A DNA stretch of 64,000 nt, taken from NCBI GenBank assembly GCA_902765215.1, contig CACWZA010000003.1:1-64000 (forward strand), given 5' to 3'. Shown piece by piece: positions 1-64,000 of the stretch. Source of the stretch: an uncultured bacterium (GTDB lineage: Bacteria; Cyanobacteriota; Vampirovibrionia; Gastranaerophilales; Gastranaerophilaceae). Each line of letters begins with the position of its first letter. Within the stretch, counting starts at the first letter, position 1. Position numbers and translations under genes: made by a program. The notes under the pieces are model-generated. The model ran no database searches, was not told the origin of the DNA, and was given only the letters and a program-made list of their open reading frames with translations.

Positions 1-1
1 C

Positions 2-178
2 AACACAGCAGATGTAGGCATACCTGATATGGGTATCAGACCTTATGTAGAATACGGTATCGGTTTACAGAAACGCTGGGGTGAACGCTTCACCGGTTAT
101 GGTCAGGCAATGATAAGAAACGGCGGACGTAACGGTGTAATGCTTTCAGTCGGTTTCCGCTGGGCTATCGGTAAATAA
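2..178 (+). CDS. C-terminal end of an autotransporter beta-barrel (partial)
   Basis: The frame is open from the window edge to TAA at 176-178 and gives 58 residues. The strand pattern (RPYVEYGIGLQKRWGERF, then GYGQAMIRNGGRNG) ends in VGFRWAIGK. Alternating aromatic and polar residues with an aromatic residue close to the C-terminus are typical of the last strands of an autotransporter (type V secretion) barrel in the outer membrane. The passenger domain and start lie outside the window. A hairpin with a T-run follows it. The family call rests on the last two or three strands only. Confidence 0.7.
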   Translation, partial: NTADVGIPDMGIRPYVEYGIGLQKRWGERFTGYGQAMIRNGGRNGVMLSVGFRWAIGK

Positions 179-211
179 AAAAAGATTTTATCAATAAATA
201 TATAAACTGTA

Positions 212-1210
212 TTATACTTCCTCAAAAACGAGGGAGTTTTTTTTATGTTCAGTTAAAACAGATATAATCTTTTCAGAAAAATAAGGTTTATTCTCATCAG
301 GAACAGATAACAAAATATCCTCAAAAAGCCCCTTATCTACACCACTATTGAGCAAATATTTTGCATAGTTAGGATGACACTTGCATTTTGCCGAAATATA
401 ATATGGGTACTTATCCTCAACCCTCACATTTACTAACATAGACGCATCAGATACCAGAGAAAGGTCATAATTAGAATCCTTTGTATCGTTAAGATATATG
501 GCAATATCATGAGTATTTAGCATACCCCCGCCACGGCCTATTCCTGCCAAACAAGAATCAAAAATAATTTCCCTTTTTATATCTAAACCAATAATGGCTT
601 TTACATTTTCCATAGATAAGTCTAAGTTATCGTGAGAATGAAACCCGAGCGATATACCATCAAATAAATACTTGTCGAGAAAAAAATAAATATGCTCAGA
701 ATCACTCGGAGTCATTATCCCCATTGTATCAACCCCTGTCAGGGTTGTAGGTTTTATATCATTTGACAGGTCAGATAATGTTTTCAACTCTTCATCTGAA
801 TATAAACTAATATGCATAGCATTCAGGGAAAACGGGATATTATTTGAATACAACGGCTCTAAATACCTCTTTAAATCTATCAGATTATACTTTTTAAAAG
901 CAATCCTGATTTCAACATCTTTAAAATCATAATCATAACGGGAAAAGTCATACTCACCATAATTCACCATAAGTGTATATTTGGTTTTTGAGTCGCTTTT
1001 TATCAAAGGTTTTACACTGTCTGTCGAATTAAACAGCGAATAATAAGGGTTGTAAGACACTTTATCAGACAAAAAACCGCACTCGACATAGTCAATACCT
1101 GCATCAGAAAGGTCGGATATAATACTTTCAATATTACCCTCACCGAACTTCCAGTCATTAAGGTAGCCGCCATCACGCAAAGTACAATCTAAAATTTTTA
1201 TATCTGACAT
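212..1210 (-). CDS. HMG-CoA lyase-like (DRE-TIM) aldolase family protein
   Basis: A 332-residue protein beginning MSDIKILDCTLRDGGYLNDW. The LDCTLRDGG motif near residue 7 is the metal- and substrate-binding signature of the DRE-TIM metallolyase family (HMG-CoA lyase, isopropylmalate synthase, 4-hydroxy-2-oxovalerate aldolase). A SLGFHSHDNL segment in mid-protein fits the conserved H-x-H-N metal site of the TIM barrel, and GIGRGGGMLNT resembles the glycine-rich loop. The protein is about the length of a stand-alone aldolase domain without a communication domain. Such single-domain members often sit in surface-polysaccharide loci, but no such neighbours are seen here, so the substrate is unknown. 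It faces the gene at 1276 across 65 bases, and GGGGGT precedes the ATG as ribosome binding site. Confidence 0.75.
   Translation of the reverse strand: MSDIKILDCTLRDGGYLNDWKFGEGNIESIISDLSDAGIDYVECGFLSDKVSYNPYYSLFNSTDSVKPLIKSDSKTKYTLMVNYGEYDFSRYDYDFKDVEIRIAFKKYNLIDLKRYLEPLYSNNIPFSLNAMHISLYSDEELKTLSDLSNDIKPTTLTGVDTMGIMTPSDSEHIYFFLDKYLFDGISLGFHSHDNLDLSMENVKAIIGLDIKREIIFDSCLAGIGRGGGMLNTHDIAIYLNDTKDSNYDLSLVSDASMLVNVRVEDKYPYYISAKCKCHPNYAKYLLNSGVDKGLFEDILLSVPDENKPYFSEKIISVLTEHKKNSLVFEEV
217..244 (+). terminator. Rho-independent terminator of the autotransporter gene
   Basis: A 7-bp inverted repeat (CTTCCTC at 217-223, GAGGGAG at 230-236) is followed by eight T on the plus strand. It overlaps the last codons of the convergent aldolase gene, whose stop is at 212-214, so the two genes share their 3' ends. 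Confidence 0.75.
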
Positions 1211-1275
1211 ATTACCCCCGTGATTTAATTATAAATCAAATATGATTTTATCTTATTTTATATTAGAATATAGTT

Positions 1276-1632
1276 ATGTCAGACAAAGAATATGTAGCAA
1301 GACTAATAGTTAGTGTACTTACGGAAAGAATTTCCGTAAGAGAGGCAATTATGCACTTTCCAAAAGATTCTAACGATAAGAATATTATGGCAGCATATCA
1401 CGCACTCATTCACTACGAAGCAGACGAGGATTTAAGGGCATCAGACCTTGCTTTCAGGGAAGAACAGGATGAATACCTTAATATGATTGCAGAATTACTT
1501 GCAAGCGATAAAGACCTTCCAAAGAACATTATTAAAAGCTACGAGCAGTATTACCCCGAAATTGAACTTCCAAAATCACAAAATATTAAAAATATAATAA
1601 AATCGTTATGTAAATTTTTAAATGTCAAATAG
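1276..1632 (+). CDS. Conserved-looking hypothetical protein, 118 residues
   Basis: I do not recognise this family. The protein is soluble, acidic and predicted mostly helical, with no signal peptide or membrane segment. The first part (VARLIVSVLTERISVREAI) looks like a short helical bundle, and the middle is rich in Glu and Asp. It is transcribed with the CooC-like ATPase and folD downstream, 68 bases before the former, so a cytoplasmic accessory role is possible but not shown. It has normal codon use. Confidence 0.55.
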   Translation: MSDKEYVARLIVSVLTERISVREAIMHFPKDSNDKNIMAAYHALIHYEADEDLRASDLAFREEQDEYLNMIAELLASDKDLPKNIIKSYEQYYPEIELPKSQNIKNIIKSLCKFLNVK

Positions 1633-1700
1633 TGCATATCCACTATTCCCTATTTCGTGTTTTTATTATACAATTAGCATAATAAAGTGAGGGTATATAT

Positions 1701-2453
1701 TTGACTACAAAAATAGCAATTACAGGAAAAGGCGGGAGCGGTAAAACAACAATCGCAAAATCGTTATTAAGTATTCTGAGAGAATACTTTCCGGAAAAGA
1801 GCATACTTGTTGTTGATAACGATTTATCTGCCGAATTTGGACACAGTTACGGTTTAGATATCAGAAATACAATTTACGGTATCAGAAGCGGTAAACACGA
1901 ATACAAAACAGGTATTCCGCAGCACATGACAAAATCAGAATATGTTGAGTGGGCAATGGAAGATATTATTGTATCGCTTGATGACTACACAGATGTTATA
2001 GTCACATGGTTCACAGGTTCAAAAGACTGCAGATGCCCAATTACACAGCAAATTAATGATGCATTACTTAAAATCATAAACAGATATGACTTTGTAATCT
2101 TTGATTGCGAATTTGACCTTAAATACTTAAACCAGTTAGTAGACACAGATATAGACCTGACGCTGATAGTTGCACTTCCGTACGAAGAATCGGTTATGCT
2201 CGCTAAACGAATTGAAGAATTTTCAGCAAAATATGCTGCAGGCGGTCAAATGGGTGTAATAATCAACAGAGTAAGAGATGAAAGAATGCAAAATGTTTCT
2301 AATATGCTAAAATGTCACGAGCTTGATATTGTGGGCTGTATACCTTTTGACAGCGAACTGTCGGAACACCCGCTTGAAAGAAAATCTGATGTTGTTGTTG
2401 ATTCTATTAAGCAGTTCTATTCAAGACTCAATTTACCACAGGAATATAAATAA
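1701..2453 (+). CDS. CooC/MinD-type P-loop ATPase
   Basis: A 250-residue SIMIBI-class ATPase. The N-terminal ITGKGGSGKTT is a deviant Walker A motif with the signature lysine, and VVDND at 37-41 follows the ParA/MinD/CooC pattern. Residues 110-112 are C-R-C followed by P, which matches the CXC metal-bridging motif of CooC-like nickel-insertion ATPases. FDCEFDLKYL replaces the usual D-x-E-A-G-x-E-H switch and lacks its glycine. The start is TTG at 1701 with GTGAGGG eight bases upstream. It lies 12 bases before folD, so a link to one-carbon or CO-dehydrogenase metabolism is conceivable, but no CODH gene is in the window. It could also be a general MinD-like partner protein. Confidence 0.7.
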   Translation: MTTKIAITGKGGSGKTTIAKSLLSILREYFPEKSILVVDNDLSAEFGHSYGLDIRNTIYGIRSGKHEYKTGIPQHMTKSEYVEWAMEDIIVSLDDYTDVIVTWFTGSKDCRCPITQQINDALLKIINRYDFVIFDCEFDLKYLNQLVDTDIDLTLIVALPYEESVMLAKRIEEFSAKYAAGGQMGVIINRVRDERMQNVSNMLKCHELDIVGCIPFDSELSEHPLERKSDVVVDSIKQFYSRLNLPQEYK

Positions 2454-2465
2454 AAAGAGGATAAA

Positions 2466-3365
2466 ATGTTATTAGACGGCAAGGCGTTATCAAAAAAAAT
2501 ACTTGAAAACATAAAAGCAAAGGTTGATAAACTAGAAAAGAAACCTCACCTTGCAGTTATTTTGGTTGGTGATGACGAAGCAAGTCAAATATATGTAAGA
2601 AACAAAAAGAAAACAGCGGAATCATTAGGTATAAAATCAACGGTGATTGAATTACCGAAAGAAACAGAAGAACAGGTGCTTCTTGATACTATCCGCCGTC
2701 TGAATAACGACCCTGATGTAACGGCTATTTTAGTACAGATGCCGCTTCCAAAACACATAAATTCAAACAACATAATAAACGCAATTGACCCTAAAAAAGA
2801 TGTTGACTGTTTCACTCCGGAAAATGTAGGGAAACTTGCGACAGGACAGGAGCCATACTTTTATCCCGTAACCCCGCAGGGGATACTGATGCTGCTTGAT
2901 TACTACAAGGTACCTATTGAAGGCAAACATGTTGTGATTATCGGGCGTTCCAACATTGTAGGAAAACCTATGGCAAGAATGCTGCTCCAACGCAATGCTA
3001 CAGTCACAATTTGCCACTCGTACACACAAGACCTTGAAGAAAAAATAAAAGCCGCAGATATAGTAATTTCTGCGGCAGGAAAAAAAGTTGTAAGATGTAA
3101 GATGGTTAAATATAAAGCTGTTTTCGTCGACGTAGGCATATCAAGAAATGCCCACGGCAAAATAACCGGTGATCTTAACTGGGAAATAGATTTTAATAAT
3201 TTTGATGAAGTTTTAGAATATTTTAGTTTTGTCTCTCCTGTGCCTGGGGGGGTTGGCCCTATGACTATCGCCTCTCTTATGCTAAATACTTTAGCTTCCG
3301 ATGATTCCGTTATCTTGAGCCGCTGTGCCGGTAGCCTCCTTAGTGTAGTTGGCTTGAGTTTCTAA
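2466..3365 (+). CDS. folD: Bifunctional methylenetetrahydrofolate dehydrogenase/cyclohydrolase FolD
   Basis: A 299-residue enzyme that interconverts 5,10-methylene-, methenyl- and 10-formyl-tetrahydrofolate with NADP in the cytoplasm. Visible motifs are the catalytic YVRNKKK region (Tyr and Lys of the YxxxK site), VQMPLPKHI, DVDCFTPENVG, the NADP-binding VIIGRSNIVGKPMARML and the C-terminal PVPGGVGPMT. The length fits the family. The last 25 codons, after the PGGVGPMTIASLMLNTLA block, overlap the 3' end of the convergent gene at 3291-3779. The start ATG has AGAGG about seven bases upstream. It is probably cotranscribed with the CooC-like gene. Confidence 0.95.
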   Translation: MLLDGKALSKKILENIKAKVDKLEKKPHLAVILVGDDEASQIYVRNKKKTAESLGIKSTVIELPKETEEQVLLDTIRRLNNDPDVTAILVQMPLPKHINSNNIINAIDPKKDVDCFTPENVGKLATGQEPYFYPVTPQGILMLLDYYKVPIEGKHVVIIGRSNIVGKPMARMLLQRNATVTICHSYTQDLEEKIKAADIVISAAGKKVVRCKMVKYKAVFVDVGISRNAHGKITGDLNWEIDFNNFDEVLEYFSFVSPVPGGVGPMTIASLMLNTLASDDSVILSRCAGSLLSVVGLSF

Positions 3366-3779
3366 CTCGGTTGCCAGTGTCTCGTACATAGATACCATCG
3401 TTGAGTATTCCATATCGAGCATCGTGTACTCTTCTAATTTATCACGGTCGAAATTTGGAACCCAATTGTATGCATATTTTTCCGCGAATTTCTTCTGTTC
3501 TAGTTTATATTCAGAAAGAACTATCGCTCTTAAACCTGTTGCACCCTTTTGTTTAACTACAGTTCCGCCCTTTATTTTAATTTCCTTATCGGAATCTGTA
3601 TAATCGTCGTAAGCTGCATCGGACTTACTCTCCCATTTCTCTTCAAGCTTTTCTTGTTCTGAAAGCTTTTTAGACATGGCAGTAGCAAGATTATTCCACC
3701 TAGTTTGCTGATACTGTGCGTCAGCAAGCTGGTTCTGCAATGACATATATTGAGCTAATAATGCCGCAGTGGTAGCCAT
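3291..3779 (-). CDS. Hypothetical helical protein overlapping folD tail-to-tail
   Basis: A 162-residue protein of unknown family, rich in Gln, Glu, Lys and Ala. Residues 1-65 (LAQYMSLQNQLADAQYQQ and on) look like one long amphipathic or coiled-coil helix. There is no signal peptide. The last 24 codons plus the stop lie antisense to the end of folD. A promoter with TTGTGA, a 16-base spacer and TATACT lies 43-70 bases upstream. Similar short helical proteins occur as lineage-specific genes in gut Melainabacteria, but that is an impression rather than a match I can show. Confidence 0.6.
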   Translation of the reverse strand: MATTAALLAQYMSLQNQLADAQYQQTRWNNLATAMSKKLSEQEKLEEKWESKSDAAYDDYTDSDKEIKIKGGTVVKQKGATGLRAIVLSEYKLEQKKFAEKYAYNWVPNFDRDKLEEYTMLDMEYSTMVSMYETLATELETQANYTKEATGTAAQDNGIIGS

Positions 3780-3821
3780 CTTACAGTCCTTTAACTTTTA
3801 GTACATCTTACATATATATAA

Positions 3822-3849
3822 AGTATATACAAAGTATCGAATTTCACAA
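3822..3849 (-). promoter_or_regulatory. Sigma-70-type promoter for the gene at 3291-3779
   Basis: On the minus strand TTGTGA (3849-3844) and TATACT (3827-3822) are separated by 16 bases. An 11-base motif, ATTTGTTACAT, lies at 3858-3868 just upstream of the -35 box and recurs before the AAA gene. Confidence 0.5.
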
Positions 3850-4066
3850 AAGGGTTCATTTGTTACATATCTTTACAAACAAAATAAAAATCAAGATATA
3901 AGCGGGTTTCAGCGATTAGTAAATATTATAAAATTTACCGGAATATAACATTTTCACATGTATATATACTCAAAAACAATATATTTAGACTGATATTATA
4001 TACATTAATATAATATATAAGCAGCGACACACCTAAGCTAAAAGCCCTGTTTACAAGCACTTTTCG

Positions 4067-4083
4067 ACATTTGTAACAAATGT
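4067..4083. promoter_or_regulatory. 17-bp palindrome, candidate operator in the 387-bp gap 3780-4166
   Basis: ACATTTG-TAA-CAAATGT is a perfect inverted repeat about 85 bases before the EF-hand-like gene. Its half-sites resemble ATTTGTTACAT at 3858-3868 and 8596-8607. The rest of the gap is AT-rich and contains a TATAGT -10-like box near 4134. I see no gene in it. Confidence 0.4.
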
Positions 4084-4166
4084 TAAGCACTATTTAACAA
4101 ATTAATCAATTTTCGGACACAAAAAAACTTTTATATAGTACGGGGATTATTTAGGGGAATTGTAAG

Positions 4167-5570
4167 ATGAGTACACAAGTAAACGCATCAACTATTAGAC
4201 GCTTTCAGGCGTATGTTGACAATGAAAGACACGGAGGCAACAACAACGGTTATGTTGACGGTGCAGAAGTAGAACTGTTTAAGAAAAAATGTAAAACAGA
4301 AGGCATTGACAATGTTGATGAAATCATGGATACCTATAACAAAAACAGGGTTCAGAAGGAAACCGAGTACGATCTCAACAAGACTCCTGCAAACAAAGAT
4401 ATAGAAACGGCAGTAATATCTGCACTCGCAGAAAGTACCGTCCTAAGAAGAAACGGTGATTCTATTGCAACGGCAGACACTATAAAAACAGGTATAACAA
4501 CCTATGAAAAAGGGTTCTGGAACACAATAGTTGCATGGTTCAACGATGACGAAGAACTACTGACATATACGGATATGGTAAACAAAGACAATGTACTTGA
4601 TGTACTTGATGACGAAAGTATTGATGATGTCTTAGATGTTATAACGCGCTCGGACGAAGACGAAGCATTCCCGATTGCCGCTAAAAAGGTAATAGACAGT
4701 CTTGTAGCAGCAGCAGAAGAAAGACACATCGACATATCTGCAATAATAATCAGAAACGGGGACAGATATGTTGCAGGCAGAGCCTTCAGTGACATATCAA
4801 TCGGAAGCGATGTTATTGACAAAGACAACTTCGCGACAGTTGCAAAGGCACTAAAAGAAGAAATTGCAAAAGGTCAAAAGACCGTAACCGGAGCAAACGA
4901 AAAAGCAGAAATGCTGACTATGGCAGCACAACATGTTGACTCAATGGTTGGTAACGGCAACGGTTATATCGATACAGAAGAAGAAATAGTTGCCTTCAAA
5001 CAGTTCGCAGCACAAAAAGGATATGATATAGACACAATCTTAGAAGAAATAAGAGATAACGAAACTAACGGTGTCGAAAACAGAACAACTGCACAAAAGA
5101 CAGTATTCAGTATATTCGATCCAAAACAGGAACAAGTTAAAGAAAACCAATACAACTCTCAGGCAAAAGACATATCAAAAATGTATGCTGACGGGGCTAA
5201 GGATGATAACGAAACTATGCTCACAATGGCAGCAGCATCAGTTTCACCAGATAATGTAATGCAAATACTTAATGACACACCTGATATCATAAGCAAACTC
5301 GTCGATGAATACGACTACAGCTGGATTAGAAATCTTTTTGGAAAAGATGATTCATATAAAGACTACACCACTCCAATATTACTGGCACTATGCGAGCATG
5401 CTGAACAATACGGCATAAATGTAAGCGACATAGTAGCAATAAGCGGAGACAAGATAATTGTCGGGTCGGCTGTTGACGGAGTCGATGTCGGTGAAGATGC
5501 AACAGATTCGGACAATGTTGCAAAAGTTATCGATGCTATAAAAGAAAGAATCGATAGAGAATCAGTTTAA
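4167..5570 (+). CDS. EF-hand-like protein made of two duplicated modules
   Basis: A 467-residue acidic protein without a signal peptide or membrane segment. Two calcium-loop-like segments, GGNNNGYVDGAE (about residues 23-34) and VGNGNGYIDTEE (about 262-273), have the N/D-x-N-G-x-I/V-D-x-x-E pattern of EF-hands but lack the acidic residue at loop position 1. Each loop opens a module. The module ends are clearly related: DISAIIIRNGDRYVAG with IGSDVIDKDN aligns with NVSDIVAISGDKIIVG with VGEDATDSDN, and each ends in a K-E/R-I helix. The gene is therefore an internal duplication of about 230 residues. It stands alone between its own promoter region and a terminator. The function is unknown; calcium binding is inferred only. 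Confidence 0.7.
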   Translation: MSTQVNASTIRRFQAYVDNERHGGNNNGYVDGAEVELFKKKCKTEGIDNVDEIMDTYNKNRVQKETEYDLNKTPANKDIETAVISALAESTVLRRNGDSIATADTIKTGITTYEKGFWNTIVAWFNDDEELLTYTDMVNKDNVLDVLDDESIDDVLDVITRSDEDEAFPIAAKKVIDSLVAAAEERHIDISAIIIRNGDRYVAGRAFSDISIGSDVIDKDNFATVAKALKEEIAKGQKTVTGANEKAEMLTMAAQHVDSMVGNGNGYIDTEEEIVAFKQFAAQKGYDIDTILEEIRDNETNGVENRTTAQKTVFSIFDPKQEQVKENQYNSQAKDISKMYADGAKDDNETMLTMAAASVSPDNVMQILNDTPDIISKLVDEYDYSWIRNLFGKDDSYKDYTTPILLALCEHAEQYGINVSDIVAISGDKIIVGSAVDGVDVGEDATDSDNVAKVIDAIKERIDRESV

Positions 5571-5608
5571 CACTCATCTCGATAAGACTGAGAAATTTTA
5601 GTCCCCAC

Positions 5609-5637
5609 AAAAAGCGGTAACGGAAGTTATCGCTTTT
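5609..5637 (+). terminator. Terminator of the EF-hand-like gene
   Basis: A 12-bp stem (AAAAGCGGTAAC against GTTATCGCTTTT, one G-U pair) with a 4-base loop follows the stop by 38 bases. The stem's own T4 is the only U-run. Confidence 0.65.
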
Positions 5638-5660
5638 ATGTATATTTATACAAAAAATAA

Positions 5661-5681
5661 AGCCTTGCGTTAAGCAAGACT
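5661..5681 (-). terminator. Terminator-like hairpin, minus strand
   Basis: Read on the minus strand, AGTCTTGC-TTAAC-GCAAGGCT is followed by TTTATTTTTT. No minus-strand gene leads into it, so it may be a backup terminator for the gene on the left or stop a short antisense transcript from the glgC leader (5682-5857, otherwise featureless and AT-rich). Confidence 0.4.
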
Positions 5682-5857
5682 CAAAAATATACATTTACCC
5701 CACACACATACTAGCACAATAAAAAAATTTTGTCAACACATTGGAACGATGAATGTAAATTATTTTTATTATAAAAAAATAATCAAAATGAATTAGTGCA
5801 TATTTATCTTTATTTTATATAATATTAATACATGAAGTGTTTATACAGGAGTGTATT

Positions 5858-7093
5858 ATGTCTATAAATGATACTTTGGCTATGATATTAGCCGGTGGCG
5901 AAGGGAAAAGGTTATATCCGCTTACAAAAGACAGGGCAAAACCGGCAGTACCTTTTGGCGGCAGATACAGAATTATAGATTTTGTTTTGAATAACTTTAT
6001 TAATTCAGGTATCTTTAAGGTTAAAGTTATTACCCAATATAAATCAGACTCTCTGAATAAACACATCTCAAGAGGGTGGCAATTATCACCGTTTCTTGAC
6101 CAGTATATAGATCTTGTACCTGCCCAGATGAGAACGGGGAATGACTGGTACAGAGGAACGGCAGATGCGGTTTATCAAAACAAATTACACATCATTGACG
6201 AAAACCCTGATTATGTTTGTGTCTTCGGGGGCGACCATATATACAAAATGGATGTATTTCAAATGATAAAATTCCACAAGAAAAACCATGCAGACCTCAC
6301 TATTTCTGCAATACCTATCCCGATTGAGGAAGCATCGGAATTTGGGATAATGGAGGTTGACGAAAACTGGAGGCTGACAAACTTCGTGGAAAAACCTCAG
6401 TATGCACCAAAAACAATACCGGGGAACCCTAATATGTGTCTTGCATCTATGGGTAACTATGTTTTTGGCAAAAATATATTATTACAGGTACTGGAAGAAG
6501 ACCACAACAACCCTGAATCAAGTCACGACTTCGGAAAGAATGTAATTCCGATGATGCTCAATCAGGGTAAAAAAGTTATGGTCTATAATTTTGCCGAAAA
6601 CGAGTTCAAAGGCATGACCCCGAACGAAAAGGGTTACTGGCGTGATGTAGGAAATATTGATGCTTACTGGCAGGCAAACATGGACTTGCTTGATTACGAG
6701 CCTGAACTCAACTTATATTCAAAAGACTGGCCTTTAAGAACATTTAACTATAACTATCCGCCTGCAAAATTTATCTGGCAGGAGCAGGATCGTGTCGGTA
6801 TGGCTACAAACTCTATGATATCGGAAGGCTGTATCGTATCAGGGGGTACACTTTCAAGATGTATTCTTGCCCCTGAGGTCAGAATAAACAGTTATTCACA
6901 GGTAACAGAGTCCATTCTGATGGAAAATGTTAATATTGGTCGTCACTCGGAAATAAGACGGGCAATTATAGACAAATATGTAGATATACCGCCATATACA
7001 AAAATCGGCTTTAATCAGGACGAAGACAGAGCCAGAGGTTTTTATGTTTCTGAAGGCGGAATAACAGTTGTTCCAAAAGGAGCAAGACTTTAA
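5858..7093 (+). CDS. glgC: Glucose-1-phosphate adenylyltransferase GlgC
   Basis: A 411-residue enzyme that makes ADP-glucose from ATP and glucose-1-phosphate, the committed step of glycogen synthesis. Visible motifs are the pyrophosphorylase loop [41 protein letters not shown], the [10 protein letters not shown] metal site, and FVEKPQ with its sugar-phosphate lysine. A C-terminal left-handed beta-helix region follows ([19 protein letters not shown]). The start is placed at ATG 5858 because AGGAG lies six bases upstream; a GTG at 5837 in the same frame has no such site. A sugar MFS transporter gene follows 32 bases later, fitting a carbohydrate-storage operon. Confidence 0.95.
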
Positions 7094-7125
7094 TTAAGTA
7101 ATACACAAACAAAAGGGAGCAAATA

Positions 7126-8508
7126 ATGGGAAACGAAGAAATGAAAAGATTTACCACTGCAAATTTTCTTAATTTTGCACTTGGTTTCCTTGGGTTGCAA
7201 TTCGCTTGGCAGATGAGAATTATCCTGTCAGCACCTGTAACCGAAGGTTTAGGGGCATCACCTTTTATATACGGTTTAATCTGGTTAGCAGGCCCGTTCA
7301 CAGGCATGGTTGTACAGCCGTTAATCGGGGTGCTCAGCGATAATACAAAATCAAGATTTGGAAGAAGAAGACCTTACTTGCTTGGCGGTGCATTAATAAC
7401 AGCATTGGCACTGTGGGCATTTCCTAACTCTGCAGGCATTTCTGATATTATAGGCAGAGTTTGTCACTTTGATATGCCGGCTTGGGGTGGATTACTTGTT
7501 GCCGCAATAATGATTTGGGTAATAGATGCCTGTATCAATATTGCACAAGGCCCGTACAGAGCACTTGTACCGGATGTTGTACCGCAAGAACAACATTCTG
7601 TTGCAAATTCATACATCAGCCTTTCTATCGGCTTAGGCTCAGTTATAGCAGCAGCAACAGCTCCTGTTTTAAAATATGCTTTTGGAATACAAATGTCTAT
7701 TCCTGCTCAATTCATTATGGCAGCACTTGCCTTCTCACTCGCAATGATTTGGACTTGTATGACAATCAAAGAAAAAAGCTCACTAAAAACAGAAGCAACT
7801 GAAGAAACAGCACAAAAACAATCATTTGCAGAATCATTAAAGGAATTCTTTTTATTGTCACCGGAAGTTGGTAAAATCTGCACAATGCAGTTCTTTACAT
7901 GGATTGGTATGATGTGTATGATGATATTCTTTACTAATTTTGCAATCCACACAGTTTTTGGAGTTCCTGATTTAACAAAACTCTCCGAAAGCGCTCAGGC
8001 AGGATATATGGCAACACAGACAACTGCGACAAACTATTCGTCAATCTGTTTTGCAATCTTTAACTTTATATGTTTTGTAATTGCAATTCCTATTGGGGTA
8101 CTTGCAGGTAAATTCGGAAACAAAAAAATTCATATCATATCATTAATCTCAATGGTACTTGCATATATCGGAATGGCGATATTCAGAACAAATCCTGTTG
8201 CAGTTGCATCATTTATGGCACTTTCAGGTATTGGCTGGGCAAGTGTTTGTGCACTTCCGTTTGCAATGCTTTCTAAATACATTAAACCGGGAACAGAAGG
8301 CTCAGTTATGGGTATCTTCAATATCTTTATTGCAGGGCCTCAGGTTTTTGTATGTACATTAGTTGCATGGATAATTAACAACTCTGTTATTCATTCAGGT
8401 GATTTAATAAATTATCACTATGAATATTCTTTCTATATTGGTGCGGTATGCTTATTACTCGCAGCAATCATCACTAATATAATCAAAGAACCTGCAAAAG
8501 AAAGTTAA
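7126..8508 (+). CDS. MFS sugar transporter (SLC45/GPH-like)
   Basis: A 460-residue integral membrane protein with about 12 hydrophobic segments. SDNTKSRFGRRRPYLLGG after the second segment is the loop motif of the sucrose/maltose-type SLC45-like MFS branch. The AWQMR stretch in the first helix and the long hydrophilic centre (SSLKTEATEETAQKQ) between the two halves also fit. It follows glgC by 32 bases with AAAGGGAGC as ribosome binding site, and a terminator closes the unit. Probable role: proton-coupled uptake of an alpha-glucoside that feeds ADP-glucose and glycogen metabolism. The substrate is inferred from neighbourhood. Confidence 0.8.
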   Translation: MGNEEMKRFTTANFLNFALGFLGLQFAWQMRIILSAPVTEGLGASPFIYGLIWLAGPFTGMVVQPLIGVLSDNTKSRFGRRRPYLLGGALITALALWAFPNSAGISDIIGRVCHFDMPAWGGLLVAAIMIWVIDACINIAQGPYRALVPDVVPQEQHSVANSYISLSIGLGSVIAAATAPVLKYAFGIQMSIPAQFIMAALAFSLAMIWTCMTIKEKSSLKTEATEETAQKQSFAESLKEFFLLSPEVGKICTMQFFTWIGMMCMMIFFTNFAIHTVFGVPDLTKLSESAQAGYMATQTTATNYSSICFAIFNFICFVIAIPIGVLAGKFGNKKIHIISLISMVLAYIGMAIFRTNPVAVASFMALSGIGWASVCALPFAMLSKYIKPGTEGSVMGIFNIFIAGPQVFVCTLVAWIINNSVIHSGDLINYHYEYSFYIGAVCLLLAAIITNIIKEPAKES

Positions 8509-8537
8509 TTAAGTTTAATATAATTCACACAACAAAA

Positions 8538-8568
8538 AACCCTTAACAACAAGTGTTGAGGGCTTTTT
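8538..8568 (+). terminator. Terminator of the glgC-MFS unit
   Basis: A stem CCCTTAACA / TGTTGAGGG with a 5-base loop is followed by CTTTTT, about 30 bases after the MFS stop codon. Confidence 0.8.
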
Positions 8569-8613
8569 AACATATTAAAACACCGAAATGTGTCTATTTG
8601 TTACATTCACCTC

Positions 8614-8641
8614 TTGACAAATTCTGAAAAAAGTCTAAAAT
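8614..8641 (+). promoter_or_regulatory. Sigma-70 promoter of the AAA gene
   Basis: TTGACA at 8614-8619 and TAAAAT at 8636-8641 are 16 bases apart. ATTTGTTACATT at 8596-8607 sits directly upstream, the same arrangement as before the gene at 3291-3779. The predicted leader is about 90 bases. Confidence 0.6.
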
Positions 8642-8740
8642 AGAGAACAGTAACAAAATAAATTGTATTAAGAACACTTATTTAAGGTTGCACAAGAACA
8701 CAAAAAAACAACTAGACTACAAGCAGAAGGGGTAATTGTT

Positions 8741-10273
8741 ATGAAAGTACAGAACATTAACAATGCGCCATTTTATGGTGCAAAAATTCCTGCTACAAAA
8801 CAGGAACAACGTAATCACAACGCAAAAAATGTTAATGCAAACGTGATGTGCCCGGTCGCTAATGTCTTATGTGATAAAAACTACGGAATATTACAGGCTA
8901 AAGGAATATCTTTTAAGGGCGGCTTGCCTACAAAACCTATGAACGAGGTTTCTAAAAAGGTAAACAACCTGTTTAATATCGTAAAGTCAAACGATTTAAT
9001 CTTGACTGCACCATCTTACAAAGAAGCAATTGAATCATTAAAAGAAAATGTTGATAACTTCAAAACGGTTATTAAACGTGTATTCTATATTGAGGATAAG
9101 GCTCTTGACAGAACAATCGGGTTCAGAAAAAATCTTGCAGACAGAGAAGCTATAAACTTATCTACAGATCCGTTGATTATTAAAGACAAAAAGAACCAGA
9201 CAGGATTTCTCAAACAGGGTGAAATCGGATACCTGCAAGACGGAGATACAGTAAACTTCGGTAAGTATGGTGTAGACATACAGAGTCACGAAGAAACAAT
9301 ACTTCCAATAAAAGACTCGTTCACATTCTTTGTAGATTTAGACAAAGAAGTTGAGCCTAAAATTAAGGAAATCAACGAAAAATCGCTTTCTATGATGAAT
9401 GTTGAAAAGAAAGCAGAACCAAAAGAACGCAAAATTATGTTCGCTGATGTCGGAGGGATGGACAACACAATAAAAGAACTCAAAAAGAACATTCTTTTCC
9501 CTATGAAATATCCTGAAATCAAAAACGGGAAAAATATGAGAAAACAGGTTCTTCTATACGGGCCTCCGGGAACAGGTAAATCATACATAGCAGAAGCTTG
9601 CGCAAATGAAGCAGGTGCATGGTTTAAAAAGATTAACGCATCTCAGCTTGACTCAAAGTGGGTGGGCGAATCAGAAGAAAACTGGAGAAACCTGTTTGAT
9701 GAAGCAAGAAAAAATCAACCTGCATTGATTTTCATTGACGAAATTGATGCAATTGCAAAGAAAAGAACAGGCCAAGACCCTTATGGTGAAAAGACATTAA
9801 ACACTATCTTAGGGTTAATGAGTGATTCTGAAAAACGCGGTGATCAAATTTATATGATTGCGGCAACGAACAAACGCAATATGCTTGATGACGCTATGAC
9901 AAGAGCAGGCCGATTCGGTTTGGCTATTGAAGCACCGTCACCTGACCTCAAAGGAACGGGAGCAATATTTGATATCTACACAAAAACAGAACCTTTGTCT
10001 AAAGATTTGAACAAAGAAAAAATCGTAGACAAGTTATTCAAAGAAAAGGCTACAGGTTCAGATATCGCAGCAGCAGTAGAAGATGCAAGAAATTCGGCTA
10101 TGGAACGGGCTAAAATCTATGAAAAAATAGAGGAAGGCACTTACACACCTGAAGATCTTGAAAATGTTAAATTAACAAATGACGATTTTACTGTCGCTAT
10201 TGAAACCATGAAAAAGAATAAGCAATCTTCTGAGAGAAAACCCATCGGGTTTTTGAGTAGTCAATACAATTAA
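8741..10273 (+). CDS. AAA ATPase with a lineage-specific N-terminal extension
   Basis: A 510-residue protein. The C-terminal half is a classic AAA module: GPPGTGKS Walker A at about residue 274, ALIFIDEIDAIAKK Walker B near 327, the AATNK sensor-1 region and RAGRFG with arginine-finger-like residues. It is preceded by FADVGGMDNTIKELK, as in FtsH, Cdc48 and SpoVK relatives. The first 55 residues are low-complexity (NNAPFYGAKI, GISFKGG), and residues 70-220 form an unknown domain that may select substrates. There is no membrane segment and no protease domain, so it is a stand-alone unfoldase or disassembly motor rather than FtsH. It has its own promoter and terminator. The substrate is unknown. 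Confidence 0.85.
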   Translation: MKVQNINNAPFYGAKIPATKQEQRNHNAKNVNANVMCPVANVLCDKNYGILQAKGISFKGGLPTKPMNEVSKKVNNLFNIVKSNDLILTAPSYKEAIESLKENVDNFKTVIKRVFYIEDKALDRTIGFRKNLADREAINLSTDPLIIKDKKNQTGFLKQGEIGYLQDGDTVNFGKYGVDIQSHEETILPIKDSFTFFVDLDKEVEPKIKEINEKSLSMMNVEKKAEPKERKIMFADVGGMDNTIKELKKNILFPMKYPEIKNGKNMRKQVLLYGPPGTGKSYIAEACANEAGAWFKKINASQLDSKWVGESEENWRNLFDEARKNQPALIFIDEIDAIAKKRTGQDPYGEKTLNTILGLMSDSEKRGDQIYMIAATNKRNMLDDAMTRAGRFGLAIEAPSPDLKGTGAIFDIYTKTEPLSKDLNKEKIVDKLFKEKATGSDIAAAVEDARNSAMERAKIYEKIEEGTYTPEDLENVKLTNDDFTVAIETMKKNKQSSERKPIGFLSSQYN

Positions 10274-10294
10274 GCGAAAACTCATACTGAAATC

Positions 10295-10331
10295 AAGTCC
10301 TGCAACATTGACAGCACGCAGGACTTTTTTT
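10295..10331 (+). terminator. Terminator of the AAA gene
   Basis: A perfect 9-bp stem AAGTCCTGC / GCAGGACTT with a 14-base loop, followed by a T-run. Confidence 0.85.
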
Positions 10332-10363
10332 GTATATAATATAATTATAAATCGGAGAGATAT

Positions 10364-10804
10364 ATGATTAGAGATAAACTTAAACATTACAAAGAATACG
10401 ACAGATTGAGTTCAAGCATAAAAAAGGGGCTCGAATTTTTAGAAAAAGCAGATTTTGAAAACCTGCAAGACGGCAGACATGAACTGTCAGACACAGATTA
10501 TGTGAACATACAAACCTACACAACGAAAGCTGATGCAGATTTTGAAGCACACAGAGAATATATTGATATTCAATATATCATTTCAGGTCAAGAACAAATT
10601 GGAGTAACAAAGTACGAAAACTGTACAACTACAGTTCAATACGATCAGATGAAAGACATTGAATTTTTATCAGGTGAAGGAATTTACTTCCCGATAAAAG
10701 AAGGCGAATTTATGATTTTATACCCCGAAGATGCACACAAACCGTCAATAAGTATTGACACCCCGACAGAAGTTAGAAAAGCAGTGGTAAAAATAAAAAT
10801 ATAA
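10364..10804 (+). CDS. YhcH/YjgK/YiaL family cupin-like protein
   Basis: A 146-residue protein of the DUF386 family (YhcH, EbgC and TabA in Enterobacteria). Characteristic stretches are QTYTTKADADFEAHREYIDIQYI, here residues 46-68 with the metal-ligand-like E and H, and a C-terminal LYPEDAHKPSI that provides the second histidine. Members are linked to sialic acid or other sugar catabolism and to biofilm control in E. coli. No sugar-catabolic gene is adjacent here, so the specific role is open. Its stop codon abuts the stop of the convergent gene with no gap. Confidence 0.85.
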   Translation: MIRDKLKHYKEYDRLSSSIKKGLEFLEKADFENLQDGRHELSDTDYVNIQTYTTKADADFEAHREYIDIQYIISGQEQIGVTKYENCTTTVQYDQMKDIEFLSGEGIYFPIKEGEFMILYPEDAHKPSISIDTPTEVRKAVVKIKI

Positions 10805-11449
10805 CTACTTCATACAAGGGAATATAAAAATATTACCTTCAACATCTCTCCAGCGGATATAACCTGTTGTTGTGTTGCCCATTAAATCAAGAACAGAAAC
10901 AAGCATCCAAACACCTTCAACAGATGTCAAATGAATAAATTTCGGCCTTGAGAGCTGACCTAAAACCTGTGCATTATCATCAGGATTGGAAAAGATACCT
11001 GTAATAACAGGACTTTCAGGTTTTAAAAGAGCAAGTCCGTATTTTCTGCCATATAAATTATAAAAGTTCACCCAAGGCATAAACTGAAAATCGTCATTTT
11101 TGAAAACCCAACCCTTTAAACCTTTTGTCTTATCATATATAACCTGTACCCATTCTTCATCATCAGATGTATCGGTTACATAGAGATAACCAAGTTCTTT
11201 TTCGGGAACAAGCACCGCAAACATACAGTCATTTTTCAAACCGACTAACTTAGAATAATCAATCGGTCTTTCAAGTATAACCTCAGATTTTTTATCAGGT
11301 TTTGAATAGATAACAAGGTTCTTATCAGCCTGATACACCCCTATTGTGGTATTTGGGATATCAGAAGTATTTACAGGCACAACATTTGCAAATGTAATTC
11401 CTGCTAAAACCAATACTGTAAATAAACCAATAATCAGCTTTTTCAACAT
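10805..11449 (-). CDS. Exported protein with bacterial SH3-like domain
   Basis: A 214-residue protein. The N-terminus LKKLIIGLFTVLVLAGITFA is a signal peptide with likely cleavage after TFA. The rest is beta-rich, with a DKNLVIYSKPDKKSEVI segment followed by WVQVIYDKTKGLKGWV, the pattern of SH3b-type domains that bind peptidoglycan or act in the envelope. The reading frame could begin at GTG 11455, directly behind the pheT stop, but ATG 11449 has AGGTGA upstream and gives the cleaner signal peptide. It is translationally coupled to pheT. The role is unknown; the domain call is from pattern only. Confidence 0.6.
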   Translation of the reverse strand: MLKKLIIGLFTVLVLAGITFANVVPVNTSDIPNTTIGVYQADKNLVIYSKPDKKSEVILERPIDYSKLVGLKNDCMFAVLVPEKELGYLYVTDTSDDEEWVQVIYDKTKGLKGWVFKNDDFQFMPWVNFYNLYGRKYGLALLKPESPVITGIFSNPDDNAQVLGQLSRPKFIHLTSVEGVWMLVSVLDLMGNTTTGYIRWRDVEGNIFIFPCMK

Positions 11450-11455
11450 ATTCAC

Positions 11456-13936
11456 CTATTCTCTGAACGATACTTCAGCAAATGATTTTTTGAGTACTGA
11501 ACGAACATTCGCCATTTGCGCTTCAACAGTTTCATCTGTCAGGGTAGCATTAGGATCCTGCATTTTTATTCTGAACGCAACACTCTTAAAGCCGTCCTGA
11601 ACATGTTCGCCCTGATACACATCAAAGATTTCACAACCGTTGAAGAGATTGCCGAGGACACCTTTCTGAATAACCTTTTCAATTTCTGTATAAGATACAT
11701 CCTCAGGAATAATTAATGCCAAATCTCTCTGAACTTCAGGGAATTGAGGCAGTTTTTTATATCTTACAGTTTTTTCATTAACGGCAGAAATAGCCAAATC
11801 TAAGTCCAGTTTAAACAAGAACGCTTCTTGTTTAAATTTAAGCTTATCTCTCAGCTCAGGGTTTATCTGACCGTAGTAACCGATAACCTCAGGCTGTTTA
11901 CCCAACAGCATCATAACCGCAGTTCTGTATGGGTGAAGTGCTCTGTGCGAATCTTTAAGAGGTGATTCAGAAAGCGAAACAACCTTGATTCGTTTAGCAA
12001 TTCCAAGTTCATCCAACAACTTATCAATAATACCTTTTACAGTATAGAAATCGGTTTTCTGAGCGTCTTCCCACTTAGAATTTTCAATCTCACCCATCAA
12101 CACACCTGCAACGCATTGATTTTCTTTAACGCCAGCATTTTTCATATCAGCATTACCCGTTTTGATATAAGTTTTGCCGATTTCATAGCCCCAGAATACT
12201 TTTTGACCGTTGTCATAATTGTATTTAAGAACATTCAGCATATTTGCAGCCATTGTCTGACGGAGCATTGTAAACTCTTCACTTTGCGGATGTTCAACTT
12301 CAACAACATTTTCTTCATCATAAGTCATATCATACTGCTTCAAGAGTGGTTTACCAATCAAAGATGTTGTAACCATTTCATTCAAACCGCAGGAACGAAG
12401 AACATCATGAACCTTTTGTTTAATAGTTTCTTCAACTGTAATATCAGGAGTACCTGTCTTACTCGGAAGAGTAGGTGCAATCTTATCATAACCGTTAATT
12501 CTTGCCACTTCTTCAATTAAATCAACTTCTCTTGTAACATCATTTGCTCTGAAAGACGGAACTTTATATTTTGCAGCAATTTCATTACCGCCCAAATATT
12601 CAAACCCCAATCTTTCAAGAATTTCATTACTTCTTGAAGCTTCAATTGTACAGCCGAGCAACTTTGAAACCTGATTATAACGCAGGGTTATCTCAGGGGT
12701 TTCAATTTTATTTGTGCCTGTTTCAACTATACCTTCAATTTTTGCATCAGCATAATCAACCAACAACTGCATTGCACGCATAAGTCCCGGTTTAACTGCT
12801 TCAATATCAACACCGTGTTCAAAACGCGCACTTGCTTCTGATCTGTACCCGATACTTCTTGCACTTTTTCTTGTTGTCGGCGCAGGGAAATATGCTGCCT
12901 CTAATGCAATATTCTTTGTATTTTCATCAACTTCTGAATTAGCACCGCCAAAGACACCGCCTACACAAACACCTTCAGTTTCGGTTGAAATAAGAACGGT
13001 ATCTCTTGTACAAATTCTTTCTTCTTCATCAAGTGTGATGATTTTTTCGCCGTCATTTGCGCGTCTTACACATAAATAATTACCGATTTTATCAAAATCA
13101 AATGCGTGTAACGGAGTACCATATTCAAGCAATACATAGTTTGTAATATCGACAACATTGTTAATTGCTCTTATACCTGATGCAATAAGTCTTTTTTGCA
13201 TCCAGTCAGGAGAAGGTTTAATAACCAAATCTTTCAATAAACCGATTGAATAGAATTTACAGACATCATCGTCTTTAATCTCAACCTTAAATGCATCAGT
13301 TGAAAAATCTTTTGTTGGTTGCAAATAAGAGAATTTTAGCGGTCTGTTAAAGATTGCAGACAATTCTCTTGCAATACCGACAACAGAGAATTGGTCACCT
13401 CTGTTTGCAGTCGGTGCAACATTTAATACTACATCTTTTTCAAACCCTAACAATTCTTCAACATCTACCCCGATTTGAACATTAGGGAAGATTCTGTTGA
13501 GAATCAAAATTCCATCTTCTTCCTGATAGTTTCTGTCAGCAACACCGAGTTCATCATCAGAACAGAGCATACCTTCTGAATCTACCCCTCTTATTTTTGC
13601 AGGAGTAAGAGTAAACTGTTCACCCGTGTGACGGTCTAACACTTTACTGCCAACAGATGCATAAGGAATAATCTGACCTTCTGCGATATTTTGACCGCCG
13701 CAAACAACAGTTTTTAAACCTGAACCGTTATTGATGGTTACAAGGTGCAATTTATCAGCATTCGGGTGTTGATCAATCTTTTCGATACGGGCAGTAACAA
13801 TGTTTGTGAATTGAGCCTTAACTTCCTCAACTTCTTCAACCTCTAACCCGCTCACAGTAAGCTCATGCGCTATTTGTTCAACCTTTAAATCTGATAAATC
13901 AACCAGTTCATTTAACCAATTTATTGAAACCTTCAT
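11456..13936 (-). CDS. pheT: Phenylalanyl-tRNA synthetase beta subunit
   Basis: An 826-residue subunit of the tetrameric PheRS. From the N-terminus it shows MKVSINWLNELVDL, the tRNA-binding OB fold (FTNIVTARIEKIDQHPNADKL), the B3/B4 editing domain region, the B5 domain (EITLRYNQVSKLLGC, then IEEVARINGYDKI) and the C-terminal ferredoxin-like anticodon-binding domain (PQFPEVQRDLALI to VAFRIKMQDPNATLTDETV). The length is normal. pheS is not in the neighbourhood, so the two subunit genes are separated in this genome or pheS lies elsewhere. The gene faces pgeF across 93 bases that contain the palindrome AAACATGTTT (13981-13990). Confidence 0.97.
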   Translation of the reverse strand: MKVSINWLNELVDLSDLKVEQIAHELTVSGLEVEEVEEVKAQFTNIVTARIEKIDQHPNADKLHLVTINNGSGLKTVVCGGQNIAEGQIIPYASVGSKVLDRHTGEQFTLTPAKIRGVDSEGMLCSDDELGVADRNYQEEDGILILNRIFPNVQIGVDVEELLGFEKDVVLNVAPTANRGDQFSVVGIARELSAIFNRPLKFSYLQPTKDFSTDAFKVEIKDDDVCKFYSIGLLKDLVIKPSPDWMQKRLIASGIRAINNVVDITNYVLLEYGTPLHAFDFDKIGNYLCVRRANDGEKIITLDEEERICTRDTVLISTETEGVCVGGVFGGANSEVDENTKNIALEAAYFPAPTTRKSARSIGYRSEASARFEHGVDIEAVKPGLMRAMQLLVDYADAKIEGIVETGTNKIETPEITLRYNQVSKLLGCTIEASRSNEILERLGFEYLGGNEIAAKYKVPSFRANDVTREVDLIEEVARINGYDKIAPTLPSKTGTPDITVEETIKQKVHDVLRSCGLNEMVTTSLIGKPLLKQYDMTYDEENVVEVEHPQSEEFTMLRQTMAANMLNVLKYNYDNGQKVFWGYEIGKTYIKTGNADMKNAGVKENQCVAGVLMGEIENSKWEDAQKTDFYTVKGIIDKLLDELGIAKRIKVVSLSESPLKDSHRALHPYRTAVMMLLGKQPEVIGYYGQINPELRDKLKFKQEAFLFKLDLDLAISAVNEKTVRYKKLPQFPEVQRDLALIIPEDVSYTEIEKVIQKGVLGNLFNGCEIFDVYQGEHVQDGFKSVAFRIKMQDPNATLTDETVEAQMANVRSVLKKSFAEVSFRE

Positions 13937-14029
13937 ATTATTCCTTTCTATCCCTGTCTTCTTTGATATAATTTTACTTCAAACATGTTTAAATGTGAAC
14001 AGAAATATTATTTGATGTATATTTAAAAT

Positions 14030-14743
14030 ATGTTCAGAGAAAAAAAGACAGATACGGGTTTAGTATATTATTCCGACTTACTCAACGGAATTGAGCACTA
14101 TTTTACAACAAGAGAGAGTAATGTCGAGGACAATTTTGACGGCTGGTGCAAGTATTTAGGTATTGATGACACGAGCTTTATCCATCCGACTCAAACCCAT
14201 ACACCGAACATACAAACGGCTGTGATTGGTGTTTCAGACTATCCCGATACTGATTCATTGATTCTCAATAACCACAATCAGGCAATCTATCTGCGATTTG
14301 CAGACTGCACCCCCGTAATTATATACGACAAGAAAGCAAACATCGGGGCGATTGCACACGCAGGCTGGAGAGGAACAGTTGAAGGAATTGTGCCAAAAAC
14401 AGTAAATAAAATGAGGGAATTAACTAATTCAGATATCAATGATTACTATATAGCAATAGGGCCCGCCATAGGTCAATGCTGCTATCAGGTTGGGGAAGAA
14501 GTGATTACCGCAGTTAAAAAATCAGTAAAAGATGAATCTAATCTCATAACCCCGGACAACAGAATAGATTTAAAAGGAGTCAACGCAAGACAACTGACAG
14601 AAATCGGAATACCCGAAGAAAACATTGATATCTGTCCTTTCTGTACCTCATGCAGAAGCGATTTATTCTATTCCTACAGAAAAGAAAACGGAACGGACAA
14701 AAGACATAATGCAATAATCAAACTAAAAAGAGCAACCGCATAG
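14030..14743 (+). CDS. pgeF: Peptidoglycan editing factor / YfiH-type multicopper-like enzyme
   Basis: A 237-residue DUF152 (YfiH/PgeF) protein. The metal-binding residues are visible: His in HPTQTH, Cys in RFADCTPV and His in AHAGWRGTVEG, plus GPAIGQCCYQVG and the late FCTSCRSDLFYSYR motif. Family members act as purine nucleoside phosphorylase/adenosine deaminase-like or laccase-like enzymes, and in E. coli PgeF edits mis-incorporated L-Ser in muropeptide precursors. It is monocistronic: it starts 93 bases from the divergent pheT and ends in a strong bidirectional terminator. Confidence 0.9.
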   Translation: MFREKKTDTGLVYYSDLLNGIEHYFTTRESNVEDNFDGWCKYLGIDDTSFIHPTQTHTPNIQTAVIGVSDYPDTDSLILNNHNQAIYLRFADCTPVIIYDKKANIGAIAHAGWRGTVEGIVPKTVNKMRELTNSDINDYYIAIGPAIGQCCYQVGEEVITAVKKSVKDESNLITPDNRIDLKGVNARQLTEIGIPEENIDICPFCTSCRSDLFYSYRKENGTDKRHNAIIKLKRATA

Positions 14744-14757
14744 CGATTGCTCTTTTT
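14725..14757. terminator. Bidirectional terminator between pgeF and the RTX-like gene
   Basis: A perfect 11-bp stem AAAAAGAGCAA / TTGCTCTTTTT gives a U-run on both strands. It overlaps the pgeF stop codon and lies 15 bases past the stop of the convergent gene. Confidence 0.85.
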
Positions 14758-14771
14758 ATAAAAAATCGATA

Positions 14772-17651
14772 TTAGTTGTTTGAAAATACCGCAACTAAAT
14801 CTATGTTTTCACTTGTATCTGCAGGATTAACGATATCTGCAATACCGTTATTAACCCCTGCATCAGCCCACTGTGCAACTTCAGAATTTATCTGTGCATA
14901 AATATAACTGTTTGCCGCACATGATTGTGAATTTAATGTTATAACCTCATTTAATTGACTGGAAACAAGCGTCTGAACATTTGTTTCAGAGTTATTTGTT
15001 CCTTTAATTTTGATACTTAAAGGATTATCTAAATAATTTTGAAGAACAATTCTGTCGTTTTTATTACCGCTGTTATAATAAATAGCGACAGTTTTTGCAT
15101 TATCCTTATCTTTCTCAACCGTTAAATCAGCAGTATTAACATCAGAGAAAATAATTGTATCTTTTCCTGATTCAGAAAAAATGTAATCGATTCCGTTACC
15201 TTTTGAGAAATTATAGATATTTTTTCCTTCCTTACCTGAATATATTTCAGTTCCTGAAGTATTTGTCAAAAATTCGTCGTTATATTTAGTACCGACATAT
15301 TGATTGAAGCCATGTACTTCTGTTGAAGTTTTGACTGTAATATAGTTAATGTAATCTTTTTCTATTGAATAAACATTATTATCATCCTTCAGCATAAACT
15401 TAGTGACTTTATTCTTTTCTGTACTGTCGGTATTATAATAATCTTTTACGACAACAACATTATTTGTGGCATCTGAAGTTCCACCGTTATAGTTTATAAT
15501 AAGGTCGCCTGATGTTGTTTTGTACAATTTCAAATCGCTCATAACAGACTCATTGAATTTCAGAATGTCATTATAAGAGTCCGTTCCTTTAGCATATATA
15601 TAGTCTCTGCCATCCTCTTTATTAAAGACATAGGTATTAGTTCCATTAAATTCGATTATTCTATCATCGCCTTTGCCTGCAGTAATTGTGTCATTGCCGT
15701 TCCCGCCAGCTATAATATCCGTTTTTGTTGTACCGCTGATATTCCCGTCGGCAAGTATAAAACCAGGCCCATTAACAAGCGAGAAGGTCTTTTTATCAGC
15801 CGTAACAACCTGAACATCTGTTCTTGTCTTAAAGAAATCATCAATGTAAATTTTGTCATTGTCAGAATATCTAAGTACAAGTTTGTTATCCTCAACTGAT
15901 GATTTTATATCAGCAATATTAACATCAGAAAATTTTATAACATCCTGACCTGATGTTGAAACAATATGATCAACTCCGTCACCTGCTTTAAAGATATATG
16001 TGTTTGCACCTACATTACCTGTGAGAGTTGCATTACCTGCAGAATTAAAGATAATATCATTACCGTTAGAGCCTGTGATATCACCCGTACCTGTATATAC
16101 AGATTCAGTTGCATTATGAGAATCGGCAAGAATAACGCTACCGCTCTTTGCTGCCTGACCTTTCAGAGTAATTGTATCCTCACCGTTCACAATAACAATG
16201 TCATTTCCTGACTGAGTAACGCTCAATTTAGTAACATCCTCAGCAACAAAAGATAATTTAACACCGTTAGAAACAGAATTAATTGTATAGTTTTTACCCT
16301 GTTCAATTGCCAAATCTGATGTAACAGACTCTTTGACAACATCAGTTTCGTCTGTTGAAGGGATGACGACTTGTTTATTTCTGGCTGCCTCTAAATCATA
16401 TTCACCATCTTTTGTTTTTATTTTCTTTGCTGATGATATAACCTTATTACCTTTCCCAAAATAATTTTTTAAAGTTAGTTTATCATTATTGCCATAACTA
16501 ATAATCAGGTTTTTCCCGCTCACATCAAAATTGATATCTTTTAAATTGATACCATAGAAATGAAGTATGTCACTTCCCTTACCGGAATAGAATGTATCTG
16601 TGCCATCGCCTGCCGAGAAAACAAATGTATTATTACCTGATACACCATAGAGATTGTCTTTCCCTTCCCCGCCTTCAATAGTATCATCACCAGCGCCGCC
16701 TTTTATAGTATCGTTGTAATCAGAGCCGACAATAATATCGAAACCTGCACCACCGTTAATAGTTAAACCTGTTCCTTTTTTCAGATTAGTTGCCTTAGAT
16801 AAACCGCTTGCATCAATATTATCCGCTAGAGCAGAACCCGTATAAGATTTTTTAACTGTTTTACCTGCTTCAAAATAATTTTTTGCCGTATACTGCGGCA
16901 TCAATGCCTGATTAGCAAGGTTATAACCATCTATACGAACAGTTGCACCCAAATCTTTTGCATAATAATTCTTCAGAATAATTTTGTTTTCTGTTCCGTC
17001 AGCTTTTGATGAAGTGACTACCAAATCTTTTTTATTATTTGCAACAGAACAATTGATATCACAGCCTTCCAAAACACCCTGAAACTTAATATCAAGAGTT
17101 TCACCCTTTGTAAGTTTTACCGTATCAATTCCGAATGTATCAGAATTATATATAAGGGTGTTTTTACCCAAACCGCCTGTAATAGTGTCATTATATTGTG
17201 TTCCGATAACAATATCAGAGCCCTTTTTCGCGTTTATAGTCAGGCCTTTATTTTTGCTTTTAGATACATACCCTGATTGTGAGGCATCAATATAATCATT
17301 ATAATCGGTTACACCAGTTATAGAGGTCTTTTTATAAGTTTTAACGGTATTTGCTGTGTTATCAACCAAATTGTTTTTAATGATATCAACGTACTGATAT
17401 GATGATGTTCTGCCCTCAACTTTGTAATCAAACTTTATTGAGGTTATATTACCGTAATCAGATAACCTTAAACCTTTTGACCCGTCAGAATTGGTTATAA
17501 GCAGGTTCCCATCAACTATGCTAAACTTTAATTTTGCAATTTCATCAGCAGACGTAATTTCACTCATCAATATAGCAGTCTTACCTCTTGCCGATACAGC
17601 ATTTGTATAACTAGTCTGCAAATCCATAACCAAGTCTTTTTTTGACGCCAT
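14772..17651 (-). CDS. Large RTX-like calcium-binding repeat protein, probable type I secretion substrate
   Basis: A 959-residue protein with no N-terminal signal peptide. Nonapeptide repeats of the haemolysin type appear in several blocks: KGGAGDDTIEGGEGKDNLYG (about residues 318-337), AGGNGNDTITAGKGDDRI and TGGLGKNTLIYN. Each block leads into a larger repeated unit of the form N-T-F/Y-V-F-x-x-G-D-G-x-D, then D-I-L-x-F and a D-K-I/L-x-x-x-x-Y/F-F strand; I count about five or six such units. The acidic C-terminus ends in hydrophobic LVAVFSNN, as expected of an uncleaved type I secretion signal. GGGGGAT provides a strong ribosome binding site. Probable role: secreted adhesin or surface matrix protein stabilised by calcium. 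No dedicated ABC secretion genes are adjacent. Confidence 0.8.
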   Translation of the reverse strand: MASKKDLVMDLQTSYTNAVSARGKTAILMSEITSADEIAKLKFSIVDGNLLITNSDGSKGLRLSDYGNITSIKFDYKVEGRTSSYQYVDIIKNNLVDNTANTVKTYKKTSITGVTDYNDYIDASQSGYVSKSKNKGLTINAKKGSDIVIGTQYNDTITGGLGKNTLIYNSDTFGIDTVKLTKGETLDIKFQGVLEGCDINCSVANNKKDLVVTSSKADGTENKIILKNYYAKDLGATVRIDGYNLANQALMPQYTAKNYFEAGKTVKKSYTGSALADNIDASGLSKATNLKKGTGLTINGGAGFDIIVGSDYNDTIKGGAGDDTIEGGEGKDNLYGVSGNNTFVFSAGDGTDTFYSGKGSDILHFYGINLKDINFDVSGKNLIISYGNNDKLTLKNYFGKGNKVISSAKKIKTKDGEYDLEAARNKQVVIPSTDETDVVKESVTSDLAIEQGKNYTINSVSNGVKLSFVAEDVTKLSVTQSGNDIVIVNGEDTITLKGQAAKSGSVILADSHNATESVYTGTGDITGSNGNDIIFNSAGNATLTGNVGANTYIFKAGDGVDHIVSTSGQDVIKFSDVNIADIKSSVEDNKLVLRYSDNDKIYIDDFFKTRTDVQVVTADKKTFSLVNGPGFILADGNISGTTKTDIIAGGNGNDTITAGKGDDRIIEFNGTNTYVFNKEDGRDYIYAKGTDSYNDILKFNESVMSDLKLYKTTSGDLIINYNGGTSDATNNVVVVKDYYNTDSTEKNKVTKFMLKDDNNVYSIEKDYINYITVKTSTEVHGFNQYVGTKYNDEFLTNTSGTEIYSGKEGKNIYNFSKGNGIDYIFSESGKDTIIFSDVNTADLTVEKDKDNAKTVAIYYNSGNKNDRIVLQNYLDNPLSIKIKGTNNSETNVQTLVSSQLNEVITLNSQSCAANSYIYAQINSEVAQWADAGVNNGIADIVNPADTSENIDLVAVFSNN

Positions 17652-17725
17652 AATATCCCCCTATTATAAAATCCGAAACGTAGTGTTTAACATAATTAAT
17701 CATACCACATCAAAAATAATGGTAT

Positions 17726-17762
17726 AAAAAAAAGAACGCCATTTGAGAAACAAACGGCGAAC
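17726..17762 (-). terminator. Terminator of the pyrH-to-mlaD operon
   Basis: On the minus strand GCCGTTTG-TTTCT-CAAATGGC (one G-U pair) is followed by a run of eight T. It lies 18 bases after the mlaD stop. Confidence 0.85.
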
Positions 17763-17780
17763 TTTTTTACAAGATAAAAC

Positions 17781-19130
17781 TTAGAACAATAATCTAAACA
17801 ACAGGAATCTCTTATTTAATTTTTCAGAGAATTTCCGTAAATTCCGAACTGTAACAGCCGTATCTTCAACAACCTGTTTTACATTCGCCTTATCTTTAGT
17901 ATTATTAATAACTTCAAGTGTTGCGGATACATTGCACAATGCACGGTTCACATTATCAAGTGTCTGCATAAGGTTATTCTTCAATTTTTCATCCTTAGAC
18001 ATTCTGTTAATTGAGTTACTGATTTCAGCAACATTATTAACAGTAGTTGATAAATCGGACGCAAACTTTTGAGCATCGACAGCACCTATAATAGGAGTCA
18101 ACTCATCTGCAAGCCTGCTGAGTGACTTAGCAGTTTGAAGCATTGTAGGCTTGAACTGAGGGTCACTAATAATATTATTAACATTCTTTGACAAATCATT
18201 AAAGTTCTTAGACACATCATTCATCATTGTCATCATTGAATTAAGGTCTTTCCTTGATTCATCAATCAACAGTTCAGCCTTACCAAGAGTTGATGAAGCA
18301 CGCGCAGTTAAGACTTTGATATTAGCAACAGACTGTTTTAAATCAGCAACCATTGATTCATCCAAAATCTCATTCAGTTTCTTATTTGTTTCCGTTAATG
18401 ATTCAGCTGCCTGATATTGTAAATCTAAGAAGTCAGCAATTCTCATCGGCTCCATAATTGTATAAGGAGAAGTTTGATGAGGATAAGGGATAGCCGCATT
18501 ATCAAGCGGTCTAATTCTTAACTTATACACACCTTTATCCGAAACGACCTGTCCAACCATAAATTCAGGTAACACAAGCCCCGGTAAATTTATAATATAG
18601 CTGTACTTATATGCATAAGGGGTTGATATATTGTCGATTAAATTCTTTGGAATAACAGATTTGCTCAAAATCTGAGTTCTGCGGACTACCCCGACATCAT
18701 AATATTTATCATCAAGCTTAACCTGAACAGGAGCATTCTTTTCAAGCAAAGTAGTGTTTGAAGGGATATAAACAGCTTTCAGCTTAGGCGGAGTGATTTC
18801 AAGGAATTGTTCCCCAATCAAACCTGATTGCTGAATAGAAAGCATTGAAGCCCTAGGAATAGTTACATTAGGGTTTGTTATAACAAATTTGAGTTTAACA
18901 TAACTTGATTCGCCCTCAACAACAGGAACGACTTCTTCTACCTGCCCTACTCTTAAACCCATCATCTGAACAGCAGATCCGGGACGAATACCGTTAACAT
19001 CCTTAAACTGGACTTCAATTCTCGCCGCAGACGAGAATGCCCTTCCTTTTACCCACAAAACTGTACAGAAAAATATCATTAACGCCAGTAATGATAAAAC
19101 TCCTACTTTGAATGATGATGAAAATTTCAT
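17781..19130 (-). CDS. mlaD: MlaD-like MCE-domain lipid-transport protein
   Basis: A 449-residue protein with one N-terminal membrane anchor (VGVLSLLALMIFFCTVLWV) followed by the MCE domain: VQFKDVNGIRPGSAVQMMGL, RVGQVEEVV and later QSGLIGEQFLEI. The long C-terminal region is helical and Asn- and Asp-rich (NDVSKNFNDLSKNVNNI), typical of longer MCE proteins that form a periplasmic tunnel. It is longer than E. coli MlaD (about 183 residues). With the MlaE- and MlaF-like proteins upstream it forms an inner-membrane phospholipid ABC transporter facing the periplasm. It is the last gene of the operon. Confidence 0.9.
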   Translation of the reverse strand: MKFSSSFKVGVLSLLALMIFFCTVLWVKGRAFSSAARIEVQFKDVNGIRPGSAVQMMGLRVGQVEEVVPVVEGESSYVKLKFVITNPNVTIPRASMLSIQQSGLIGEQFLEITPPKLKAVYIPSNTTLLEKNAPVQVKLDDKYYDVGVVRRTQILSKSVIPKNLIDNISTPYAYKYSYIINLPGLVLPEFMVGQVVSDKGVYKLRIRPLDNAAIPYPHQTSPYTIMEPMRIADFLDLQYQAAESLTETNKKLNEILDESMVADLKQSVANIKVLTARASSTLGKAELLIDESRKDLNSMMTMMNDVSKNFNDLSKNVNNIISDPQFKPTMLQTAKSLSRLADELTPIIGAVDAQKFASDLSTTVNNVAEISNSINRMSKDEKLKNNLMQTLDNVNRALCNVSATLEVINNTKDKANVKQVVEDTAVTVRNLRKFSEKLNKRFLLFRLLF

Positions 19131-19166
19131 TTTTATATCCTCTTTCTTTATCTAATATTCTTATAA

Positions 19167-19886
19167 CTATCCTTTAAGCATCTTCATCGGCCCTTCAAGA
19201 CTTGCCGAAACGAACTGCTTAGTATACGGTGTATCCTGTTTGCACAATTCATCAGGTGTGCCGTAGAATACACATTTTCCGCCGTACAACATAAGAACTT
19301 TATCAGCCGTACGGGTAATTGTGGACATTTGGTGAGTGACCACAATTGATGCTGCGTTGGTTTCCTGTTTTAACCTTACAATATAATCTTCAATTAATGT
19401 CGATGACATAGGATCAAGACCAGCTGTAGGTTCATCATACAGAATTATTTCAGGCTCGGTAACGATAGCCCTTGCAAAACTAACACGCTTTTGCATACCA
19501 CCCGATAACTCTGACGGGAACTTCGACTCTATACCTGCCAAACCAACAAGACTGAGTTTTTCTCTCACAATTTCTTTTATATTCTTTTCTGTATACTTCT
19601 TTCTTAAATCTTTTCTTTCGTGCAACGCAAATGAGATGTTTTCATAAACATCAAGAGAGTCAATCAACGCAGAATACTGGAATACCATAGCGATATCACC
19701 TGTTGTAATAATTTCTCCGCTGTCACGACTGATTAAACCGCTAATCAGTTTTAACACGGTACTTTTACCCGAACCGCTAAAACCGACAATAGCAAGTATT
19801 TCGCCATTTTCAACCTTAAACGACAAGTCGTCAATGACTCTGTTTTTACCAAAAGATTTTATTAAATTCTTAACTTCTATGCTCAT
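19167..19886 (-). CDS. mlaF: MlaF-like ABC ATPase
   Basis: A 239-residue nucleotide-binding subunit. Visible motifs are Walker A GFSGSGKST, the Q-loop VFQYSALID (MlaF proteins have this FQ-S-AL-D form), signature LSGGMQKR, Walker B IILYDEPTAGLDP and switch histidine VVTHQM. It lies between the permease (20 bases upstream) and the MCE gene (36 bases downstream). It powers phospholipid transport between the membranes by MlaE and MlaD. Confidence 0.93.
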   Translation of the reverse strand: MSIEVKNLIKSFGKNRVIDDLSFKVENGEILAIVGFSGSGKSTVLKLISGLISRDSGEIITTGDIAMVFQYSALIDSLDVYENISFALHERKDLRKKYTEKNIKEIVREKLSLVGLAGIESKFPSELSGGMQKRVSFARAIVTEPEIILYDEPTAGLDPMSSTLIEDYIVRLKQETNAASIVVTHQMSTITRTADKVLMLYGGKCVFYGTPDELCKQDTPYTKQFVSASLEGPMKMLKG

Positions 19887-19905
19887 CTCTTACTAATGTT
19901 CCTCC

Positions 19906-20709
19906 CTAGAAGAAAAATACAATTGAGAAAATTAAATCTAAAATAACAATTGCAACAAATGACCAAACAACGGCCTTTGTAGTTGCAAGCCCCACACCCT
20001 TTGCACCGCCTGATGCTCTGTAACCGCAGGTACAACTTACTAATGCAATTGTAAACCCAAAAGATACCGCCTTTAACATAGCGACATTCATATCTTTCAG
20101 ATACAAACCTCTGTAAACGGAATCAAAGTATGCCTTATAAGACAAACCTGATGCCAAATGTGCCGCAACACCGCCGCCAATAATACCGACAACAGATGCA
20201 ACAATCAGGATTAAAGGCATCATTAACACACCGGAAAACACTCTCGGCACGAACAGATACTCGATAGGATCAACCTTTAAAACTTTTATGGCATCAATTT
20301 GCTCAGTTACACGCATTGTTGCAAGCTCAGATGCAAGCGACGAACCAATCATAGAGATAATAGCAAACCCTGACATAATTATGCCGTCTTCGCGGATAAT
20401 AAGCATAGCAACAAGCATCCCTACAAAATTGCCTGCCCCCTGCTTAACCATTTCACCTGCAACCTGCATAGACACAATAATGGATGACATACCGACGATT
20501 GACAAAGTTATTGGCAGTGAACTGATACCAAATCTGGCGCACTGTTCAATAAGAACCTTTTTGTCAACCTGCCCTTTTAAGATATGCATGATTGAACGAC
20601 CGCCAAAACGCACCATATCTCCAATTGTCGTAACAAGACTGACAAAGTGGGAGAACAAATGCCGAAAAACGGTATATGTAACTGTGCCTTTTAATGTGTA
20701 AGTGCCCAT
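19906..20709 (-). CDS. mlaE: MlaE-like permease
   Basis: A 267-residue integral membrane protein of the MlaE/YrbE family with about five or six membrane segments, the conserved EQIDAIKVLKVDPIEYL cytoplasmic loop that contacts the ATPase, and the late ATTKAVVWSF motif. The frame stays open to TTG at 20736, but ATG 20709 gives the usual N-terminus; neither has a convincing ribosome binding site. It sits 59 bases after rpe, with MlaF and MlaD genes downstream. Confidence 0.92.
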   Translation of the reverse strand: MGTYTLKGTVTYTVFRHLFSHFVSLVTTIGDMVRFGGRSIMHILKGQVDKKVLIEQCARFGISSLPITLSIVGMSSIIVSMQVAGEMVKQGAGNFVGMLVAMLIIREDGIIMSGFAIISMIGSSLASELATMRVTEQIDAIKVLKVDPIEYLFVPRVFSGVLMMPLILIVASVVGIIGGGVAAHLASGLSYKAYFDSVYRGLYLKDMNVAMLKAVSFGFTIALVSCTCGYRASGGAKGVGLATTKAVVWSFVAIVILDLIFSIVFFF

Positions 20710-20768
20710 AGTAACAATAATAGCAAATTTTTGCAAACCGGGCTATTTTGTAATAATAAGTTAACAAA

Positions 20769-21410
20769 CTATCTTAGAGAGCGAATTGCAGACTCAACAT
20801 TTTCTGATTTAAAAATATAATTTCCTGCAACTAAGGAATTAGCACCTGCCGAAACACATATTTTTGAGGTAACATCGTTTATTCCGCCATCAACCTGCAA
20901 AAAACTGTTTTCTGGTTGACGGGATTTTATATAAGGCAGTTTTTTAGCACATTCATCCATAAACTTCTGACCGCCAAAACCCGGCTCAACCGTCATTACA
21001 AGAATCAAATCTGCAAGCGGAATGTACTTTTCAATTTCTTCAGGCTTAGTCATCGGTTTAATTGATAAACCTGCTTTTATACCACAGGACTTAATTAACT
21101 TTATAACTTCTTCTGTTTTTTCTTTTGTTGCTTCATAGTGGAAGGTTATAATATCTGCTCCCGCATCAGCAAACGGTTTAATATATTTTTCAGGGGTTTC
21201 AATCATCAAATGAACATCAAGAAGCAAATTCGTAATTTTCCTTATTGATTTAACAACGGGAACACCGATTGTTATATTAGGAACAAAATGCCCGTCCATA
21301 ACATCAATATGAAGCCATTCAGCCCCTGCTTTTTCAACCGAAATAATATCTTTTTCAAGATTAGAAAAATTGGCAGATAAAATTGACGGAGAAATTATAA
21401 CCTTACTCAT
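20769..21410 (-). CDS. rpe: Ribulose-phosphate 3-epimerase
   Basis: A 213-residue TIM-barrel enzyme of the pentose phosphate pathway that interconverts ribulose-5-phosphate and xylulose-5-phosphate. Motifs: SPSILSANFSNLEKDI, LHIDVMDGHFVPNITIG with the metal-binding His and Asp, LLLDVHLMIETP, MTVEPGFGGQKF and VDGGINDVTS. The length is normal. Its first 8 bases overlap the end of rnc, showing translational coupling. Confidence 0.96.
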   Translation of the reverse strand: MSKVIISPSILSANFSNLEKDIISVEKAGAEWLHIDVMDGHFVPNITIGVPVVKSIRKITNLLLDVHLMIETPEKYIKPFADAGADIITFHYEATKEKTEEVIKLIKSCGIKAGLSIKPMTKPEEIEKYIPLADLILVMTVEPGFGGQKFMDECAKKLPYIKSRQPENSFLQVDGGINDVTSKICVSAGANSLVAGNYIFKSENVESAIRSLR

Positions 21411-22143
21411 TTGCCCCCTCCTCGATTATTCCCAACTCAACACAGGCTTTATATGCAGCATCCTGCTGGGCTTCTTTTTTATTTTTTCCTTCACCCGAAG
21501 CCAAAACCTTATCCTGATAAGATACCTCAATCACAAAATGAGGTTTATGAGCAGGGCCTTTTGTTTCAACCAAATTGTATATAGGCAATTCATTTGATAT
21601 TTTTTGTGTGTACTCCTGCAAAACCGCTTTTGCATTATATTTAACAAAATGGTTTTCTATATCATCAGAAATCGGTAAAAGATGTCGTTCAACAAATTTC
21701 TCAACAACTGATACCTTACCGTCAAGATAATACACCCCGAATACAGATTCCAAAGAGCAGGCAATATTTGACTCTCTCTTGCGCCCGCCCGTATGTTCTT
21801 CACCTGAACCGAGGAGCAAATACTTATCTAACCCTATATCAAGTGCAACCTTTGATAAAGTAGCATCAGATACCAAAATAGACCTTATTTTAGACAAATC
21901 GCCTTCTTCATACTCAGGGTACTTTTTATATAAAAGTGATGATGTGACCAGTTTCAAAACTGCATCACCCAAGAACTCCAACCGTTCATAATTCTCGCTA
22001 TACGGCAAAGATTGTTCTTTTGTGTAGGAAGGATGTGTAAAAGCAACTCTCAACAATTTTTCATTTGAGCACTTTACCCCCTCTAACTTAAAGGGTTTAT
22101 CTTTTTCATTCTTATTAAAGAGGCCCGAAATCAAACCACCCAT
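21403..22143 (-). CDS. rnc: Ribonuclease III
   Basis: A 246-residue double-strand-specific RNase that processes rRNA and mRNA. The catalytic signature NYERLEFLGDAVLKLV is present, with a second acidic cluster at ESVFGVYYLDGK and a C-terminal dsRNA-binding domain starting at AVLQEYTQKISNELPIY and ending KKEAQQDAAYKACVEL. It starts on the last base of cdsA and overlaps rpe. Confidence 0.96.
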   Translation of the reverse strand: MGGLISGLFNKNEKDKPFKLEGVKCSNEKLLRVAFTHPSYTKEQSLPYSENYERLEFLGDAVLKLVTSSLLYKKYPEYEEGDLSKIRSILVSDATLSKVALDIGLDKYLLLGSGEEHTGGRKRESNIACSLESVFGVYYLDGKVSVVEKFVERHLLPISDDIENHFVKYNAKAVLQEYTQKISNELPIYNLVETKGPAHKPHFVIEVSYQDKVLASGEGKNKKEAQQDAAYKACVELGIIEEGANE

Positions 22144-23027
22144 TACAACAATCCTTGTAAAAATGTTTTTATGTTAGTTAAGGTATTTACATCATATACA
22201 ACATAATGGAAGTAATAGTACAAAACAGGGAGGGTGAACACGTAACTGTCTGTTCTGTCTAAGAAACCGCCGTGCCCCGGAAGTGTATTTCCTGAATCTT
22301 TAACCCCTGCATCTCTTTTGATTAATGACTCACAAAGATCACCAATCTGCGAGAATAATGCAACAAGAATACCTGCAATAACACTGAAAACAACAGGAAG
22401 ATCAATCATATACCCGATTAAAGTTGCCATACAAATTGCGCAAAATGTTCCGCCGACAGCACCTTCAATTGTCTTATTCGGACTTATAACAGGTGATAAT
22501 TTATGCTTCCCGAACTTACTTCCAAAATAATAACATCCCGTATCAGTTATCAAAATAGTAAAGAATATCAGAAGTACAAAACCCTTACCCGGACATTCGC
22601 CCGTAACTTTTAACAGATGATGATAAGTAGGCTGTGAGCCGATATCTCTCAAAAAGATAAGATAAAGCGGGAACAAACCGCCATATATAAAACCTAATAT
22701 TGTTGTTGCAACATTAGCAATATATGGTTGTTTACCCTTAAACAACACCCACATAAAAGCGGAAATTGAACAAACGGTAACCGCAAATGAAAGCAGATTA
22801 AATCTGTTCAGATATGCAAGTATCGCAAATATTGCATCAGCAACCAATATTACTTTTATACTAGGATAAAAGCCTTTGTTTTTAAGTATAGAAACATATT
22901 CTCTTGTTGCAAAGATAACGACCAACATGGTAATAATAAACAATGCAAGTCCGCCGCTCAAAAGAGAAAAGAGCATTATAAAGCCCATTATTGTGCCCGT
23001 TATTATCCTTGTTATGCTTTTATCCAT
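22143..23027 (-). CDS. cdsA: Phosphatidate cytidylyltransferase
   Basis: A 294-residue membrane enzyme that makes CDP-diacylglycerol from phosphatidate and CTP, the branch point of phospholipid synthesis. It has about seven or eight hydrophobic segments and the CdsA C-terminal signature: SQIGDLCESLIKRDAGVKDS followed by LPGHGGFLDRTDS. SPNKTIEGAVGG is the upstream conserved loop. It lies between frr and rnc with a one-base overlap to rnc. Confidence 0.95.
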   Translation of the reverse strand: MDKSITRIITGTIMGFIMLFSLLSGGLALFIITMLVVIFATREYVSILKNKGFYPSIKVILVADAIFAILAYLNRFNLLSFAVTVCSISAFMWVLFKGKQPYIANVATTILGFIYGGLFPLYLIFLRDIGSQPTYHHLLKVTGECPGKGFVLLIFFTILITDTGCYYFGSKFGKHKLSPVISPNKTIEGAVGGTFCAICMATLIGYMIDLPVVFSVIAGILVALFSQIGDLCESLIKRDAGVKDSGNTLPGHGGFLDRTDSYVFTLPVLYYYFHYVVYDVNTLTNIKTFLQGLL

Positions 23028-23043
23028 TTAAAACTCACCTCTA

Positions 23044-23610
23044 TTATACTGTCATAACTTCTTTTTCTTTTTCAGAAACAGAAGCATCAATCATTTTTGT
23101 ATACTTGTCAGTAACTTTTTGAATTTTATCCTGATTATCTTTAACAGTATCTTCAGGAAGATTTTCAGCCTTTTCTGCCTTTTTAAGTGCATCTGCCATA
23201 TCGCGTCTTACATTTCTTACAGCAACCTTAGCATCTTCACCCATCTTTTTAACTTCTTTTGCAATTTCTTTTCTCTTTTCTTCAGTCAGAGGCGGGAATG
23301 CAAGTCTAAGACATACACCGTCACTGTTTGGAGCGATACCTAATTCAGCCTTGATGATAGCTTTTTCAATATCTTTTAAAATAGTCTTATCGTATGGAGT
23401 TATAACAAGAGTAGTACCGTCCTGAACAGTAACCTGTGACATTTGTCTAAGCGGAGTAGGTGTTCCGTAATAGTCAACCTGCACCTTGTCCAAAATCCCA
23501 GGGTTTGCTCTTCCTGTTCTAACTGTAGCAAATTCTCTTTTTAACTGAGAGATTGCTTTTTCCATTTTTTCTTCGCCTGTCTTAAATAAAGCATCAACTG
23601 TTTCTGACAT
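23044..23610 (-). CDS. frr: Ribosome recycling factor
   Basis: A 188-residue three-helix protein that splits post-termination ribosomes together with EF-G. It shows EKMEKAISQLKREFATVRTG, the VDYYGTPTPLRQMSQV hinge domain and FPPLTEEKRKEIAKEVKKMG. The length (about 185) is typical. It directly follows pyrH, as in most bacteria. Confidence 0.97.
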   Translation of the reverse strand: MSETVDALFKTGEEKMEKAISQLKREFATVRTGRANPGILDKVQVDYYGTPTPLRQMSQVTVQDGTTLVITPYDKTILKDIEKAIIKAELGIAPNSDGVCLRLAFPPLTEEKRKEIAKEVKKMGEDAKVAVRNVRRDMADALKKAEKAENLPEDTVKDNQDKIQKVTDKYTKMIDASVSEKEKEVMTV

Positions 23611-23641
23611 TTTTACCTCTTTCTATAATCAATCTAATAAA

Positions 23642-24364
23642 TTATTTACTAACATAAGTGCCGATTTTTTCATCAGCCATAATTCTTTTCAGACTACCTT
23701 TTGCATTAAAATCAAAAACCACAATAGGTATATTATTCTGCTCACAAAGGGTGCAGGCTGATGAATCCATAACCTTAAGCCCTTTCAGGATAATATCCGA
23801 ATAATGGATAAAGTCAAGTTTTTTAGCCTGCGGGTTAGTTCTAGGATCATCATCGTAGACCCCATCTACACCGTTTTTAGCCATAAGCATTGCTTCTGCG
23901 TTAATTTCAGATGCTCTGAGGGCTGCAGCGGTATCAGTAGTAAAGAACGGGTTCCCCGTACCTGCAGCAAAAATAACAACTCTGCCTTTTTCAAGGTGTC
24001 TTATTGCTCTGTGTCTGATATACGGTTCTGCAATCTGCCTCATAGTGATAGCAGACTGAATACGGCAATCAACATCAGCCTTTTTAAGAGCACTTTGGAG
24101 TGCAACCGCATTCATAACTGTTGCAAGCATCCCGATATAATCGCCAGATGCTCTGTCCATACCCAACTGAGCACTGTTTTTCATTCCTCTGAATATATTT
24201 CCGCCTCCGACAACAACGGCAACTTCAACACCTTCATCTAATATAGATTTAATCTCGTTTGCCATCATTTCAACAGGCTTATAATCAATACCAAATTCCT
24301 GCTCACCAAGCAAAGCTTCACCGCTAACCTTAAGCAGAATTCTTTTATATTTTGGATTACTCAT
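23642..24364 (-). CDS. pyrH: Uridylate kinase
   Basis: A 240-residue amino-acid-kinase-fold enzyme that phosphorylates UMP to UDP. Motifs: [63 protein letters not shown] and [14 protein letters not shown]. First gene of the eight-gene operon, with a predicted promoter 45-73 bases upstream. Confidence 0.97.
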
Positions 24365-24408
24365 CTCTATCCCTTATCTATAACGTAATTACACTAAATA
24401 ACAACTTA

Positions 24409-24437
24409 ATTCTAAAACAAATTACAGTAAATGTAAA
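24409..24437 (-). promoter_or_regulatory. Sigma-70 promoter of the pyrH operon
   Basis: On the minus strand TTTACA (24437-24432) and TAGAAT (24414-24409) are 17 bases apart, which would give a leader of about 40 bases before pyrH. Confidence 0.55.
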
Positions 24438-24471
24438 GTGGGAATTTATACTAAATTACAGACTGTTCTTA

Positions 24472-24531
24472 TAAAAAATAAAAACATCACAAGAGCTGTC
24501 GTACTGCGTCCGGCTAGCTACATGTGATGTA
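24472..24531 (-). terminator. Terminator-like hairpin with a 31-base structured loop upstream of the pyrH promoter
   Basis: On the minus strand ACATCACA (24530-24523) pairs with TGTGATGT (24491-24484), an inner AGCT/AGCT pair can extend the fold, and TTTTTATTTTTT follows. No gene on this strand leads into it, and the pyrH promoter lies beyond it, so it would end a separate short transcript. Confidence 0.5.
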
Positions 24532-24902
24532 TGAACACTAAAAACCATAATAATTTAATATGTAATGTACTTGATTTTTGTTGCCCCGATTCTGGAAAAA
24601 TACTTCAGAATACGTTCAACGATGAAATTAATAAGATGCATAGGATACCTCATTCACTATCAGTGAATATGTTCACCTATCCTCATTTTACAATTTTTTG
24701 TAAAAATTACAATAGAAAAACCATTAAAAATTACATATCTTAATAGTGTAAAACATACACTATCACAGGCTTAGAGAAGTTTGCCACACAAAACAACGAC
24801 ACAAAACACTTGAAAATAATTTGTAAATTTTTAGTAAAATATTGTACTAATGCTAATTTATATAGTTTAATAAATAAAGAGGGATTATGAGGGGATTTTA
24901 GT
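24532..24902. other. Gene-poor interval with two further inverted repeats
   Basis: Two hairpins are visible: a nested one at about 24643-24683 (AGGATA...TATCCT enclosing ATTCAC...GTGAAT) and a perfect 8-bp one at 24742-24762 (ATAGTGTA...TACACTAT). A 70-codon open frame at 24531-24743 has no ribosome binding site and I do not call it. With the terminator at 24472-24531 this could be a small-RNA gene on the minus strand of up to about 300 bases. Confidence 0.4.
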
Positions 24903-25247
24903 ATGTCAGAAGATATAAACCAAAAAGTAATAAATATGTTTAATCGCCATAACAAAGATTTACCGCAGGAAGCAGAAGAAAGAATAAAATTTTTCGCAGG
25001 CTTCAGCTATGTAAAACTTAAACGCGATGTAAACGGAAAGAAGTTTGTACCGTCACAATTGACCTCTTATGCAAAAAAATGCCATTACATTGTGTCAGTA
25101 ATGAGAGATGTTGATGGTGAAACCTGCCTCTACAACTATGACATAAAAAGTGAAGACTTACTGAAATTCGTGAAAGCATTTGATAATGATACCCTCAACG
25201 GCACAATAATAGAAATAGAAAAATATGTCCCGGAAGATTTAGCATAA
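24903..25247 (+). CDS. Hypothetical protein coupled to the radical-SAM gene
   Basis: A 114-residue soluble protein of unknown family, with no signal peptide and a mixed alpha/beta composition. FFAGFSYVKLKRDVNGKKFV resembles a small beta-sheet core. Its stop TAA overlaps the ATG of the next gene in ATAATGA, so the two are translationally coupled. A function together with the radical-SAM protein or RNase G is inferred from position only. Confidence 0.6.
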   Translation: MSEDINQKVINMFNRHNKDLPQEAEERIKFFAGFSYVKLKRDVNGKKFVPSQLTSYAKKCHYIVSVMRDVDGETCLYNYDIKSEDLLKFVKAFDNDTLNGTIIEIEKYVPEDLA

Positions 25248-27796
25248 TGAACTGTTTTTTCAGAGAACAAAAAGAAGCTTTACACAATTGCACAAAACCT
25301 TATCAGTATGTTGGCGGAGAGTTTTTATCATATAACAAAGACTTTGACTCGGCCGATGTAAGAGTGTTGCTTGCTTTTCCGGATAAATATGAAATCGGGA
25401 TAAGTAATTTAGGGGTTAGGGTATTATACGAACAGGTAAACAAAACTGCAAACTATATGGCAGACAGAGTTTATGCACCCGAACCTGACTTCACACCTAA
25501 TCCGCTTTACGCACTTGAAAGCAAAAGAAACGCAAAAGACTTTGATGTGATCGGGTTTTCTTTACAATGGGAACTTTCATATCCGACTGTTTTAAAAATG
25601 CTTGATATGGCAAAAGTACCATATAAAAACAGTGACAGAACAGATTCTGACCCAATTATAATAGCAGGAGGGCCTTGTACTTATAACCCGCTGCCTGTTT
25701 CAGATTTTATAGATGCATTTATAATAGGGGACGGAGAAGACATTATTCTTGAAATCTGTGATGCAATCAAAGAGACGAAGAATAAATCAAGAAAAGAAAA
25801 ACTTGAACGATTATCAATGCTTGAGGGGATCTGGATAAAAGGGTTAACCCAAACTGTCAGAAAAAGAGTTGCACAACTAACCCCTGAAACAGCGCCAACT
25901 CGTTACCCGATTCCGTTTTCAAGCTCTGTTCAGGACAGAGCAGTCGTAGAAATTCGCAGAGGGTGCGGAAGGATGTGCCGTTTTTGTCAGCCGGGACATG
26001 TAACCCTGCCGATAAGAGAACGGTCGGCGGAAGACATTATAAATATAACAAAAGAACTGGTGAAAAATACAGGCTACGACGAGTATTCACTCCTTTCATT
26101 ATCATCAAACGATTATGCAAACATAAATGAAGTAATAAAAGAGCTTGCCGTTGATTTCAACAAAAAGAAAATTTCCGTATCTCTTCCAAGTCAAAGAATA
26201 GACGGGTTTAATTTAGAACTTGCTAACCTAGTGCAAAGTGTCAGAAAATCAACAATGACACTCGCTCCCGAGGCAGGCAGCCAAAGACTCCGCAATGTTA
26301 TCAAGAAAAATATTTCGGAAGAACAAATACTTAATGCCGTTCTTACCTTATATGAAAACGGCTGGTCTAAAATCAAATTCTACTTCATTTCGGGGCTGCC
26401 GACAGAAACACTTGAAGATATGGATGAAATGGCAAGATTACTGAGTACAATCAGATACAGAACAAAACTACTCAAAAAAGAAAAAGGGCTGAAACACAGT
26501 TTTGATATAACATGTACCCTTTCTATTTTTGTACCTAAACCGTTTACACCGTTCCAATGGTGCGGACAAACAGATTTAGACGAGGTTACGGAGCATATTA
26601 AATATCTAAAATCCAAAACAGATAAAATCAAAGGGGTAAAAATAAACTACCACGAAAAATATGTTTCACAAATAGAAGCCGTCATGACAAGAGGGGACGA
26701 CAGTCTTTGCAAATATGTTGAAGCACTTTATAAAAAAGGATGTTACCTTGATGCGTGGGGCGAATATTTTGATAAGAATGTATGGAGAGAAACAGCGGAA
26801 GAATGTGGTTTTTCAATGGAAGAAAAGGCACAAAAAGTTTACGATTTGAATGACACACTCCCTTGGGATTTCATCGACATCGGCGTAAACAAAGAATGGT
26901 TAAAGAACGAATACAAAAAAGCCTTTGACCAGCCAAACGAGCTAAATCTTCAACCGACCTGTCAACACAGATGTGTCAGCTGTGGAGTATGTTTCGGACT
27001 GCATACAGGTAAAATTATGGCTCCACAATTCAAAGCAAGCGCAGAAGCCCAAAAGATAACAGCAGAGGAAAAGAAAGATCCTTCTATTTGTACCGCTGAA
27101 AACAACAGAGTTTTGCACAAATACCGTCTTAAAATAACAAAACAGGGAATACTAAAATATTTCTCACACCTCGATTGGCAAAACACATTTTTAAAAGCAC
27201 TTTCAAGAACAGATTTAAATATTGCCTTTTCAATGGGGTATAACCCTACAATGAAGGTATCAATGGGTGTTGCGCTCCCGCTCTTTATTGAAAGCGACGG
27301 CGAACTTATAGATATAGAACTGTTAGAAGATACACCTATCGATAAAATAAAAGACGAATTATCAAAAGTTCTGCATAAAAATGCAAAAATTATTGACATT
27401 CAAAAACTTGATAAAACGGCAACTTCAATAGATACAACCGTTTATTGGGCAGAATATAAAGTTGATTTTGATGAGATATCATCACTTTACAAAATTGAAG
27501 ATATTAAGTATAATATAGACAAAGTTTGTTCTTCGGATGAAATTTTAATCACGAAGAAAAACAAAAAAGGTTTTGAAAAAACAATAAACATTAAAAACTC
27601 AATAAAATCGTACAGATTTGAGGGAAATTGTTTATTCATAGTTCTAAGAACCGGTCAACAAGGCGAGATTCCGCCTGTTAGAATTGATGACTTCATCAAG
27701 ATTTTAGCAGAAAGAATCGGCAGTGATATAAATGGCAAATTTATTCCAAACATCACACGCAGACGCTTTTTTGACGAACAGTTAAGAGTTTTATAG
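25247..27796 (+). CDS. Radical SAM protein (TIGR03960 type) fused to a DUF2344 domain
   Basis: An 849-residue protein. Residues about 1-220 form a B12-binding-like N-terminal domain. The [4Fe-4S] motif is C240-x3-C244-x2-C247 in GCGRMCRFCQPG, followed by a radical-SAM barrel with TLAPEAGSQRLR. A second cysteine cluster, CQHRCVSCGVCFG, lies near residue 570. The C-terminal 240 residues starting KYRLKITKQGILKYFSHLDW match the TIGR03936/DUF2344 family. The two families are separate genes in some bacteria and fused in others. Its usual neighbour RNase E/G follows 19 bases later, as in many genomes. The reaction is not established; a role in RNA modification or maturation is suggested by context. 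Confidence 0.88.
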   Translation: MNCFFREQKEALHNCTKPYQYVGGEFLSYNKDFDSADVRVLLAFPDKYEIGISNLGVRVLYEQVNKTANYMADRVYAPEPDFTPNPLYALESKRNAKDFDVIGFSLQWELSYPTVLKMLDMAKVPYKNSDRTDSDPIIIAGGPCTYNPLPVSDFIDAFIIGDGEDIILEICDAIKETKNKSRKEKLERLSMLEGIWIKGLTQTVRKRVAQLTPETAPTRYPIPFSSSVQDRAVVEIRRGCGRMCRFCQPGHVTLPIRERSAEDIINITKELVKNTGYDEYSLLSLSSNDYANINEVIKELAVDFNKKKISVSLPSQRIDGFNLELANLVQSVRKSTMTLAPEAGSQRLRNVIKKNISEEQILNAVLTLYENGWSKIKFYFISGLPTETLEDMDEMARLLSTIRYRTKLLKKEKGLKHSFDITCTLSIFVPKPFTPFQWCGQTDLDEVTEHIKYLKSKTDKIKGVKINYHEKYVSQIEAVMTRGDDSLCKYVEALYKKGCYLDAWGEYFDKNVWRETAEECGFSMEEKAQKVYDLNDTLPWDFIDIGVNKEWLKNEYKKAFDQPNELNLQPTCQHRCVSCGVCFGLHTGKIMAPQFKASAEAQKITAEEKKDPSICTAENNRVLHKYRLKITKQGILKYFSHLDWQNTFLKALSRTDLNIAFSMGYNPTMKVSMGVALPLFIESDGELIDIELLEDTPIDKIKDELSKVLHKNAKIIDIQKLDKTATSIDTTVYWAEYKVDFDEISSLYKIEDIKYNIDKVCSSDEILITKKNKKGFEKTINIKNSIKSYRFEGNCLFIVLRTGQQGEIPPVRIDDFIKILAERIGSDINGKFIPNITRRRFFDEQLRVL

Positions 27797-27815
27797 CGTA
27801 ATAAGGATTTATTAA

Positions 27816-29576
27816 ATGAAAAGCACAGAACAAGGACAAAAAATTGTTATTGCAGAACGCGATAACATAGCTGCCGTACTTGAAAACGGCAAAGTTTCAG
27901 AATTTTTCATCAACAGAGGGGAAATTCTTTTAGGCGATGTATATTTAGCACAGGTAGAAAATGTATTACCAAGTATTGATGCCGCATTCGTTAATGTCGG
28001 ATCTGATAAAATGGGTTTTCTCCACGCACAGGATGTAATGAAAAAAGGTGCATTGCAGGATAAATTAGCCCCAAAAGAAAAATTAATCGTACAGGTTGTT
28101 AAAGAACCTACAGGCCACAAAGGGCCTCGTGTAACAACAGAAATCAGCCTTCCGGGCAGATTTTTGGTACTTATGCCAAACGAAGCAGGCATCAATGTAA
28201 GCCGTAAGATTTCAACAGTAAAAGAAAGAGCAAGACTTAAATCAATTGTAAGCCTTCTCAAACCTGTCGGAGTCGGGGTTATTATCAGAACAGAAGCAGA
28301 AAATCAATCAGAGGCAGACATTCAGGAAGATTTGGAAATTCTGCTTGAAAAGTGGAACAATGTTGTAACTGCGGCTGAAACCGTTACAGCACCTTCACTT
28401 TTATACCGAGATCAGGATTTACTCTACAGAGTTATCCGTGAAGCATGTACTGAAGACACTCAGGAAATCATTGTAGATACTGCTTTTGCAATGAACAGAC
28501 TTCAGACATTACTTCAAACATGGCACATGAACAGAGATATTAAAATTACCTTGTTTAAGGGCTCTGAACCTTTATTAGTTGCTATGGATATCCATAAAGA
28601 AATCAAAGCAGCGCTTCAAACTAAGGTTAATATGCCGTCAGGCGGATATTTATTCATCCAGCAGACAGAAGCACTTACCGTTATCGATGTAAACAGCGGT
28701 AAATTTGTAAGCTCTGCAACACAGGATGAAACTATCTTGAAAACAAACATTGAAGCAGTTCACGAAATTGCACGACAGTTAAGACTGAGAAATATCGGCG
28801 GTATGGTTATTGTCGACTTTATCGATATGACATCACGCGTAGATAAGTTGGCAATGATGGAAGAACTTGAACTTGCCTTAGAGCCTGATAAAGCAAAACC
28901 TCAGGTAGGTCAACTCTCGGATTTAGGGCTTGTTGAGCTCACAAGACACAGACAAGGTCAGGCATTAGCAGAAGTATTCGCTAAAAAATGTCCTCACTGT
29001 CAGGGTAACGGATACATAATGGAAGACATTAAGTATGCATCACCTACAGCTGAAGGTGAATACAGAGCAAAAGCCGCTAAGATGAAATTACCTCTGAGCG
29101 GGTTTAAAAAGAACAATAATCAGAAATTCAACAAAAAAGGCGGAGCAAATCAGGAATTTGATGAAGAACAAATAAATGATACTCCGCAAATGCAGGAAAT
29201 TGAAGTAAGTATTCAGGTAGAAAACCCTTCAACTACTGCAAAAGAAGAAAACGATATTCTTGAAACAAACAAGAAAAACACAAGAGGAAACAAACGCTCT
29301 AAATTCAACAAAGCAAAAGCAAAAGAAGTGATTAAGGGCGAAGAAGTATTAGAAACTTCAGAGAATATCATTCCTCAGGGCGGTGCTATTGAGGTAGAAG
29401 TTGAGCCAAAAGAGCCTAAAGTAACTGAAGCAGAAGCAGAACAACAACCTGCTGAAGCAGAAACAGAAGAAGCTCCGAAGAAATCACGCAGACCAAACAG
29501 AGGTCAGGGCAAAGCTAAAAAAGCACCAAAAACAACAAAGACACAAAAGTCAAAAACATCAAAGAAAGCAAAATAA
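27816..29576 (+). CDS. rng: Ribonuclease E/G family endoribonuclease with basic tail
   Basis: A 586-residue enzyme. It has the S1-like domain (GEILLGDVYLAQVENVLPSI, then AFVNVGSDKMGFLHAQDV), the DNase I-like catalytic region with VIDVNSGKF (Asp about 290) and VIVDFIDM (Asp about 334), and the zinc-link CPHCQGNG (C391 and C394) that ties subunits together. The core ends near residue 415; the last 170 residues are Lys-, Glu- and Ala-rich and disordered (KKSRRPNRGQGKAKK), probably an RNA-binding or protein-scaffold tail. Role: 5'-end-dependent mRNA decay and rRNA processing. Confidence 0.92.
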   Translation: MKSTEQGQKIVIAERDNIAAVLENGKVSEFFINRGEILLGDVYLAQVENVLPSIDAAFVNVGSDKMGFLHAQDVMKKGALQDKLAPKEKLIVQVVKEPTGHKGPRVTTEISLPGRFLVLMPNEAGINVSRKISTVKERARLKSIVSLLKPVGVGVIIRTEAENQSEADIQEDLEILLEKWNNVVTAAETVTAPSLLYRDQDLLYRVIREACTEDTQEIIVDTAFAMNRLQTLLQTWHMNRDIKITLFKGSEPLLVAMDIHKEIKAALQTKVNMPSGGYLFIQQTEALTVIDVNSGKFVSSATQDETILKTNIEAVHEIARQLRLRNIGGMVIVDFIDMTSRVDKLAMMEELELALEPDKAKPQVGQLSDLGLVELTRHRQGQALAEVFAKKCPHCQGNGYIMEDIKYASPTAEGEYRAKAAKMKLPLSGFKKNNNQKFNKKGGANQEFDEEQINDTPQMQEIEVSIQVENPSTTAKEENDILETNKKNTRGNKRSKFNKAKAKEVIKGEEVLETSENIIPQGGAIEVEVEPKEPKVTEAEAEQQPAEAETEEAPKKSRRPNRGQGKAKKAPKTTKTQKSKTSKKAK

Positions 29577-29577
29577 A

Positions 29578-29934
29578 ATGAAAAATCTAAAAAATAAAAT
29601 TTTAATACTTTTATTTGCAATATTTCTGTCAATAGGTAATATTGCCTGGTCTGAAGAAGTTCAGCCATCAGATATTGTTAAAGATGCAGCAAATTCAAAA
29701 ACTGAAATACAGACTCGTCTGCCATACAGCAAACGCGCTCTCGCTATGAAGTTTCTGATTGCAATGCTCGGTGTCGGGGCATCATCAATTATGATATATG
29801 TCCTGTTGACTATTTATAATCGTTTTTTATACGGGACAGCAAAATATCCTGATGAAGCAACAGAAGACGACGATTACAAAACACCGACAAACATGAAGGA
29901 TGCACTGGGAATATTTTTCAGAAAGACAAAATAA
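29578..29934 (+). CDS. Small membrane protein downstream of RNase G
   Basis: A 118-residue protein. The N-terminus ILILLFAIFLSIGNIAWS is a signal peptide or signal anchor, and LAMKFLIAMLGVGASSIMIYVLL is a second membrane segment (about residues 54-76). The C-terminal 40 residues are acidic, then basic, and should be cytoplasmic. It starts one base after the rng stop, so it is coupled to it, and a terminator follows. I recognise no family. It could anchor the RNase to the membrane, but that is speculation from position. Confidence 0.65.
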   Translation: MKNLKNKILILLFAIFLSIGNIAWSEEVQPSDIVKDAANSKTEIQTRLPYSKRALAMKFLIAMLGVGASSIMIYVLLTIYNRFLYGTAKYPDEATEDDDYKTPTNMKDALGIFFRKTK

Positions 29935-29950
29935 TCTGAATTGATAAATA

Positions 29951-29981
29951 AAAAAGGCGGGCTCAAGGGCTCGTCTTTTTT
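29951..29981 (+). terminator. Terminator of the radical-SAM/rng operon
   Basis: AAAAAGGCGGGC pairs with GCTCGTCTTTTT through two G-U pairs around a 6-base loop and ends in a T-run, 16 bases after the preceding stop. Confidence 0.7.
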
Positions 29982-30085
29982 ATGCAACTAACCAGATAGT
30001 AGAAAGTTTTGACCTGTAAGATTATCCAAAACGGGAATTTAACATAACGCATAAACCAATAAAATTTGATTATGGAGAAAAAGTT

Positions 30086-30397
30086 ATGAGAAAATTTCCT
30101 GAAAGATACCTTGAATTTAAAAATGTAAAAAAAGAAGTGATTGACTGGTTTGAAGATGTTGCAGAAGAAAATAACTGCCGAATAGAAAAGAAAGAGTGGA
30201 AAAGCAAGTACAATAGCTACGTCACCTATGACTACGAGCCTTTCTGTTCCGAAGGTTTTGAGATAAATGTAATAGTCAGTGCCGCAGATACGAGCTACTT
30301 AAATTTCCTTAAATACCTCTATACGGAAAAAGTCAACACAATAGACTTCTTAAACAACTGCATAAAAATACCAACTATAAGGAATTATATAAACTAA
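30086..30397 (+). CDS. Hypothetical protein, 103 residues
   Basis: Unrecognised. A small soluble protein with many aromatic and charged residues (RKFPERYLEFKNVKKEVIDW at the start), no signal peptide or membrane segment. GGAGAAAAAGTT precedes the ATG. Its last 4 bases overlap the stop of the convergent GGDEF gene. Composition is normal for coding sequence here. Confidence 0.5.
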   Translation: MRKFPERYLEFKNVKKEVIDWFEDVAEENNCRIEKKEWKSKYNSYVTYDYEPFCSEGFEINVIVSAADTSYLNFLKYLYTEKVNTIDFLNNCIKIPTIRNYIN

Positions 30398-32280
30398 TCG
30401 TCACTGATAATTGAGATAAATTCTTCAGCAATTTTTGCGTTCCACTTAGTATCAATGCCGTCTTTAATAATCTGAATGGCTTCCTCTTTTGATTTTGCTT
30501 TTCTGTAAGGGCGAGGTTCAACAAGTGCAAAATAAGCATCTATAACAAGAACCATTTGAGAACACAAAGGAATACTTTGTCCTGCCGCATTTGCAGGATA
30601 ACCTGAGCCGTCCCAGTTTTCGTGGTGATGTTCAATAATCGGAATAATATCCTGAACGACTGATATCGGACTCAAAATCTCTTTAGCCGCTATAACAGGG
30701 TGAGTTTTTATCAACTGTTTTTCTTCCTCTGTAAGCGGAGAACGTTTTTGCAAAATATCCTTAGGGAGCATCATATTCCCGATATCGTAGAGTAAAATGG
30801 CAACCCTTAACTTATCCGTATCTTCTTTTGAGAGTTCAAAGCGCTTTGCAAGAAGATTTGCAACGACAATTTTTTCTTTTGAAGAACCTTCTCTATGGTT
30901 TGGATTATAAAGTGCAGACAACATATCTGAAACGGTATACAGAGCATCATGGTCAAGTGACAACTTACTTAGCATTTTGTTCATCCGTTCAGATACAGAC
31001 TTATCGATAGGCATTTTCTTATTTTTAAGAATTTCAATGAACGAATCGATAGCAATATCCTGCCAAGATTCAAGTTCTTCAGGGTTAGCGAGAGTGACAC
31101 GGTTTCTGCCATTCTTCTTTGATGAATACATTGCCTGATCCGTCAGTTCCAACAATTCATTCAGATTGTCAGAATGTTCGCCAAAGGTTGCCACCCCTAT
31201 ACTTGCTGTAACATGACCTAGCACATCAATCTCAACTTCTTCAATTGCTTTACGGATTCTCTCTGCAGCAACAAGTCCGCCAACATGATCTACACCAGGA
31301 AGTAAAATATTAAATTCTTCACCGCCCATACGAGCAGTAATATCGATAGATCTTGCATTACGCTTTAACACATCTGCAACCGTCTTTATAGCAATATCGC
31401 CGCAAGAGTGTCCGAAATTATCGTTTATATGTTTTAAGTGGTCTAAGTCAAGCCCGATAACAGTAAACTTTTGGTTTTGGCGTTGAGCACGCAAGACTTC
31501 TTTTTGTGCTTCTTCCTCAAAATACCTTCTGTTATGCAACCCTGTAAGCCCGTCAGTTACAGCCTGATCCTTAACCGTCTGGAATAAGTTTGCAACTGTA
31601 ATTGCCATTTCAATCTGTTTTGAGAACAGTCTTAAAAAGTTAAGCTCAGACTCCTGTGCAGAAGGTCTTGATGAATATACAACCAGTGAGGCAAAATGCT
31701 TTCCGTTACATCTGAGCGGAATAAGTATATATGATGACATCCCTGTCCTTTTAAGCAAATCCTCAATTGTTTTTCTGGGCAAATCAGGGAATACGTAATC
31801 AAGCGAAAACAAAACATCCTTACTCTGATAAATTTTGTTATTTTCAATATGAAAATCGACATCCTTATCTTCACGCCATCTTAATCTTGTTTCAAAAAGA
31901 GGTTTGCCCAAAACCTGAGTAACACTTTCAGAAAACGGGCATTTTGATTCGGCAAACAATTCAAGATACTGCCCCTGATTATCGACTCTTTTCTGGACTA
32001 TACAACTAAAAAGGTAACCTAACTCACCCTGCAGACTGTTAACAATCGAATCCAAAACATTTGCAAGCGGCTGAGATGAGTTCATCATCTCCCAAATATG
32101 CTGAACAGTGACGAGCCTTTGATTAGCAAGCTCAAGTTCTTCAGTTCGCTCTTTTATTTCAGCCTCTAATTGCAGGTTTTTCTCATACACCTCCATTAAA
32201 TCCTTTTGAGTAGTGTATATATTCGATTCGACCTGATCAATTCTGTCTTTAAAGTTATTCAGTTTGTCCCAAAAACCCAT
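30394..32280 (-). CDS. GAF-GGDEF protein with a degenerate HD-GYP domain
   Basis: A 628-residue cytoplasmic signalling protein. Residues about 5-60 form a coiled coil (YTTQKDLMEVYEKNLQLEAE), followed by a GAF-like domain to about residue 230. The diguanylate cyclase domain starts at AVTDGLTGLHNRRYFEEE, with active-site GGEEF near residue 318. The C-terminal part keeps HHENWDGSGYP and RPYR of HD-GYP phosphodiesterases, but the HD dyad is YD (LLYDIGNMMLP, about residue 495) and the following Lys is Asn. It is therefore probably an active cyclase with an impaired phosphodiesterase or sensory domain. The start is ATG 32280 with GAGGA upstream, not the longer frame to 32313. Confidence 0.88.
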   Translation of the reverse strand: MGFWDKLNNFKDRIDQVESNIYTTQKDLMEVYEKNLQLEAEIKERTEELELANQRLVTVQHIWEMMNSSQPLANVLDSIVNSLQGELGYLFSCIVQKRVDNQGQYLELFAESKCPFSESVTQVLGKPLFETRLRWREDKDVDFHIENNKIYQSKDVLFSLDYVFPDLPRKTIEDLLKRTGMSSYILIPLRCNGKHFASLVVYSSRPSAQESELNFLRLFSKQIEMAITVANLFQTVKDQAVTDGLTGLHNRRYFEEEAQKEVLRAQRQNQKFTVIGLDLDHLKHINDNFGHSCGDIAIKTVADVLKRNARSIDITARMGGEEFNILLPGVDHVGGLVAAERIRKAIEEVEIDVLGHVTASIGVATFGEHSDNLNELLELTDQAMYSSKKNGRNRVTLANPEELESWQDIAIDSFIEILKNKKMPIDKSVSERMNKMLSKLSLDHDALYTVSDMLSALYNPNHREGSSKEKIVVANLLAKRFELSKEDTDKLRVAILLYDIGNMMLPKDILQKRSPLTEEEKQLIKTHPVIAAKEILSPISVVQDIIPIIEHHHENWDGSGYPANAAGQSIPLCSQMVLVIDAYFALVEPRPYRKAKSKEEAIQIIKDGIDTKWNAKIAEEFISIISDD

Positions 32281-32317
32281 TGAATCCTCGTGTGGTTTTA
32301 ATACAAATAACAAGATA

Positions 32318-32346
32318 ATTATACAACACTTTTAGGGCATATACAA
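32318..32346 (-). promoter_or_regulatory. Sigma-70 promoter of the GGDEF gene
   Basis: On the minus strand TTGTAT (32346-32341), a 17-base spacer and TATAAT (32323-32318). Confidence 0.6.
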
Positions 32347-32414
32347 ATATTTCTTTACGAACCGTGATGTTTAATATAAAATCAAAATATAGAGAATAAA
32401 AAGGAGAGAATAGT

Positions 32415-33362
32415 ATGGGTAACAGAATTGGTATAGATGTAGGCGGAACTAATGTAAAAATCGCGTTAGTAAACGACAAAGGAAGTATAATCTATTCTAA
32501 TTCAATTCCGACAAGAGCGGAAATGGGTTATGAATACACAATAAACAACATGAAAGAAGCTATCAAAGACTTGTTAAAAGAAACAAACTCTAAAGCTAAA
32601 GATATTGAAGGTATGGGTTTTGGGTTCCCGGGGCAGATTGATTGTCAAAAAGGGATAGTAAGACTTGCTCCAAATATCCCGGGCTGGGTTGATGTACCTA
32701 TTGCAGAAATCATGGAAAAAGAATTTGGTATTAAAACAAGAGTAGACAACGATGTAAGATGTGCTGCACTCGGCGAATTAAACTTCGGTGCAGGTAAAGG
32801 ATGTCAAAACCTTATCTGTATCACAGTCGGAACAGGTATCGGTTCAGGTCTTATTGTGAACGGGAAACTTGTCAGAGGTGCAAGCAACGCAGCAGGTGAA
32901 ATCGGACACATCAAACTTGATATGAATGGTGGACCTCTTTGCGGCTGTGGCGACAGAGGTTGTCTTGAAGCATTTGCATCTGGCCCAAGCATAGTTGCAA
33001 TGGCAGAAGAATACATTAAGGGCGGTAAGTCTACAAAATACAGAGAACTTGCAAACCCTGATATAACACCATATATCGTATCAGAAGCAGCAAAACAGGG
33101 CGATCCTGTGGCAAAGAGAATATTCACCATTGTCGGTGAATATATCGGTATCGGTCTTGCAAGTGTTGTCAATCTGCTTAACCCTGAAAAGATTATTATC
33201 GGGGGTGGTGTTGCAGCAGCAGGAGATATTCTTATGAACCCTATCAAGGAAACCCTTGTAAAACGCGCAATGCCGATTTCAGGTTCAACAGTTCAGGTAG
33301 TTCCTGCTCAGTTAGGTAACACTGCAGGTGTTATCGGAGCAAGCCTGCTTATCAACTCATAG
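32415..33362 (+). CDS. ROK-family glucokinase
   Basis: A 315-residue sugar kinase. It shows the phosphate-binding IGIDVGGTNVKIALV, catalytic-region DNDVRCAALGE, TVGTGIGSGLIVNG, EIGHI with the zinc histidine, and the ROK zinc motif CGCGDRGCLEA. The length and motif set match ROK glucokinases, which phosphorylate glucose to glucose-6-phosphate in the cytoplasm. AAGGAGAG precedes the ATG. An S4-domain gene follows 10 bases later. Specificity for glucose rather than N-acetylmannosamine or fructose is inferred. Confidence 0.88.
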   Translation: MGNRIGIDVGGTNVKIALVNDKGSIIYSNSIPTRAEMGYEYTINNMKEAIKDLLKETNSKAKDIEGMGFGFPGQIDCQKGIVRLAPNIPGWVDVPIAEIMEKEFGIKTRVDNDVRCAALGELNFGAGKGCQNLICITVGTGIGSGLIVNGKLVRGASNAAGEIGHIKLDMNGGPLCGCGDRGCLEAFASGPSIVAMAEEYIKGGKSTKYRELANPDITPYIVSEAAKQGDPVAKRIFTIVGEYIGIGLASVVNLLNPEKIIIGGGVAAAGDILMNPIKETLVKRAMPISGSTVQVVPAQLGNTAGVIGASLLINS

Positions 33363-33372
33363 GAATACAATT

Positions 33373-33621
33373 ATGCGATTGGACAAATTTCTGAAGGTAT
33401 CAAGATTAGTAAAACGCCGTACGGTAGCGAACAGCATTTCCGATTTAGGGAGAGTTTTCGTTAACGGCAATATCGCAAAACCTGCAAAACAATTAAAGGT
33501 GGGCGATATAATCTCAATCGAATACGCAAACAAAACAATAACGGCAAAAGTTCTTAAAATACCTGAAGGAAATGTTCCTGTTCAACTCGCACCGACGCTA
33601 TATGAAATGATTGAAGAATAA
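33373..33621 (+). CDS. S4-domain RNA-binding protein, RqcP/Hsp15-like
   Basis: An 82-residue protein that is essentially one S4 domain: MRLDKFLKVSRLVKRRTVAN, then GRVFVNGNIAKPAKQLKVGD. This closely fits RqcP (YabO) of Firmicutes, which acts with RqcH in ribosome-associated quality control on stalled 50S subunits. The start is ATG 33373, 10 bases after the kinase stop with AGGA upstream; the frame extends further upstream inside the kinase gene but without a start signal. Confidence 0.85.
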   Translation: MRLDKFLKVSRLVKRRTVANSISDLGRVFVNGNIAKPAKQLKVGDIISIEYANKTITAKVLKIPEGNVPVQLAPTLYEMIEE

Positions 33622-33630
33622 AATAGTAAA

Positions 33631-33720
33631 AGAGGTTGGCGATAAGGTCAACCTCTTCAAATAAGATGGATCTTATTGATCAGATATAGCTCTCAGCAAC
33701 TCCATCTTATTTTTCTTTTT
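33631..33720 (+). terminator. Two-hairpin terminator after the RqcP-like gene
   Basis: The first hairpin is AGAGGTTG (33631-33638) with CAACCTCT (33649-33656), without a U-run. The second is a perfect 10-bp stem, ATAAGATGGA (33661-33670) with TCCATCTTAT (33701-33710), a 30-base loop and T4CT5. ATAAGAT can alternatively pair with ATCTTAT immediately next to it, so two mutually exclusive folds exist. Confidence 0.65.
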
Positions 33721-33780
33721 GGATGTGCTATATATCAAAAACAGTGTAGATAATAGTCATAGAGAATTTTGTTTTGTTAC

Positions 33781-33838
33781 CCCTAGCCCGTCTGCGGTTA
33801 AATGCATGTTAAGGAGTTACATTTTAACCGCATTAGGG
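33781..33838. repeat. Long imperfect hairpin between convergent transcripts
   Basis: TGCGGTTAAA (33793-33802) pairs with TTTAACCGCA (33823-33832), the stem continues with one bulge, and an outer CCCTA/TAGGG pair extends it to 58 bases. No strong U-run on either strand. The interval 33622-33864 holds no convincing gene. Confidence 0.5.
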
Positions 33839-33864
33839 AACCCTGTTTTAGGGAAGAGAGTATG

Positions 33865-34407
33865 TTATTTTTTCGTAGGGGCCGATTTCTTTTGCGGAGG
33901 CTGTGCAGATTTCTTTTTGTCCATAGCATTCTTCTTTGCTTCAGCCTTCAATTTATCTAATTGTTTCTTTTGAGCAGGGGTTAAGATTGATTCAAAATCT
34001 CTGTCATTCTTCAATCTTATATCACGAGCCTGCTTATGAAGTGCGTTGATTTGATTGTTCAACTTTTCAATTTGTTCAAGCTTTGCCTCTGTTGTAATAT
34101 CATTGCTGCGTTTAATCAACTCTTTTTGTTCAAACTTCGTCTTGATGGCATTCATGATAGGCTCCATTTCTTCGCGGCTTTGCATTCTCATTTCTTTCGC
34201 CTTAGCCTTTTGAACATCAGTCAGTTTCAGCTTTTCATCAAGGTTAACTTTTGGCGGATGTTGTTTACAACATGGTCTACCCATACAAGGCTTACAATCA
34301 GGTGGTGGGGGATATCCGCCGTGGCAGACAGGACAACCTTCTCCCGCAAAAGCCATAGTTGATGCTCCTAATGCTAATACCGCTGCTAATAATAATGTCT
34401 TTTTCAT
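33865..34407 (-). CDS. Exported CpxP/Spy-like protein with a Cys-rich N-terminus
   Basis: A 180-residue protein with signal peptide KKTLLLAAVLALGASTMAFA. The mature N-terminus carries six cysteines in C-x2-C-x8-C-x2-C-x4-CC order (GCPVCHGG to GRPCC), which suggests metal binding or disulfides. Two LTxxQ motifs follow, LTDVQKAK and LTPAQKKQ, the hallmark of CpxP/Spy/CnrX-type periplasmic chaperones and sensors, on long helices. The tail is Lys-, Gln- and Pro-rich. It is the last gene of the ECF-sigma operon and probably one of its envelope-stress outputs or the sensor. Confidence 0.8.
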   Translation of the reverse strand: MKKTLLLAAVLALGASTMAFAGEGCPVCHGGYPPPPDCKPCMGRPCCKQHPPKVNLDEKLKLTDVQKAKAKEMRMQSREEMEPIMNAIKTKFEQKELIKRSNDITTEAKLEQIEKLNNQINALHKQARDIRLKNDRDFESILTPAQKKQLDKLKAEAKKNAMDKKKSAQPPQKKSAPTKK

Positions 34408-34445
34408 TTGTTTTTCCTTTCTTTCATTTTTAATAATATGTTTTG

Positions 34446-34985
34446 TTAAACTCTTTTTATAGATCTGTTATGCACTTTTCTGTTATTTGGTTTTACGGTA
34501 TTTTTTGAATGTTTTTTGTAATTGTTAATTGATGGTTTATGATGTCTGCCTACTTTATCATAAGGTTTATGAGGTTTACGGAAATCACCGTATTTTGGAG
34601 GTCTTTGTCCAAATCTCGGATCAGGTTTTTGTCCAAATCTTTGATCAGGTCTTTGACCTTTGAAGTTTTTATCAAACCGTTTATCATTAATATTTGGTCG
34701 TTTATCTGATACCTTTTTGTCGAGTTTCTTCTTGTCGAAGTTTTTATATTTGTTTGTATTTACGCTGTTGTCATACTTAATTCTGTCAACATTACCTTCT
34801 CTAAAAGATCTGTTGAATTTTTCGTTCTTTCTTGCATTTTCAAAATTTGTTCTGTCTAATGTGTTTTGGATTTCAACCTGATTAGCAGCAGAATCGAGCA
34901 CATTTGTGCTGACAGTTTCCTCAGCGAAAGCGACAGATCCTGCCATACAAACTATTAAGCCCATTATTAATAAATTTTTATTCAT
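34446..34985 (-). CDS. Exported basic low-complexity protein
   Basis: A 179-residue protein with signal peptide NKNLLIMGLIVCMAGSVAFA. After an acidic stretch of 40 residues the rest is strongly basic, with repeats such as RPDQRFGQ, KPDPRFGQ and RPPKYGDF, and many Lys, Arg, Asn, His and Pro. No domain is recognised. Start ATG 34985 has AAAGGA at proper distance; the frame extends five codons further to a TTG. It lies 38 bases upstream of the CpxP-like gene in the sigma-factor operon. The basic repeats could bind nucleic acid, LPS or peptidoglycan; this is a guess. Confidence 0.65.
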   Translation of the reverse strand: MNKNLLIMGLIVCMAGSVAFAEETVSTNVLDSAANQVEIQNTLDRTNFENARKNEKFNRSFREGNVDRIKYDNSVNTNKYKNFDKKKLDKKVSDKRPNINDKRFDKNFKGQRPDQRFGQKPDPRFGQRPPKYGDFRKPHKPYDKVGRHHKPSINNYKKHSKNTVKPNNRKVHNRSIKRV

Positions 34986-35021
34986 ACTAAATCCTTTCAA
35001 TTTGTTTTAAAGTATCCGCTT

Positions 35022-35273
35022 TTAAAGTCCTACCGATACATCAATGTTTCCTAAAGAGAAGGTAACTGATGGATAGTTATAACCGTACCCGTATGAGTTT
35101 TCGTAAACAGGAACAGGGAGGGGAACCTGCGCAACAGGTATTGGCTTTTGAGGCGGCACTGCCTTTTGGGGAACAGGGGTATACTTGTGATGATTTTGTG
35201 GCACAATCGGATGTGCACTTGCTACACCTGTTGTAATTACCAACAGGCAAATGAGTGTCAAAACTTTTTTCAT
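35022..35273 (-). CDS. Small exported Pro/Val-rich protein
   Basis: An 83-residue protein with signal peptide MKKVLTLICLLVITTGVASA. The mature part is Pro- and Val-rich (VPQKAVPPQKPIPVAQVPLP) and ends in a Tyr/Gly patch and a beta-like VTFSLGNIDVSVGL. No family recognised. It sits 16 bases after the sigma-factor gene and 36 before the next exported protein gene, so it is part of the same unit. Extended polyproline segments of this kind can span the periplasm. Confidence 0.6.
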   Translation of the reverse strand: MKKVLTLICLLVITTGVASAHPIVPQNHHKYTPVPQKAVPPQKPIPVAQVPLPVPVYENSYGYGYNYPSVTFSLGNIDVSVGL

Positions 35274-35289
35274 AATTTAAACCTTTCTT

Positions 35290-35787
35290 CTAGAGTAAGT
35301 CCTCAAGTTGCAGGGCAAGCTCTTTCTTTGCATTGTATATTCTTGATTTCACAGTTCCAACGGGAACATTTAACTTCTCAGCAATCTGTTCGTATGAATA
35401 TCCTTCGATATCATATAACATTATTACTTCTTTCAATTTTGGCTTTAGACTGTCTATTGCTTTAATTATTCTTTTCTGCCTCAGTTTTGCCATAAAGGCA
35501 CCTTCCGGCGTTACTTTATTGTCTTTTATTGAGTTTATTACTTCTTCGTCTGTTGTAGAGTTTGTTTGGACCATCCTGTCTGCTGATTTCAAGTAGTCTT
35601 TTGATAAGTTCTTTGCGATGGTGTTTATCCATGTTTTGAAATTACCTTTCTCTTCGTATTTGTCCTGATTTTTCCAAACCTTGACAAAGACTTCTTGTTC
35701 TAAATCTTCGTTAGTTTCTTTAGTTATAAGCCTTATTATATTTCTTACATTTTGTTTGTTATTTTCAATTATTTCTTTGAAGTTCAT
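35290..35787 (-). CDS. ECF-type RNA polymerase sigma factor
   Basis: A 165-residue group IV sigma factor. Region 2 is TNEDLEQEVFVKVWKNQDKY followed by FKTWINTIAKNLSKDYLK; region 4 is LKPKLKEVIMLYDIEGYSYE followed by IAEKLNVPVGTVKSRIYNAK. It has no region 1.1 or 3 and normal ECF length. Its ATG overlaps the stop of the anti-sigma gene by 4 bases. It should direct transcription of its own operon and other envelope genes. Confidence 0.9.
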   Translation of the reverse strand: MNFKEIIENNKQNVRNIIRLITKETNEDLEQEVFVKVWKNQDKYEEKGNFKTWINTIAKNLSKDYLKSADRMVQTNSTTDEEVINSIKDNKVTPEGAFMAKLRQKRIIKAIDSLKPKLKEVIMLYDIEGYSYEQIAEKLNVPVGTVKSRIYNAKKELALQLEDLL

Positions 35788-36128
35788 TCACCATCCACCA
35801 TTATCAAACCGTAATCGTCGGTCTGAAAACCTAAATCTTCAGCAGTAAACTGCTGTCCGTACTTAATGGTATCAAGAATGTTGTAATTCATGCTTGCAAT
35901 TTCCAATGTCGTACCACCGACCATCAAAGCAAACAATACACAAGCAACCTTGACAGCTTTAAACTTGTCTTTTTTATAATGAGGTTTAACCTCTCTTATT
36001 AAATCAGACACTTTGTTCATTTTTTCATATTCAGCTCTGCAATCTTCGCAGTGCTCAATATGTTCCATCAGAGTCTTTTCGTCGGAGAATGTAAATAGTG
36101 CTTCAAATTTATTACATTTTTCTGTCAT
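35784..36128 (-). CDS. Anti-sigma factor with zinc-finger-like domain and one membrane segment
   Basis: A 114-residue protein. HIEHCEDC near residues 24-31 is the H-x3-C-x2-C core of zf-HC2 (ZAS) anti-sigma domains, which hold ECF sigma factors in the cytoplasm. VKVACVLFALMVGGTTLEIA (about 60-79) is the membrane segment, leaving about 35 residues in the periplasm. It precedes the sigma gene, the reverse of the usual sigma-then-anti-sigma order. The ECF-type promoter upstream suggests autoregulation. Confidence 0.8.
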   Translation of the reverse strand: MTEKCNKFEALFTFSDEKTLMEHIEHCEDCRAEYEKMNKVSDLIREVKPHYKKDKFKAVKVACVLFALMVGGTTLEIASMNYNILDTIKYGQQFTAEDLGFQTDDYGLIMVDGE

Positions 36129-36150
36129 TTTATTTACCTCTTACACCCAT

Positions 36151-36177
36151 ATAACGAATTCCAAAAAATTTTGTTCA
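36151..36177 (-). promoter_or_regulatory. ECF-type promoter of the sigma/anti-sigma operon
   Basis: On the minus strand TGAAC (36177-36173), a 16-base spacer and CGTTAT (36156-36151). GAAC plus CGT at this spacing is the usual form recognised by ECF sigma factors. It lies 23 bases before the anti-sigma ATG. Confidence 0.55.
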
Positions 36178-36217
36178 TTTTTGTTTTTAATGTCTTAATA
36201 TTTCTTAACATAAGACC

Positions 36218-37006
36218 TTAAACTTTGCCGTAAGTATCCTCAATCCCTTTGCCAAATATAGCAAAATCATATTTGACAGGATCCTCGGGATCAAACCGTT
36301 TTAGATTATTTGTTAATTCAATGACAGCTTTCATGTCATTGCTTTTCCGTTCTAATAATAACATTTTTCGTGACAATCTGGCAACATGAACATCTAAAGG
36401 AATCCGCAAATCAGACTTAGGTATAAAACTCCAAATTCCCAAATCAACCTCTGATTTACGCACCATCCAACGCAGAAACATATTCATGCGTTTCATAGCC
36501 CCACCCTTATGGGGATCAGGCAAAAGGTGATAAAACCCCTGTCCCATTCTTTCCTTAGCGTTGGAATAAAAATAGTCGCTCACAACCCGATACATTACAT
36601 CCAAAGAGCTGTCTTTTTCATAGCCGTACCTAAATAGTTCACTTAACCCATCAGAGGTATTATAGAGTTTTGATAATATAGTCAGCCATTCAATAACATC
36701 ATTAGGCTTAGAAAAGCGATAGTTAAAATTCTCTTTTTGAAGAATGGCAAAGTCGCCGTTTTTAACAAAATTAGTCGGTTCCCCCTCTGTATAAGAAAAC
36801 AACTCATGGAGTTTTGCTATAAACTGTTTTCTGCTTCCGTAAGCAAAAAGCGATGCAATAAACCCCGCAAGTTCAATATCTTTTCTATCTTTAAACAAAT
36901 GCGGAAACTGAACAGGATCATCCTTTATAAAATCTTTCGTTTCATATCGTTCAACAAGATTATCCAGCTCAGCTTTATCAACAATTAACCTGTCCTCAAC
37001 CTTCAA
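36218..37006 (-). CDS. TIGR02757 (DUF2400) family protein
   Basis: A 262-residue protein matching the uncharacterised TIGR02757 family: FIASLFAYGSRKQFIAKL, KRMNMFLRWMVRKSEVDLGI, SDLRIPLDVHVARLSRKMLL and FDPEDPVKYDFAIFG. The family is weakly related to helix-hairpin-helix DNA glycosylases, with IPLDVHVAR as the most conserved stretch. It overlaps tadA by 4 bases, so it is coupled. A nucleic acid repair or modification role is likely but unproven. Confidence 0.8.
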   Translation of the reverse strand: MKVEDRLIVDKAELDNLVERYETKDFIKDDPVQFPHLFKDRKDIELAGFIASLFAYGSRKQFIAKLHELFSYTEGEPTNFVKNGDFAILQKENFNYRFSKPNDVIEWLTILSKLYNTSDGLSELFRYGYEKDSSLDVMYRVVSDYFYSNAKERMGQGFYHLLPDPHKGGAMKRMNMFLRWMVRKSEVDLGIWSFIPKSDLRIPLDVHVARLSRKMLLLERKSNDMKAVIELTNNLKRFDPEDPVKYDFAIFGKGIEDTYGKV

Positions 37007-37464
37007 TTACTACTCCCTCTGAGTGTGTCAAAAAACTTATTAAGTATCTTATCACACTTTTCTTCTTCTATCCCGCCATAGACTTCAAGCTTAGAATTTG
37101 CAGTATTTCTCAAATCCATCACTGACCCGAAGGCTCCGCATTGAGTATTATATGAGCCGAAATAGAGTTTATCTATACCGGATGATACAATTGCCCAAGC
37201 ACACATTGGACAAGGCTCTAAAGTAACATACATCTCACAGCCGTTTAAGCGCCAAGTGCCGAATTTCTTCTGTACATCTCTCAACGCAATAATCTCAGCG
37301 TGACCTGTCACATCGTTGAGCTCTTCTTTTTGGTTATGAGCAGCCCCGATTATAACCCCGTCTTTTAAAATTGCACAACCAACGGGAACATCAAAAGACG
37401 ATGTCTGTCTTGCCTCTCTAATAGCTCTTTCAAACAGTTTTTTATGTTCCTCTGTATAGTTCAT
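37003..37464 (-). CDS. tadA: tRNA adenosine deaminase TadA
   Basis: A 153-residue zinc deaminase that converts A34 to inosine in tRNA-Arg(ACG). Zinc site: HAEIIAL and PCPMCAWA; N-terminus EEHKKLFERAIREA; FGSVMDLRN is the TadA-type substrate loop. It could be a guanine deaminase relative, but the length and motifs favour TadA. It follows the histidine kinase by 17 bases. Confidence 0.88.
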   Translation of the reverse strand: MNYTEEHKKLFERAIREARQTSSFDVPVGCAILKDGVIIGAAHNQKEELNDVTGHAEIIALRDVQKKFGTWRLNGCEMYVTLEPCPMCAWAIVSSGIDKLYFGSYNTQCGAFGSVMDLRNTANSKLEVYGGIEEEKCDKILNKFFDTLRGSSN

Positions 37465-37481
37465 AACTGTTCCGGTTATCC

Positions 37482-39167
37482 TTATCCTTTGCGCATAAAC
37501 AAGTGAACTTCAAAACCCCAATCCATGCCTGAATGGAGTTGAATATGACCACCCATTGTTTCGACTAAGCCTTTTACAATATAAAGCCCGAGTCCCGTGC
37601 CTCTTGTTGTTCTTGTCGTAGAATCGTCAAGGCGCGTAAACTTATCAAATAAAGTTTTTAACTTATCTTTTGGTATAACATTGCACTTATTTTTGACGAC
37701 AATTTTTACATATTCGTCGCTGTTCTTATCGTTTTCCTCATCAATGGAAACAACTATATCAGACTCGTCATCGGCATATTTAACAGCATTTTCAATAAGG
37801 TTAATCATAATCTGTTCAAATCTGTCCTTATCCGCAGAAATAGTTATATTTTCCTGATTAACCTCATTTACGATTGTTTTACCCTCATTATTTTTTACAA
37901 GAATGAGAGCATCCTCAAGAACGGTTCTTACATCAACCGGTTCAATATTCACATTAAGACTTGCCCCCTCAATATCAGGAATAACCAGCAAGTCCTCAAC
38001 CATGCGTTTAAGACGCTCTGCCTGTCGTTTGATAACCTTTAACGACTTTTGTTTTGTGGCTTCATCAATCTGAATATCCTGTCTTAAAAGTCTTGAAGTA
38101 TACCCCTGAATACTCGTTAAAGGAGTTCTGAACTCGTGGCTCACCGTATCAATCATATTAGATCGAAACTCGTTTAAATCTTTCAATTCTTTGTTTGTTT
38201 TTTCTAACTTGATATACGACTTGTGTATTTGATTAGCCATACGGTTAAATTCGTTAGCAAGGAACACAATTTCATACGGAGTCAAAAAGTGAATAAGCAA
38301 TCTTATCCGTCGCTTATAATTCCCCTTTGATATCGCAATAATCGCCTTAAATAACTGGCGCACATTGATATACAAATAAGAAATATAAAGACCTACAATA
38401 AACAGAACAGCAAAAGACGATATAAGCATCGCCATAATAATCTTTAACCTGTTATGCTCAATTGTATTTTTCGTAATTTCTTTTGGGGTAGATACAATAA
38501 TCAAGATATTTGGTTCAGACCGTTTCAGGTAAATAAACGGCTGGTTTTTCCGTTTCCCGTAGACAGTCGCCTCGTCAGTAACAAGCTCCTTTGGTAACTG
38601 TTTAACGCACTTGTCAAAAACCTGCTTATTAAAGTTATACGAGGTCACAAGAACATTATCAGGGTTAAGGACATATATCTGACGTTTATCAGCCCCAATA
38701 GACTGAAATACATTTCTTTTAACCTTTTCTATCTCAAACAATGCAACAAGATATCTGCCGTCACGCATTTTTACACCAAAGGCGGCCGACTCTTGTTCAG
38801 TCACTTTTTTTCTAAAACTCATATAACTTTCTTCTGACGGAAGGATAAATATATCACTATAGAGTTTTGAGTGTCTTTTTATATCATTAAGGTATTTATA
38901 TTTTTCCGCATCCGTTTCAAAGTAAGTAAGAGTAGTTGATATTTGTTCAAGTTCATATTTTATGGAATTTTGAAATACATCGATACTGTCTGATACAGAG
39001 TTAGCAATAATAATGCCGATATTACTCAACTGAGCACGGACAGAATGCTGGTTGATATTGTTTATAACAAACCCGCAAATAGTCATTGTTACAAGCACAG
39101 CAAATATACTTACAAGAATTATCTGCTCGACTATTTTTAAATGTTTGACATTTTTTATAAGTTTCAT
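37482..39167 (-). CDS. Membrane sensor histidine kinase
   Basis: A 561-residue kinase. TM1 is about residues 11-35 (IVEQIILVSIFAVLVTMTIC), followed by an extracytoplasmic sensor domain of about 200 residues (dCache-like size), TM2 near 240-262, a HAMP domain, HisKA with VSHEFRTPLTSIQGY (His about 341), and HATPase with NLIENAVKYADD and TRGTGLGLYIVKGL. The start is ATG 39167 with GGAG upstream; the frame goes to a TTG inside the regulator gene. It is coupled to the upstream response regulator. The signal is unknown. Confidence 0.92.
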   Translation of the reverse strand: MKLIKNVKHLKIVEQIILVSIFAVLVTMTICGFVINNINQHSVRAQLSNIGIIIANSVSDSIDVFQNSIKYELEQISTTLTYFETDAEKYKYLNDIKRHSKLYSDIFILPSEESYMSFRKKVTEQESAAFGVKMRDGRYLVALFEIEKVKRNVFQSIGADKRQIYVLNPDNVLVTSYNFNKQVFDKCVKQLPKELVTDEATVYGKRKNQPFIYLKRSEPNILIIVSTPKEITKNTIEHNRLKIIMAMLISSFAVLFIVGLYISYLYINVRQLFKAIIAISKGNYKRRIRLLIHFLTPYEIVFLANEFNRMANQIHKSYIKLEKTNKELKDLNEFRSNMIDTVSHEFRTPLTSIQGYTSRLLRQDIQIDEATKQKSLKVIKRQAERLKRMVEDLLVIPDIEGASLNVNIEPVDVRTVLEDALILVKNNEGKTIVNEVNQENITISADKDRFEQIMINLIENAVKYADDESDIVVSIDEENDKNSDEYVKIVVKNKCNVIPKDKLKTLFDKFTRLDDSTTRTTRGTGLGLYIVKGLVETMGGHIQLHSGMDWGFEVHLFMRKG

Positions 39168-39168
39168 G

Positions 39169-39876
39169 CTATTCTCCAAATGGGGTCAATTTATAACCAA
39201 CATTTGTAACCGTATGCAAATACTGCGGATTCTTTGAGTCCGGCTCAATCTTGTTACGCAGACCGCCCACATGGACTCTCAACATTCTTACATCTTCATC
39301 ACTGTCATAACCCCAGACTTCATCTAAAAGGGTTGCAAGCGTAACAGCATTATTAAAATGCTGCATTAAACAATATAATATTTCAAACTCTGTCGGAGTC
39401 AGTTTAATCTTTTTATTCACAATGACACATTCAAGTGTATCAGGAAAGATTTCAATATTCCCTGCTGTCAAAATCTCGTTAGATAAATTTTGTTCAACCT
39501 GCGGTTGATTTCGTCTTAAAAGAACCCTTATTCTAAGAAGAACCTCCTGAACATCAAAAGGCTTCACAAGGTAATCATCCGCCCCGCAATCAAACCCGAC
39601 AGTCTTATCGTCAATTGTACCTTTAGCGGTCAACATGAGAACAGGAATAGCAAGCTTTGCCTGTCTGATGTTCTTACATACATCAAACCCGTTCATTTTA
39701 GGCATCATGACATCAAGTATAACTAAGTCATAACTGTTATTTAAAACTTTTGTCAAACCCTCTTTTCCGTCAGAGGCCGTATCAACAAAGTAACCGCTCT
39801 GCGCGATATCAAACTCTAAAAGCTCCCTGATTTCATCGTCATCATCAACAATTAATATGCGTTTTAAATTTTCCAT
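39169..39876 (-). CDS. OmpR-family response regulator
   Basis: A 235-residue regulator. Receiver: ILIVDDDDEIRELL, phospho-acceptor in LVILDVMMPKMNG, MLTAKGT and DDYLVKPFD. The winged-helix domain starts near residue 130 (NIEIFPDTLECVIVNKKIKL) and contains LTPTEFEILYCLM and VRMLRVHVGGLRNKIE. Partner of the kinase encoded downstream. Its ATG overlaps the stop of a 47-codon gene, which suggests coupled translation. Confidence 0.93.
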   Translation of the reverse strand: MENLKRILIVDDDDEIRELLEFDIAQSGYFVDTASDGKEGLTKVLNNSYDLVILDVMMPKMNGFDVCKNIRQAKLAIPVLMLTAKGTIDDKTVGFDCGADDYLVKPFDVQEVLLRIRVLLRRNQPQVEQNLSNEILTAGNIEIFPDTLECVIVNKKIKLTPTEFEILYCLMQHFNNAVTLATLLDEVWGYDSDEDVRMLRVHVGGLRNKIEPDSKNPQYLHTVTNVGYKLTPFGE

Positions 39877-40019
39877 TATCTGCCCCTATAATAGCTCTCA
39901 GGATAATTTGTGAATGAATCTTTGATTGTATAATACTCATTCTTATCAATATTGACACCCATATTTTTTGTATCAATATTCATTTTTTTCTTCTTTTTAG
40001 GTTTTACAAATTTATCCAT
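39876..40019 (-). CDS. Small 47-residue basic protein between panD and the response regulator
   Basis: An open frame from ATG 40019 to TAA 39878-39876. It begins MDKFVKPKKKKKMN and ends SFTNYPESYYRGR, with five Lys in a row and no membrane segment. The stop overlaps the regulator's ATG as TAATG, the start lies 9 bases after the panD stop, and GCGGTAAAG precedes it as a weak ribosome binding site. The tight spacing on both sides argues for a real gene. No family recognised. Confidence 0.6.
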   Translation of the reverse strand: MDKFVKPKKKKKMNIDTKNMGVNIDKNEYYTIKDSFTNYPESYYRGR

Positions 40020-40028
40020 CTTTACCGC

Positions 40029-40376
40029 TTATACAATATTATTATTGTCATCAATCTGAACAATAGTAGGACAATATCCTTCTAATTCGTCTTCAGTAAC
40101 ATATCTGTACGAACAAATGATAATTTTATCACCTGCCTGAACTTTTCTTGCAGCAGCACCGTTAACACAGAACATTTTAGAGCCGCGTTTCCCCTTAATA
40201 ACATAAGTCTGAAATCTTTCGCCGTTATTTATATCAAGAATATCAACTTTTTGCCATTCTCTAATCTTTGCCGCAGTCAATATATCTTCGTCAATAGTTA
40301 TTGAACCGACATAGTTCAAATTTGAATCTGTGACAGTTGCTCTGTGAATTTTAGAATTTAAAAACTCTAATAACAT
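40029..40376 (-). CDS. panD: Aspartate 1-decarboxylase
   Basis: A 115-residue pyruvoyl enzyme that makes beta-alanine for pantothenate and CoA. The self-cleavage site is G24-S25 in [10 protein letters not shown] when the start is ATG 40376, the same numbering as in E. coli PanD. AGGAG lies 9 bases upstream of that ATG and abuts an earlier ATG at 40385. Other conserved parts: [10 protein letters not shown] and [12 protein letters not shown]. The panE-like gene at 45.2 kb may supply another pantothenate step. Confidence 0.95.
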
Positions 40377-40400
40377 TTTACACATCTCCTTAACAGTTAG

Positions 40401-40406
40401 ATTATA
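40401..40406 (-). promoter_or_regulatory. Possible -10 box of panD
   Basis: TATAAT on the minus strand, 25 bases before the panD start. The -35 region is poor. The 84-base gap between panD and the gene upstream makes an internal promoter plausible. Confidence 0.35.
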
Positions 40407-40460
40407 CTATAAAAAAAGTTTAATATGTATAAAATGTTTAATTTTATCAACGAAAAATAA

Positions 40461-40937
40461 CTAACTGTAATATTTTGTTATACTTGTCAAATACGCATCT
40501 AATGCTTTGTAACCCTTGTACATTTCATTAGAATTAAGAGTATAATTATTTGATAAAATAAATTTCAGTTCTTTTACACGAATTTCAAGAATTGAGAATG
40601 AATCATTTCTCAATTTGTCGTCGGTTGATGTAGCCCAGTCCTTCATCTGTACAATTTCTCTGTTCATTTTGGAAATTGTTGTATTTTCAAGTGTTGCAAA
40701 AAAGTATTTTGAAAGAAGGTTTTCTTCAGTCTTAGTTATTCTTGGCTGAACAACCTGAAAAGAACAAATCTTTCTCAAAAGAACAAAATTATTTGCAACC
40801 CTTCTGTGGGAATAAGGGACTGATGTTTTTGCCAGCAAACTTGACACTTCCAAATCGGTGCACAAATCTTCCGAATTTAGAGCATTTCTCGTCTTATATC
40901 TATCGGATTTAAAAATATCATCCAGTTTTGTATCCAT
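40461..40937 (-). CDS. Hypothetical helical protein
   Basis: A 158-residue soluble protein, mostly helical by composition, without signal peptide. RRVANNFVLLRKICSFQVVQ and EENLLSKYFFATLENTTISK are its most distinctive parts. I recognise no family. It follows wecA/tagO by 24 bases and precedes panD by 84. Confidence 0.5.
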   Translation of the reverse strand: MDTKLDDIFKSDRYKTRNALNSEDLCTDLEVSSLLAKTSVPYSHRRVANNFVLLRKICSFQVVQPRITKTEENLLSKYFFATLENTTISKMNREIVQMKDWATSTDDKLRNDSFSILEIRVKELKFILSNNYTLNSNEMYKGYKALDAYLTSITKYYS

Positions 40938-40961
40938 ATCCCCTCGTCAGATAAAATAACT

Positions 40962-42029
40962 TTAGTTTTTCTTTGTGAAGACATCAAAAAGACTTAATAA
41001 AATCATTGATGCAACAACAAAGATTATATAATAAACATAGTGCTTAATTGTCAAAGCACTCATAAAGCTCATTGCAATAAACCCTGCAATAATAGCAACT
41101 GCGGTCATTATAACCACTGTTAATTTTTGTGAAAAACCTGCTTTCAATAATTTGTGATGAATATGTTCCGCATCAGCAACAAAAGGTGATTTCCCTTTAA
41201 AGATTCTTCTTAAACTTGAATAAGTAATATCAATAATAGGAACGGCAAGAACGAGAAACGGCAGCAATATAGCCAGCGTTGCACTCTTCATAACACCGGT
41301 AATTGAGATAGTTGCAAGCATAAACCCTGAGAACAATGCCCCGGAATCACCCATAAAAATCTTTGCAGGGTTAAAGTTAAAGGTTAAAAATGCCATCATA
41401 GAACCCGCAAGAATAAATGCAATAAGTGCACTTATCGGATTTGGCGGAGTCATAGCAAGGGCAATAATTGCAAGAGTAATCGCGTTTACTGTAATAACAG
41501 AACCTGCAAGTCCGTCAACACCGTCAATGAAGTTAACAGCATTACTAATGCCGACTACCCACAACAGAGTGAGCGGATAAGATGCCCAGACACTCAGGTG
41601 AATAACCTGACTCAACGGGTGCATAGGGTTTAAAATTGTATCAAATTTCACCCCCAGACAATAAACCATTGTCGCAACCAAAACCTGAATAAGAAGTTTG
41701 AACTTTGCATCAAGGTTATACACATCATCTATCAGCCCTAAAAGGAACATAAGAGATCCGCCCAATAACAAGCCTGAAACAAGACTGCCATAAGGATAAT
41801 AACTCAGTAATACCAAAAACAGAAAAGTCAGCATTGTGCTCGCCCAAATAGCCACACCGCCTATCCTCGACACCGGTATTTTGTGAATTTTTCTTTCCCC
41901 CGGCATATCGACAAGTCCTTCTTTTTTGGAAAATGCAATAACCAAAGGAACAATAAACACCCCTAATATATAAGATATTACTGCTCCGATTACATTTATA
42001 CCAACTGTTTCAGATAACTTTATTAAAAT
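40962..42029 (-). CDS. UDP-GlcNAc:undecaprenyl-phosphate GlcNAc-1-phosphate transferase (WecA/TagO/MraY family)
   Basis: A polyprenyl-phosphate sugar-1-phosphate transferase with about 11 membrane segments: GLVDMPGERKIHKIPVSRIG, the catalytic LIDDVYNLDAK, NFIDGVDGLAG, KIFMGDSGALFSG and HIHHKLL. It initiates surface-polysaccharide or teichoic-acid-like glycan synthesis. The first ATG/GTG/TTG in frame is GTG 41960, which lacks a usable ribosome binding site and would remove most of the first membrane helix. The frame is open further upstream, where GGAGG (42042-42038) lies 8 bases before an ATT codon at 42029. Starting there gives 355 residues and restores TM1 (INVIGAVISYILGVFIVP). I annotate this non-standard AUU start. 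It is 17 bases after glyA. Confidence 0.85.
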   Translation of the reverse strand: MLIKLSETVGINVIGAVISYILGVFIVPLVIAFSKKEGLVDMPGERKIHKIPVSRIGGVAIWASTMLTFLFLVLLSYYPYGSLVSGLLLGGSLMFLLGLIDDVYNLDAKFKLLIQVLVATMVYCLGVKFDTILNPMHPLSQVIHLSVWASYPLTLLWVVGISNAVNFIDGVDGLAGSVITVNAITLAIIALAMTPPNPISALIAFILAGSMMAFLTFNFNPAKIFMGDSGALFSGFMLATISITGVMKSATLAILLPFLVLAVPIIDITYSSLRRIFKGKSPFVADAEHIHHKLLKAGFSQKLTVVIMTAVAIIAGFIAMSFMSALTIKHYVYYIIFVVASMILLSLFDVFTKKN

Positions 42030-42046
42030 TGGACTGCCCTCCGGTA

Positions 42047-43291
42047 TTATAAATCAGCATAAAGCGGGAACTTTTTGCATAATGCAAGAGAATCCGCTCT
42101 CAATTCGTCTAATTTTGCCTGATTGTCAGAATTTTTAATTGCTTCAGCAATAATTCTTGCAACTTCTTTCATTGCAGGTTCATCAAAACCTCTTGTTGTC
42201 GCAGCAGCAGCACCAAGTCTGATACCACTCGTTACGAACGGACTTTGAGGATCATTAGGAACGGTATTCTTGTTTGCAGTAATTCCTACAGCTTCAAGCA
42301 CATTTGCCATGTCTTTACCGGTCTTACCTGTCTTTCTCAAATCAAGAGTCATAAGATGGTTTTCAGTCATACCGCCAACGATATCCATACCGTTGTCTAA
42401 CAAGCCCTGAGCCAATGCTTTTGCATTCTTCACAATATTTTGAGCATAAGTTTTAAACTCAGGTTTTGATGCTTCAAGCAAAGCAACCGCTTTACCTGCA
42501 ATAATATGTTCAAGCGGGCCGCCCTGCATTCCCGGGAACACTGCCTTATCAATCATTTGTGCAAATTGTTCATCGCACATTGTTATCCCGCCTCTAGGCC
42601 CTCTTAAGGTCTTGTGAGTAGTCGTTGTAACAAAGTGAGCATAACCCGCAGGAGATGGATGAACCCCGCCTGCAATCAGACCTGCAATATGTGCAATATC
42701 AGCAAGTAAATATGCCCCAACTTCATCAGCAATTTCTCTAAACTTCTTAAAATCAATTATTTTTGAATAGTTACTTGCACCGCAAATAATCAATTTTGGT
42801 TTGTGTTCTAAAGCCATTCTTCTGACATCTTCATAGTCAATGTTACCTTCTGAATCAACCCCGTAACTTTTAACATCAAAGTAAAGTCCTGAGAAATTAA
42901 CAGGTGAACCATGACTCAGGTGACCACCGTTAGATAAATCCATACTCAAAACTCTGTCACCGATTTTCAGAACAGCCATAAATACAGCCATATTTGCCTG
43001 AGCACCGCTATGTGGCTGAACATTTGCATGATCCATTCCAAAAAGTTCACATGCTCTTTTTTGTGCAAGTTCTTCAATCAAATCGATATGATCACAACCG
43101 TTATAGTATCTTTTATGCGGTTTTCCTTCAGCGTATTTGTTGGTCAAAACTGAACCGCATGCTTCCATAACGGCAGGTGATGTAAAGTTTTCACTTGCAA
43201 TTAGTTCTATTGTTGTTTGTTGACGCTCAAGTTCCTTTTCTATTAATTCCGCAACAGCAGAATCAACCTTTTTTATGTTCTCTAAATTCAT
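42047..43291 (-). CDS. glyA: Serine hydroxymethyltransferase
   Basis: A 414-residue PLP enzyme that converts serine and tetrahydrofolate to glycine and methylene-THF, feeding the FolD pathway encoded at 2.5 kb. Motifs: [47 protein letters not shown], the PLP-lysine in [15 protein letters not shown] and FPGMQGGPL. Normal length. Confidence 0.97.
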
Positions 43292-43346
43292 TACACATCC
43301 CCTATCAATATTTATACGGACAACACGGACAAGAGCACAATCAATA

Positions 43347-43889
43347 CTAATTTAAAGGAATAATCAACTTTTGTCCTATTTTTATTGAATTTACATCTTT
43401 TAATGAGTTTTTAACCTGAATTTCTTTGATTTTTGCTTCGTCAAAACGACCGTAAAATCTAACAGAAATATCCTCAAGACTATCACCTGCCTGAACGGTA
43501 TATTCTTTTTCCGTAACAGGCTGTGCTTCTTCAACAGGAGCCTGTTTATCAGCAGGAATAAATGTAAATTTAACATTTTCTTTTGCAGGTTTAGGTGCAG
43601 AGAAGTTTATATCACGAAGAGGTGAATAACCGATAAAGAAACTTATAAATACTGCCACAACCAAGGAAAGGATAACACCTGAAAGTAATCCGACATAGAA
43701 ATATGCCTTTGGACTTCTGTTAGTTGTTGCCGCAATTCTGAAGTTTCTCCACAACATATCAAGTTCTGCTTGTTTATCAGTAATGTGGGCATTACTTCTG
43801 CCTTTTGCAGTATTGTAATCTGACAATGCACTGAGCATCGCCATCTTTTCTCTTGTAATGTTTGATCTTCTTAATGTAGAACTTTTCAT
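43347..43889 (-). CDS. Membrane-anchored LysM protein
   Basis: A 180-residue protein with a cytoplasmic N-terminus of about 60 residues, one membrane helix ([20 protein letters not shown]) and a C-terminal LysM domain ([18 protein letters not shown] to [10 protein letters not shown]) outside, which should bind peptidoglycan. ATG 43889 with GAGG upstream is preferred to a GTG at 43898. It precedes glyA by 55 bases. A role in linking the inner membrane to the cell wall is inferred. Confidence 0.8.
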
Positions 43890-44035
43890 TTTCCTCACCC
43901 AAATTTATTTTGATACACAAGTTTATCATAACAAAGAGTAACACAATAGTAAAATTAATTCAAGAATTTCATACATTTGGAGGAGGAATAAACAAAGAAT
44001 AATTTTGTGCTAAAATATACAGGAAAGGTGTAAAC

Positions 44036-44623
44036 ATGAAACTGTGTGTATTTCAGGGGACATTTAACCCTATCCACAAAATTCATTTAGAAATAGCGAA
44101 GTTTGCAAAAGAACATTACAACTTCGATAATGTGTTGTTTATACCGGCATTTATTCCGCCGCACAAGACGGTTGATAAAAATTTAGCTGCACACAGATAC
44201 AATATGGTTAAACTCGCAATATCAGATTATGACTATTTTAATATCAGCGATATTGAATACAGACACAATACAAATTCATACACCTACAACACAATAACAG
44301 AACTTTACAAAAAGTATGAAATAGAAGGAAAAATAAACTTCCTGATTGGAACAGATGCTTTTCTTCAGATACAGACATGGTATAAAACAGACAAATTAAA
44401 AGAATTAGTCCATTTCATAGTCTTTAAAAGAACAGACAATTTTAACGAATCTGATTTTGAATTTCTGAAAGAGAGCGGCTACGATTTTGAATTTTCACCA
44501 ATGGAATACACGGACATTTCATCAACAAAACTGAGAGAGCATATAAAGGGCGGTAAATCCGTAACGAACATGGAATTGCCGAAAGTTAAGGAGTACATAA
44601 CAGAAAATGGATTATATCTCTAA
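44036..44623 (+). CDS. nadD: Nicotinate-nucleotide adenylyltransferase
   Basis: A 195-residue nucleotidyl transferase of NAD synthesis. N-terminal FQGTFNPIHKIHLEIA contains the HxxH motif, PAFIPPHK is the substrate loop, LIGTDAFLQIQTW and the late ISSTKLREHIKGG are typical. It overlaps yqeK by 17 bases, the standard nadD-yqeK arrangement. Confidence 0.93.
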   Translation: MKLCVFQGTFNPIHKIHLEIAKFAKEHYNFDNVLFIPAFIPPHKTVDKNLAAHRYNMVKLAISDYDYFNISDIEYRHNTNSYTYNTITELYKKYEIEGKINFLIGTDAFLQIQTWYKTDKLKELVHFIVFKRTDNFNESDFEFLKESGYDFEFSPMEYTDISSTKLREHIKGGKSVTNMELPKVKEYITENGLYL

Positions 44624-45191
44624 AACCGAAACAATCGATTGGTTAAAAAAACACCTTGATACAGAGCGGTTTGAACACTCGATAGGAGTCGCAGAAACGG
44701 CGTCAGAACTTGCCGAAATGTTTAACCTCGATAAAGAAAGAGCATATACAGCAGGACTTCTGCACGACTGTGCGAAAAAGTTTTCAAAAGACGAAATGCT
44801 AAAGATTATGGAATCACTTCCTATTGAAGAATGCGAAATGATTAATCCAAAGACATACCACGCTCCTGTCGGCGCATATATTGCAAAAACAGAGTTTGGA
44901 ATAAAAGACGAAGAAATTTTATCGGCAATAAGATGGCATACACTCGGGAAACTCAATATGACCGATTTTGAAAAGGTTATTTTTATTGCGGATAAGATTG
45001 AACCGAGAACAAGACCACAAATGTATATAGATGCAATCCGTCCAAAATTGTTTGAAGAAAACGGGCTTGATATGGCACTTTTAGAGTGTTACAAAGGAAC
45101 GATAAAAAGTCTTGCAGACAGAAACCTTAAAATCTGCATAAGTACAATTGAAATCTATAATGAGTTATTGAAAAAATATGAAAAGAATTAA
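44607..45191 (+). CDS. yqeK: YqeK-type HD hydrolase (Ap4A hydrolase)
   Basis: A 194-residue HD-domain protein. RFEHSIGVAETASELAEMFN and AGLLHDCAKK supply the HD metal ligands, and SAIRWHTLGKLNMTDFEKVI and FIADKIEPRTR are conserved in YqeK, which cleaves diadenosine tetraphosphate symmetrically. rsfS normally follows yqeK; here a ketopantoate reductase-like gene does, overlapping by 14 bases. Confidence 0.9.
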   Translation: MDYISKTETIDWLKKHLDTERFEHSIGVAETASELAEMFNLDKERAYTAGLLHDCAKKFSKDEMLKIMESLPIEECEMINPKTYHAPVGAYIAKTEFGIKDEEILSAIRWHTLGKLNMTDFEKVIFIADKIEPRTRPQMYIDAIRPKLFEENGLDMALLECYKGTIKSLADRNLKICISTIEIYNELLKKYEKN

Positions 45192-46086
45192 AAATGTATT
45201 AATCTGCGGTTTAGGTGCAATCGGCGGATATTATGCATCACAAATTGCAGAACAGGATAACATTCAGTTAAAAATACTCGTAGACAAAGACCGTTTGGAA
45301 CGGTATAAAACAATGCCGAGAATTATTAACGGCAAAAAATGCAGTTTTGATTACACCCTGCCAAACGAAGAAAATTTCGGTGCAGACCTTATCATAATTG
45401 CTACAAAATCGTCGGGACTTACTGATGCCATAAAAAACATAAATAACTTCGTGAAAAATGATACAATTATCCTCTCTTTTCTTAACGGAATTACAAGCGA
45501 AAAAGAAATCTGTGATGTATACGGGGATAAGGTATTGTACTCATTTTTACTCGGACATACCTTCTTCAGAAAAGGGGAAGAAATCTCTCACGACGGACGG
45601 GCAAATATAATTTTCGGCTCTAAAACAGAAAATGATGAAAGAACAGAAGTTTTAAGAAACTTCTTTGAAGATATAAATGTAGGATACAGGGTATCCGACG
45701 ATATAATAAGCGAGCTTTGGCAAAAATTTGCATTCAATTGCTGCGTAAACCAACTGTCAGGAATAACAGGGTTAACCTTCGGACAGATAAAAAACTCTGA
45801 AAAATGTCTTGAACTGATAAAAAATATCTGTGGTGAAATATCTCAAATAGCAGAAAAAGAGTGTGTGAGCGGTTATAATAAACTGTGCGAACACACACTT
45901 CAGAGTCTTGATATTATGCTTCCTGAAGGGAAAACATCAATGCTTCAGGATATAGAAGCAAAAATCAAACCTGAAACTGATATTTTCGGAAAAACAGTCA
46001 TGTCGCTCGGGGAAAAACACAATATTCCAACCCCTTATAATACAATACTTACGGAACTCATAGAGTGCAAAACTGCTGAATTTTAA
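45178..46086 (+). CDS. Ketopantoate reductase family protein
   Basis: A 302-residue NADPH-dependent dehydrogenase of the PanE/ApbA family. N-terminal Rossmann motif LICGLGAIGGYYASQIAE; LSFLNGITSEKEI matches the N-G-I segment around the substrate-binding Asn; the C-terminal domain has LWQKFAFNCCVNQLSGITGL with the family catalytic Lys. As panD lies 5 kb away, pantothenate synthesis is a fair guess; other family members reduce different 2-oxo acids. Confidence 0.82.
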   Translation: MKRIKNVLICGLGAIGGYYASQIAEQDNIQLKILVDKDRLERYKTMPRIINGKKCSFDYTLPNEENFGADLIIIATKSSGLTDAIKNINNFVKNDTIILSFLNGITSEKEICDVYGDKVLYSFLLGHTFFRKGEEISHDGRANIIFGSKTENDERTEVLRNFFEDINVGYRVSDDIISELWQKFAFNCCVNQLSGITGLTFGQIKNSEKCLELIKNICGEISQIAEKECVSGYNKLCEHTLQSLDIMLPEGKTSMLQDIEAKIKPETDIFGKTVMSLGEKHNIPTPYNTILTELIECKTAEF

Positions 46087-46388
46087 CCAAGAAATGAAAC
46101 GGTAACTTCTTCACCGTCGAATAATTTAGGTTCTCTCGGCACAATCCTTACTTCATTATTAGTTCTTAAAAGTGCTGAATCAGAATGATTGAGTCCAAAG
46201 CCCTCTTTTGAAAACTTTTTGATTAGCTGATAGAAAAACTGTTTATCTGAAACATTGAAACTCTTATTAGAAACGACAGACTTCAGCAAATTATCCTGTG
46301 GCGCAGTCGTATGAGTAATGTGGGTAACCTTTTGCAGGTTTGACCACTTTGTAACCGATATAGATCCTGTAAAATTTATTCTCTCCAT
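46083..46388 (-). CDS. Hypothetical protein with N-terminal F-x-G motif
   Basis: A 101-residue protein beginning MERINFTGSISVTKWS. The INFTGS start resembles the short F-x-G leader seen in the AAA protein at 8.7 kb. No domain recognised. Its last 4 bases overlap the convergent reductase gene. It lies 12 bases after the next gene, so both form one unit. Confidence 0.5.
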   Translation of the reverse strand: MERINFTGSISVTKWSNLQKVTHITHTTAPQDNLLKSVVSNKSFNVSDKQFFYQLIKKFSKEGFGLNHSDSALLRTNNEVRIVPREPKLFDGEEVTVSFLG

Positions 46389-46400
46389 AACCTCGTACCG

Positions 46401-47423
46401 TTATTCGGCATATTTTATTAATGCTGATAATATATTAGCACAAGCTTTATCTTTATTCTTCCCTACAGGTATAATTGCTTTTCTGTCCCAGCTTTCTACT
46501 AAGTAGACCTCTTTCGGGAAGATAACGGAACGAGCAAATATTCTCAAATCGTCTATATCACGAGTTGAAAGAACATTTCTCGTAGACTGTTGAGCATTTA
46601 AACCATCAAGAACCGGAAATCCCATTGATGATGCTTCAAGCTCGGCTATTCCCAATTTGCCTAACATCTGATTACTCAAAATATTTTTAGCATTGCGGAT
46701 AGATGCAGACACAGATGGATTTTCTGCATTAGGTCGCTGATTATACATTTTCTGCACATAAGGAATATACCCTTTTTCCAACTCAGACAGGCGGACAATA
46801 GTAGTAATTGCCTTTTCTTCCGGAGTTAAGTCCATTTTTTCAAGATCAACACCAAAGCGTTTGCAGATATCAATTTCATTTTGTGTCGGCTTTAAAACAT
46901 CAAATTTTTCAACATCAATAGGTTCATATTCTTCTCGTTTTAAGAAAGAAAACAGACTAGGTAAAGAAGTATCATCCGAACTCGGTTTCTTCAGGAACGG
47001 ATTTTCAATCTCAGGACATCCCGGATCTTCAATCCCAAAAATATTGTTTTCATCCTTAGAAATATGCTTGATTACCTTTTTGTACAAGTCCATCTGCTCT
47101 TCCGATAAATTCAAATCTGTCATAAGCTTCTCTTTGTTCTTAGATAAAGACCTTACGAACTTACCCGAATTTATATCAAGACTGACAACATTTTTTGCCA
47201 TCTCATAGATATAATATGAAGGGTGATTTCCGTAATAGTATTCAAATTGAGGTTTTTTAAAGAAATCCACACTAATACGGGTTGGAGTTGCAATTGCGGT
47301 TGTGTCAGGAACAGCAGCCATAGTTACACCAATAATTGCAGTTTTAGCCGCAATAATGCCCTTACGCACTTTGTTTGATATATTATCACGGGATAGCGAC
47401 ACGCCTATTTTTGATATGTTCAT
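46401..47423 (-). CDS. Hypothetical 340-residue protein
   Basis: Unrecognised. A possible hydrophobic segment (KTAIIGVTMAAVPDTTAIAT, residues about 27-46) could be an atypical signal or membrane segment; the remainder is helical and charged, with a Pro-rich acidic middle (DDTSLPSLFSFLKREEYEPI). The C-terminal region ends in a more conserved-looking ARSVIFPKEVYLVESWDRKA. It is the last gene before the repeat-rich accessory region. Confidence 0.5.
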   Translation of the reverse strand: MNISKIGVSLSRDNISNKVRKGIIAAKTAIIGVTMAAVPDTTAIATPTRISVDFFKKPQFEYYYGNHPSYYIYEMAKNVVSLDINSGKFVRSLSKNKEKLMTDLNLSEEQMDLYKKVIKHISKDENNIFGIEDPGCPEIENPFLKKPSSDDTSLPSLFSFLKREEYEPIDVEKFDVLKPTQNEIDICKRFGVDLEKMDLTPEEKAITTIVRLSELEKGYIPYVQKMYNQRPNAENPSVSASIRNAKNILSNQMLGKLGIAELEASSMGFPVLDGLNAQQSTRNVLSTRDIDDLRIFARSVIFPKEVYLVESWDRKAIIPVGKNKDKACANILSALIKYAE

Positions 47424-47550
47424 TATAATGTCCTTAACTAAAGCTTAAAAAATAAAATAATTGCAATACTTTTAGAATGTAACTGAAAAAATTTTTTTGC
47501 TGATTATATTCAAAATGGATTAATATAAGTTAACAAAAAAGAGCATAAAA

Positions 47551-47756
47551 AAAAGATTTTCAACCACCGTTGAAAATCTTTTCTAGTTTAATTGGTTGCG
47601 GGAGCCGGACGTTTTGAGCACTCGGGCTCGAAACAAAAGGTTATAATAAGGTTCAAATCCAGCATTCTGAGCAAAAAAAGATTTTCAACCACTGTTGAAA
47701 ATCTTTTCTAGTTTAAATGGTTGCGGGAGCTGGACGTTTTGAGCACTCGGGCTCGA
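47551..47756. repeat. Tandem terminator/tRNA-end repeat, two units 125 bases apart
   Basis: Unit A (47551-47631) and unit B (47676-47756) are 81 bases each with about three mismatches. Each starts with a perfect 14-bp hairpin (AAAAGATTTTCAAC / GTTGAAAATCTTTT), then CTAGTTTAA, then GGTTGCGGGAGC[C/T]GGA, which is the complement of an initiator tRNA 3' end, then a shared 22-base segment. Only two units with a long period, so this is not CRISPR. Read on the minus strand, each is a tRNA end followed by its terminator. The rest of 47424-47968 shows no gene. Confidence 0.8.
47633..47734. repeat. Left copy of a 102-105-bp direct repeat
   Basis: Matches 56163-56267 with a few substitutions and small length changes in the A-run. 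It contains GGTTCAAATCCAGC, the terminator hairpin and GGTTGCGGGAGCTGGA. It bounds the 8.5-kb accessory segment on the left. Confidence 0.8.
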
Positions 47757-47764
47757 TGTAAAAC

Positions 47765-47780
47765 AACACTTAGTTTTACT
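47765..47780. repeat. Outer 16-bp inverted repeat, left
   Basis: AACACTTAGTTTTACT, exact reverse complement of 55936-55951. A related direct copy with one change lies at about 56062. Confidence 0.65.
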
Positions 47781-47862
47781 TCTCTTAACAGTTAGTATGA
47801 CTTCTTTTCCATAAATGATTTTAAAATTTTTCAATAATGTTCAGATTAATATCAAAAAAAAT

Positions 47863-47878
47863 CTGTCAATTCCTGTAC
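47863..47878. repeat. Inner 16-bp inverted repeat, left
   Basis: CTGTCAATTCCTGTAC, exact reverse complement of 55872-55887. Together with the outer pair it forms nested ends, but the sequence between the two blocks differs in length (82 against 48 bases). Confidence 0.65.
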
Positions 47879-47968
47879 TAAATTCTGTCAAAGATTTAAG
47901 TCATAATTTTTTATTTAGATACAGCTGTCATTCTTCAGCTAACTTAGGATTGATTTTAAATAATTGTT

Positions 47969-48655
47969 TTAAACTTTAACATCCCATGATGAAATACTTC
48001 CACTATTTGGCAAACCTGCTTCGTATTTTTCTTCAATTTGTTTAATAATACTATCTATATCAGTACCATAAACTTTTAATTCAAATTCTTCTAATTTATT
48101 ATCATAAGAACCGTCTTTTATTTTTTCAACAAGTTCATTGTATTTTTCTTTGTTTCTTTCTCTTAATTCTTCTAATTTTTCTTCCCATTCTTCTCTTTTC
48201 TCTTTTTGTTCTGCCTTTTTGCTTTCTGGATTTTCTTTTGCAATTTTTCCATCAGGGTCGTTTGTACTACCGCTTACACAAGAAAAATTGCCGTTAGCAT
48301 CAACCGAAAAATTTGCATAAGTTACCACAGGACTTCCCGGAGCCATAGCAACTTTGCTTTTCAAAAGCTCTATACTAATAGGAATGGCTTCTAGATTTTC
48401 TTCTAGCTTTTGTGCCTGTTCAGGGTCATTTGCACATTTTGCTAAATATTTACTAGAAATTGATACTGTTGTTGGCACACCTGACATTGAAGTTGTTTTA
48501 CCAAGAAAACTAAACTTATCCATTAAAGTCTTTTTGTATTCATCAACACTTACTTTTTTAGGTGTTTCATTTCTAGTATTTTCAGTTTTATTTTCAGACA
48601 AATTAAGTTCTGTTTTTATATAATTACTTTGGTCAGTATTAATTTCTAAAGCCAT
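47969..48655 (-). CDS. Hypothetical protein resembling DUF6033
   Basis: A 228-residue soluble, charged protein. TVSISSKYLAKCANDPEQAQ followed by KLEENLEAIP recalls a segment shared by DUF6033-like proteins of gut Firmicutes, but I am not certain of it. A coiled coil follows (EQKEKREEWEEKLEELRERN). There is no signal peptide. It ends 200 bases from the tandem tRNA-end repeat and shares orientation with the efflux operon. The function is unknown. Confidence 0.55.
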   Translation of the reverse strand: MALEINTDQSNYIKTELNLSENKTENTRNETPKKVSVDEYKKTLMDKFSFLGKTTSMSGVPTTVSISSKYLAKCANDPEQAQKLEENLEAIPISIELLKSKVAMAPGSPVVTYANFSVDANGNFSCVSGSTNDPDGKIAKENPESKKAEQKEKREEWEEKLEELRERNKEKYNELVEKIKDGSYDNKLEEFELKVYGTDIDSIIKQIEEKYEAGLPNSGSISSWDVKV

Positions 48656-48797
48656 AATTTACTTCGATTAATTTAATTATCCTTGTATGTTATAGTAATT
48701 GTAATGCCCGATTTCTGTCATTAAACTATAAATCCTCTTGGTGACTAATAACATCATATCTCTATTTAATCTATTTTTCAACCCTTCTATATAGCCT

Positions 48798-48974
48798 TTA
48801 GGCTTCTGCCTCAATATTTCCTTCTGTTTTTAAAGAATCATCTGATTCGTTTTCATCTAATCCGTATTCTTTAATTATATCTTTTATATCGTTTTTGGAT
48901 TCATTTTCTTTATGTTTAGCACAGTAGTCGTTATATTCTTTATATGTAACAACTTTATCTTTGTTTGTATCCAC
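48798..48974 (-). pseudogene. C-terminal fragment of an EF-hand protein gene
   Basis: An open frame of 58 codons whose first residues, DTNKDKVVTYKE, form a complete EF-hand calcium loop, followed by an acidic helical tail ending NIEAEA. It has no ribosome binding site. The coding similarity stops exactly where the 61-bp direct repeat begins (48974), beyond which the frame meets TAG. It therefore looks like the 3' remainder of a gene broken by a rearrangement. The rest of 48656-49159 has no gene. Confidence 0.6.
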
Positions 48975-49034
48975 CCTATAAACACTAAACTTGGAAAAAA
49001 AGTAAAACTAGGAAAAAAAGTAAAAACGGTCATT
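48974..49034. repeat. Perfect 61-bp direct repeat, left copy
   Basis: Identical to 56097-56157. It contains AAACTTGGAAAAAAAG followed by TAAAACTAGGAAAAAAAG, a short internal duplication. The two copies enclose the whole efflux operon, the transposase remnant, the 306-residue gene and HU. Confidence 0.9.
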
Positions 49035-49041
49035 TGTAAAA

Positions 49042-49085
49042 GGTCACATGGTGTGATTATTTAGGTCAGATGGATTGACTATTTC
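49042..49085. repeat. Two adjacent 22-bp imperfect direct repeats
   Basis: 49042-49063 and 49064-49085 agree at 17 of 22 positions (GGTCA[C/G]ATGG start). They directly follow the 61-bp repeat. Twenty-two bases is the size of a Mu-type transposase binding site, but no other copy was found by eye. Confidence 0.55.
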
Positions 49086-49159
49086 AGGCAAAAAACATTC
49101 TTGTTTTAAAATAAATTTAGTTGAATTGTACAAAAATATTTACAATTTCAATGTTATTT

Positions 49160-50359
49160 TTATTCTATTTCAGATTTTATTTTCTTCATTGTATAGCAAG
49201 CGGCTACAAAATATAGGCAGCATAAACCTAATAATATCCAAAAATCTTTTTGAACTTGACAAAAACTTGCACCCATTTGATTTATTTTTACGAGTCCGTC
49301 TGCGGCAGTTTCAAACGGAATAAATTTTGATAGGACATTCAATACTGTGGGGATTGATTCTTTCGGCCAAACAAACCCGGGTAAAAATATTAAAGGTACA
49401 GACGATACTATCATTATAAAAAATGAAATTTCACGTTTTTTGCAGAAATATACTAAACTTATTCCTAAAAAAGCACTTGCAAACAAAAACGGAACCAGTA
49501 TCAAAAACATCGGGATAAGATTATATGTCATATCATAAGTTACAAGCGTAGGGAATATCAGGAAAAATATCAGCGCATAAATGAAATACAATAAAACATA
49601 GGCTAAACTTTTTCCTATAACAATTTCAATAGGATTATTTGAATAAGGATTGATTGCGTTGAGTTTTGTAAGTTTCCAGTTTCCGTTTTCTCCTCTTTCT
49701 TTAAATCCGCTAATTCGTTCACGCAAAGTTGCATTGAGCATACTAACCCCAATTAACATTGTTTGCTGCAAAATCATAATCAAAATCAAGGGATAAATAT
49801 AGTTTTGATAACTTCCAATCGGATTATAAAGCGGATTTTGGACAAATTCTACAGGATTTACCAGAGATTTTGCAACTTCTTTCGGGGTCCCTTTTTTCAT
49901 CAATGTTCCGACTTCAATTTTCGCTCCGGTTTCACCCGCAACAGTTGCAACTGCTGTTGCAATATTTTTGTATATTATTAAATATGCACTATCAGTATAA
50001 GACGATACAAAAGACGGATTTCCGCGTTTTATATCCCGCTCAAAATCTTTAGGTATAAGTACAAACGCTCTAATCTTATTTTTGTAATACTCCGATTTTG
50101 CGTCTTCAATATCTTTTGGGGTTTCAATTACTTCAATATACTCGGTCGCATTCAAATCCCGGATAAACTTCTGAGATAAAGAAGTATTATCGTTATCAAC
50201 GACCCCAATTGGAACATTTCTTAGAGCATTGTTAGCAAATGGTATCGTATAAAAAAGACTGTACAGAAAAATTGCTCCGACCATAATCAAGCTACTGCCG
50301 GGGTCTTTAAATATTTCAACAAATTCATTTTTTAAAATTTTTATTATATCTGATACCAT
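49160..50359 (-). CDS. ABC-2-type permease (YhhJ/YbhR-like), second of two
   Basis: A 399-residue membrane protein of the ABC2_membrane_3 type: one N-terminal helix, a periplasmic domain of about 150 residues (IGVVDNDNTSLSQKFIRDL), then five helices, ending with FLPGFVWPKESIPTVLNVLS, the W/P-rich loop typical of this family. It overlaps the preceding permease gene by 16 bases. With its partner it should form the inner-membrane part of a drug or lipid exporter, but no ATP-binding gene lies beside it. Weak hairpin TTGAAATTGT/ACAATTCAA follows near 49131-49160. Confidence 0.88.
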   Translation of the reverse strand: MVSDIIKILKNEFVEIFKDPGSSLIMVGAIFLYSLFYTIPFANNALRNVPIGVVDNDNTSLSQKFIRDLNATEYIEVIETPKDIEDAKSEYYKNKIRAFVLIPKDFERDIKRGNPSFVSSYTDSAYLIIYKNIATAVATVAGETGAKIEVGTLMKKGTPKEVAKSLVNPVEFVQNPLYNPIGSYQNYIYPLILIMILQQTMLIGVSMLNATLRERISGFKERGENGNWKLTKLNAINPYSNNPIEIVIGKSLAYVLLYFIYALIFFLIFPTLVTYDMTYNLIPMFLILVPFLFASAFLGISLVYFCKKREISFFIMIVSSVPLIFLPGFVWPKESIPTVLNVLSKFIPFETAADGLVKINQMGASFCQVQKDFWILLGLCCLYFVAACYTMKKIKSEIE

Positions 50360-51510
50360 AAATCCTCGTTATTAGCGTGTTTTTTTAATAGAGGTACAAA
50401 CATTGTACCCAGTAATCCTATTGCCATTATCCAAAATAAATATATTAAATCATATTTTAGCATAAATCCTTTCATCGCTTGATCAATAAGCAGGTTTACA
50501 TAAGGTCTTACCGGTAATAATGAACTGTAAAACCTTGTAAACAAAGGCATTCCCATGTTAGGGAAAGTCATTCCTGCAAGGCTAAAACCTAAAGATGTAT
50601 AAAATGCGCCGACACTCATTGCAAAACGTAAGTTTGAAAGTACTGCAACAAAAGCCAAACCCATAAGTTGATAAGCTAAAAGAAAAATGCCACTTGAAAA
50701 AATTGTAAATAAAATATTCCCCTCAAACGGAGCACCATAAATTATTACATAGCCACCATAGACAATAAACATTTGTATCAAAAGTACAATAAGATATACT
50801 GAAAGTTTACCAAAAGCTGCGCTAATTATTGAATTATCAGCCTCTTTTAGCCATTCTTTTGTTGTTCCCTCTTTAAATTCAATACCAAGTGTCCAAACTG
50901 CAAGTAATACCGCAAAAATTTGGAACACATGTGCAACAGCTGCGTAAGATAAAAAGTATGAGTAGTTCAAATAAGGATTTGATTTGATTTTTTCATCAAC
51001 TCTTATCAAATTTATTTTAGAAAGTGTCGGATCTTTTGCTAGTCCTTTTTTCATTCGTATTTGCGCATCAACGGATTTTGTTAATGTCATAACAGTACTT
51101 TGTATATCTTTTGTAATAATACTTCCGATTAAAATCATTTGATTATTGTAATAGTAAACAATTTGCGGAGTATTATTTCTGTTTAAATCTTTTTTGAAAT
51201 CTTTAGGATAAACAATAATTGCATAGACTTTACCTTCTTTTATCAAGTCGTATCCTTGATTATAATTCTCAACTTTATAACGAACTTTAGCAGATGGCGT
51301 TGAATCAATTGCCCTTGTTATTGTTCTTGTAATATCACTGTTATCTAAATCCAGAACCGCAATCGGTAAGTTTTTAGGAATTCCTGCGCTAAATGTCCAA
51401 ATTACAACAATCGAAAAAACTATCGGTGCAATAAACAACATCACCATTAAAAATTTATTGGATTTAATCTTTGATATTTCACGTTTTATGGTGTTAATAA
51501 ACCTGTTCAT
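50344..51510 (-). CDS. ABC-2-type permease (YhhJ/YbhS-like), first of two
   Basis: A 388-residue membrane protein with the same plan: N-terminal helix (FLMVMLFIAPIVFSIVVIW), periplasmic domain with IAVLDLDNSDITRTITRAID, then five helices and FSLAGMTFPNMGMPLFTRFY. It is a paralogue of the downstream permease, as in YbhS/YbhR. It begins 3 bases after the HlyD-type gene stop. Confidence 0.88.
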   Translation of the reverse strand: MNRFINTIKREISKIKSNKFLMVMLFIAPIVFSIVVIWTFSAGIPKNLPIAVLDLDNSDITRTITRAIDSTPSAKVRYKVENYNQGYDLIKEGKVYAIIVYPKDFKKDLNRNNTPQIVYYYNNQMILIGSIITKDIQSTVMTLTKSVDAQIRMKKGLAKDPTLSKINLIRVDEKIKSNPYLNYSYFLSYAAVAHVFQIFAVLLAVWTLGIEFKEGTTKEWLKEADNSIISAAFGKLSVYLIVLLIQMFIVYGGYVIIYGAPFEGNILFTIFSSGIFLLAYQLMGLAFVAVLSNLRFAMSVGAFYTSLGFSLAGMTFPNMGMPLFTRFYSSLLPVRPYVNLLIDQAMKGFMLKYDLIYLFWIMAIGLLGTMFVPLLKKHANNEDLWYQI

Positions 51511-51513
51511 AAA

Positions 51514-52491
51514 CTATTTGCCTATTTTGTTGTAATCCGTTATAACACTCATTCCAGCCCTTAAATCAGGATTTTTTTCAAGCGGTTTTGCATGAATTTC
51601 AAAAGTTTTCAAATCAAAATCCCCACGAATTTTTGTTGCCCGCCATGTTGCAAAATTTCCCATTGCAGAGATAAAATTAACTTTTACTTTTATCGGTTTT
51701 TTACCTAATGCCGGAACTGTAGCATCAAAAACCGTTCCCATCTTGAATTTTGGCAATAAATCTTCTCGTAAATTAAACACAACCCAATTATCATCTGTAT
51801 CAACGACTGTAATAATCGTATATCCGCTGCCGACAAGTTCGCCTTCTTCAACAGAAATTTCCGTTACCTGTCCTGAAATTGGAGAAATAATTTTATTCTC
51901 ATCTAAGTATGATTGAACTTCAATATTTGAACCTTGAGCTTGTTTTACACCCGCTGAGGCAATAAGTTTATCTTCATATCTTGAACCGTTTTCAAGCATT
52001 TGATAGTTATTTTGTGCAATCAAAACAGCCTGTTTTGCATTGTTGAATTGAGTATAAGCCTCATCTGCTTTTTGGTTTGAAATAACACCTTCTTTGTTTA
52101 AGTTATGTAATCTGTTATATGTTTTTTGTGCAAGTTTCAGGTCCGATTGAGCCTTGTGCAGAGCATTCAATGCCATTGCTTTTTGCTCGTTCCTTGCTCC
52201 GTTTAAAACTTCCAATCGCTTAGATTCTGCAAGCTCTAAAGCCGCATTTGCCTGAACCTTTTTAGCTTCAATATCAGGAGTATCAAGCGTAATCAAAACC
52301 TGCCCCGCCTTAACCGTGTCACCTTCTTTTACATTGATTGTTTTTACCCGACCTGTAATTTTTGAGGATAAATCAACACTTTTTGTATCAACTTCTCCTT
52401 GAATAATCAATTGATGGTTCTTTTTGACAACAACAACTGTTAAACAGGTCATTAAAATTATTCCAATTATAATAAGTGCATATTTTTTCAT
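51514..52491 (-). CDS. HlyD-family periplasmic adaptor
   Basis: A 325-residue membrane-fusion protein: N-terminal anchor (YALIIIGIILMTCLTVVVV), lipoyl half-motif GRVKTINVKEGDTVKAGQVL, a helical hairpin (about residues 75-180), the second lipoyl half ISPISGQVTEISVEEGELVG and a beta-barrel domain. It couples the permeases to the TolC-like channel, and lies 3 bases from both neighbours. Confidence 0.92.
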   Translation of the reverse strand: MKKYALIIIGIILMTCLTVVVVKKNHQLIIQGEVDTKSVDLSSKITGRVKTINVKEGDTVKAGQVLITLDTPDIEAKKVQANAALELAESKRLEVLNGARNEQKAMALNALHKAQSDLKLAQKTYNRLHNLNKEGVISNQKADEAYTQFNNAKQAVLIAQNNYQMLENGSRYEDKLIASAGVKQAQGSNIEVQSYLDENKIISPISGQVTEISVEEGELVGSGYTIITVVDTDDNWVVFNLREDLLPKFKMGTVFDATVPALGKKPIKVKVNFISAMGNFATWRATKIRGDFDLKTFEIHAKPLEKNPDLRAGMSVITDYNKIGK

Positions 52492-52494
52492 ATT

Positions 52495-53877
52495 CTATAA
52501 TTTCTCCTCTGTGGAATTTTTTATATATTCTAAAATTTCATCACTGTGACCAATATTTGATAAGATTTCAGCCAGTTTTAAGTCATAATTATAAAGTGCG
52601 CTTAATCTTTGAATTTTTATCCCCGCAAGAGTTGTTTTAGCATCAATTACGCTTAATGATGTGCCGTAACCCTCTTTAAAAGCTAACATTGCACATCTCA
52701 AAGATTCTTTAGCGCTTTCTATTGATTTATCAGTACTTTCGTATTGCTCTTTAAATTTTTGAAGTTCATTATAGTTTTTTACAACAAGACTTTCAACATC
52801 GTTTTTTGCGGCAATTGTGGCATATTTAACTTCTTGCCTTGTAGCATCTGCAGCTTTTAAGTCGTTATATCTTGAAAATCCGTCGAATAACAATAAATTC
52901 ACCACCGCACCGACTCCGAATCTCGGCAACTGGGTTGCTAAATTGCTTTGAGCAGCAACATCATAAGCAAATAATGACACTGTTGGAGAATAATTTGCAA
53001 CATTTGCCCTGTAATTTGCCTGTGCCAACCTCTTTTGAACCTCAGTTTGTTTAAAATTCGGGTTGTTTTTAATTGCCTCTTGTTTTAATTCTTCAAGAGT
53101 TGGCAACTCTTTATTTGTTATAAAAAGTCCTGAATGCGGTGTTATTGAAACATTTGCCAAATCAATATCATCAGCTTTTATAAGATTTTTTAACCCCTCT
53201 TCAATAATTGATACATCCTTTAGAGAAGTTTCATAATCTTTTTTGGCTTGCCTGTATGCAACTTCAGCGTGTAATCTTTCTGATTTTGGGATTAAGCCCT
53301 CTTTTTCCATTTTCTTGGCATCATCAAGATGTTCTTCTGTGGTATCAAGCACATTTTTTCTAACTTCAACTACATCAAGTGCAAATTTAAGCCCGTAATA
53401 ATTTTGGATTAATTTTGTAGTTAAATCACTTGATAAAGCTTGATATTTCAAATCCGCACCCAATAATTCCGCACGAGCTTTAGAGTTTAGAGCAAGAATT
53501 TTCCCACCAGTGAATATATTCCAAACAGCATTAAATCCAAATACTCCCAGATTTTTGTCTTGAATAGTTAAATTCGGAATAGCAACATTTGAACCATTCA
53601 AATTAATTGAAGACACTTCGGTTTTAATATCATTATCAAAATGAACAAATGTGGCATTCATCCCTATTTTAGGCAAAAACTCACCCATTGCGGAATTCTT
53701 TTTGTATTTTTTTGCCTTAACGTCTTCAATCATAGCCTTAATAGAATTATTGTTGTTAAACATTAGCTCATACGCTGTCGGGAAGTCAATATCGTAAGAT
53801 TCAGCAACTTTATTAGAAGCCAATGCAGTATTTATTGTGAGAAGAGTGATAATCAGGGATAAAAGAATCTTTTTCAT
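52495..53877 (-). CDS. TolC-family outer-membrane channel
   Basis: A 460-residue protein with signal peptide KKILLSLIITLLTINTALA, two OEP repeats with long helices (FKQTEVQKRLAQANYRANVA) and beta-strand pairs that form the outer-membrane barrel. First gene of the four-gene efflux operon TolC-HlyD-permease-permease, which is preceded by a repeat-rich operator-like region. Confidence 0.92.
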   Translation of the reverse strand: MKKILLSLIITLLTINTALASNKVAESYDIDFPTAYELMFNNNNSIKAMIEDVKAKKYKKNSAMGEFLPKIGMNATFVHFDNDIKTEVSSINLNGSNVAIPNLTIQDKNLGVFGFNAVWNIFTGGKILALNSKARAELLGADLKYQALSSDLTTKLIQNYYGLKFALDVVEVRKNVLDTTEEHLDDAKKMEKEGLIPKSERLHAEVAYRQAKKDYETSLKDVSIIEEGLKNLIKADDIDLANVSITPHSGLFITNKELPTLEELKQEAIKNNPNFKQTEVQKRLAQANYRANVANYSPTVSLFAYDVAAQSNLATQLPRFGVGAVVNLLLFDGFSRYNDLKAADATRQEVKYATIAAKNDVESLVVKNYNELQKFKEQYESTDKSIESAKESLRCAMLAFKEGYGTSLSVIDAKTTLAGIKIQRLSALYNYDLKLAEILSNIGHSDEILEYIKNSTEEKL

Positions 53878-53895
53878 AGAAATACCTCAAACTTT

Positions 53896-53933
53896 ATATG
53901 TTGACATAACTACACGTTGACATCATAACATAT
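53896..53933 (-). promoter_or_regulatory. Operator-like repeats upstream of the efflux operon
   Basis: An inverted repeat ATATGTT (53896-53902) / AACATAT (53927-53933) encloses two direct copies of GTTGACAT (53900-53907 and 53916-53923), 19-56 bases before the TolC gene. This arrangement fits a repressor site; no repressor gene is adjacent. Confidence 0.5.
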
Positions 53934-54317
53934 ATAATTTATAATGCAAGATGAGGATAAGGAATTATGAAAAATTTTAAATCTAATCATTATATTGATA
54001 CAACAATATATAATTAATGCTAAAACAATATTTGTTCTAAAATTAGCAGTAATTTTAGCATTATCCGAAACAAATTGCGGTGGCTTATAATTCAATGGAA
54101 CAAGTGCTGTAGATTTCTTTTCATTCTTTCTTAATTTATTCTGAAGTTCAGGTTCTAAACTTGTAAATAATATTTCATAAGAAGTTCCACCGTTAACAGT
54201 AACTTCTCTTGATATATATTTGCTTTCAGTTTTATTAAGCTCCAAACGGAGCGAACGGGTACTTTTTAATCCCTTTGCTTCAGCTACATCTTTTATATTT
54301 ATATATATATTATTCAT
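53910..54317 (-). pseudogene. N-terminal remnant of a Mu-type transposase (MuA-like DNA-binding domain)
   Basis: The first 90 or so residues (NIYINIKDVAEAKGLKSTRS, then KYISREVTVNGGTSYEI and SLEPELQNKLRKNEK) match the N-terminal winged-helix domain of Mu-like transposases, which binds the element ends. After about residue 95 (NAKITANFR) the sequence turns into hydrophobic and Cys-rich translation of AT-rich DNA, and the last codons are the operator-like repeats of the efflux operon. The DDE catalytic domain (about 400 residues expected) is missing. The gene is thus a fragment of a formerly complete transposase. Confidence 0.7.
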
Positions 54318-54406
54318 GGCACAAAAACATTACCTCTGAAGTCAAAGGATTGGAACACCGCTTCCGACCATTGTGTCTGTTTTGAAACAAACTTTAGCAG
54401 TTAACC

Positions 54407-55327
54407 TTATGCACTTACATTAACGGATGAAATATTAGATACTTCCGCCCAAGAAATTGCATTTGCTTTCTTTTGGAAATATGTGTGCAAATCTTCGTAT
54501 TTTATAGTTAATGCGGATTTATATTTATCGCCATACTTATCTTCATAGTGATTAAAATCAACCCAACCAATTTCCTCTTGCCCTCTTATATAATCTTCTT
54601 GAGTTTTATTGCTTTCCTGAATAGTTTGTTCTAATTGTTTCATAAAACTATCAAGTATCCTTTGAAGCTGAATGATGCCCTCTGCATCAATTTCATCACC
54701 CTGATATTCACCAATTAATATCTTTGCAGCTTCATATTTATCTGCTTCATTTTCTGCAAACATTACTTTATTACTGTAATTACTTAAAGAATCAGCATTT
54801 GAACCGTTTATAATTTTACTTGCAATTATTGCACTTTCTTCCGAACCATATATGGGAGTAAGCGTATTTCTGAGTGTATTCATACACGCAAACTTTAGTT
54901 GAGACATACTTGTATAACAAGTTTCATTTAATGCCTTTAATTCTTCAACATCTTTGCATTCTCTTGATTCCAAATATTTATTAAATTCGCTATCTATATC
55001 AACATCTTTTAGTAATCGTCTGTATTCTATGTTCTTATTAATATCATTTGAGGAATGGAGTATTAATCTTGTTTCAAGCCATTCACCAAAATCTTCTTTT
55101 GAATTTGCTTTCAATAGAGGTGAATTAATCATTTTGTTTAAATCATTACAAAAATCATCTTTAATTGATGCTTTTTCTTCATCTGTTAAAATTCTATAAC
55201 TGTCAGTATTAGATGCAATTACATCAACACCGAAATCAATATCAGGATTATCTTGTTTAATTTTATTGGATGTTAATAATAATTCAGTACAATAACTTTG
55301 AAATGACTGGTTGATGCCTAAAACCAT
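54407..55327 (-). CDS. Hypothetical 306-residue protein of the accessory segment
   Basis: Unrecognised. A soluble, acidic, mostly helical protein without signal peptide. The middle has a helical stretch around ESAIIASKIINGSNADSLSN and a Gln/Glu-rich segment (MKQLEQTIQESNKTQEDYI). It is preceded by an AT-rich gap and followed by the transposase remnant. It could be a cargo or effector-like protein; nothing in the sequence decides this. Confidence 0.55.
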   Translation of the reverse strand: MVLGINQSFQSYCTELLLTSNKIKQDNPDIDFGVDVIASNTDSYRILTDEEKASIKDDFCNDLNKMINSPLLKANSKEDFGEWLETRLILHSSNDINKNIEYRRLLKDVDIDSEFNKYLESRECKDVEELKALNETCYTSMSQLKFACMNTLRNTLTPIYGSEESAIIASKIINGSNADSLSNYSNKVMFAENEADKYEAAKILIGEYQGDEIDAEGIIQLQRILDSFMKQLEQTIQESNKTQEDYIRGQEEIGWVDFNHYEDKYGDKYKSALTIKYEDLHTYFQKKANAISWAEVSNISSVNVSA

Positions 55328-55425
55328 ATAATTCTACCCATAGTCTGACTAATAATAAGATATAAGATTTTTATAATTTCATCATCATTTATTTAAATCA
55401 TGTTTTGATTATTTTGTGTAATATA

Positions 55426-55459
55426 AAACCATCGAAGAATTTATTTTCCTCGATGGTTT
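55426..55459 (-). terminator. Terminator-like hairpin after HU
   Basis: A perfect 10-bp stem AAACCATCGA / TCGATGGTTT with a 14-base loop, 33 bases past the HU stop. The U-run is short. Confidence 0.6.
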
Positions 55460-55491
55460 ATGGCTTTACTTTTAAAACTCTACTTATTCAA

Positions 55492-55767
55492 TTACTTTTT
55501 AACCATTTCTTTGAATGCTTTACCGGCAGAAAAAGCAGGAACTTTTTTAGCAGGAATCTTAATAGCTTTGCCTGTTTGTGGATTTCTTCCTGTGCGAGCT
55601 GCTCTTTCTCTTCTTTCAAAAGTACCAAAGCCAACTAATGTAACTTTGTTTCCTTTTTTAACTGATGCTTGAATTGCATCAATTGTAGCTGATAAAACTT
55701 CACCTGTTGCTTTTTTGCTTAATTTAGTCTTTTTAGCAACTTCTGTAATAAGTTCTTCTCTGTTCAT
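55492..55767 (-). CDS. hup: HU-type DNA-binding protein
   Basis: A 91-residue histone-like protein: NREELITEVAKKTKLSKKAT, VTLVGFGTFERRERAARTGR and NPQTGKAIKIPAKKVPAFSA, which is the DNA-bending arm with its Pro. Start ATG 55767 has GGAGGAG upstream; the frame runs 9 codons further without a signal. HU is normally a core gene, but here it lies within the repeat-bounded segment and next to a Mu-type transposase remnant. HU assists Mu transposition in E. coli, so the link is worth noting but may be chance. Confidence 0.93.
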   Translation of the reverse strand: MNREELITEVAKKTKLSKKATGEVLSATIDAIQASVKKGNKVTLVGFGTFERRERAARTGRNPQTGKAIKIPAKKVPAFSAGKAFKEMVKK

Positions 55768-55871
55768 AATCTCCTCCTTAATTAATATCAACACTTTTGG
55801 GAAAGTTTTAAATATTATAATATATATTTAAGCATGTGGCATAATTATTTATTTTTTTAACTAAAAATTTT

Positions 55872-55887
55872 GTACAGGAATTGACAG
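55872..55887. repeat. Inner 16-bp inverted repeat, right
   Basis: GTACAGGAATTGACAG, exact reverse complement of 47863-47878. Confidence 0.65.
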
Positions 55888-55935
55888 CAATTTTTGACAA
55901 AAATCAAAATTCTCAAAGTGGACTTTTAGGTTTTG

Positions 55936-55951
55936 AGTAAAACTAAGTGTT
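55936..55951. repeat. Outer 16-bp inverted repeat, right
   Basis: AGTAAAACTAAGTGTT, exact reverse complement of 47765-47780. Followed by AAATCGCC repeated twice. Confidence 0.65.
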
Positions 55952-56096
55952 AAATCGCCTAAAATCGCCAAAAATCAGAAATAACAATGCAAAACACCCA
56001 CATGGAAAAAAAATACTACTTGGAAAACAGTCCGCAAAAAGAGTGATTTAGTCCATGAATTTAACACTTAGTCTTACTCCTTCCGACCCCTGAAAC

Positions 56097-56157
56097 CCCT
56101 ATAAACACTAAACTTGGAAAAAAAGTAAAACTAGGAAAAAAAGTAAAAACGGTCATT
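56097..56157. repeat. Perfect 61-bp direct repeat, right copy
   Basis: Identical to 48974-49034. It directly abuts the 105-bp repeat at 56163-56267. Confidence 0.9.
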
Positions 56158-56162
56158 AAAAT

Positions 56163-56267
56163 ACAAAAAGGTTATAATAAGGTTCAAATCCAGCATTCTG
56201 AACAAAAAAAAAGATTTTCAACCACCGTTGAAAATCTTTTCTAGTTTAAATGGTTGCGGGAGCTGGA
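56163..56267. repeat. Right copy of the 102-105-bp direct repeat with tRNA-end and terminator
   Basis: Contains the 14-bp hairpin at 56209-56240, which on the minus strand serves as the terminator of the tRNA at 56251-56295. GGTTCAAATCCAGC (56181-56194) and its reverse complement (56262-56275) flank the hairpin, an additional 14-bp inverted repeat of the tRNA T-arm. Confidence 0.8.
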
Positions 56268-56295
56268 TTTGAACCAACGACCTTCGGGTTATGAG
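56251..56295 (-). other. 3' half of an initiator tRNA (tRNA-fMet), integration scar
   Basis: On the minus strand the 45 bases begin with the anticodon loop CTCATAA (anticodon CAU), continue with the 3' side of the anticodon stem CCCGA, the variable region, T-arm GTTGG-TTCAAAT-CCAGC, acceptor strand TCCCGCA and ACCA. Upstream the sequence does not complete the D-arm or the 5' anticodon stem, so the 5' half is absent. A tRNA 3' half starting at the anticodon loop is the usual core of a tyrosine-recombinase attachment site. Confidence 0.8.
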
Positions 56296-56297
56296 TC

Positions 56298-56690
56298 TAT
56301 AAAAGCCCTATTTGCAGGGGTTTTCACTCGTAACCATAATTTATCAGAATTTATCACAAATAATTACACCACATGAGTTTCAGCCAAATTTTTATTCGCA
56401 TTTTTTATCAGAGCTTTTCAGAATTTTCCAGAATTTTTGCAACTTTTTTGCAACCGGGGTAAAGGGGTAAATGAAATTTGTCTGACATAAAATTACAAAC
56501 TTTTTGTGTGGAGTTTCCTCCTTTATATCTGTCCACTCAACGCCACTTTTAAGGGGCGGGGAGGGGACAAAAACATAAATAGCCACCCTCATTCTGAGCC
56601 ACAAAAAAATTCCGTAAATTTTAGGAAAAATATAAATCGCTAACTTTTGCAACAAAAAGCTTACGGGCGATTCTTACACGATATAATTTT
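56298..56690. other. Island edge without a convincing gene, possible recombinase arm sites
   Basis: 393 bases with repeated short strings: AATTTATC twice, CAGAATTT several times and TTTTGCAAC three times. Repeats of this kind beside a tRNA scar fit arm-type binding sites of an integrase or excisionase. A leftward frame at 56392-56655 has no start signal and is not called. Confidence 0.4.
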
Positions 56691-56711
56691 GTGAGAATAA
56701 GGGGATTTGTT

Positions 56712-56900
56712 ATGGAAAGAAAAATTATACGAAATAGAATTAAATGTAAACATTGCGGTGATATAATAGAATCAATAAATGTACACGATTTTAAATTTTG
56801 CTCTTGCGGTAAGGTCGCAATAGATGGCGGTAAATGCTACTTAAAACGAACCGGCAACCCAAACGATTGGGAAGAATTTAGCGAGTTCAATACAGTTTAA
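56712..56900 (+). CDS. Small zinc-ribbon-like protein
   Basis: A 62-residue protein. RIKCKHCGDIIES and FKFCSCGKVAIDGGK give a C-x2-C...C-x-C pattern of a zinc ribbon. Such short proteins (DUF7695-like) are frequent in phages and islands. ATG 56712 with AAGGGG upstream is preferred over an earlier start. Convergent with the ATPase remnant, 5 bases apart. Confidence 0.65.
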   Translation: MERKIIRNRIKCKHCGDIIESINVHDFKFCSCGKVAIDGGKCYLKRTGNPNDWEEFSEFNTV

Positions 56901-56905
56901 AAAAA

Positions 56906-57995
56906 TTAGTTAAAGTTTCTCAAAAACGTTGATATTTCTATTGGAATTTCTGTTTTTTTGAATTCTTGAGCAATGGCTTGATCTGAAAAAGATATTCCAT
57001 ATTCATTTTGTATTTTTTCGCGTAACTTAGATAAGACATCTTTACCGGGAGCGAACAAAAGTTTATTTTCTAAAGTATTCCAATTGTCCTCCGTAATACT
57101 TCTTGCAATCTTATTTGTTGTTGAAATTTCAAGAGAGCAATCATGCTTTTTAATTTGAGTTGATAAGTTATCTATAATATCAGTTTTTAAGTCATCTAAA
57201 ATCTTATTTAAAATATTCTCTAAATCACTTTTTGAAAGATTATATTCATTTGCATTAATTAGTCTTAAAAGTACATCAGTGTTTAATAAATAATTTTCTA
57301 TTTCTTTTGCTTTCCAAATGTGTACATTAATATTCTTTTTCTCTGCTGTCTTAATAAATTCTTGATTATCATCAATAGAATAGTCCCTATCAAATAAACA
57401 ATAAATTTTTATGCTATTGCCACAACTAGCATTTACAAATTCTTCTGCCCATAAAACTTTATTACGGGCACTTTTGCCTTGAGTTTTAAAACAAGGGATA
57501 TCTGCAAATTTTGAATTCTTATATAAAGTTTTATAAAATATTCTTAATATTTTTGCATCATTACCTTCAACAAATATACATTTTTTAGCACTTGCAAACT
57601 TTATCAGTTCAATATTTGCGGATAAACCAATGTCATCAATTATTTTTTGAACTCCTGGTACATTTTTAGCATATCCAGATACTGATTTTGATTTTTCAAC
57701 AATTAAAATATCATTTGGATTGGTATTTACTATAAATTCGAGAGAATGTGTTGCTAATATGATTTGTTTTCCGGTTCCATCTAACAAATAATGCAAACGT
57801 CTTTGCAAATCAGCATGAAGATATACATCAGGTTCATCTATAATTAAGCTTGTTGCATCTTTGTTGCAAATTAAAAACCAAAGTATTTGTAGATTTACCA
57901 GCATTATTTTTCCCCACAAGTAACACATTTTTGTGAAAGGTTATTCTATGCTTTTTAAATCCTCTATAATTTTGTATTTCAATTTGTTTTATCAT
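56906..57995 (-). pseudogene. OLD-like AAA ATPase/TOPRIM nuclease, internally deleted and out of frame
   Basis: From ATG 57995 the first frame reads MIKQIEIQNYRGFKKHRITF and reaches Walker A VGKNNAGKST, then stops 16 codons later. A second frame (57928-56906) contains Walker B SLIIDEPDVYLHADL, ATHSLEF and a TOPRIM domain (KKCIFVEGNDAKIL, LFDRDYS). Only about 17 residues separate Walker A from Walker B instead of the 150-200 expected, and the frame changes between them. A deletion has removed the middle of the ATPase. It follows the methylase by 12 bases and was probably part of the same defence locus. Confidence 0.75.
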
Positions 57996-58007
57996 TGTAA
58001 ATTATAA

Positions 58008-59264
58008 TTATGCTATTGCGTACTCTTGAACAGAATCTGTATAATCCATTATACTCAACATTCTTGAACCCATTCTTTCAATCAAAGGCACTACAAGAGC
58101 ATTGCCCATAACAAAGTATCTAAACTTTTCCGGCATTCCTGTATCAGTCCAACCGTCTTTGAATCCGTTAAGTCTTTCACATTCTGTTGGAGTTAATAAT
58201 CTTAAATGTTGTGATAATTTATCAATAATAACATGTGTACTTCTATTCAAAGAAGATTCGCTTGTAAGCATTGTTCTACTTGGCAAATCCATTCTATCAG
58301 GGAAAGACATAGAACCTTCTGTATAGTAATATATTTCTCCGTTGGGGCGCCTTCTTTCTTCACGCTTAGCACCTTTCAAATATTGCCATTTTTCTGTACT
58401 GCCATTCAAGAAAAATCTCTTATCAACGACACCGTCTTCACAGATTTCGTTTAATGTCTTCGGCGTCTGCATTATTGGTGTTGTTTCCATTGTGTATGCT
58501 TTCCCATTTACACAAACACCTGAATTACTAAACCTTGCAGCAAATTTGTCAGAGAATACATCAAGAGTCTTGTATTTATCCTGTGAAATTGTATAAATTT
58601 CCATATTGTTGATACTTAAATTTGTGTTATCAATTAAGAACTCTCCGGCAAAGAATCCGTTTTTAGTTATGATATTAAACTTATCTTCATTTGCTAAGTG
58701 ATTATAAAAATCAGTTGATTCATTTACCGCAAATATGAATGTTCTACGGCGTCTCTGTGCACAGCCATATTCAGCCGCATTTATAACACGCCATTCTATT
58801 GCGTAACCTAGGTCAGATAAACATCTTAAAATTATTCCAAAATCTCTCCCCCTTTGTTTTGCAGGAGATTTTAATAAGCGATCCACATTTTCAAGCAAAA
58901 TATATTTAGGTCTTTTGGCTTCTACAATATCTCTAATATCCCACCACAGAGCACCTTTTTTGCCCTGAATACCTTTTGCACCTGTTCTTGCAACAGAGTA
59001 ATCCTGACATGGAAAACCACCAACAAGTAAGTCATGCTCAGGTATTTGGTCTTTAACTAATGCTATATCTTCATTTATACAATTATGATTTTTACCAAAA
59101 TTTTTAGCATAGCAATCATATGCATATTGAGATTTTCTTCCCGGTTCCCATTGATTAGCCCAAATTGTTTCAAACAAATCAGAGCTTCTTTCAAGGCCTA
59201 CCCTGAAACCTCCTACACCGGCGAATAATTCAACTACTCTTATTTTCTTCCCACGACTTAACAT
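58008..59264 (-). CDS. C5-cytosine DNA methyltransferase of the Sau3AI-type system
   Basis: A 418-residue enzyme. Motif I VVELFAGVGGFRVGLE, catalytic loop GGFPCQDYS (Cys86), motif VI LLENVDRLL, motif VIII QRRRRTFIFAV, and late RLLTPTECERLNGF with VMGNALVVPLI. It starts 51 bases from the divergently transcribed endonuclease gene. By that partnership it should methylate the C of GATC. Confidence 0.9.
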   Translation of the reverse strand: MLSRGKKIRVVELFAGVGGFRVGLERSSDLFETIWANQWEPGRKSQYAYDCYAKNFGKNHNCINEDIALVKDQIPEHDLLVGGFPCQDYSVARTGAKGIQGKKGALWWDIRDIVEAKRPKYILLENVDRLLKSPAKQRGRDFGIILRCLSDLGYAIEWRVINAAEYGCAQRRRRTFIFAVNESTDFYNHLANEDKFNIITKNGFFAGEFLIDNTNLSINNMEIYTISQDKYKTLDVFSDKFAARFSNSGVCVNGKAYTMETTPIMQTPKTLNEICEDGVVDKRFFLNGSTEKWQYLKGAKREERRRPNGEIYYYTEGSMSFPDRMDLPSRTMLTSESSLNRSTHVIIDKLSQHLRLLTPTECERLNGFKDGWTDTGMPEKFRYFVMGNALVVPLIERMGSRMLSIMDYTDSVQEYAIA

Positions 59265-59315
59265 TCTTGTATTACTCCATTATTATGTTACCATAAAATT
59301 AACGGGGTGGGAACT

Positions 59316-60674
59316 ATGCAAGAAAAACGTTACAATTCAAAAGCGGAATTATTAAAAAGGTCTAAAGAAGCTATTAACATTCCTTTTGGTCAAATTGACA
59401 CGACAGGAAGACTTGGAACTGCTAAAAATAAAGGTAACGTTGGACAAATGTTTGAGGAATGTTGGTTTGAAAGAAAAGTCAACAGTCGAGCAGAAGCCGA
59501 TTTTAATGAATTAGGCGTTGAATTAAAAGTTACCCCATGTGTTAAAAACAAATCAAATAAATATGTAGCAAAAGAAAGGCTTGTATTAAATATAATTGAC
59601 TATATGACAGAAGTTAATAAATCTTTTGAAGATAGCAGCTTTTGGCATAAGAATAAAACACTTTTATTGATGTACTATGAATATTTCAAAGATGTACCCG
59701 TTACTGATTTTAAAATATTAGAAACTCTTTTATATGAATATCCTGAAAAAGATTTAATTGTTATTAAACAGGATTGGGAAAAAATTGTTCAAAAAATAAA
59801 AGAAGGTAAAGCTCATGAATTATCAGAAGGAGACACACTTTATCTTGGAGCTTGCCGTAAAGGCGCAGGCGGAGAAAAAGATTTAAGACTACAACCTTTT
59901 AATACTATCAAAGCTAATCAAAGAGCATACTCTCTTAAACAATCTTACATGACATATATTCTGAATAATTATGTTTTAAACCAAGAAAAAGAAGAATCAA
60001 TTATTGATAATGAAACACAGCTTGAAAAACAAGGTTTTGAAAATTATATTATCAACAAAATCAAACCATATTTCGGTAAATCACAAAAGGAATTAATCAA
60101 AGAATTTAAATTGAATCCTGCAATGAAAAATGTTAATGAAAGAATTATCGCTTCTATTTTGGGTATAAAAGGAAATATTGCAGCGACAGAAGAATTTACG
60201 AAAGCAAATATTGTTCCTAAAACGATACGAATTGAGTATGGAGACAAGAAAATCAAAGAAAGTATGTCTTTCCCGACTTTTAAATTTACTGAAATAATTA
60301 AAGAAGAATGGGAAGACTCATTTATGTATAACCTGTTTTCTTCTACAAAATTTATGTTTATCATATTTAAGTTTGATAAAAATAACGAATTATACTTAGA
60401 TAATGTAAAATTTTGGAACATGCCGGTAGCTGACATTGAAGAAGTCCATAAAGTTTGGGCTGAAACAGTTAAGGTAATTAAAGATGGTGTTAAAATAATA
60501 AACAAAAACGGACGTGATTTTAATAATTTGCCGGGACAAACTTTTAATAAGGTAAGTCATGTAAGACCACACGGGCAAAATAAAGCTGATACTTACAAAC
60601 TCCCCGATGGCAGAGAATTAACAAAACAATGCTTTTGGTTGAATAATAAGTATGTATTGGAACAAGTATTGTAA
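59316..60674 (+). CDS. Sau3AI-family type II restriction endonuclease
   Basis: A 452-residue enzyme of the MutH/Sau3AI fold. The N-terminal domain holds D62, E69 and K71 in ADFNELGVELKVT, the same spacing as D70/E77/K79 of MutH, so the catalytic site looks intact. The C-terminal half (about 260-452) is the second, non-catalytic MutH-like domain that binds another site, as in Sau3AI. Start ATG 59316 with GGGGTGGG upstream. Predicted target GATC, blocked by the neighbouring methylase. Confidence 0.9.
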   Translation: MQEKRYNSKAELLKRSKEAINIPFGQIDTTGRLGTAKNKGNVGQMFEECWFERKVNSRAEADFNELGVELKVTPCVKNKSNKYVAKERLVLNIIDYMTEVNKSFEDSSFWHKNKTLLLMYYEYFKDVPVTDFKILETLLYEYPEKDLIVIKQDWEKIVQKIKEGKAHELSEGDTLYLGACRKGAGGEKDLRLQPFNTIKANQRAYSLKQSYMTYILNNYVLNQEKEESIIDNETQLEKQGFENYIINKIKPYFGKSQKELIKEFKLNPAMKNVNERIIASILGIKGNIAATEEFTKANIVPKTIRIEYGDKKIKESMSFPTFKFTEIIKEEWEDSFMYNLFSSTKFMFIIFKFDKNNELYLDNVKFWNMPVADIEEVHKVWAETVKVIKDGVKIINKNGRDFNNLPGQTFNKVSHVRPHGQNKADTYKLPDGRELTKQCFWLNNKYVLEQVL

Positions 60675-60675
60675 T

Positions 60676-61554
60676 TTAGTGATTTAGCTCTTTTCCATAA
60701 ATTAATTTTTCCAAATTTATATTTGCTTGTTTCATTTTTCTTACATATGGTATTATTTGTTTATTGTCAAAATTAATAGTATCATTTAAAAGAACCCTTA
60801 AAAATAATGTTGTTTTAATAAAGAAATGAAACATATAAGTTGCTTCTTGTTTATTAAATTCAATTTTTCTATTCCAATCCATGAAGCAGCCGTGTGCAAT
60901 TTGTGAGCTGTCATTATAAAAGCCATAAACAATATCTTTTAAAGAAAATTCTTCCTTATCGTCTTTTATTTTAAAATCAATCCTATCTAATTCTTCATAC
61001 ATATCTTTATATTTGAAAAATACCGGTCTAAATTTTTTAGTAAAATATTTATCAATTTTTTCATAGTTTATATCTGATATAACAAAATCGTCAATTCCTA
61101 TTGCTTTCAATAGTTTAGTTTTAGCAGAATCTGTAATAATATCAAAATTCTTTTTTATTTCCTGTACGGCTTCTACTTTTGTTCCTGTTCTGCCATTTTC
61201 ATCTATTACTTCTCCATCACGTAACATTTTATATGTAATAAACATATTTTTGACTTTTAATATTTGAGATTCATCTAAATAATCATTTATTTTATCTTGA
61301 AATTTTGAAAGGTATGTCACTAAAATAACGGTTTCTGTTGCACTTCTCAATAATATTTTAGCTTCATTTATTTGTCCTTCTTTAATTAAAATATTTGCAG
61401 AATAAGCATTAGAAATAATCTTTTGTATGAGTGCATACAATGCAATTAATTCCTTTGTATCATATTTAAGCAAATTTATAATTGCATTAAAACAAAGGAG
61501 TAAATCATTCATTTCATTATAAAAAGCTATATTATCAATTAAGTTATCATTCAT
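60676..61554 (-). CDS. Hypothetical protein, DUF5677-like
   Basis: A 292-residue helical protein. AKILLRSATETVILVTYLSK and, near the C-terminus, YNDSSQIAHGCFMDW recall the R-S/A-x-x-E and H-G motifs of DUF5677-like proteins, which occur near defence genes. It ends one base after the restriction gene stop, convergently. No catalytic fold is known to me. The start could also be TTG 61581. Confidence 0.6.
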   Translation of the reverse strand: MNDNLIDNIAFYNEMNDLLLCFNAIINLLKYDTKELIALYALIQKIISNAYSANILIKEGQINEAKILLRSATETVILVTYLSKFQDKINDYLDESQILKVKNMFITYKMLRDGEVIDENGRTGTKVEAVQEIKKNFDIITDSAKTKLLKAIGIDDFVISDINYEKIDKYFTKKFRPVFFKYKDMYEELDRIDFKIKDDKEEFSLKDIVYGFYNDSSQIAHGCFMDWNRKIEFNKQEATYMFHFFIKTTLFLRVLLNDTINFDNKQIIPYVRKMKQANINLEKLIYGKELNH

Positions 61555-61656
61555 AGAATAATTATATACTAACTTTTGCAAAAGTTTTATACTACTTACT
61601 TATATGTAAATGCTTTCTCGATAAAATTGTTTTTATGCAATTTTAAAGGAGGAAGA

Positions 61657-61872
61657 ATGGTAGAAGTTAAAAATGAAGAACAGGAAGAAACAATGCGAGA
61701 GGTTGGACACCTTTTATTAGAGGTTAAGTGTTTGGCAAGGTTAGGGGCTTTGGCTTCTGATTCGTGTATTATTGATGATGAGTTACAACTACAGGACAAT
61801 ATAGAATATTATTTTGCATTAAAGCAAGTAGCAAACCTTATTCGCAAAATTGAACGTTTACTCTTTGATTAA
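61657..61872 (+). CDS. Small acidic protein with GALASDS core, copy 1
   Basis: A 71-residue acidic protein. Its middle, ARLGALASDSCIIDDELQLQ, is repeated in the small protein at 62016. No family recognised. AAAGGAGGAAGA is a strong ribosome binding site for ATG 61657. No signal peptide or membrane segment. Confidence 0.6.
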   Translation: MVEVKNEEQEETMREVGHLLLEVKCLARLGALASDSCIIDDELQLQDNIEYYFALKQVANLIRKIERLLFD

Positions 61873-62015
61873 GCTCTAATATTTGTACTTATATTTTATT
61901 ACTTATATTTTCTTCTCATAAAAATAAACTGGGTGCACAAAATAATCGAGACACCGTAAAATGATTCTATAAAACAGCTAGTTATAAACGTATAAACACA
62001 AAGGAGCAAAATTTT

Positions 62016-62189
62016 ATGTGTGAAAATAGCGAAATCAACCGGCTCAAAAATAGTATCATAAACGCAAGAATGATTTTATACGACTTGCAAGTGTTCTTGA
62101 AGTACGGCGCCCTTGCAAGTGATTCTAATATTATTGATGATGATTTACAGTTAAACAAAAGCAATGACGATTATTACATATATTTATAG
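62016..62189 (+). CDS. Small protein with GALASDS core, copy 2 (57 residues)
   Basis: Open frame from ATG 62016 (AAGGAG at 62001-62006) to TAG 62187-62189. LKYGALASDSNIIDDDLQLN aligns with copy 1 at 61657, including YY near the end. The stop overlaps the convergent XRE gene by 6 bases. It is shorter at its C-terminus than copy 1. A recent tandem duplication followed by divergence is likely. Confidence 0.6.
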   Translation: MCENSEINRLKNSIINARMILYDLQVFLKYGALASDSNIIDDDLQLNKSNDDYYIYL

Positions 62190-62387
62190 ATTAGAAGGTT
62201 TAACATTTAAAGCACGCGCAATTTTGAACACATTTTCAACAGTTGTATTTCTTTCACCGCGCTCTATCATACCAATAAAATTAGGGGACATATCAAGAAT
62301 TTCAGCAAGTTCAAGTTGTGTTAGATTATGGTCTAACCTTAAAGCCTTCAAGTGTTTACCAAATTTTTGTAAATCCTTTTTACTCAT
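62184..62387 (-). CDS. XRE-family helix-turn-helix regulator
   Basis: A 67-residue Cro/CI-like repressor: FGKHLKALRLDHNLTQLELA followed by EILDMSPNFIGMIERGERNT and the C-terminal helix VFKIARALNVKPSNL. One compact HTH domain, no sensor domain. It probably controls the divergent rightward genes starting at 62501 or the small protein genes on its left. Confidence 0.88.
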   Translation of the reverse strand: MSKKDLQKFGKHLKALRLDHNLTQLELAEILDMSPNFIGMIERGERNTTVENVFKIARALNVKPSNL

Positions 62388-62500
62388 TTCTACATTTTCG
62401 TGTTAATATACACATATATAAATAAACTGACCGTGCGTTTTATTCTCAAAAATGGTTAGTGTGTAAGGATAACAAGACTAAAACTAGGAGAAGTTTACAA

Positions 62501-62782
62501 ATGAAAAAATTATTTATTTTGTTACTAATGATTACAAGTTGCAGCATGGTCTTTGCGGAAGATTTTACAGACAGAATGTTGAGAGAACAAAGAGAATCAT
62601 TTAACAGAACTATGGAATATAATCAAATGGTTAACCAAAATCAAAGATTATATGAAATAAAACAGCAAATGGAACAGCAAAATTCTTATAGACCAACTTA
62701 TTACAGCAACGACAGCTATCAAAGACCAACTTATGTACAAGATAAACCTTTATATAAGTTTGGAAGTAGTTCAGAATTATAA
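62501..62782 (+). CDS. Small exported protein
   Basis: A 93-residue protein with signal peptide KKLFILLLMITSCSMVFA. The mature part is Gln-, Asn- and Tyr-rich (MEYNQMVNQNQRLYEIKQQM) without Cys. ATG 62501 has AGGAG upstream. Followed 22 bases later by the membrane protein gene. Function unknown. Confidence 0.65.
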   Translation: MKKLFILLLMITSCSMVFAEDFTDRMLREQRESFNRTMEYNQMVNQNQRLYEIKQQMEQQNSYRPTYYSNDSYQRPTYVQDKPLYKFGSSSEL

Positions 62783-62804
62783 ATAAACTAAAAAGGTAGG
62801 TAAA

Positions 62805-63869
62805 ATGTACGAATTTATGGAATTTCTCGGAAATTTTTGCGGGGTAATATTAGACCCTATCAATATAGTTTTACTAATTATCTTAGTAATATTCTTCAAA
62901 AGTAAAAGAACAAAACAAAGAGGATTCTTTAAAAATTTAGGAATAATTTTTCTCATTGGTTTTGGAATAAGATTATTATTTTTACCCATAAATATTCATG
63001 CTTCTTCAATGGATTACAGGTATTTTGGAGCAGATACCGCCTTTTTTATTTTATTTTCTAATGCAGTATTTGCAGCACTTATTTATCTTTTTTATTATTT
63101 TTCAAAAATTTTCTTTTATGTCAATATGACGCCAAAGGAAACAAGGGAATATGAAACTAAGAAAAAAAATATTACACTAATTAAAAATTTGGTAGAACGA
63201 TATGAAAATGCTAAGGATTTTGAATGTGCTGATTTTTTATACAGACTTATGATGTTTAGGGATAATAATTATAATTCTATTCAAATTCAAGCATTTTTAA
63301 ACCCTGATGAAAATATTAACTTAATTAAAAGTGCTTTATTAAGTAGTTTGTACAAAAAAATAAAACTACAAAAACTGATAAATCCACAAAATTACACGGC
63401 ACTGGTTTGGTATTATACTTTAAAATCTTATATTGCAGGGGACAATAAAGAACTTATGTATAATTTATGGAAAAATTTAAACCGTGGTTTTGAACTGGCA
63501 AAATCTAAATATATACAAGATAGCAGTAAAAAATTTAATTTTGATAATAGCGGATTTTATCAAATACCTAAAGGAATAGAAGAAAATAAATCTATTAACA
63601 AATTGGATAATAAAACGAATACACTTGTTAAAGATTCAAATAATATAATTGAATTGATAAATTCTAAACTTGAAATAATGAAAGAAAATAATAAAAATTT
63701 AAAAGATAATACTTTTTTAGCTATATGCTATGTGTATGAAGATTTAATACAAGAAGGAAATGAGCAGGATATAAAAAATCTAATAGCTTGTGTGCAAGAA
63801 AACTATCCGGATTTATACGATGACATAATAACGCATATTGCATTAAAATATTCCGGAACTAATTATTAA
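62805..63869 (+). CDS. Membrane protein with long cytoplasmic helical domain
   Basis: A 354-residue protein with three or four membrane segments in the first 120 residues (NIVLLIILVIFF, NLGIIFLIGFGIRLLFL, FFILFSNAVFAALIYLFYYF), then about 230 residues of soluble, Lys- and Asn-rich helices. It lies between two small exported protein genes in one orientation. No family recognised; it is a candidate transducer or anchor for the exported partners. Confidence 0.6.
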   Translation: MYEFMEFLGNFCGVILDPINIVLLIILVIFFKSKRTKQRGFFKNLGIIFLIGFGIRLLFLPINIHASSMDYRYFGADTAFFILFSNAVFAALIYLFYYFSKIFFYVNMTPKETREYETKKKNITLIKNLVERYENAKDFECADFLYRLMMFRDNNYNSIQIQAFLNPDENINLIKSALLSSLYKKIKLQKLINPQNYTALVWYYTLKSYIAGDNKELMYNLWKNLNRGFELAKSKYIQDSSKKFNFDNSGFYQIPKGIEENKSINKLDNKTNTLVKDSNNIIELINSKLEIMKENNKNLKDNTFLAICYVYEDLIQEGNEQDIKNLIACVQENYPDLYDDIITHIALKYSGTNY

Positions 63870-63886
63870 AATTAAGGGACAATAAT

Positions 63887-64000
63887 ATGAAAAAAATACT
63901 GACAATTTTATTTGCACTTATTTTTTGCACAGGGAGCGCCTTTGCAAAAGACTTAACTATGCACAACACATTGCAAATAAATACGGATTCAGAATTATTA
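63887..64000 (+). CDS. Start of an exported protein (partial)
   Basis: ATG 63887 with AAGGGAC upstream opens a frame to the window edge. It begins with a signal peptide, KKILTILFALIFCTGSAFA, then KDLTMHNTLQINTD. The rest lies outside. Confidence 0.7.
   Translation, partial: MKKILTILFALIFCTGSAFAKDLTMHNTLQINTDSELL

Follow-up and report, generated by a model that had tools for sequence, protein, structure and literature searches.

A 14.6-kb integrative element and a displaced initiator tRNA 3' half in a Gastranaerophilales genome

The closest described systems are genomic islands that tyrosine integrases insert into tRNA or tmRNA genes. The Islander survey (Hudson et al. 2015, PMC4383910), which counts anticodon-centred sites among its sublocations, lists 2083 islands of that type, 3760 that have a 3' fragment and only 159 with 5' fragments. 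The locus described here shares with Islander-class islands a displaced 3' tDNA fragment, restoration of the tRNA at the integrase end and an anticodon-centred site; nothing fundamental differs, the target here being the initiator tRNA. PICIs and other phage satellites resemble the island in size, in the combination of integrase, excisionase-like protein, primase/helicase and regulator, and in interchangeable defence genes, but differ in that packaging or capsid-modifying genes were not recognised in the island. Outside the island, at 47.5-47.8 kb, lie repeat units that recall Escherichia coli tyrT, whose 178-bp repeats each include roughly the final 19 nt of tRNA-Tyr. Both consist of tandem tRNA 3' ends behind an intact tRNA; unlike the tyrT repeats, each unit here includes an inverted T-arm plus a hairpin, and such units were seen not only at tRNA-fMet, in several genera, but also at tRNA-Leu. 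A literature search returned no study of mobile elements in Gastranaerophilales, and we did not find the element family, or this order as an island host, described.

The displaced tRNA-fMet half and the ends of the island

We analyzed a window of 64,000 nucleotides that forms the start of contig C3 (189,633 bp) of an uncultured, gut-type Gastranaerophilales bacterium (G000). A first-pass annotation had claimed that its minus strand carries the 3' half of tRNA-fMet lacking the 5' half and followed by a terminator, and each part of this claim was borne out. The minus strand of positions 56251-56295 reads CTCATAACCCGAAGGTCGTTGGTTCAAATCCAGCTCCCGCAACCA, identical at 45/45 positions to nucleotides 33-77 (of 77) of the intact tRNA-Met(CAT) of the genome; it spans the molecule from the anticodon loop, whose seven nucleotides (CTCATAA) are its first bases, to CCA. 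Given that ARAGORN found zero tRNAs across the whole 64-kb window, no 5' half lies beside it. The half is followed by a terminator-like hairpin with a T-run (GATTTTCAACcaccGTTGAAAATC; 56205-56240, minus strand), the intrinsic terminator that belongs to the displaced 3' half and pre-dates the island; the same hairpin recurs at 47548 and 47673. Searching the whole assembly with the 45-nt half returned position 56251-56295, the intact gene and shorter terminator/3'-end copies at 47547-47734 only, and the anticodon-to-CCA copies found are thus the displaced half and the intact tRNA-fMet gene alone. In a genome of 2.15 Mb, 45 nt would not match exactly by chance.

From the polarity of the half, the island had been placed to the right of 56.3 kb, with an intact tRNA-fMet and an integrase beyond 64 kb, and both were found there. 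The tRNA-fMet gene lies at contig 70896-70972, on the same strand as the displaced half and with the same last 45 nt, and beside it, 0.84 kb inside this end, a complete tyrosine recombinase of 371 aa is encoded (contig 68944-70059). The longest stretch over which the two ends agree exactly is a 51-bp direct repeat (56245-56295, minus strand, with its partner at contig 70890-70940), within which the displaced half constitutes the attL core (56251-56295, minus strand; 45/45 identity to contig 70896-70940). The element thus delimited spans contig 56296-70940, 14,645 bp. Its left 7.7 kb (56296-64000), defined by the attL/attR pair and by a right flank that is island-free in genus-mates, is in the window and the remainder extends to contig 70940. 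The attL inner arm (56296-56454) is conserved in sister elements, with homologues in 53 of 288 family genomes; it is 90% identical in G108 and 81% in G051, adjoining fMet halves in both. It contains TTTTTGCAACTTTTTTGCAACC, which is also present in the attR arm (contig 70814-70835) and which is probably an integrase arm-type site.

Joining both flanks in silico yields a perfect tRNA-fMet with the displaced terminator, as expected of the empty site. Where the tRNA is intact, its 3' half comes from the element, as does a new terminator. The comparison with island-free genomes, suggested by the first-pass annotation, agreed at the level of the genus: three genus-mates (G004, G001 and G005) carry an intact tRNA-fMet beside the right-flank genes of the island, which encode a 142-aa protein, a 271-aa protein and RsmI, are common to all three and are 39-82% identical, and the island is absent. 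None of the genus-mates has the integrase at E <= 1e-100, and the left flank in G004 holds genes different from those of the source genome. From the genus-mates and the in silico join together we infer the empty site, a comparison made at genus level. Neither a complete tRNA over 56251-56295 nor the half with its flanks in relatives without the right-hand genes was seen.

Could the half instead be a pseudogene that arose by local duplication of the tRNA 3' end, with ordinary chromosomal genes to its right? Tandem copies of the tRNA 3' end do adjoin at 47.5-47.8 kb and occur downstream of tRNA-fMet elsewhere as well, but these copies start in the T-stem/T-loop, after the hairpin of the unit, whereas the start of the displaced half coincides with that of the anticodon loop, where it meets a conserved arm of the element. 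Moreover, the pairing of half, intact tRNA and integrase recurs in many genomes and this integrase is absent from the genus-mates, all of which makes duplication extremely improbable. In an assembly of 47 contigs, the 51-bp repeat could in principle have caused a misjoin; the same junction was found in independent assemblies. The locus shows the features of a tRNA-gene integrative element, namely a displaced 3' fragment, an intact tRNA, a complete integrase between them, an empty site (at genus level) and horizontal spread. We conclude that a 14,645-bp integrative element almost certainly entered the tRNA-fMet gene via site-specific recombination at the anticodon loop, displacing the 3' half. 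The scar is a textbook tRNA-island scar, and the earlier inference is correct in every testable particular.

On this reading, integration took the following course. The tyrosine recombinase exchanged strands within the 7-nt anticodon loop, using an attP composed of the left arm, the copy of the tRNA 3' half and the right arm. The 3' half and terminator that had belonged to the host gene were shifted to the left end, as attL (window 56251-56295), and those of the element completed the gene at the right end, as attR (contig 70896-70972), so that the cell retained a functional initiator tRNA. Exchange within the loop suggests itself naturally because the block of identity begins at the first base of the loop. 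We infer the exact crossover position, the present activity of the element and its route of transfer from cell to cell. The excised circle (attP junction) had no match in IMG/VR. Beyond the island, an AdoCbl-II (B12) riboswitch scored just above the gathering threshold (locus L008, 14457-14530; contig 78457-78530).

Cargo, relatives and type of the element

Exploring the island from left to right, we found genes for a small DUF7695 protein (56691-56900, plus strand; PF24749, E 3.7e-27), an AAA/Toprim-like protein that resembles ATPase/nucleases of AriAB/OLD defence (56906-57928, minus strand; PF13304; PADLOC AriAB, E 4e-23), a C5-cytosine DNA methyltransferase that partners the Sau3AI-type enzyme (58008-59264, minus strand; PF00145, TIGR00675), a Sau3AI-family type II restriction endonuclease (59307-60674, plus strand; NF040973 equivalog, 562.6 bits with a cut-off of 300), a DUF5677 protein (60676-61581, minus strand; PF18928), an XRE/Cro-type regulator (62184-62387, minus strand; PF01381) and small exported/membrane proteins. 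There follow the neighbours of the integrase, a 979-aa primase/helicase (phrog_239) and a 55-aa excisionase-like protein (phrog_66), then the tyrosine recombinase itself and an uncharacterised 255-aa protein. The integrase (phrog_1) matches PF00589 (E 9e-30), PF14659 and, weakly, an Arm domain; Arm, SAM-like and catalytic domains are all present. A change in gene content at 56.3 kb had also been claimed, and it holds for the island genes on the right; as a simple border between host and island it does not stand, because the left flank is itself layered, carrying tRNA 3'-end units and a Mu-like relic (47.5-56.2 kb). Within small ORFs of the island, a 56-nt stretch occurs twice (61758-61813 and 62120-62175, 71% alike). 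The 98-aa ORF that holds the first copy (61576-61872) has a near-identical counterpart in the G108 element, suggesting that a backbone gene was duplicated here.

Two genomes of other genera carry close relatives of the element. In G108 the integrase is 97%, the left arm 90% and the right arm 96% identical; in G136 a 98% identical integrase lies 1.5 kb from tRNA-fMet, and the cargo is equally close (methyltransferase 98%, Sau3AI-type endonuclease 97%, AAA protein 99.7%). A household protein near the G000 site is only 65% (G108) and 77% (G136) identical, and given this disparity with integrases of 97-98% identity, the element moves horizontally. Next to attL, G108 has a different methyltransferase and a 695-aa protein that by eye is GHKL-type ATPase-like, indicating that the cargo next to attL is interchangeable. 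The Sau3AI-type pair was also seen, in islands or beside tRNA-fMet, at 97-98% identity in locus L231 (contig C27 of G136), at 94-97% in L233 (contig C30 of G082) and at 72% in L041 (contig C1 of G027, a genome of another family, where it likewise adjoins tRNA-fMet). Several elements are stacked in tandem at the tRNA-fMet gene in G108, where another integrase, unrelated to the first, and a third half of the tRNA lie behind the element, making two islands in one gene. In this stack (loci L223 and L224, contig C5 of G108) the restored 3' half of the newest element shares the variants CCGGAGG and CCCCC with the oldest displaced half, and it pairs with the host 5' half while the middle half does not; a matching of element and host tRNA halves is possible there.

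By which route such an element would spread can be weighed from its genes. It might be a phage satellite of the PICI kind, carried in helper-phage capsids: its length of 14.6 kb and its set of integrase, excisionase-like protein, XRE regulator and primase/helicase matching phrog_239 would suit one, and its defence cargo varies between sister elements, as phage satellites are known to differ in theirs. However, neither Pfam nor PHROGs recognised a gene for a terminase, a capsid, packaging or capsid size, several island proteins matching nothing, and no close relative of the integrase was found in IMG/VR; against phage records nearly all matches of the integrase were below 60% identity, at about 30% among the matches listed. 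We therefore regard a satellite as possible, on balance doubtful. An integrative mobilizable element using a conjugative machine supplied in trans would agree with the modular backbone and with the Arm-binding and SAM-like domains of the integrase, which are common to many integrative elements. Yet the island proteins scanned included zero recognised relaxases, nor was a type IV secretion system, which a self-conjugative element would also carry, recognised among them, and we consider this route unlikely.

The anticodon-loop cut and the change of integrase target

The displaced halves in G013, G018, G031, G014 and G017 start at the same CTCATAA as that of the source genome; the G017 half has point changes at later positions. 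When GTDB genomes were scanned with a pattern for fMet halves, at least 117 loci in many phyla were returned; among the matches listed, the CTCATAA cut was found in 80 of 80 loci, none of which overlaps an ARAGORN tRNA. A clear orthologue of the integrase is present in 26 of 288 family genomes, distributed over 15 genera. In a maximum-likelihood tree the G000 integrase falls in a clade of 14 sequences (support 100/100), of which ten are flanked by tRNA-fMet (in G121 by its 3' half) and an eleventh, in G146, is accompanied by a displaced fMet half at the opposite end; for the remaining members the sequence ends before a tRNA or no tRNA-fMet is in view. Seven mapped integrases outside the clade, 50-69% identical to that of G000, adjoin tRNA-Arg(TCT) instead; the displaced halves of these elements are cut at CTTCTAA and their left arms are partly similar. 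The simplest reading is one change of target, from tRNA-Arg(TCT) to tRNA-fMet, at the base of the clade. The more remote integrase of G031 (39%) also lies between a displaced fMet half and tRNA-fMet, and use of fMet thus probably arose more than once. A mirror-image island was seen at locus L044 (contig C41 of G019; 5997-6073, 7124-7145, 12987-14057 and 14316-14354), where it is the 5' half of tRNA-fMet that has been displaced; a new 5' half, together with what appears to be a promoter, comes from the element, and an integrase lies at that end.

Repeat units and a transposon relic outside the island

The left flank of the island holds three copies of a gene-free unit that runs from the tRNA-fMet 3' end through a terminator, an inverted T-arm (GCTGGATTTGAACC) and a linker to a hairpin. 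Two copies lie in tandem at 47547-47763 (minus strand; repeat families D1/D4), spaced by 125 bp, and units behind tRNA-fMet in other genomes share their anatomy. The outer part of the third (56163-56267, minus strand), 96-98% identical to 47635-47734, carries the displaced half, and the inverted T-arm copy GGTTCAAATCCAGC at 56166-56205, in the outer flank, belongs to the repeat unit whose tandem copies lie at 47547-47763; it falls inside the coordinates of the first-pass annotation (56163-56295) but had gone unmentioned there. The copy closest to the tRNA is interrupted by about 8.4 kb (47764-56162) holding an ABC exporter operon, a DUF6033 protein, an HU-like gene and a truncated transposase-like ORF (53910-54317) that shares about 50% identity with the N-terminal part of a Mu-like transposase of G017. 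The segment also has a perfect direct repeat of 61 bp (48974-49034 and 56097-56157), and GGAAAAAAAGTAAAACT-like motifs are repeated near both borders of the insert, which would fit transposon ends. The segment looks like a Mu/Tn7-like transposon relic inside the repeat unit. Similar transposase ORFs were seen near tRNA-fMet in G017 and on the contig of the island in G191. A second tyrosine-recombinase island at 47.7-56.2 kb was considered and rejected, the left border showing no anticodon-loop half and the segment no integrase.

Arrays directly behind an intact tRNA-fMet were also found in G082, with four units of about 100 bp and, closing the array, a degenerate tRNA 3' end whose terminator is of a different type, and in G048, with three units of 158 bp. 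A strict pattern, in which the fMet 3' end is repeated at 95-125 bp, matched 13 of 383 genomes of the order (the source genome and 12 others, nine genera) and zero in a reversed control. There are at least two sequence classes of units, one of which shares CTTATACAGGCTCA...TTCGCTTTGTAAAATCC across several genera. In G259 and G217 the units lie behind tRNA-Leu(TAG), with a hairpin close to that of G000 (GTTTCAAGC...GCTCAAAAC) and arms matching tRNA-Leu(TAG). Rfam recognised tRNAs only in the window and in the repeat units, the hairpin core had no match in IMG/VR, and an earlier description was not found in the literature. The units were rejected as integron attC sites since by eye their termini are GTTT...AAAC and not RYYYAAC...GTTRRRY.

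Tentatively, and at somewhat below even odds, we read the units as integrative elements without genes, about 100-160 bp long, which insert into tRNA genes at the T-loop and seem not to have been described as a class. With each of them would come a new 3' end for the tRNA, in most cases a terminator, a T-arm inverted in part, and a hairpin core; units would accumulate in tandem behind tRNA-fMet, and a related core with target-matched arms would do so behind tRNA-Leu(TAG), as a miniature, non-autonomous counterpart of tRNA-targeting islands that is mobilised in trans. Alternatively, they may be copies of the tRNA 3' end that a replication or template-switch process made locally, and the target-matched arms fit both explanations.

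Together, the data provide a mobile element mapped at both ends at the initiator tRNA of Gastranaerophilales, an event well known in kind, and with it a usable set of integrase, attP and attB. What goes beyond the ordinary is the probable single target switch, in which one integrase clade would have passed from tRNA-Arg(TCT) to tRNA-fMet and kept the anticodon-loop cut, the restriction-modification cargo, whose Sau3AI-type system travels as defence genes between genera on the island, and the T-loop mini-units, which would extend the elements that target tRNA genes by a miniature class, provided that they are indeed mobile.
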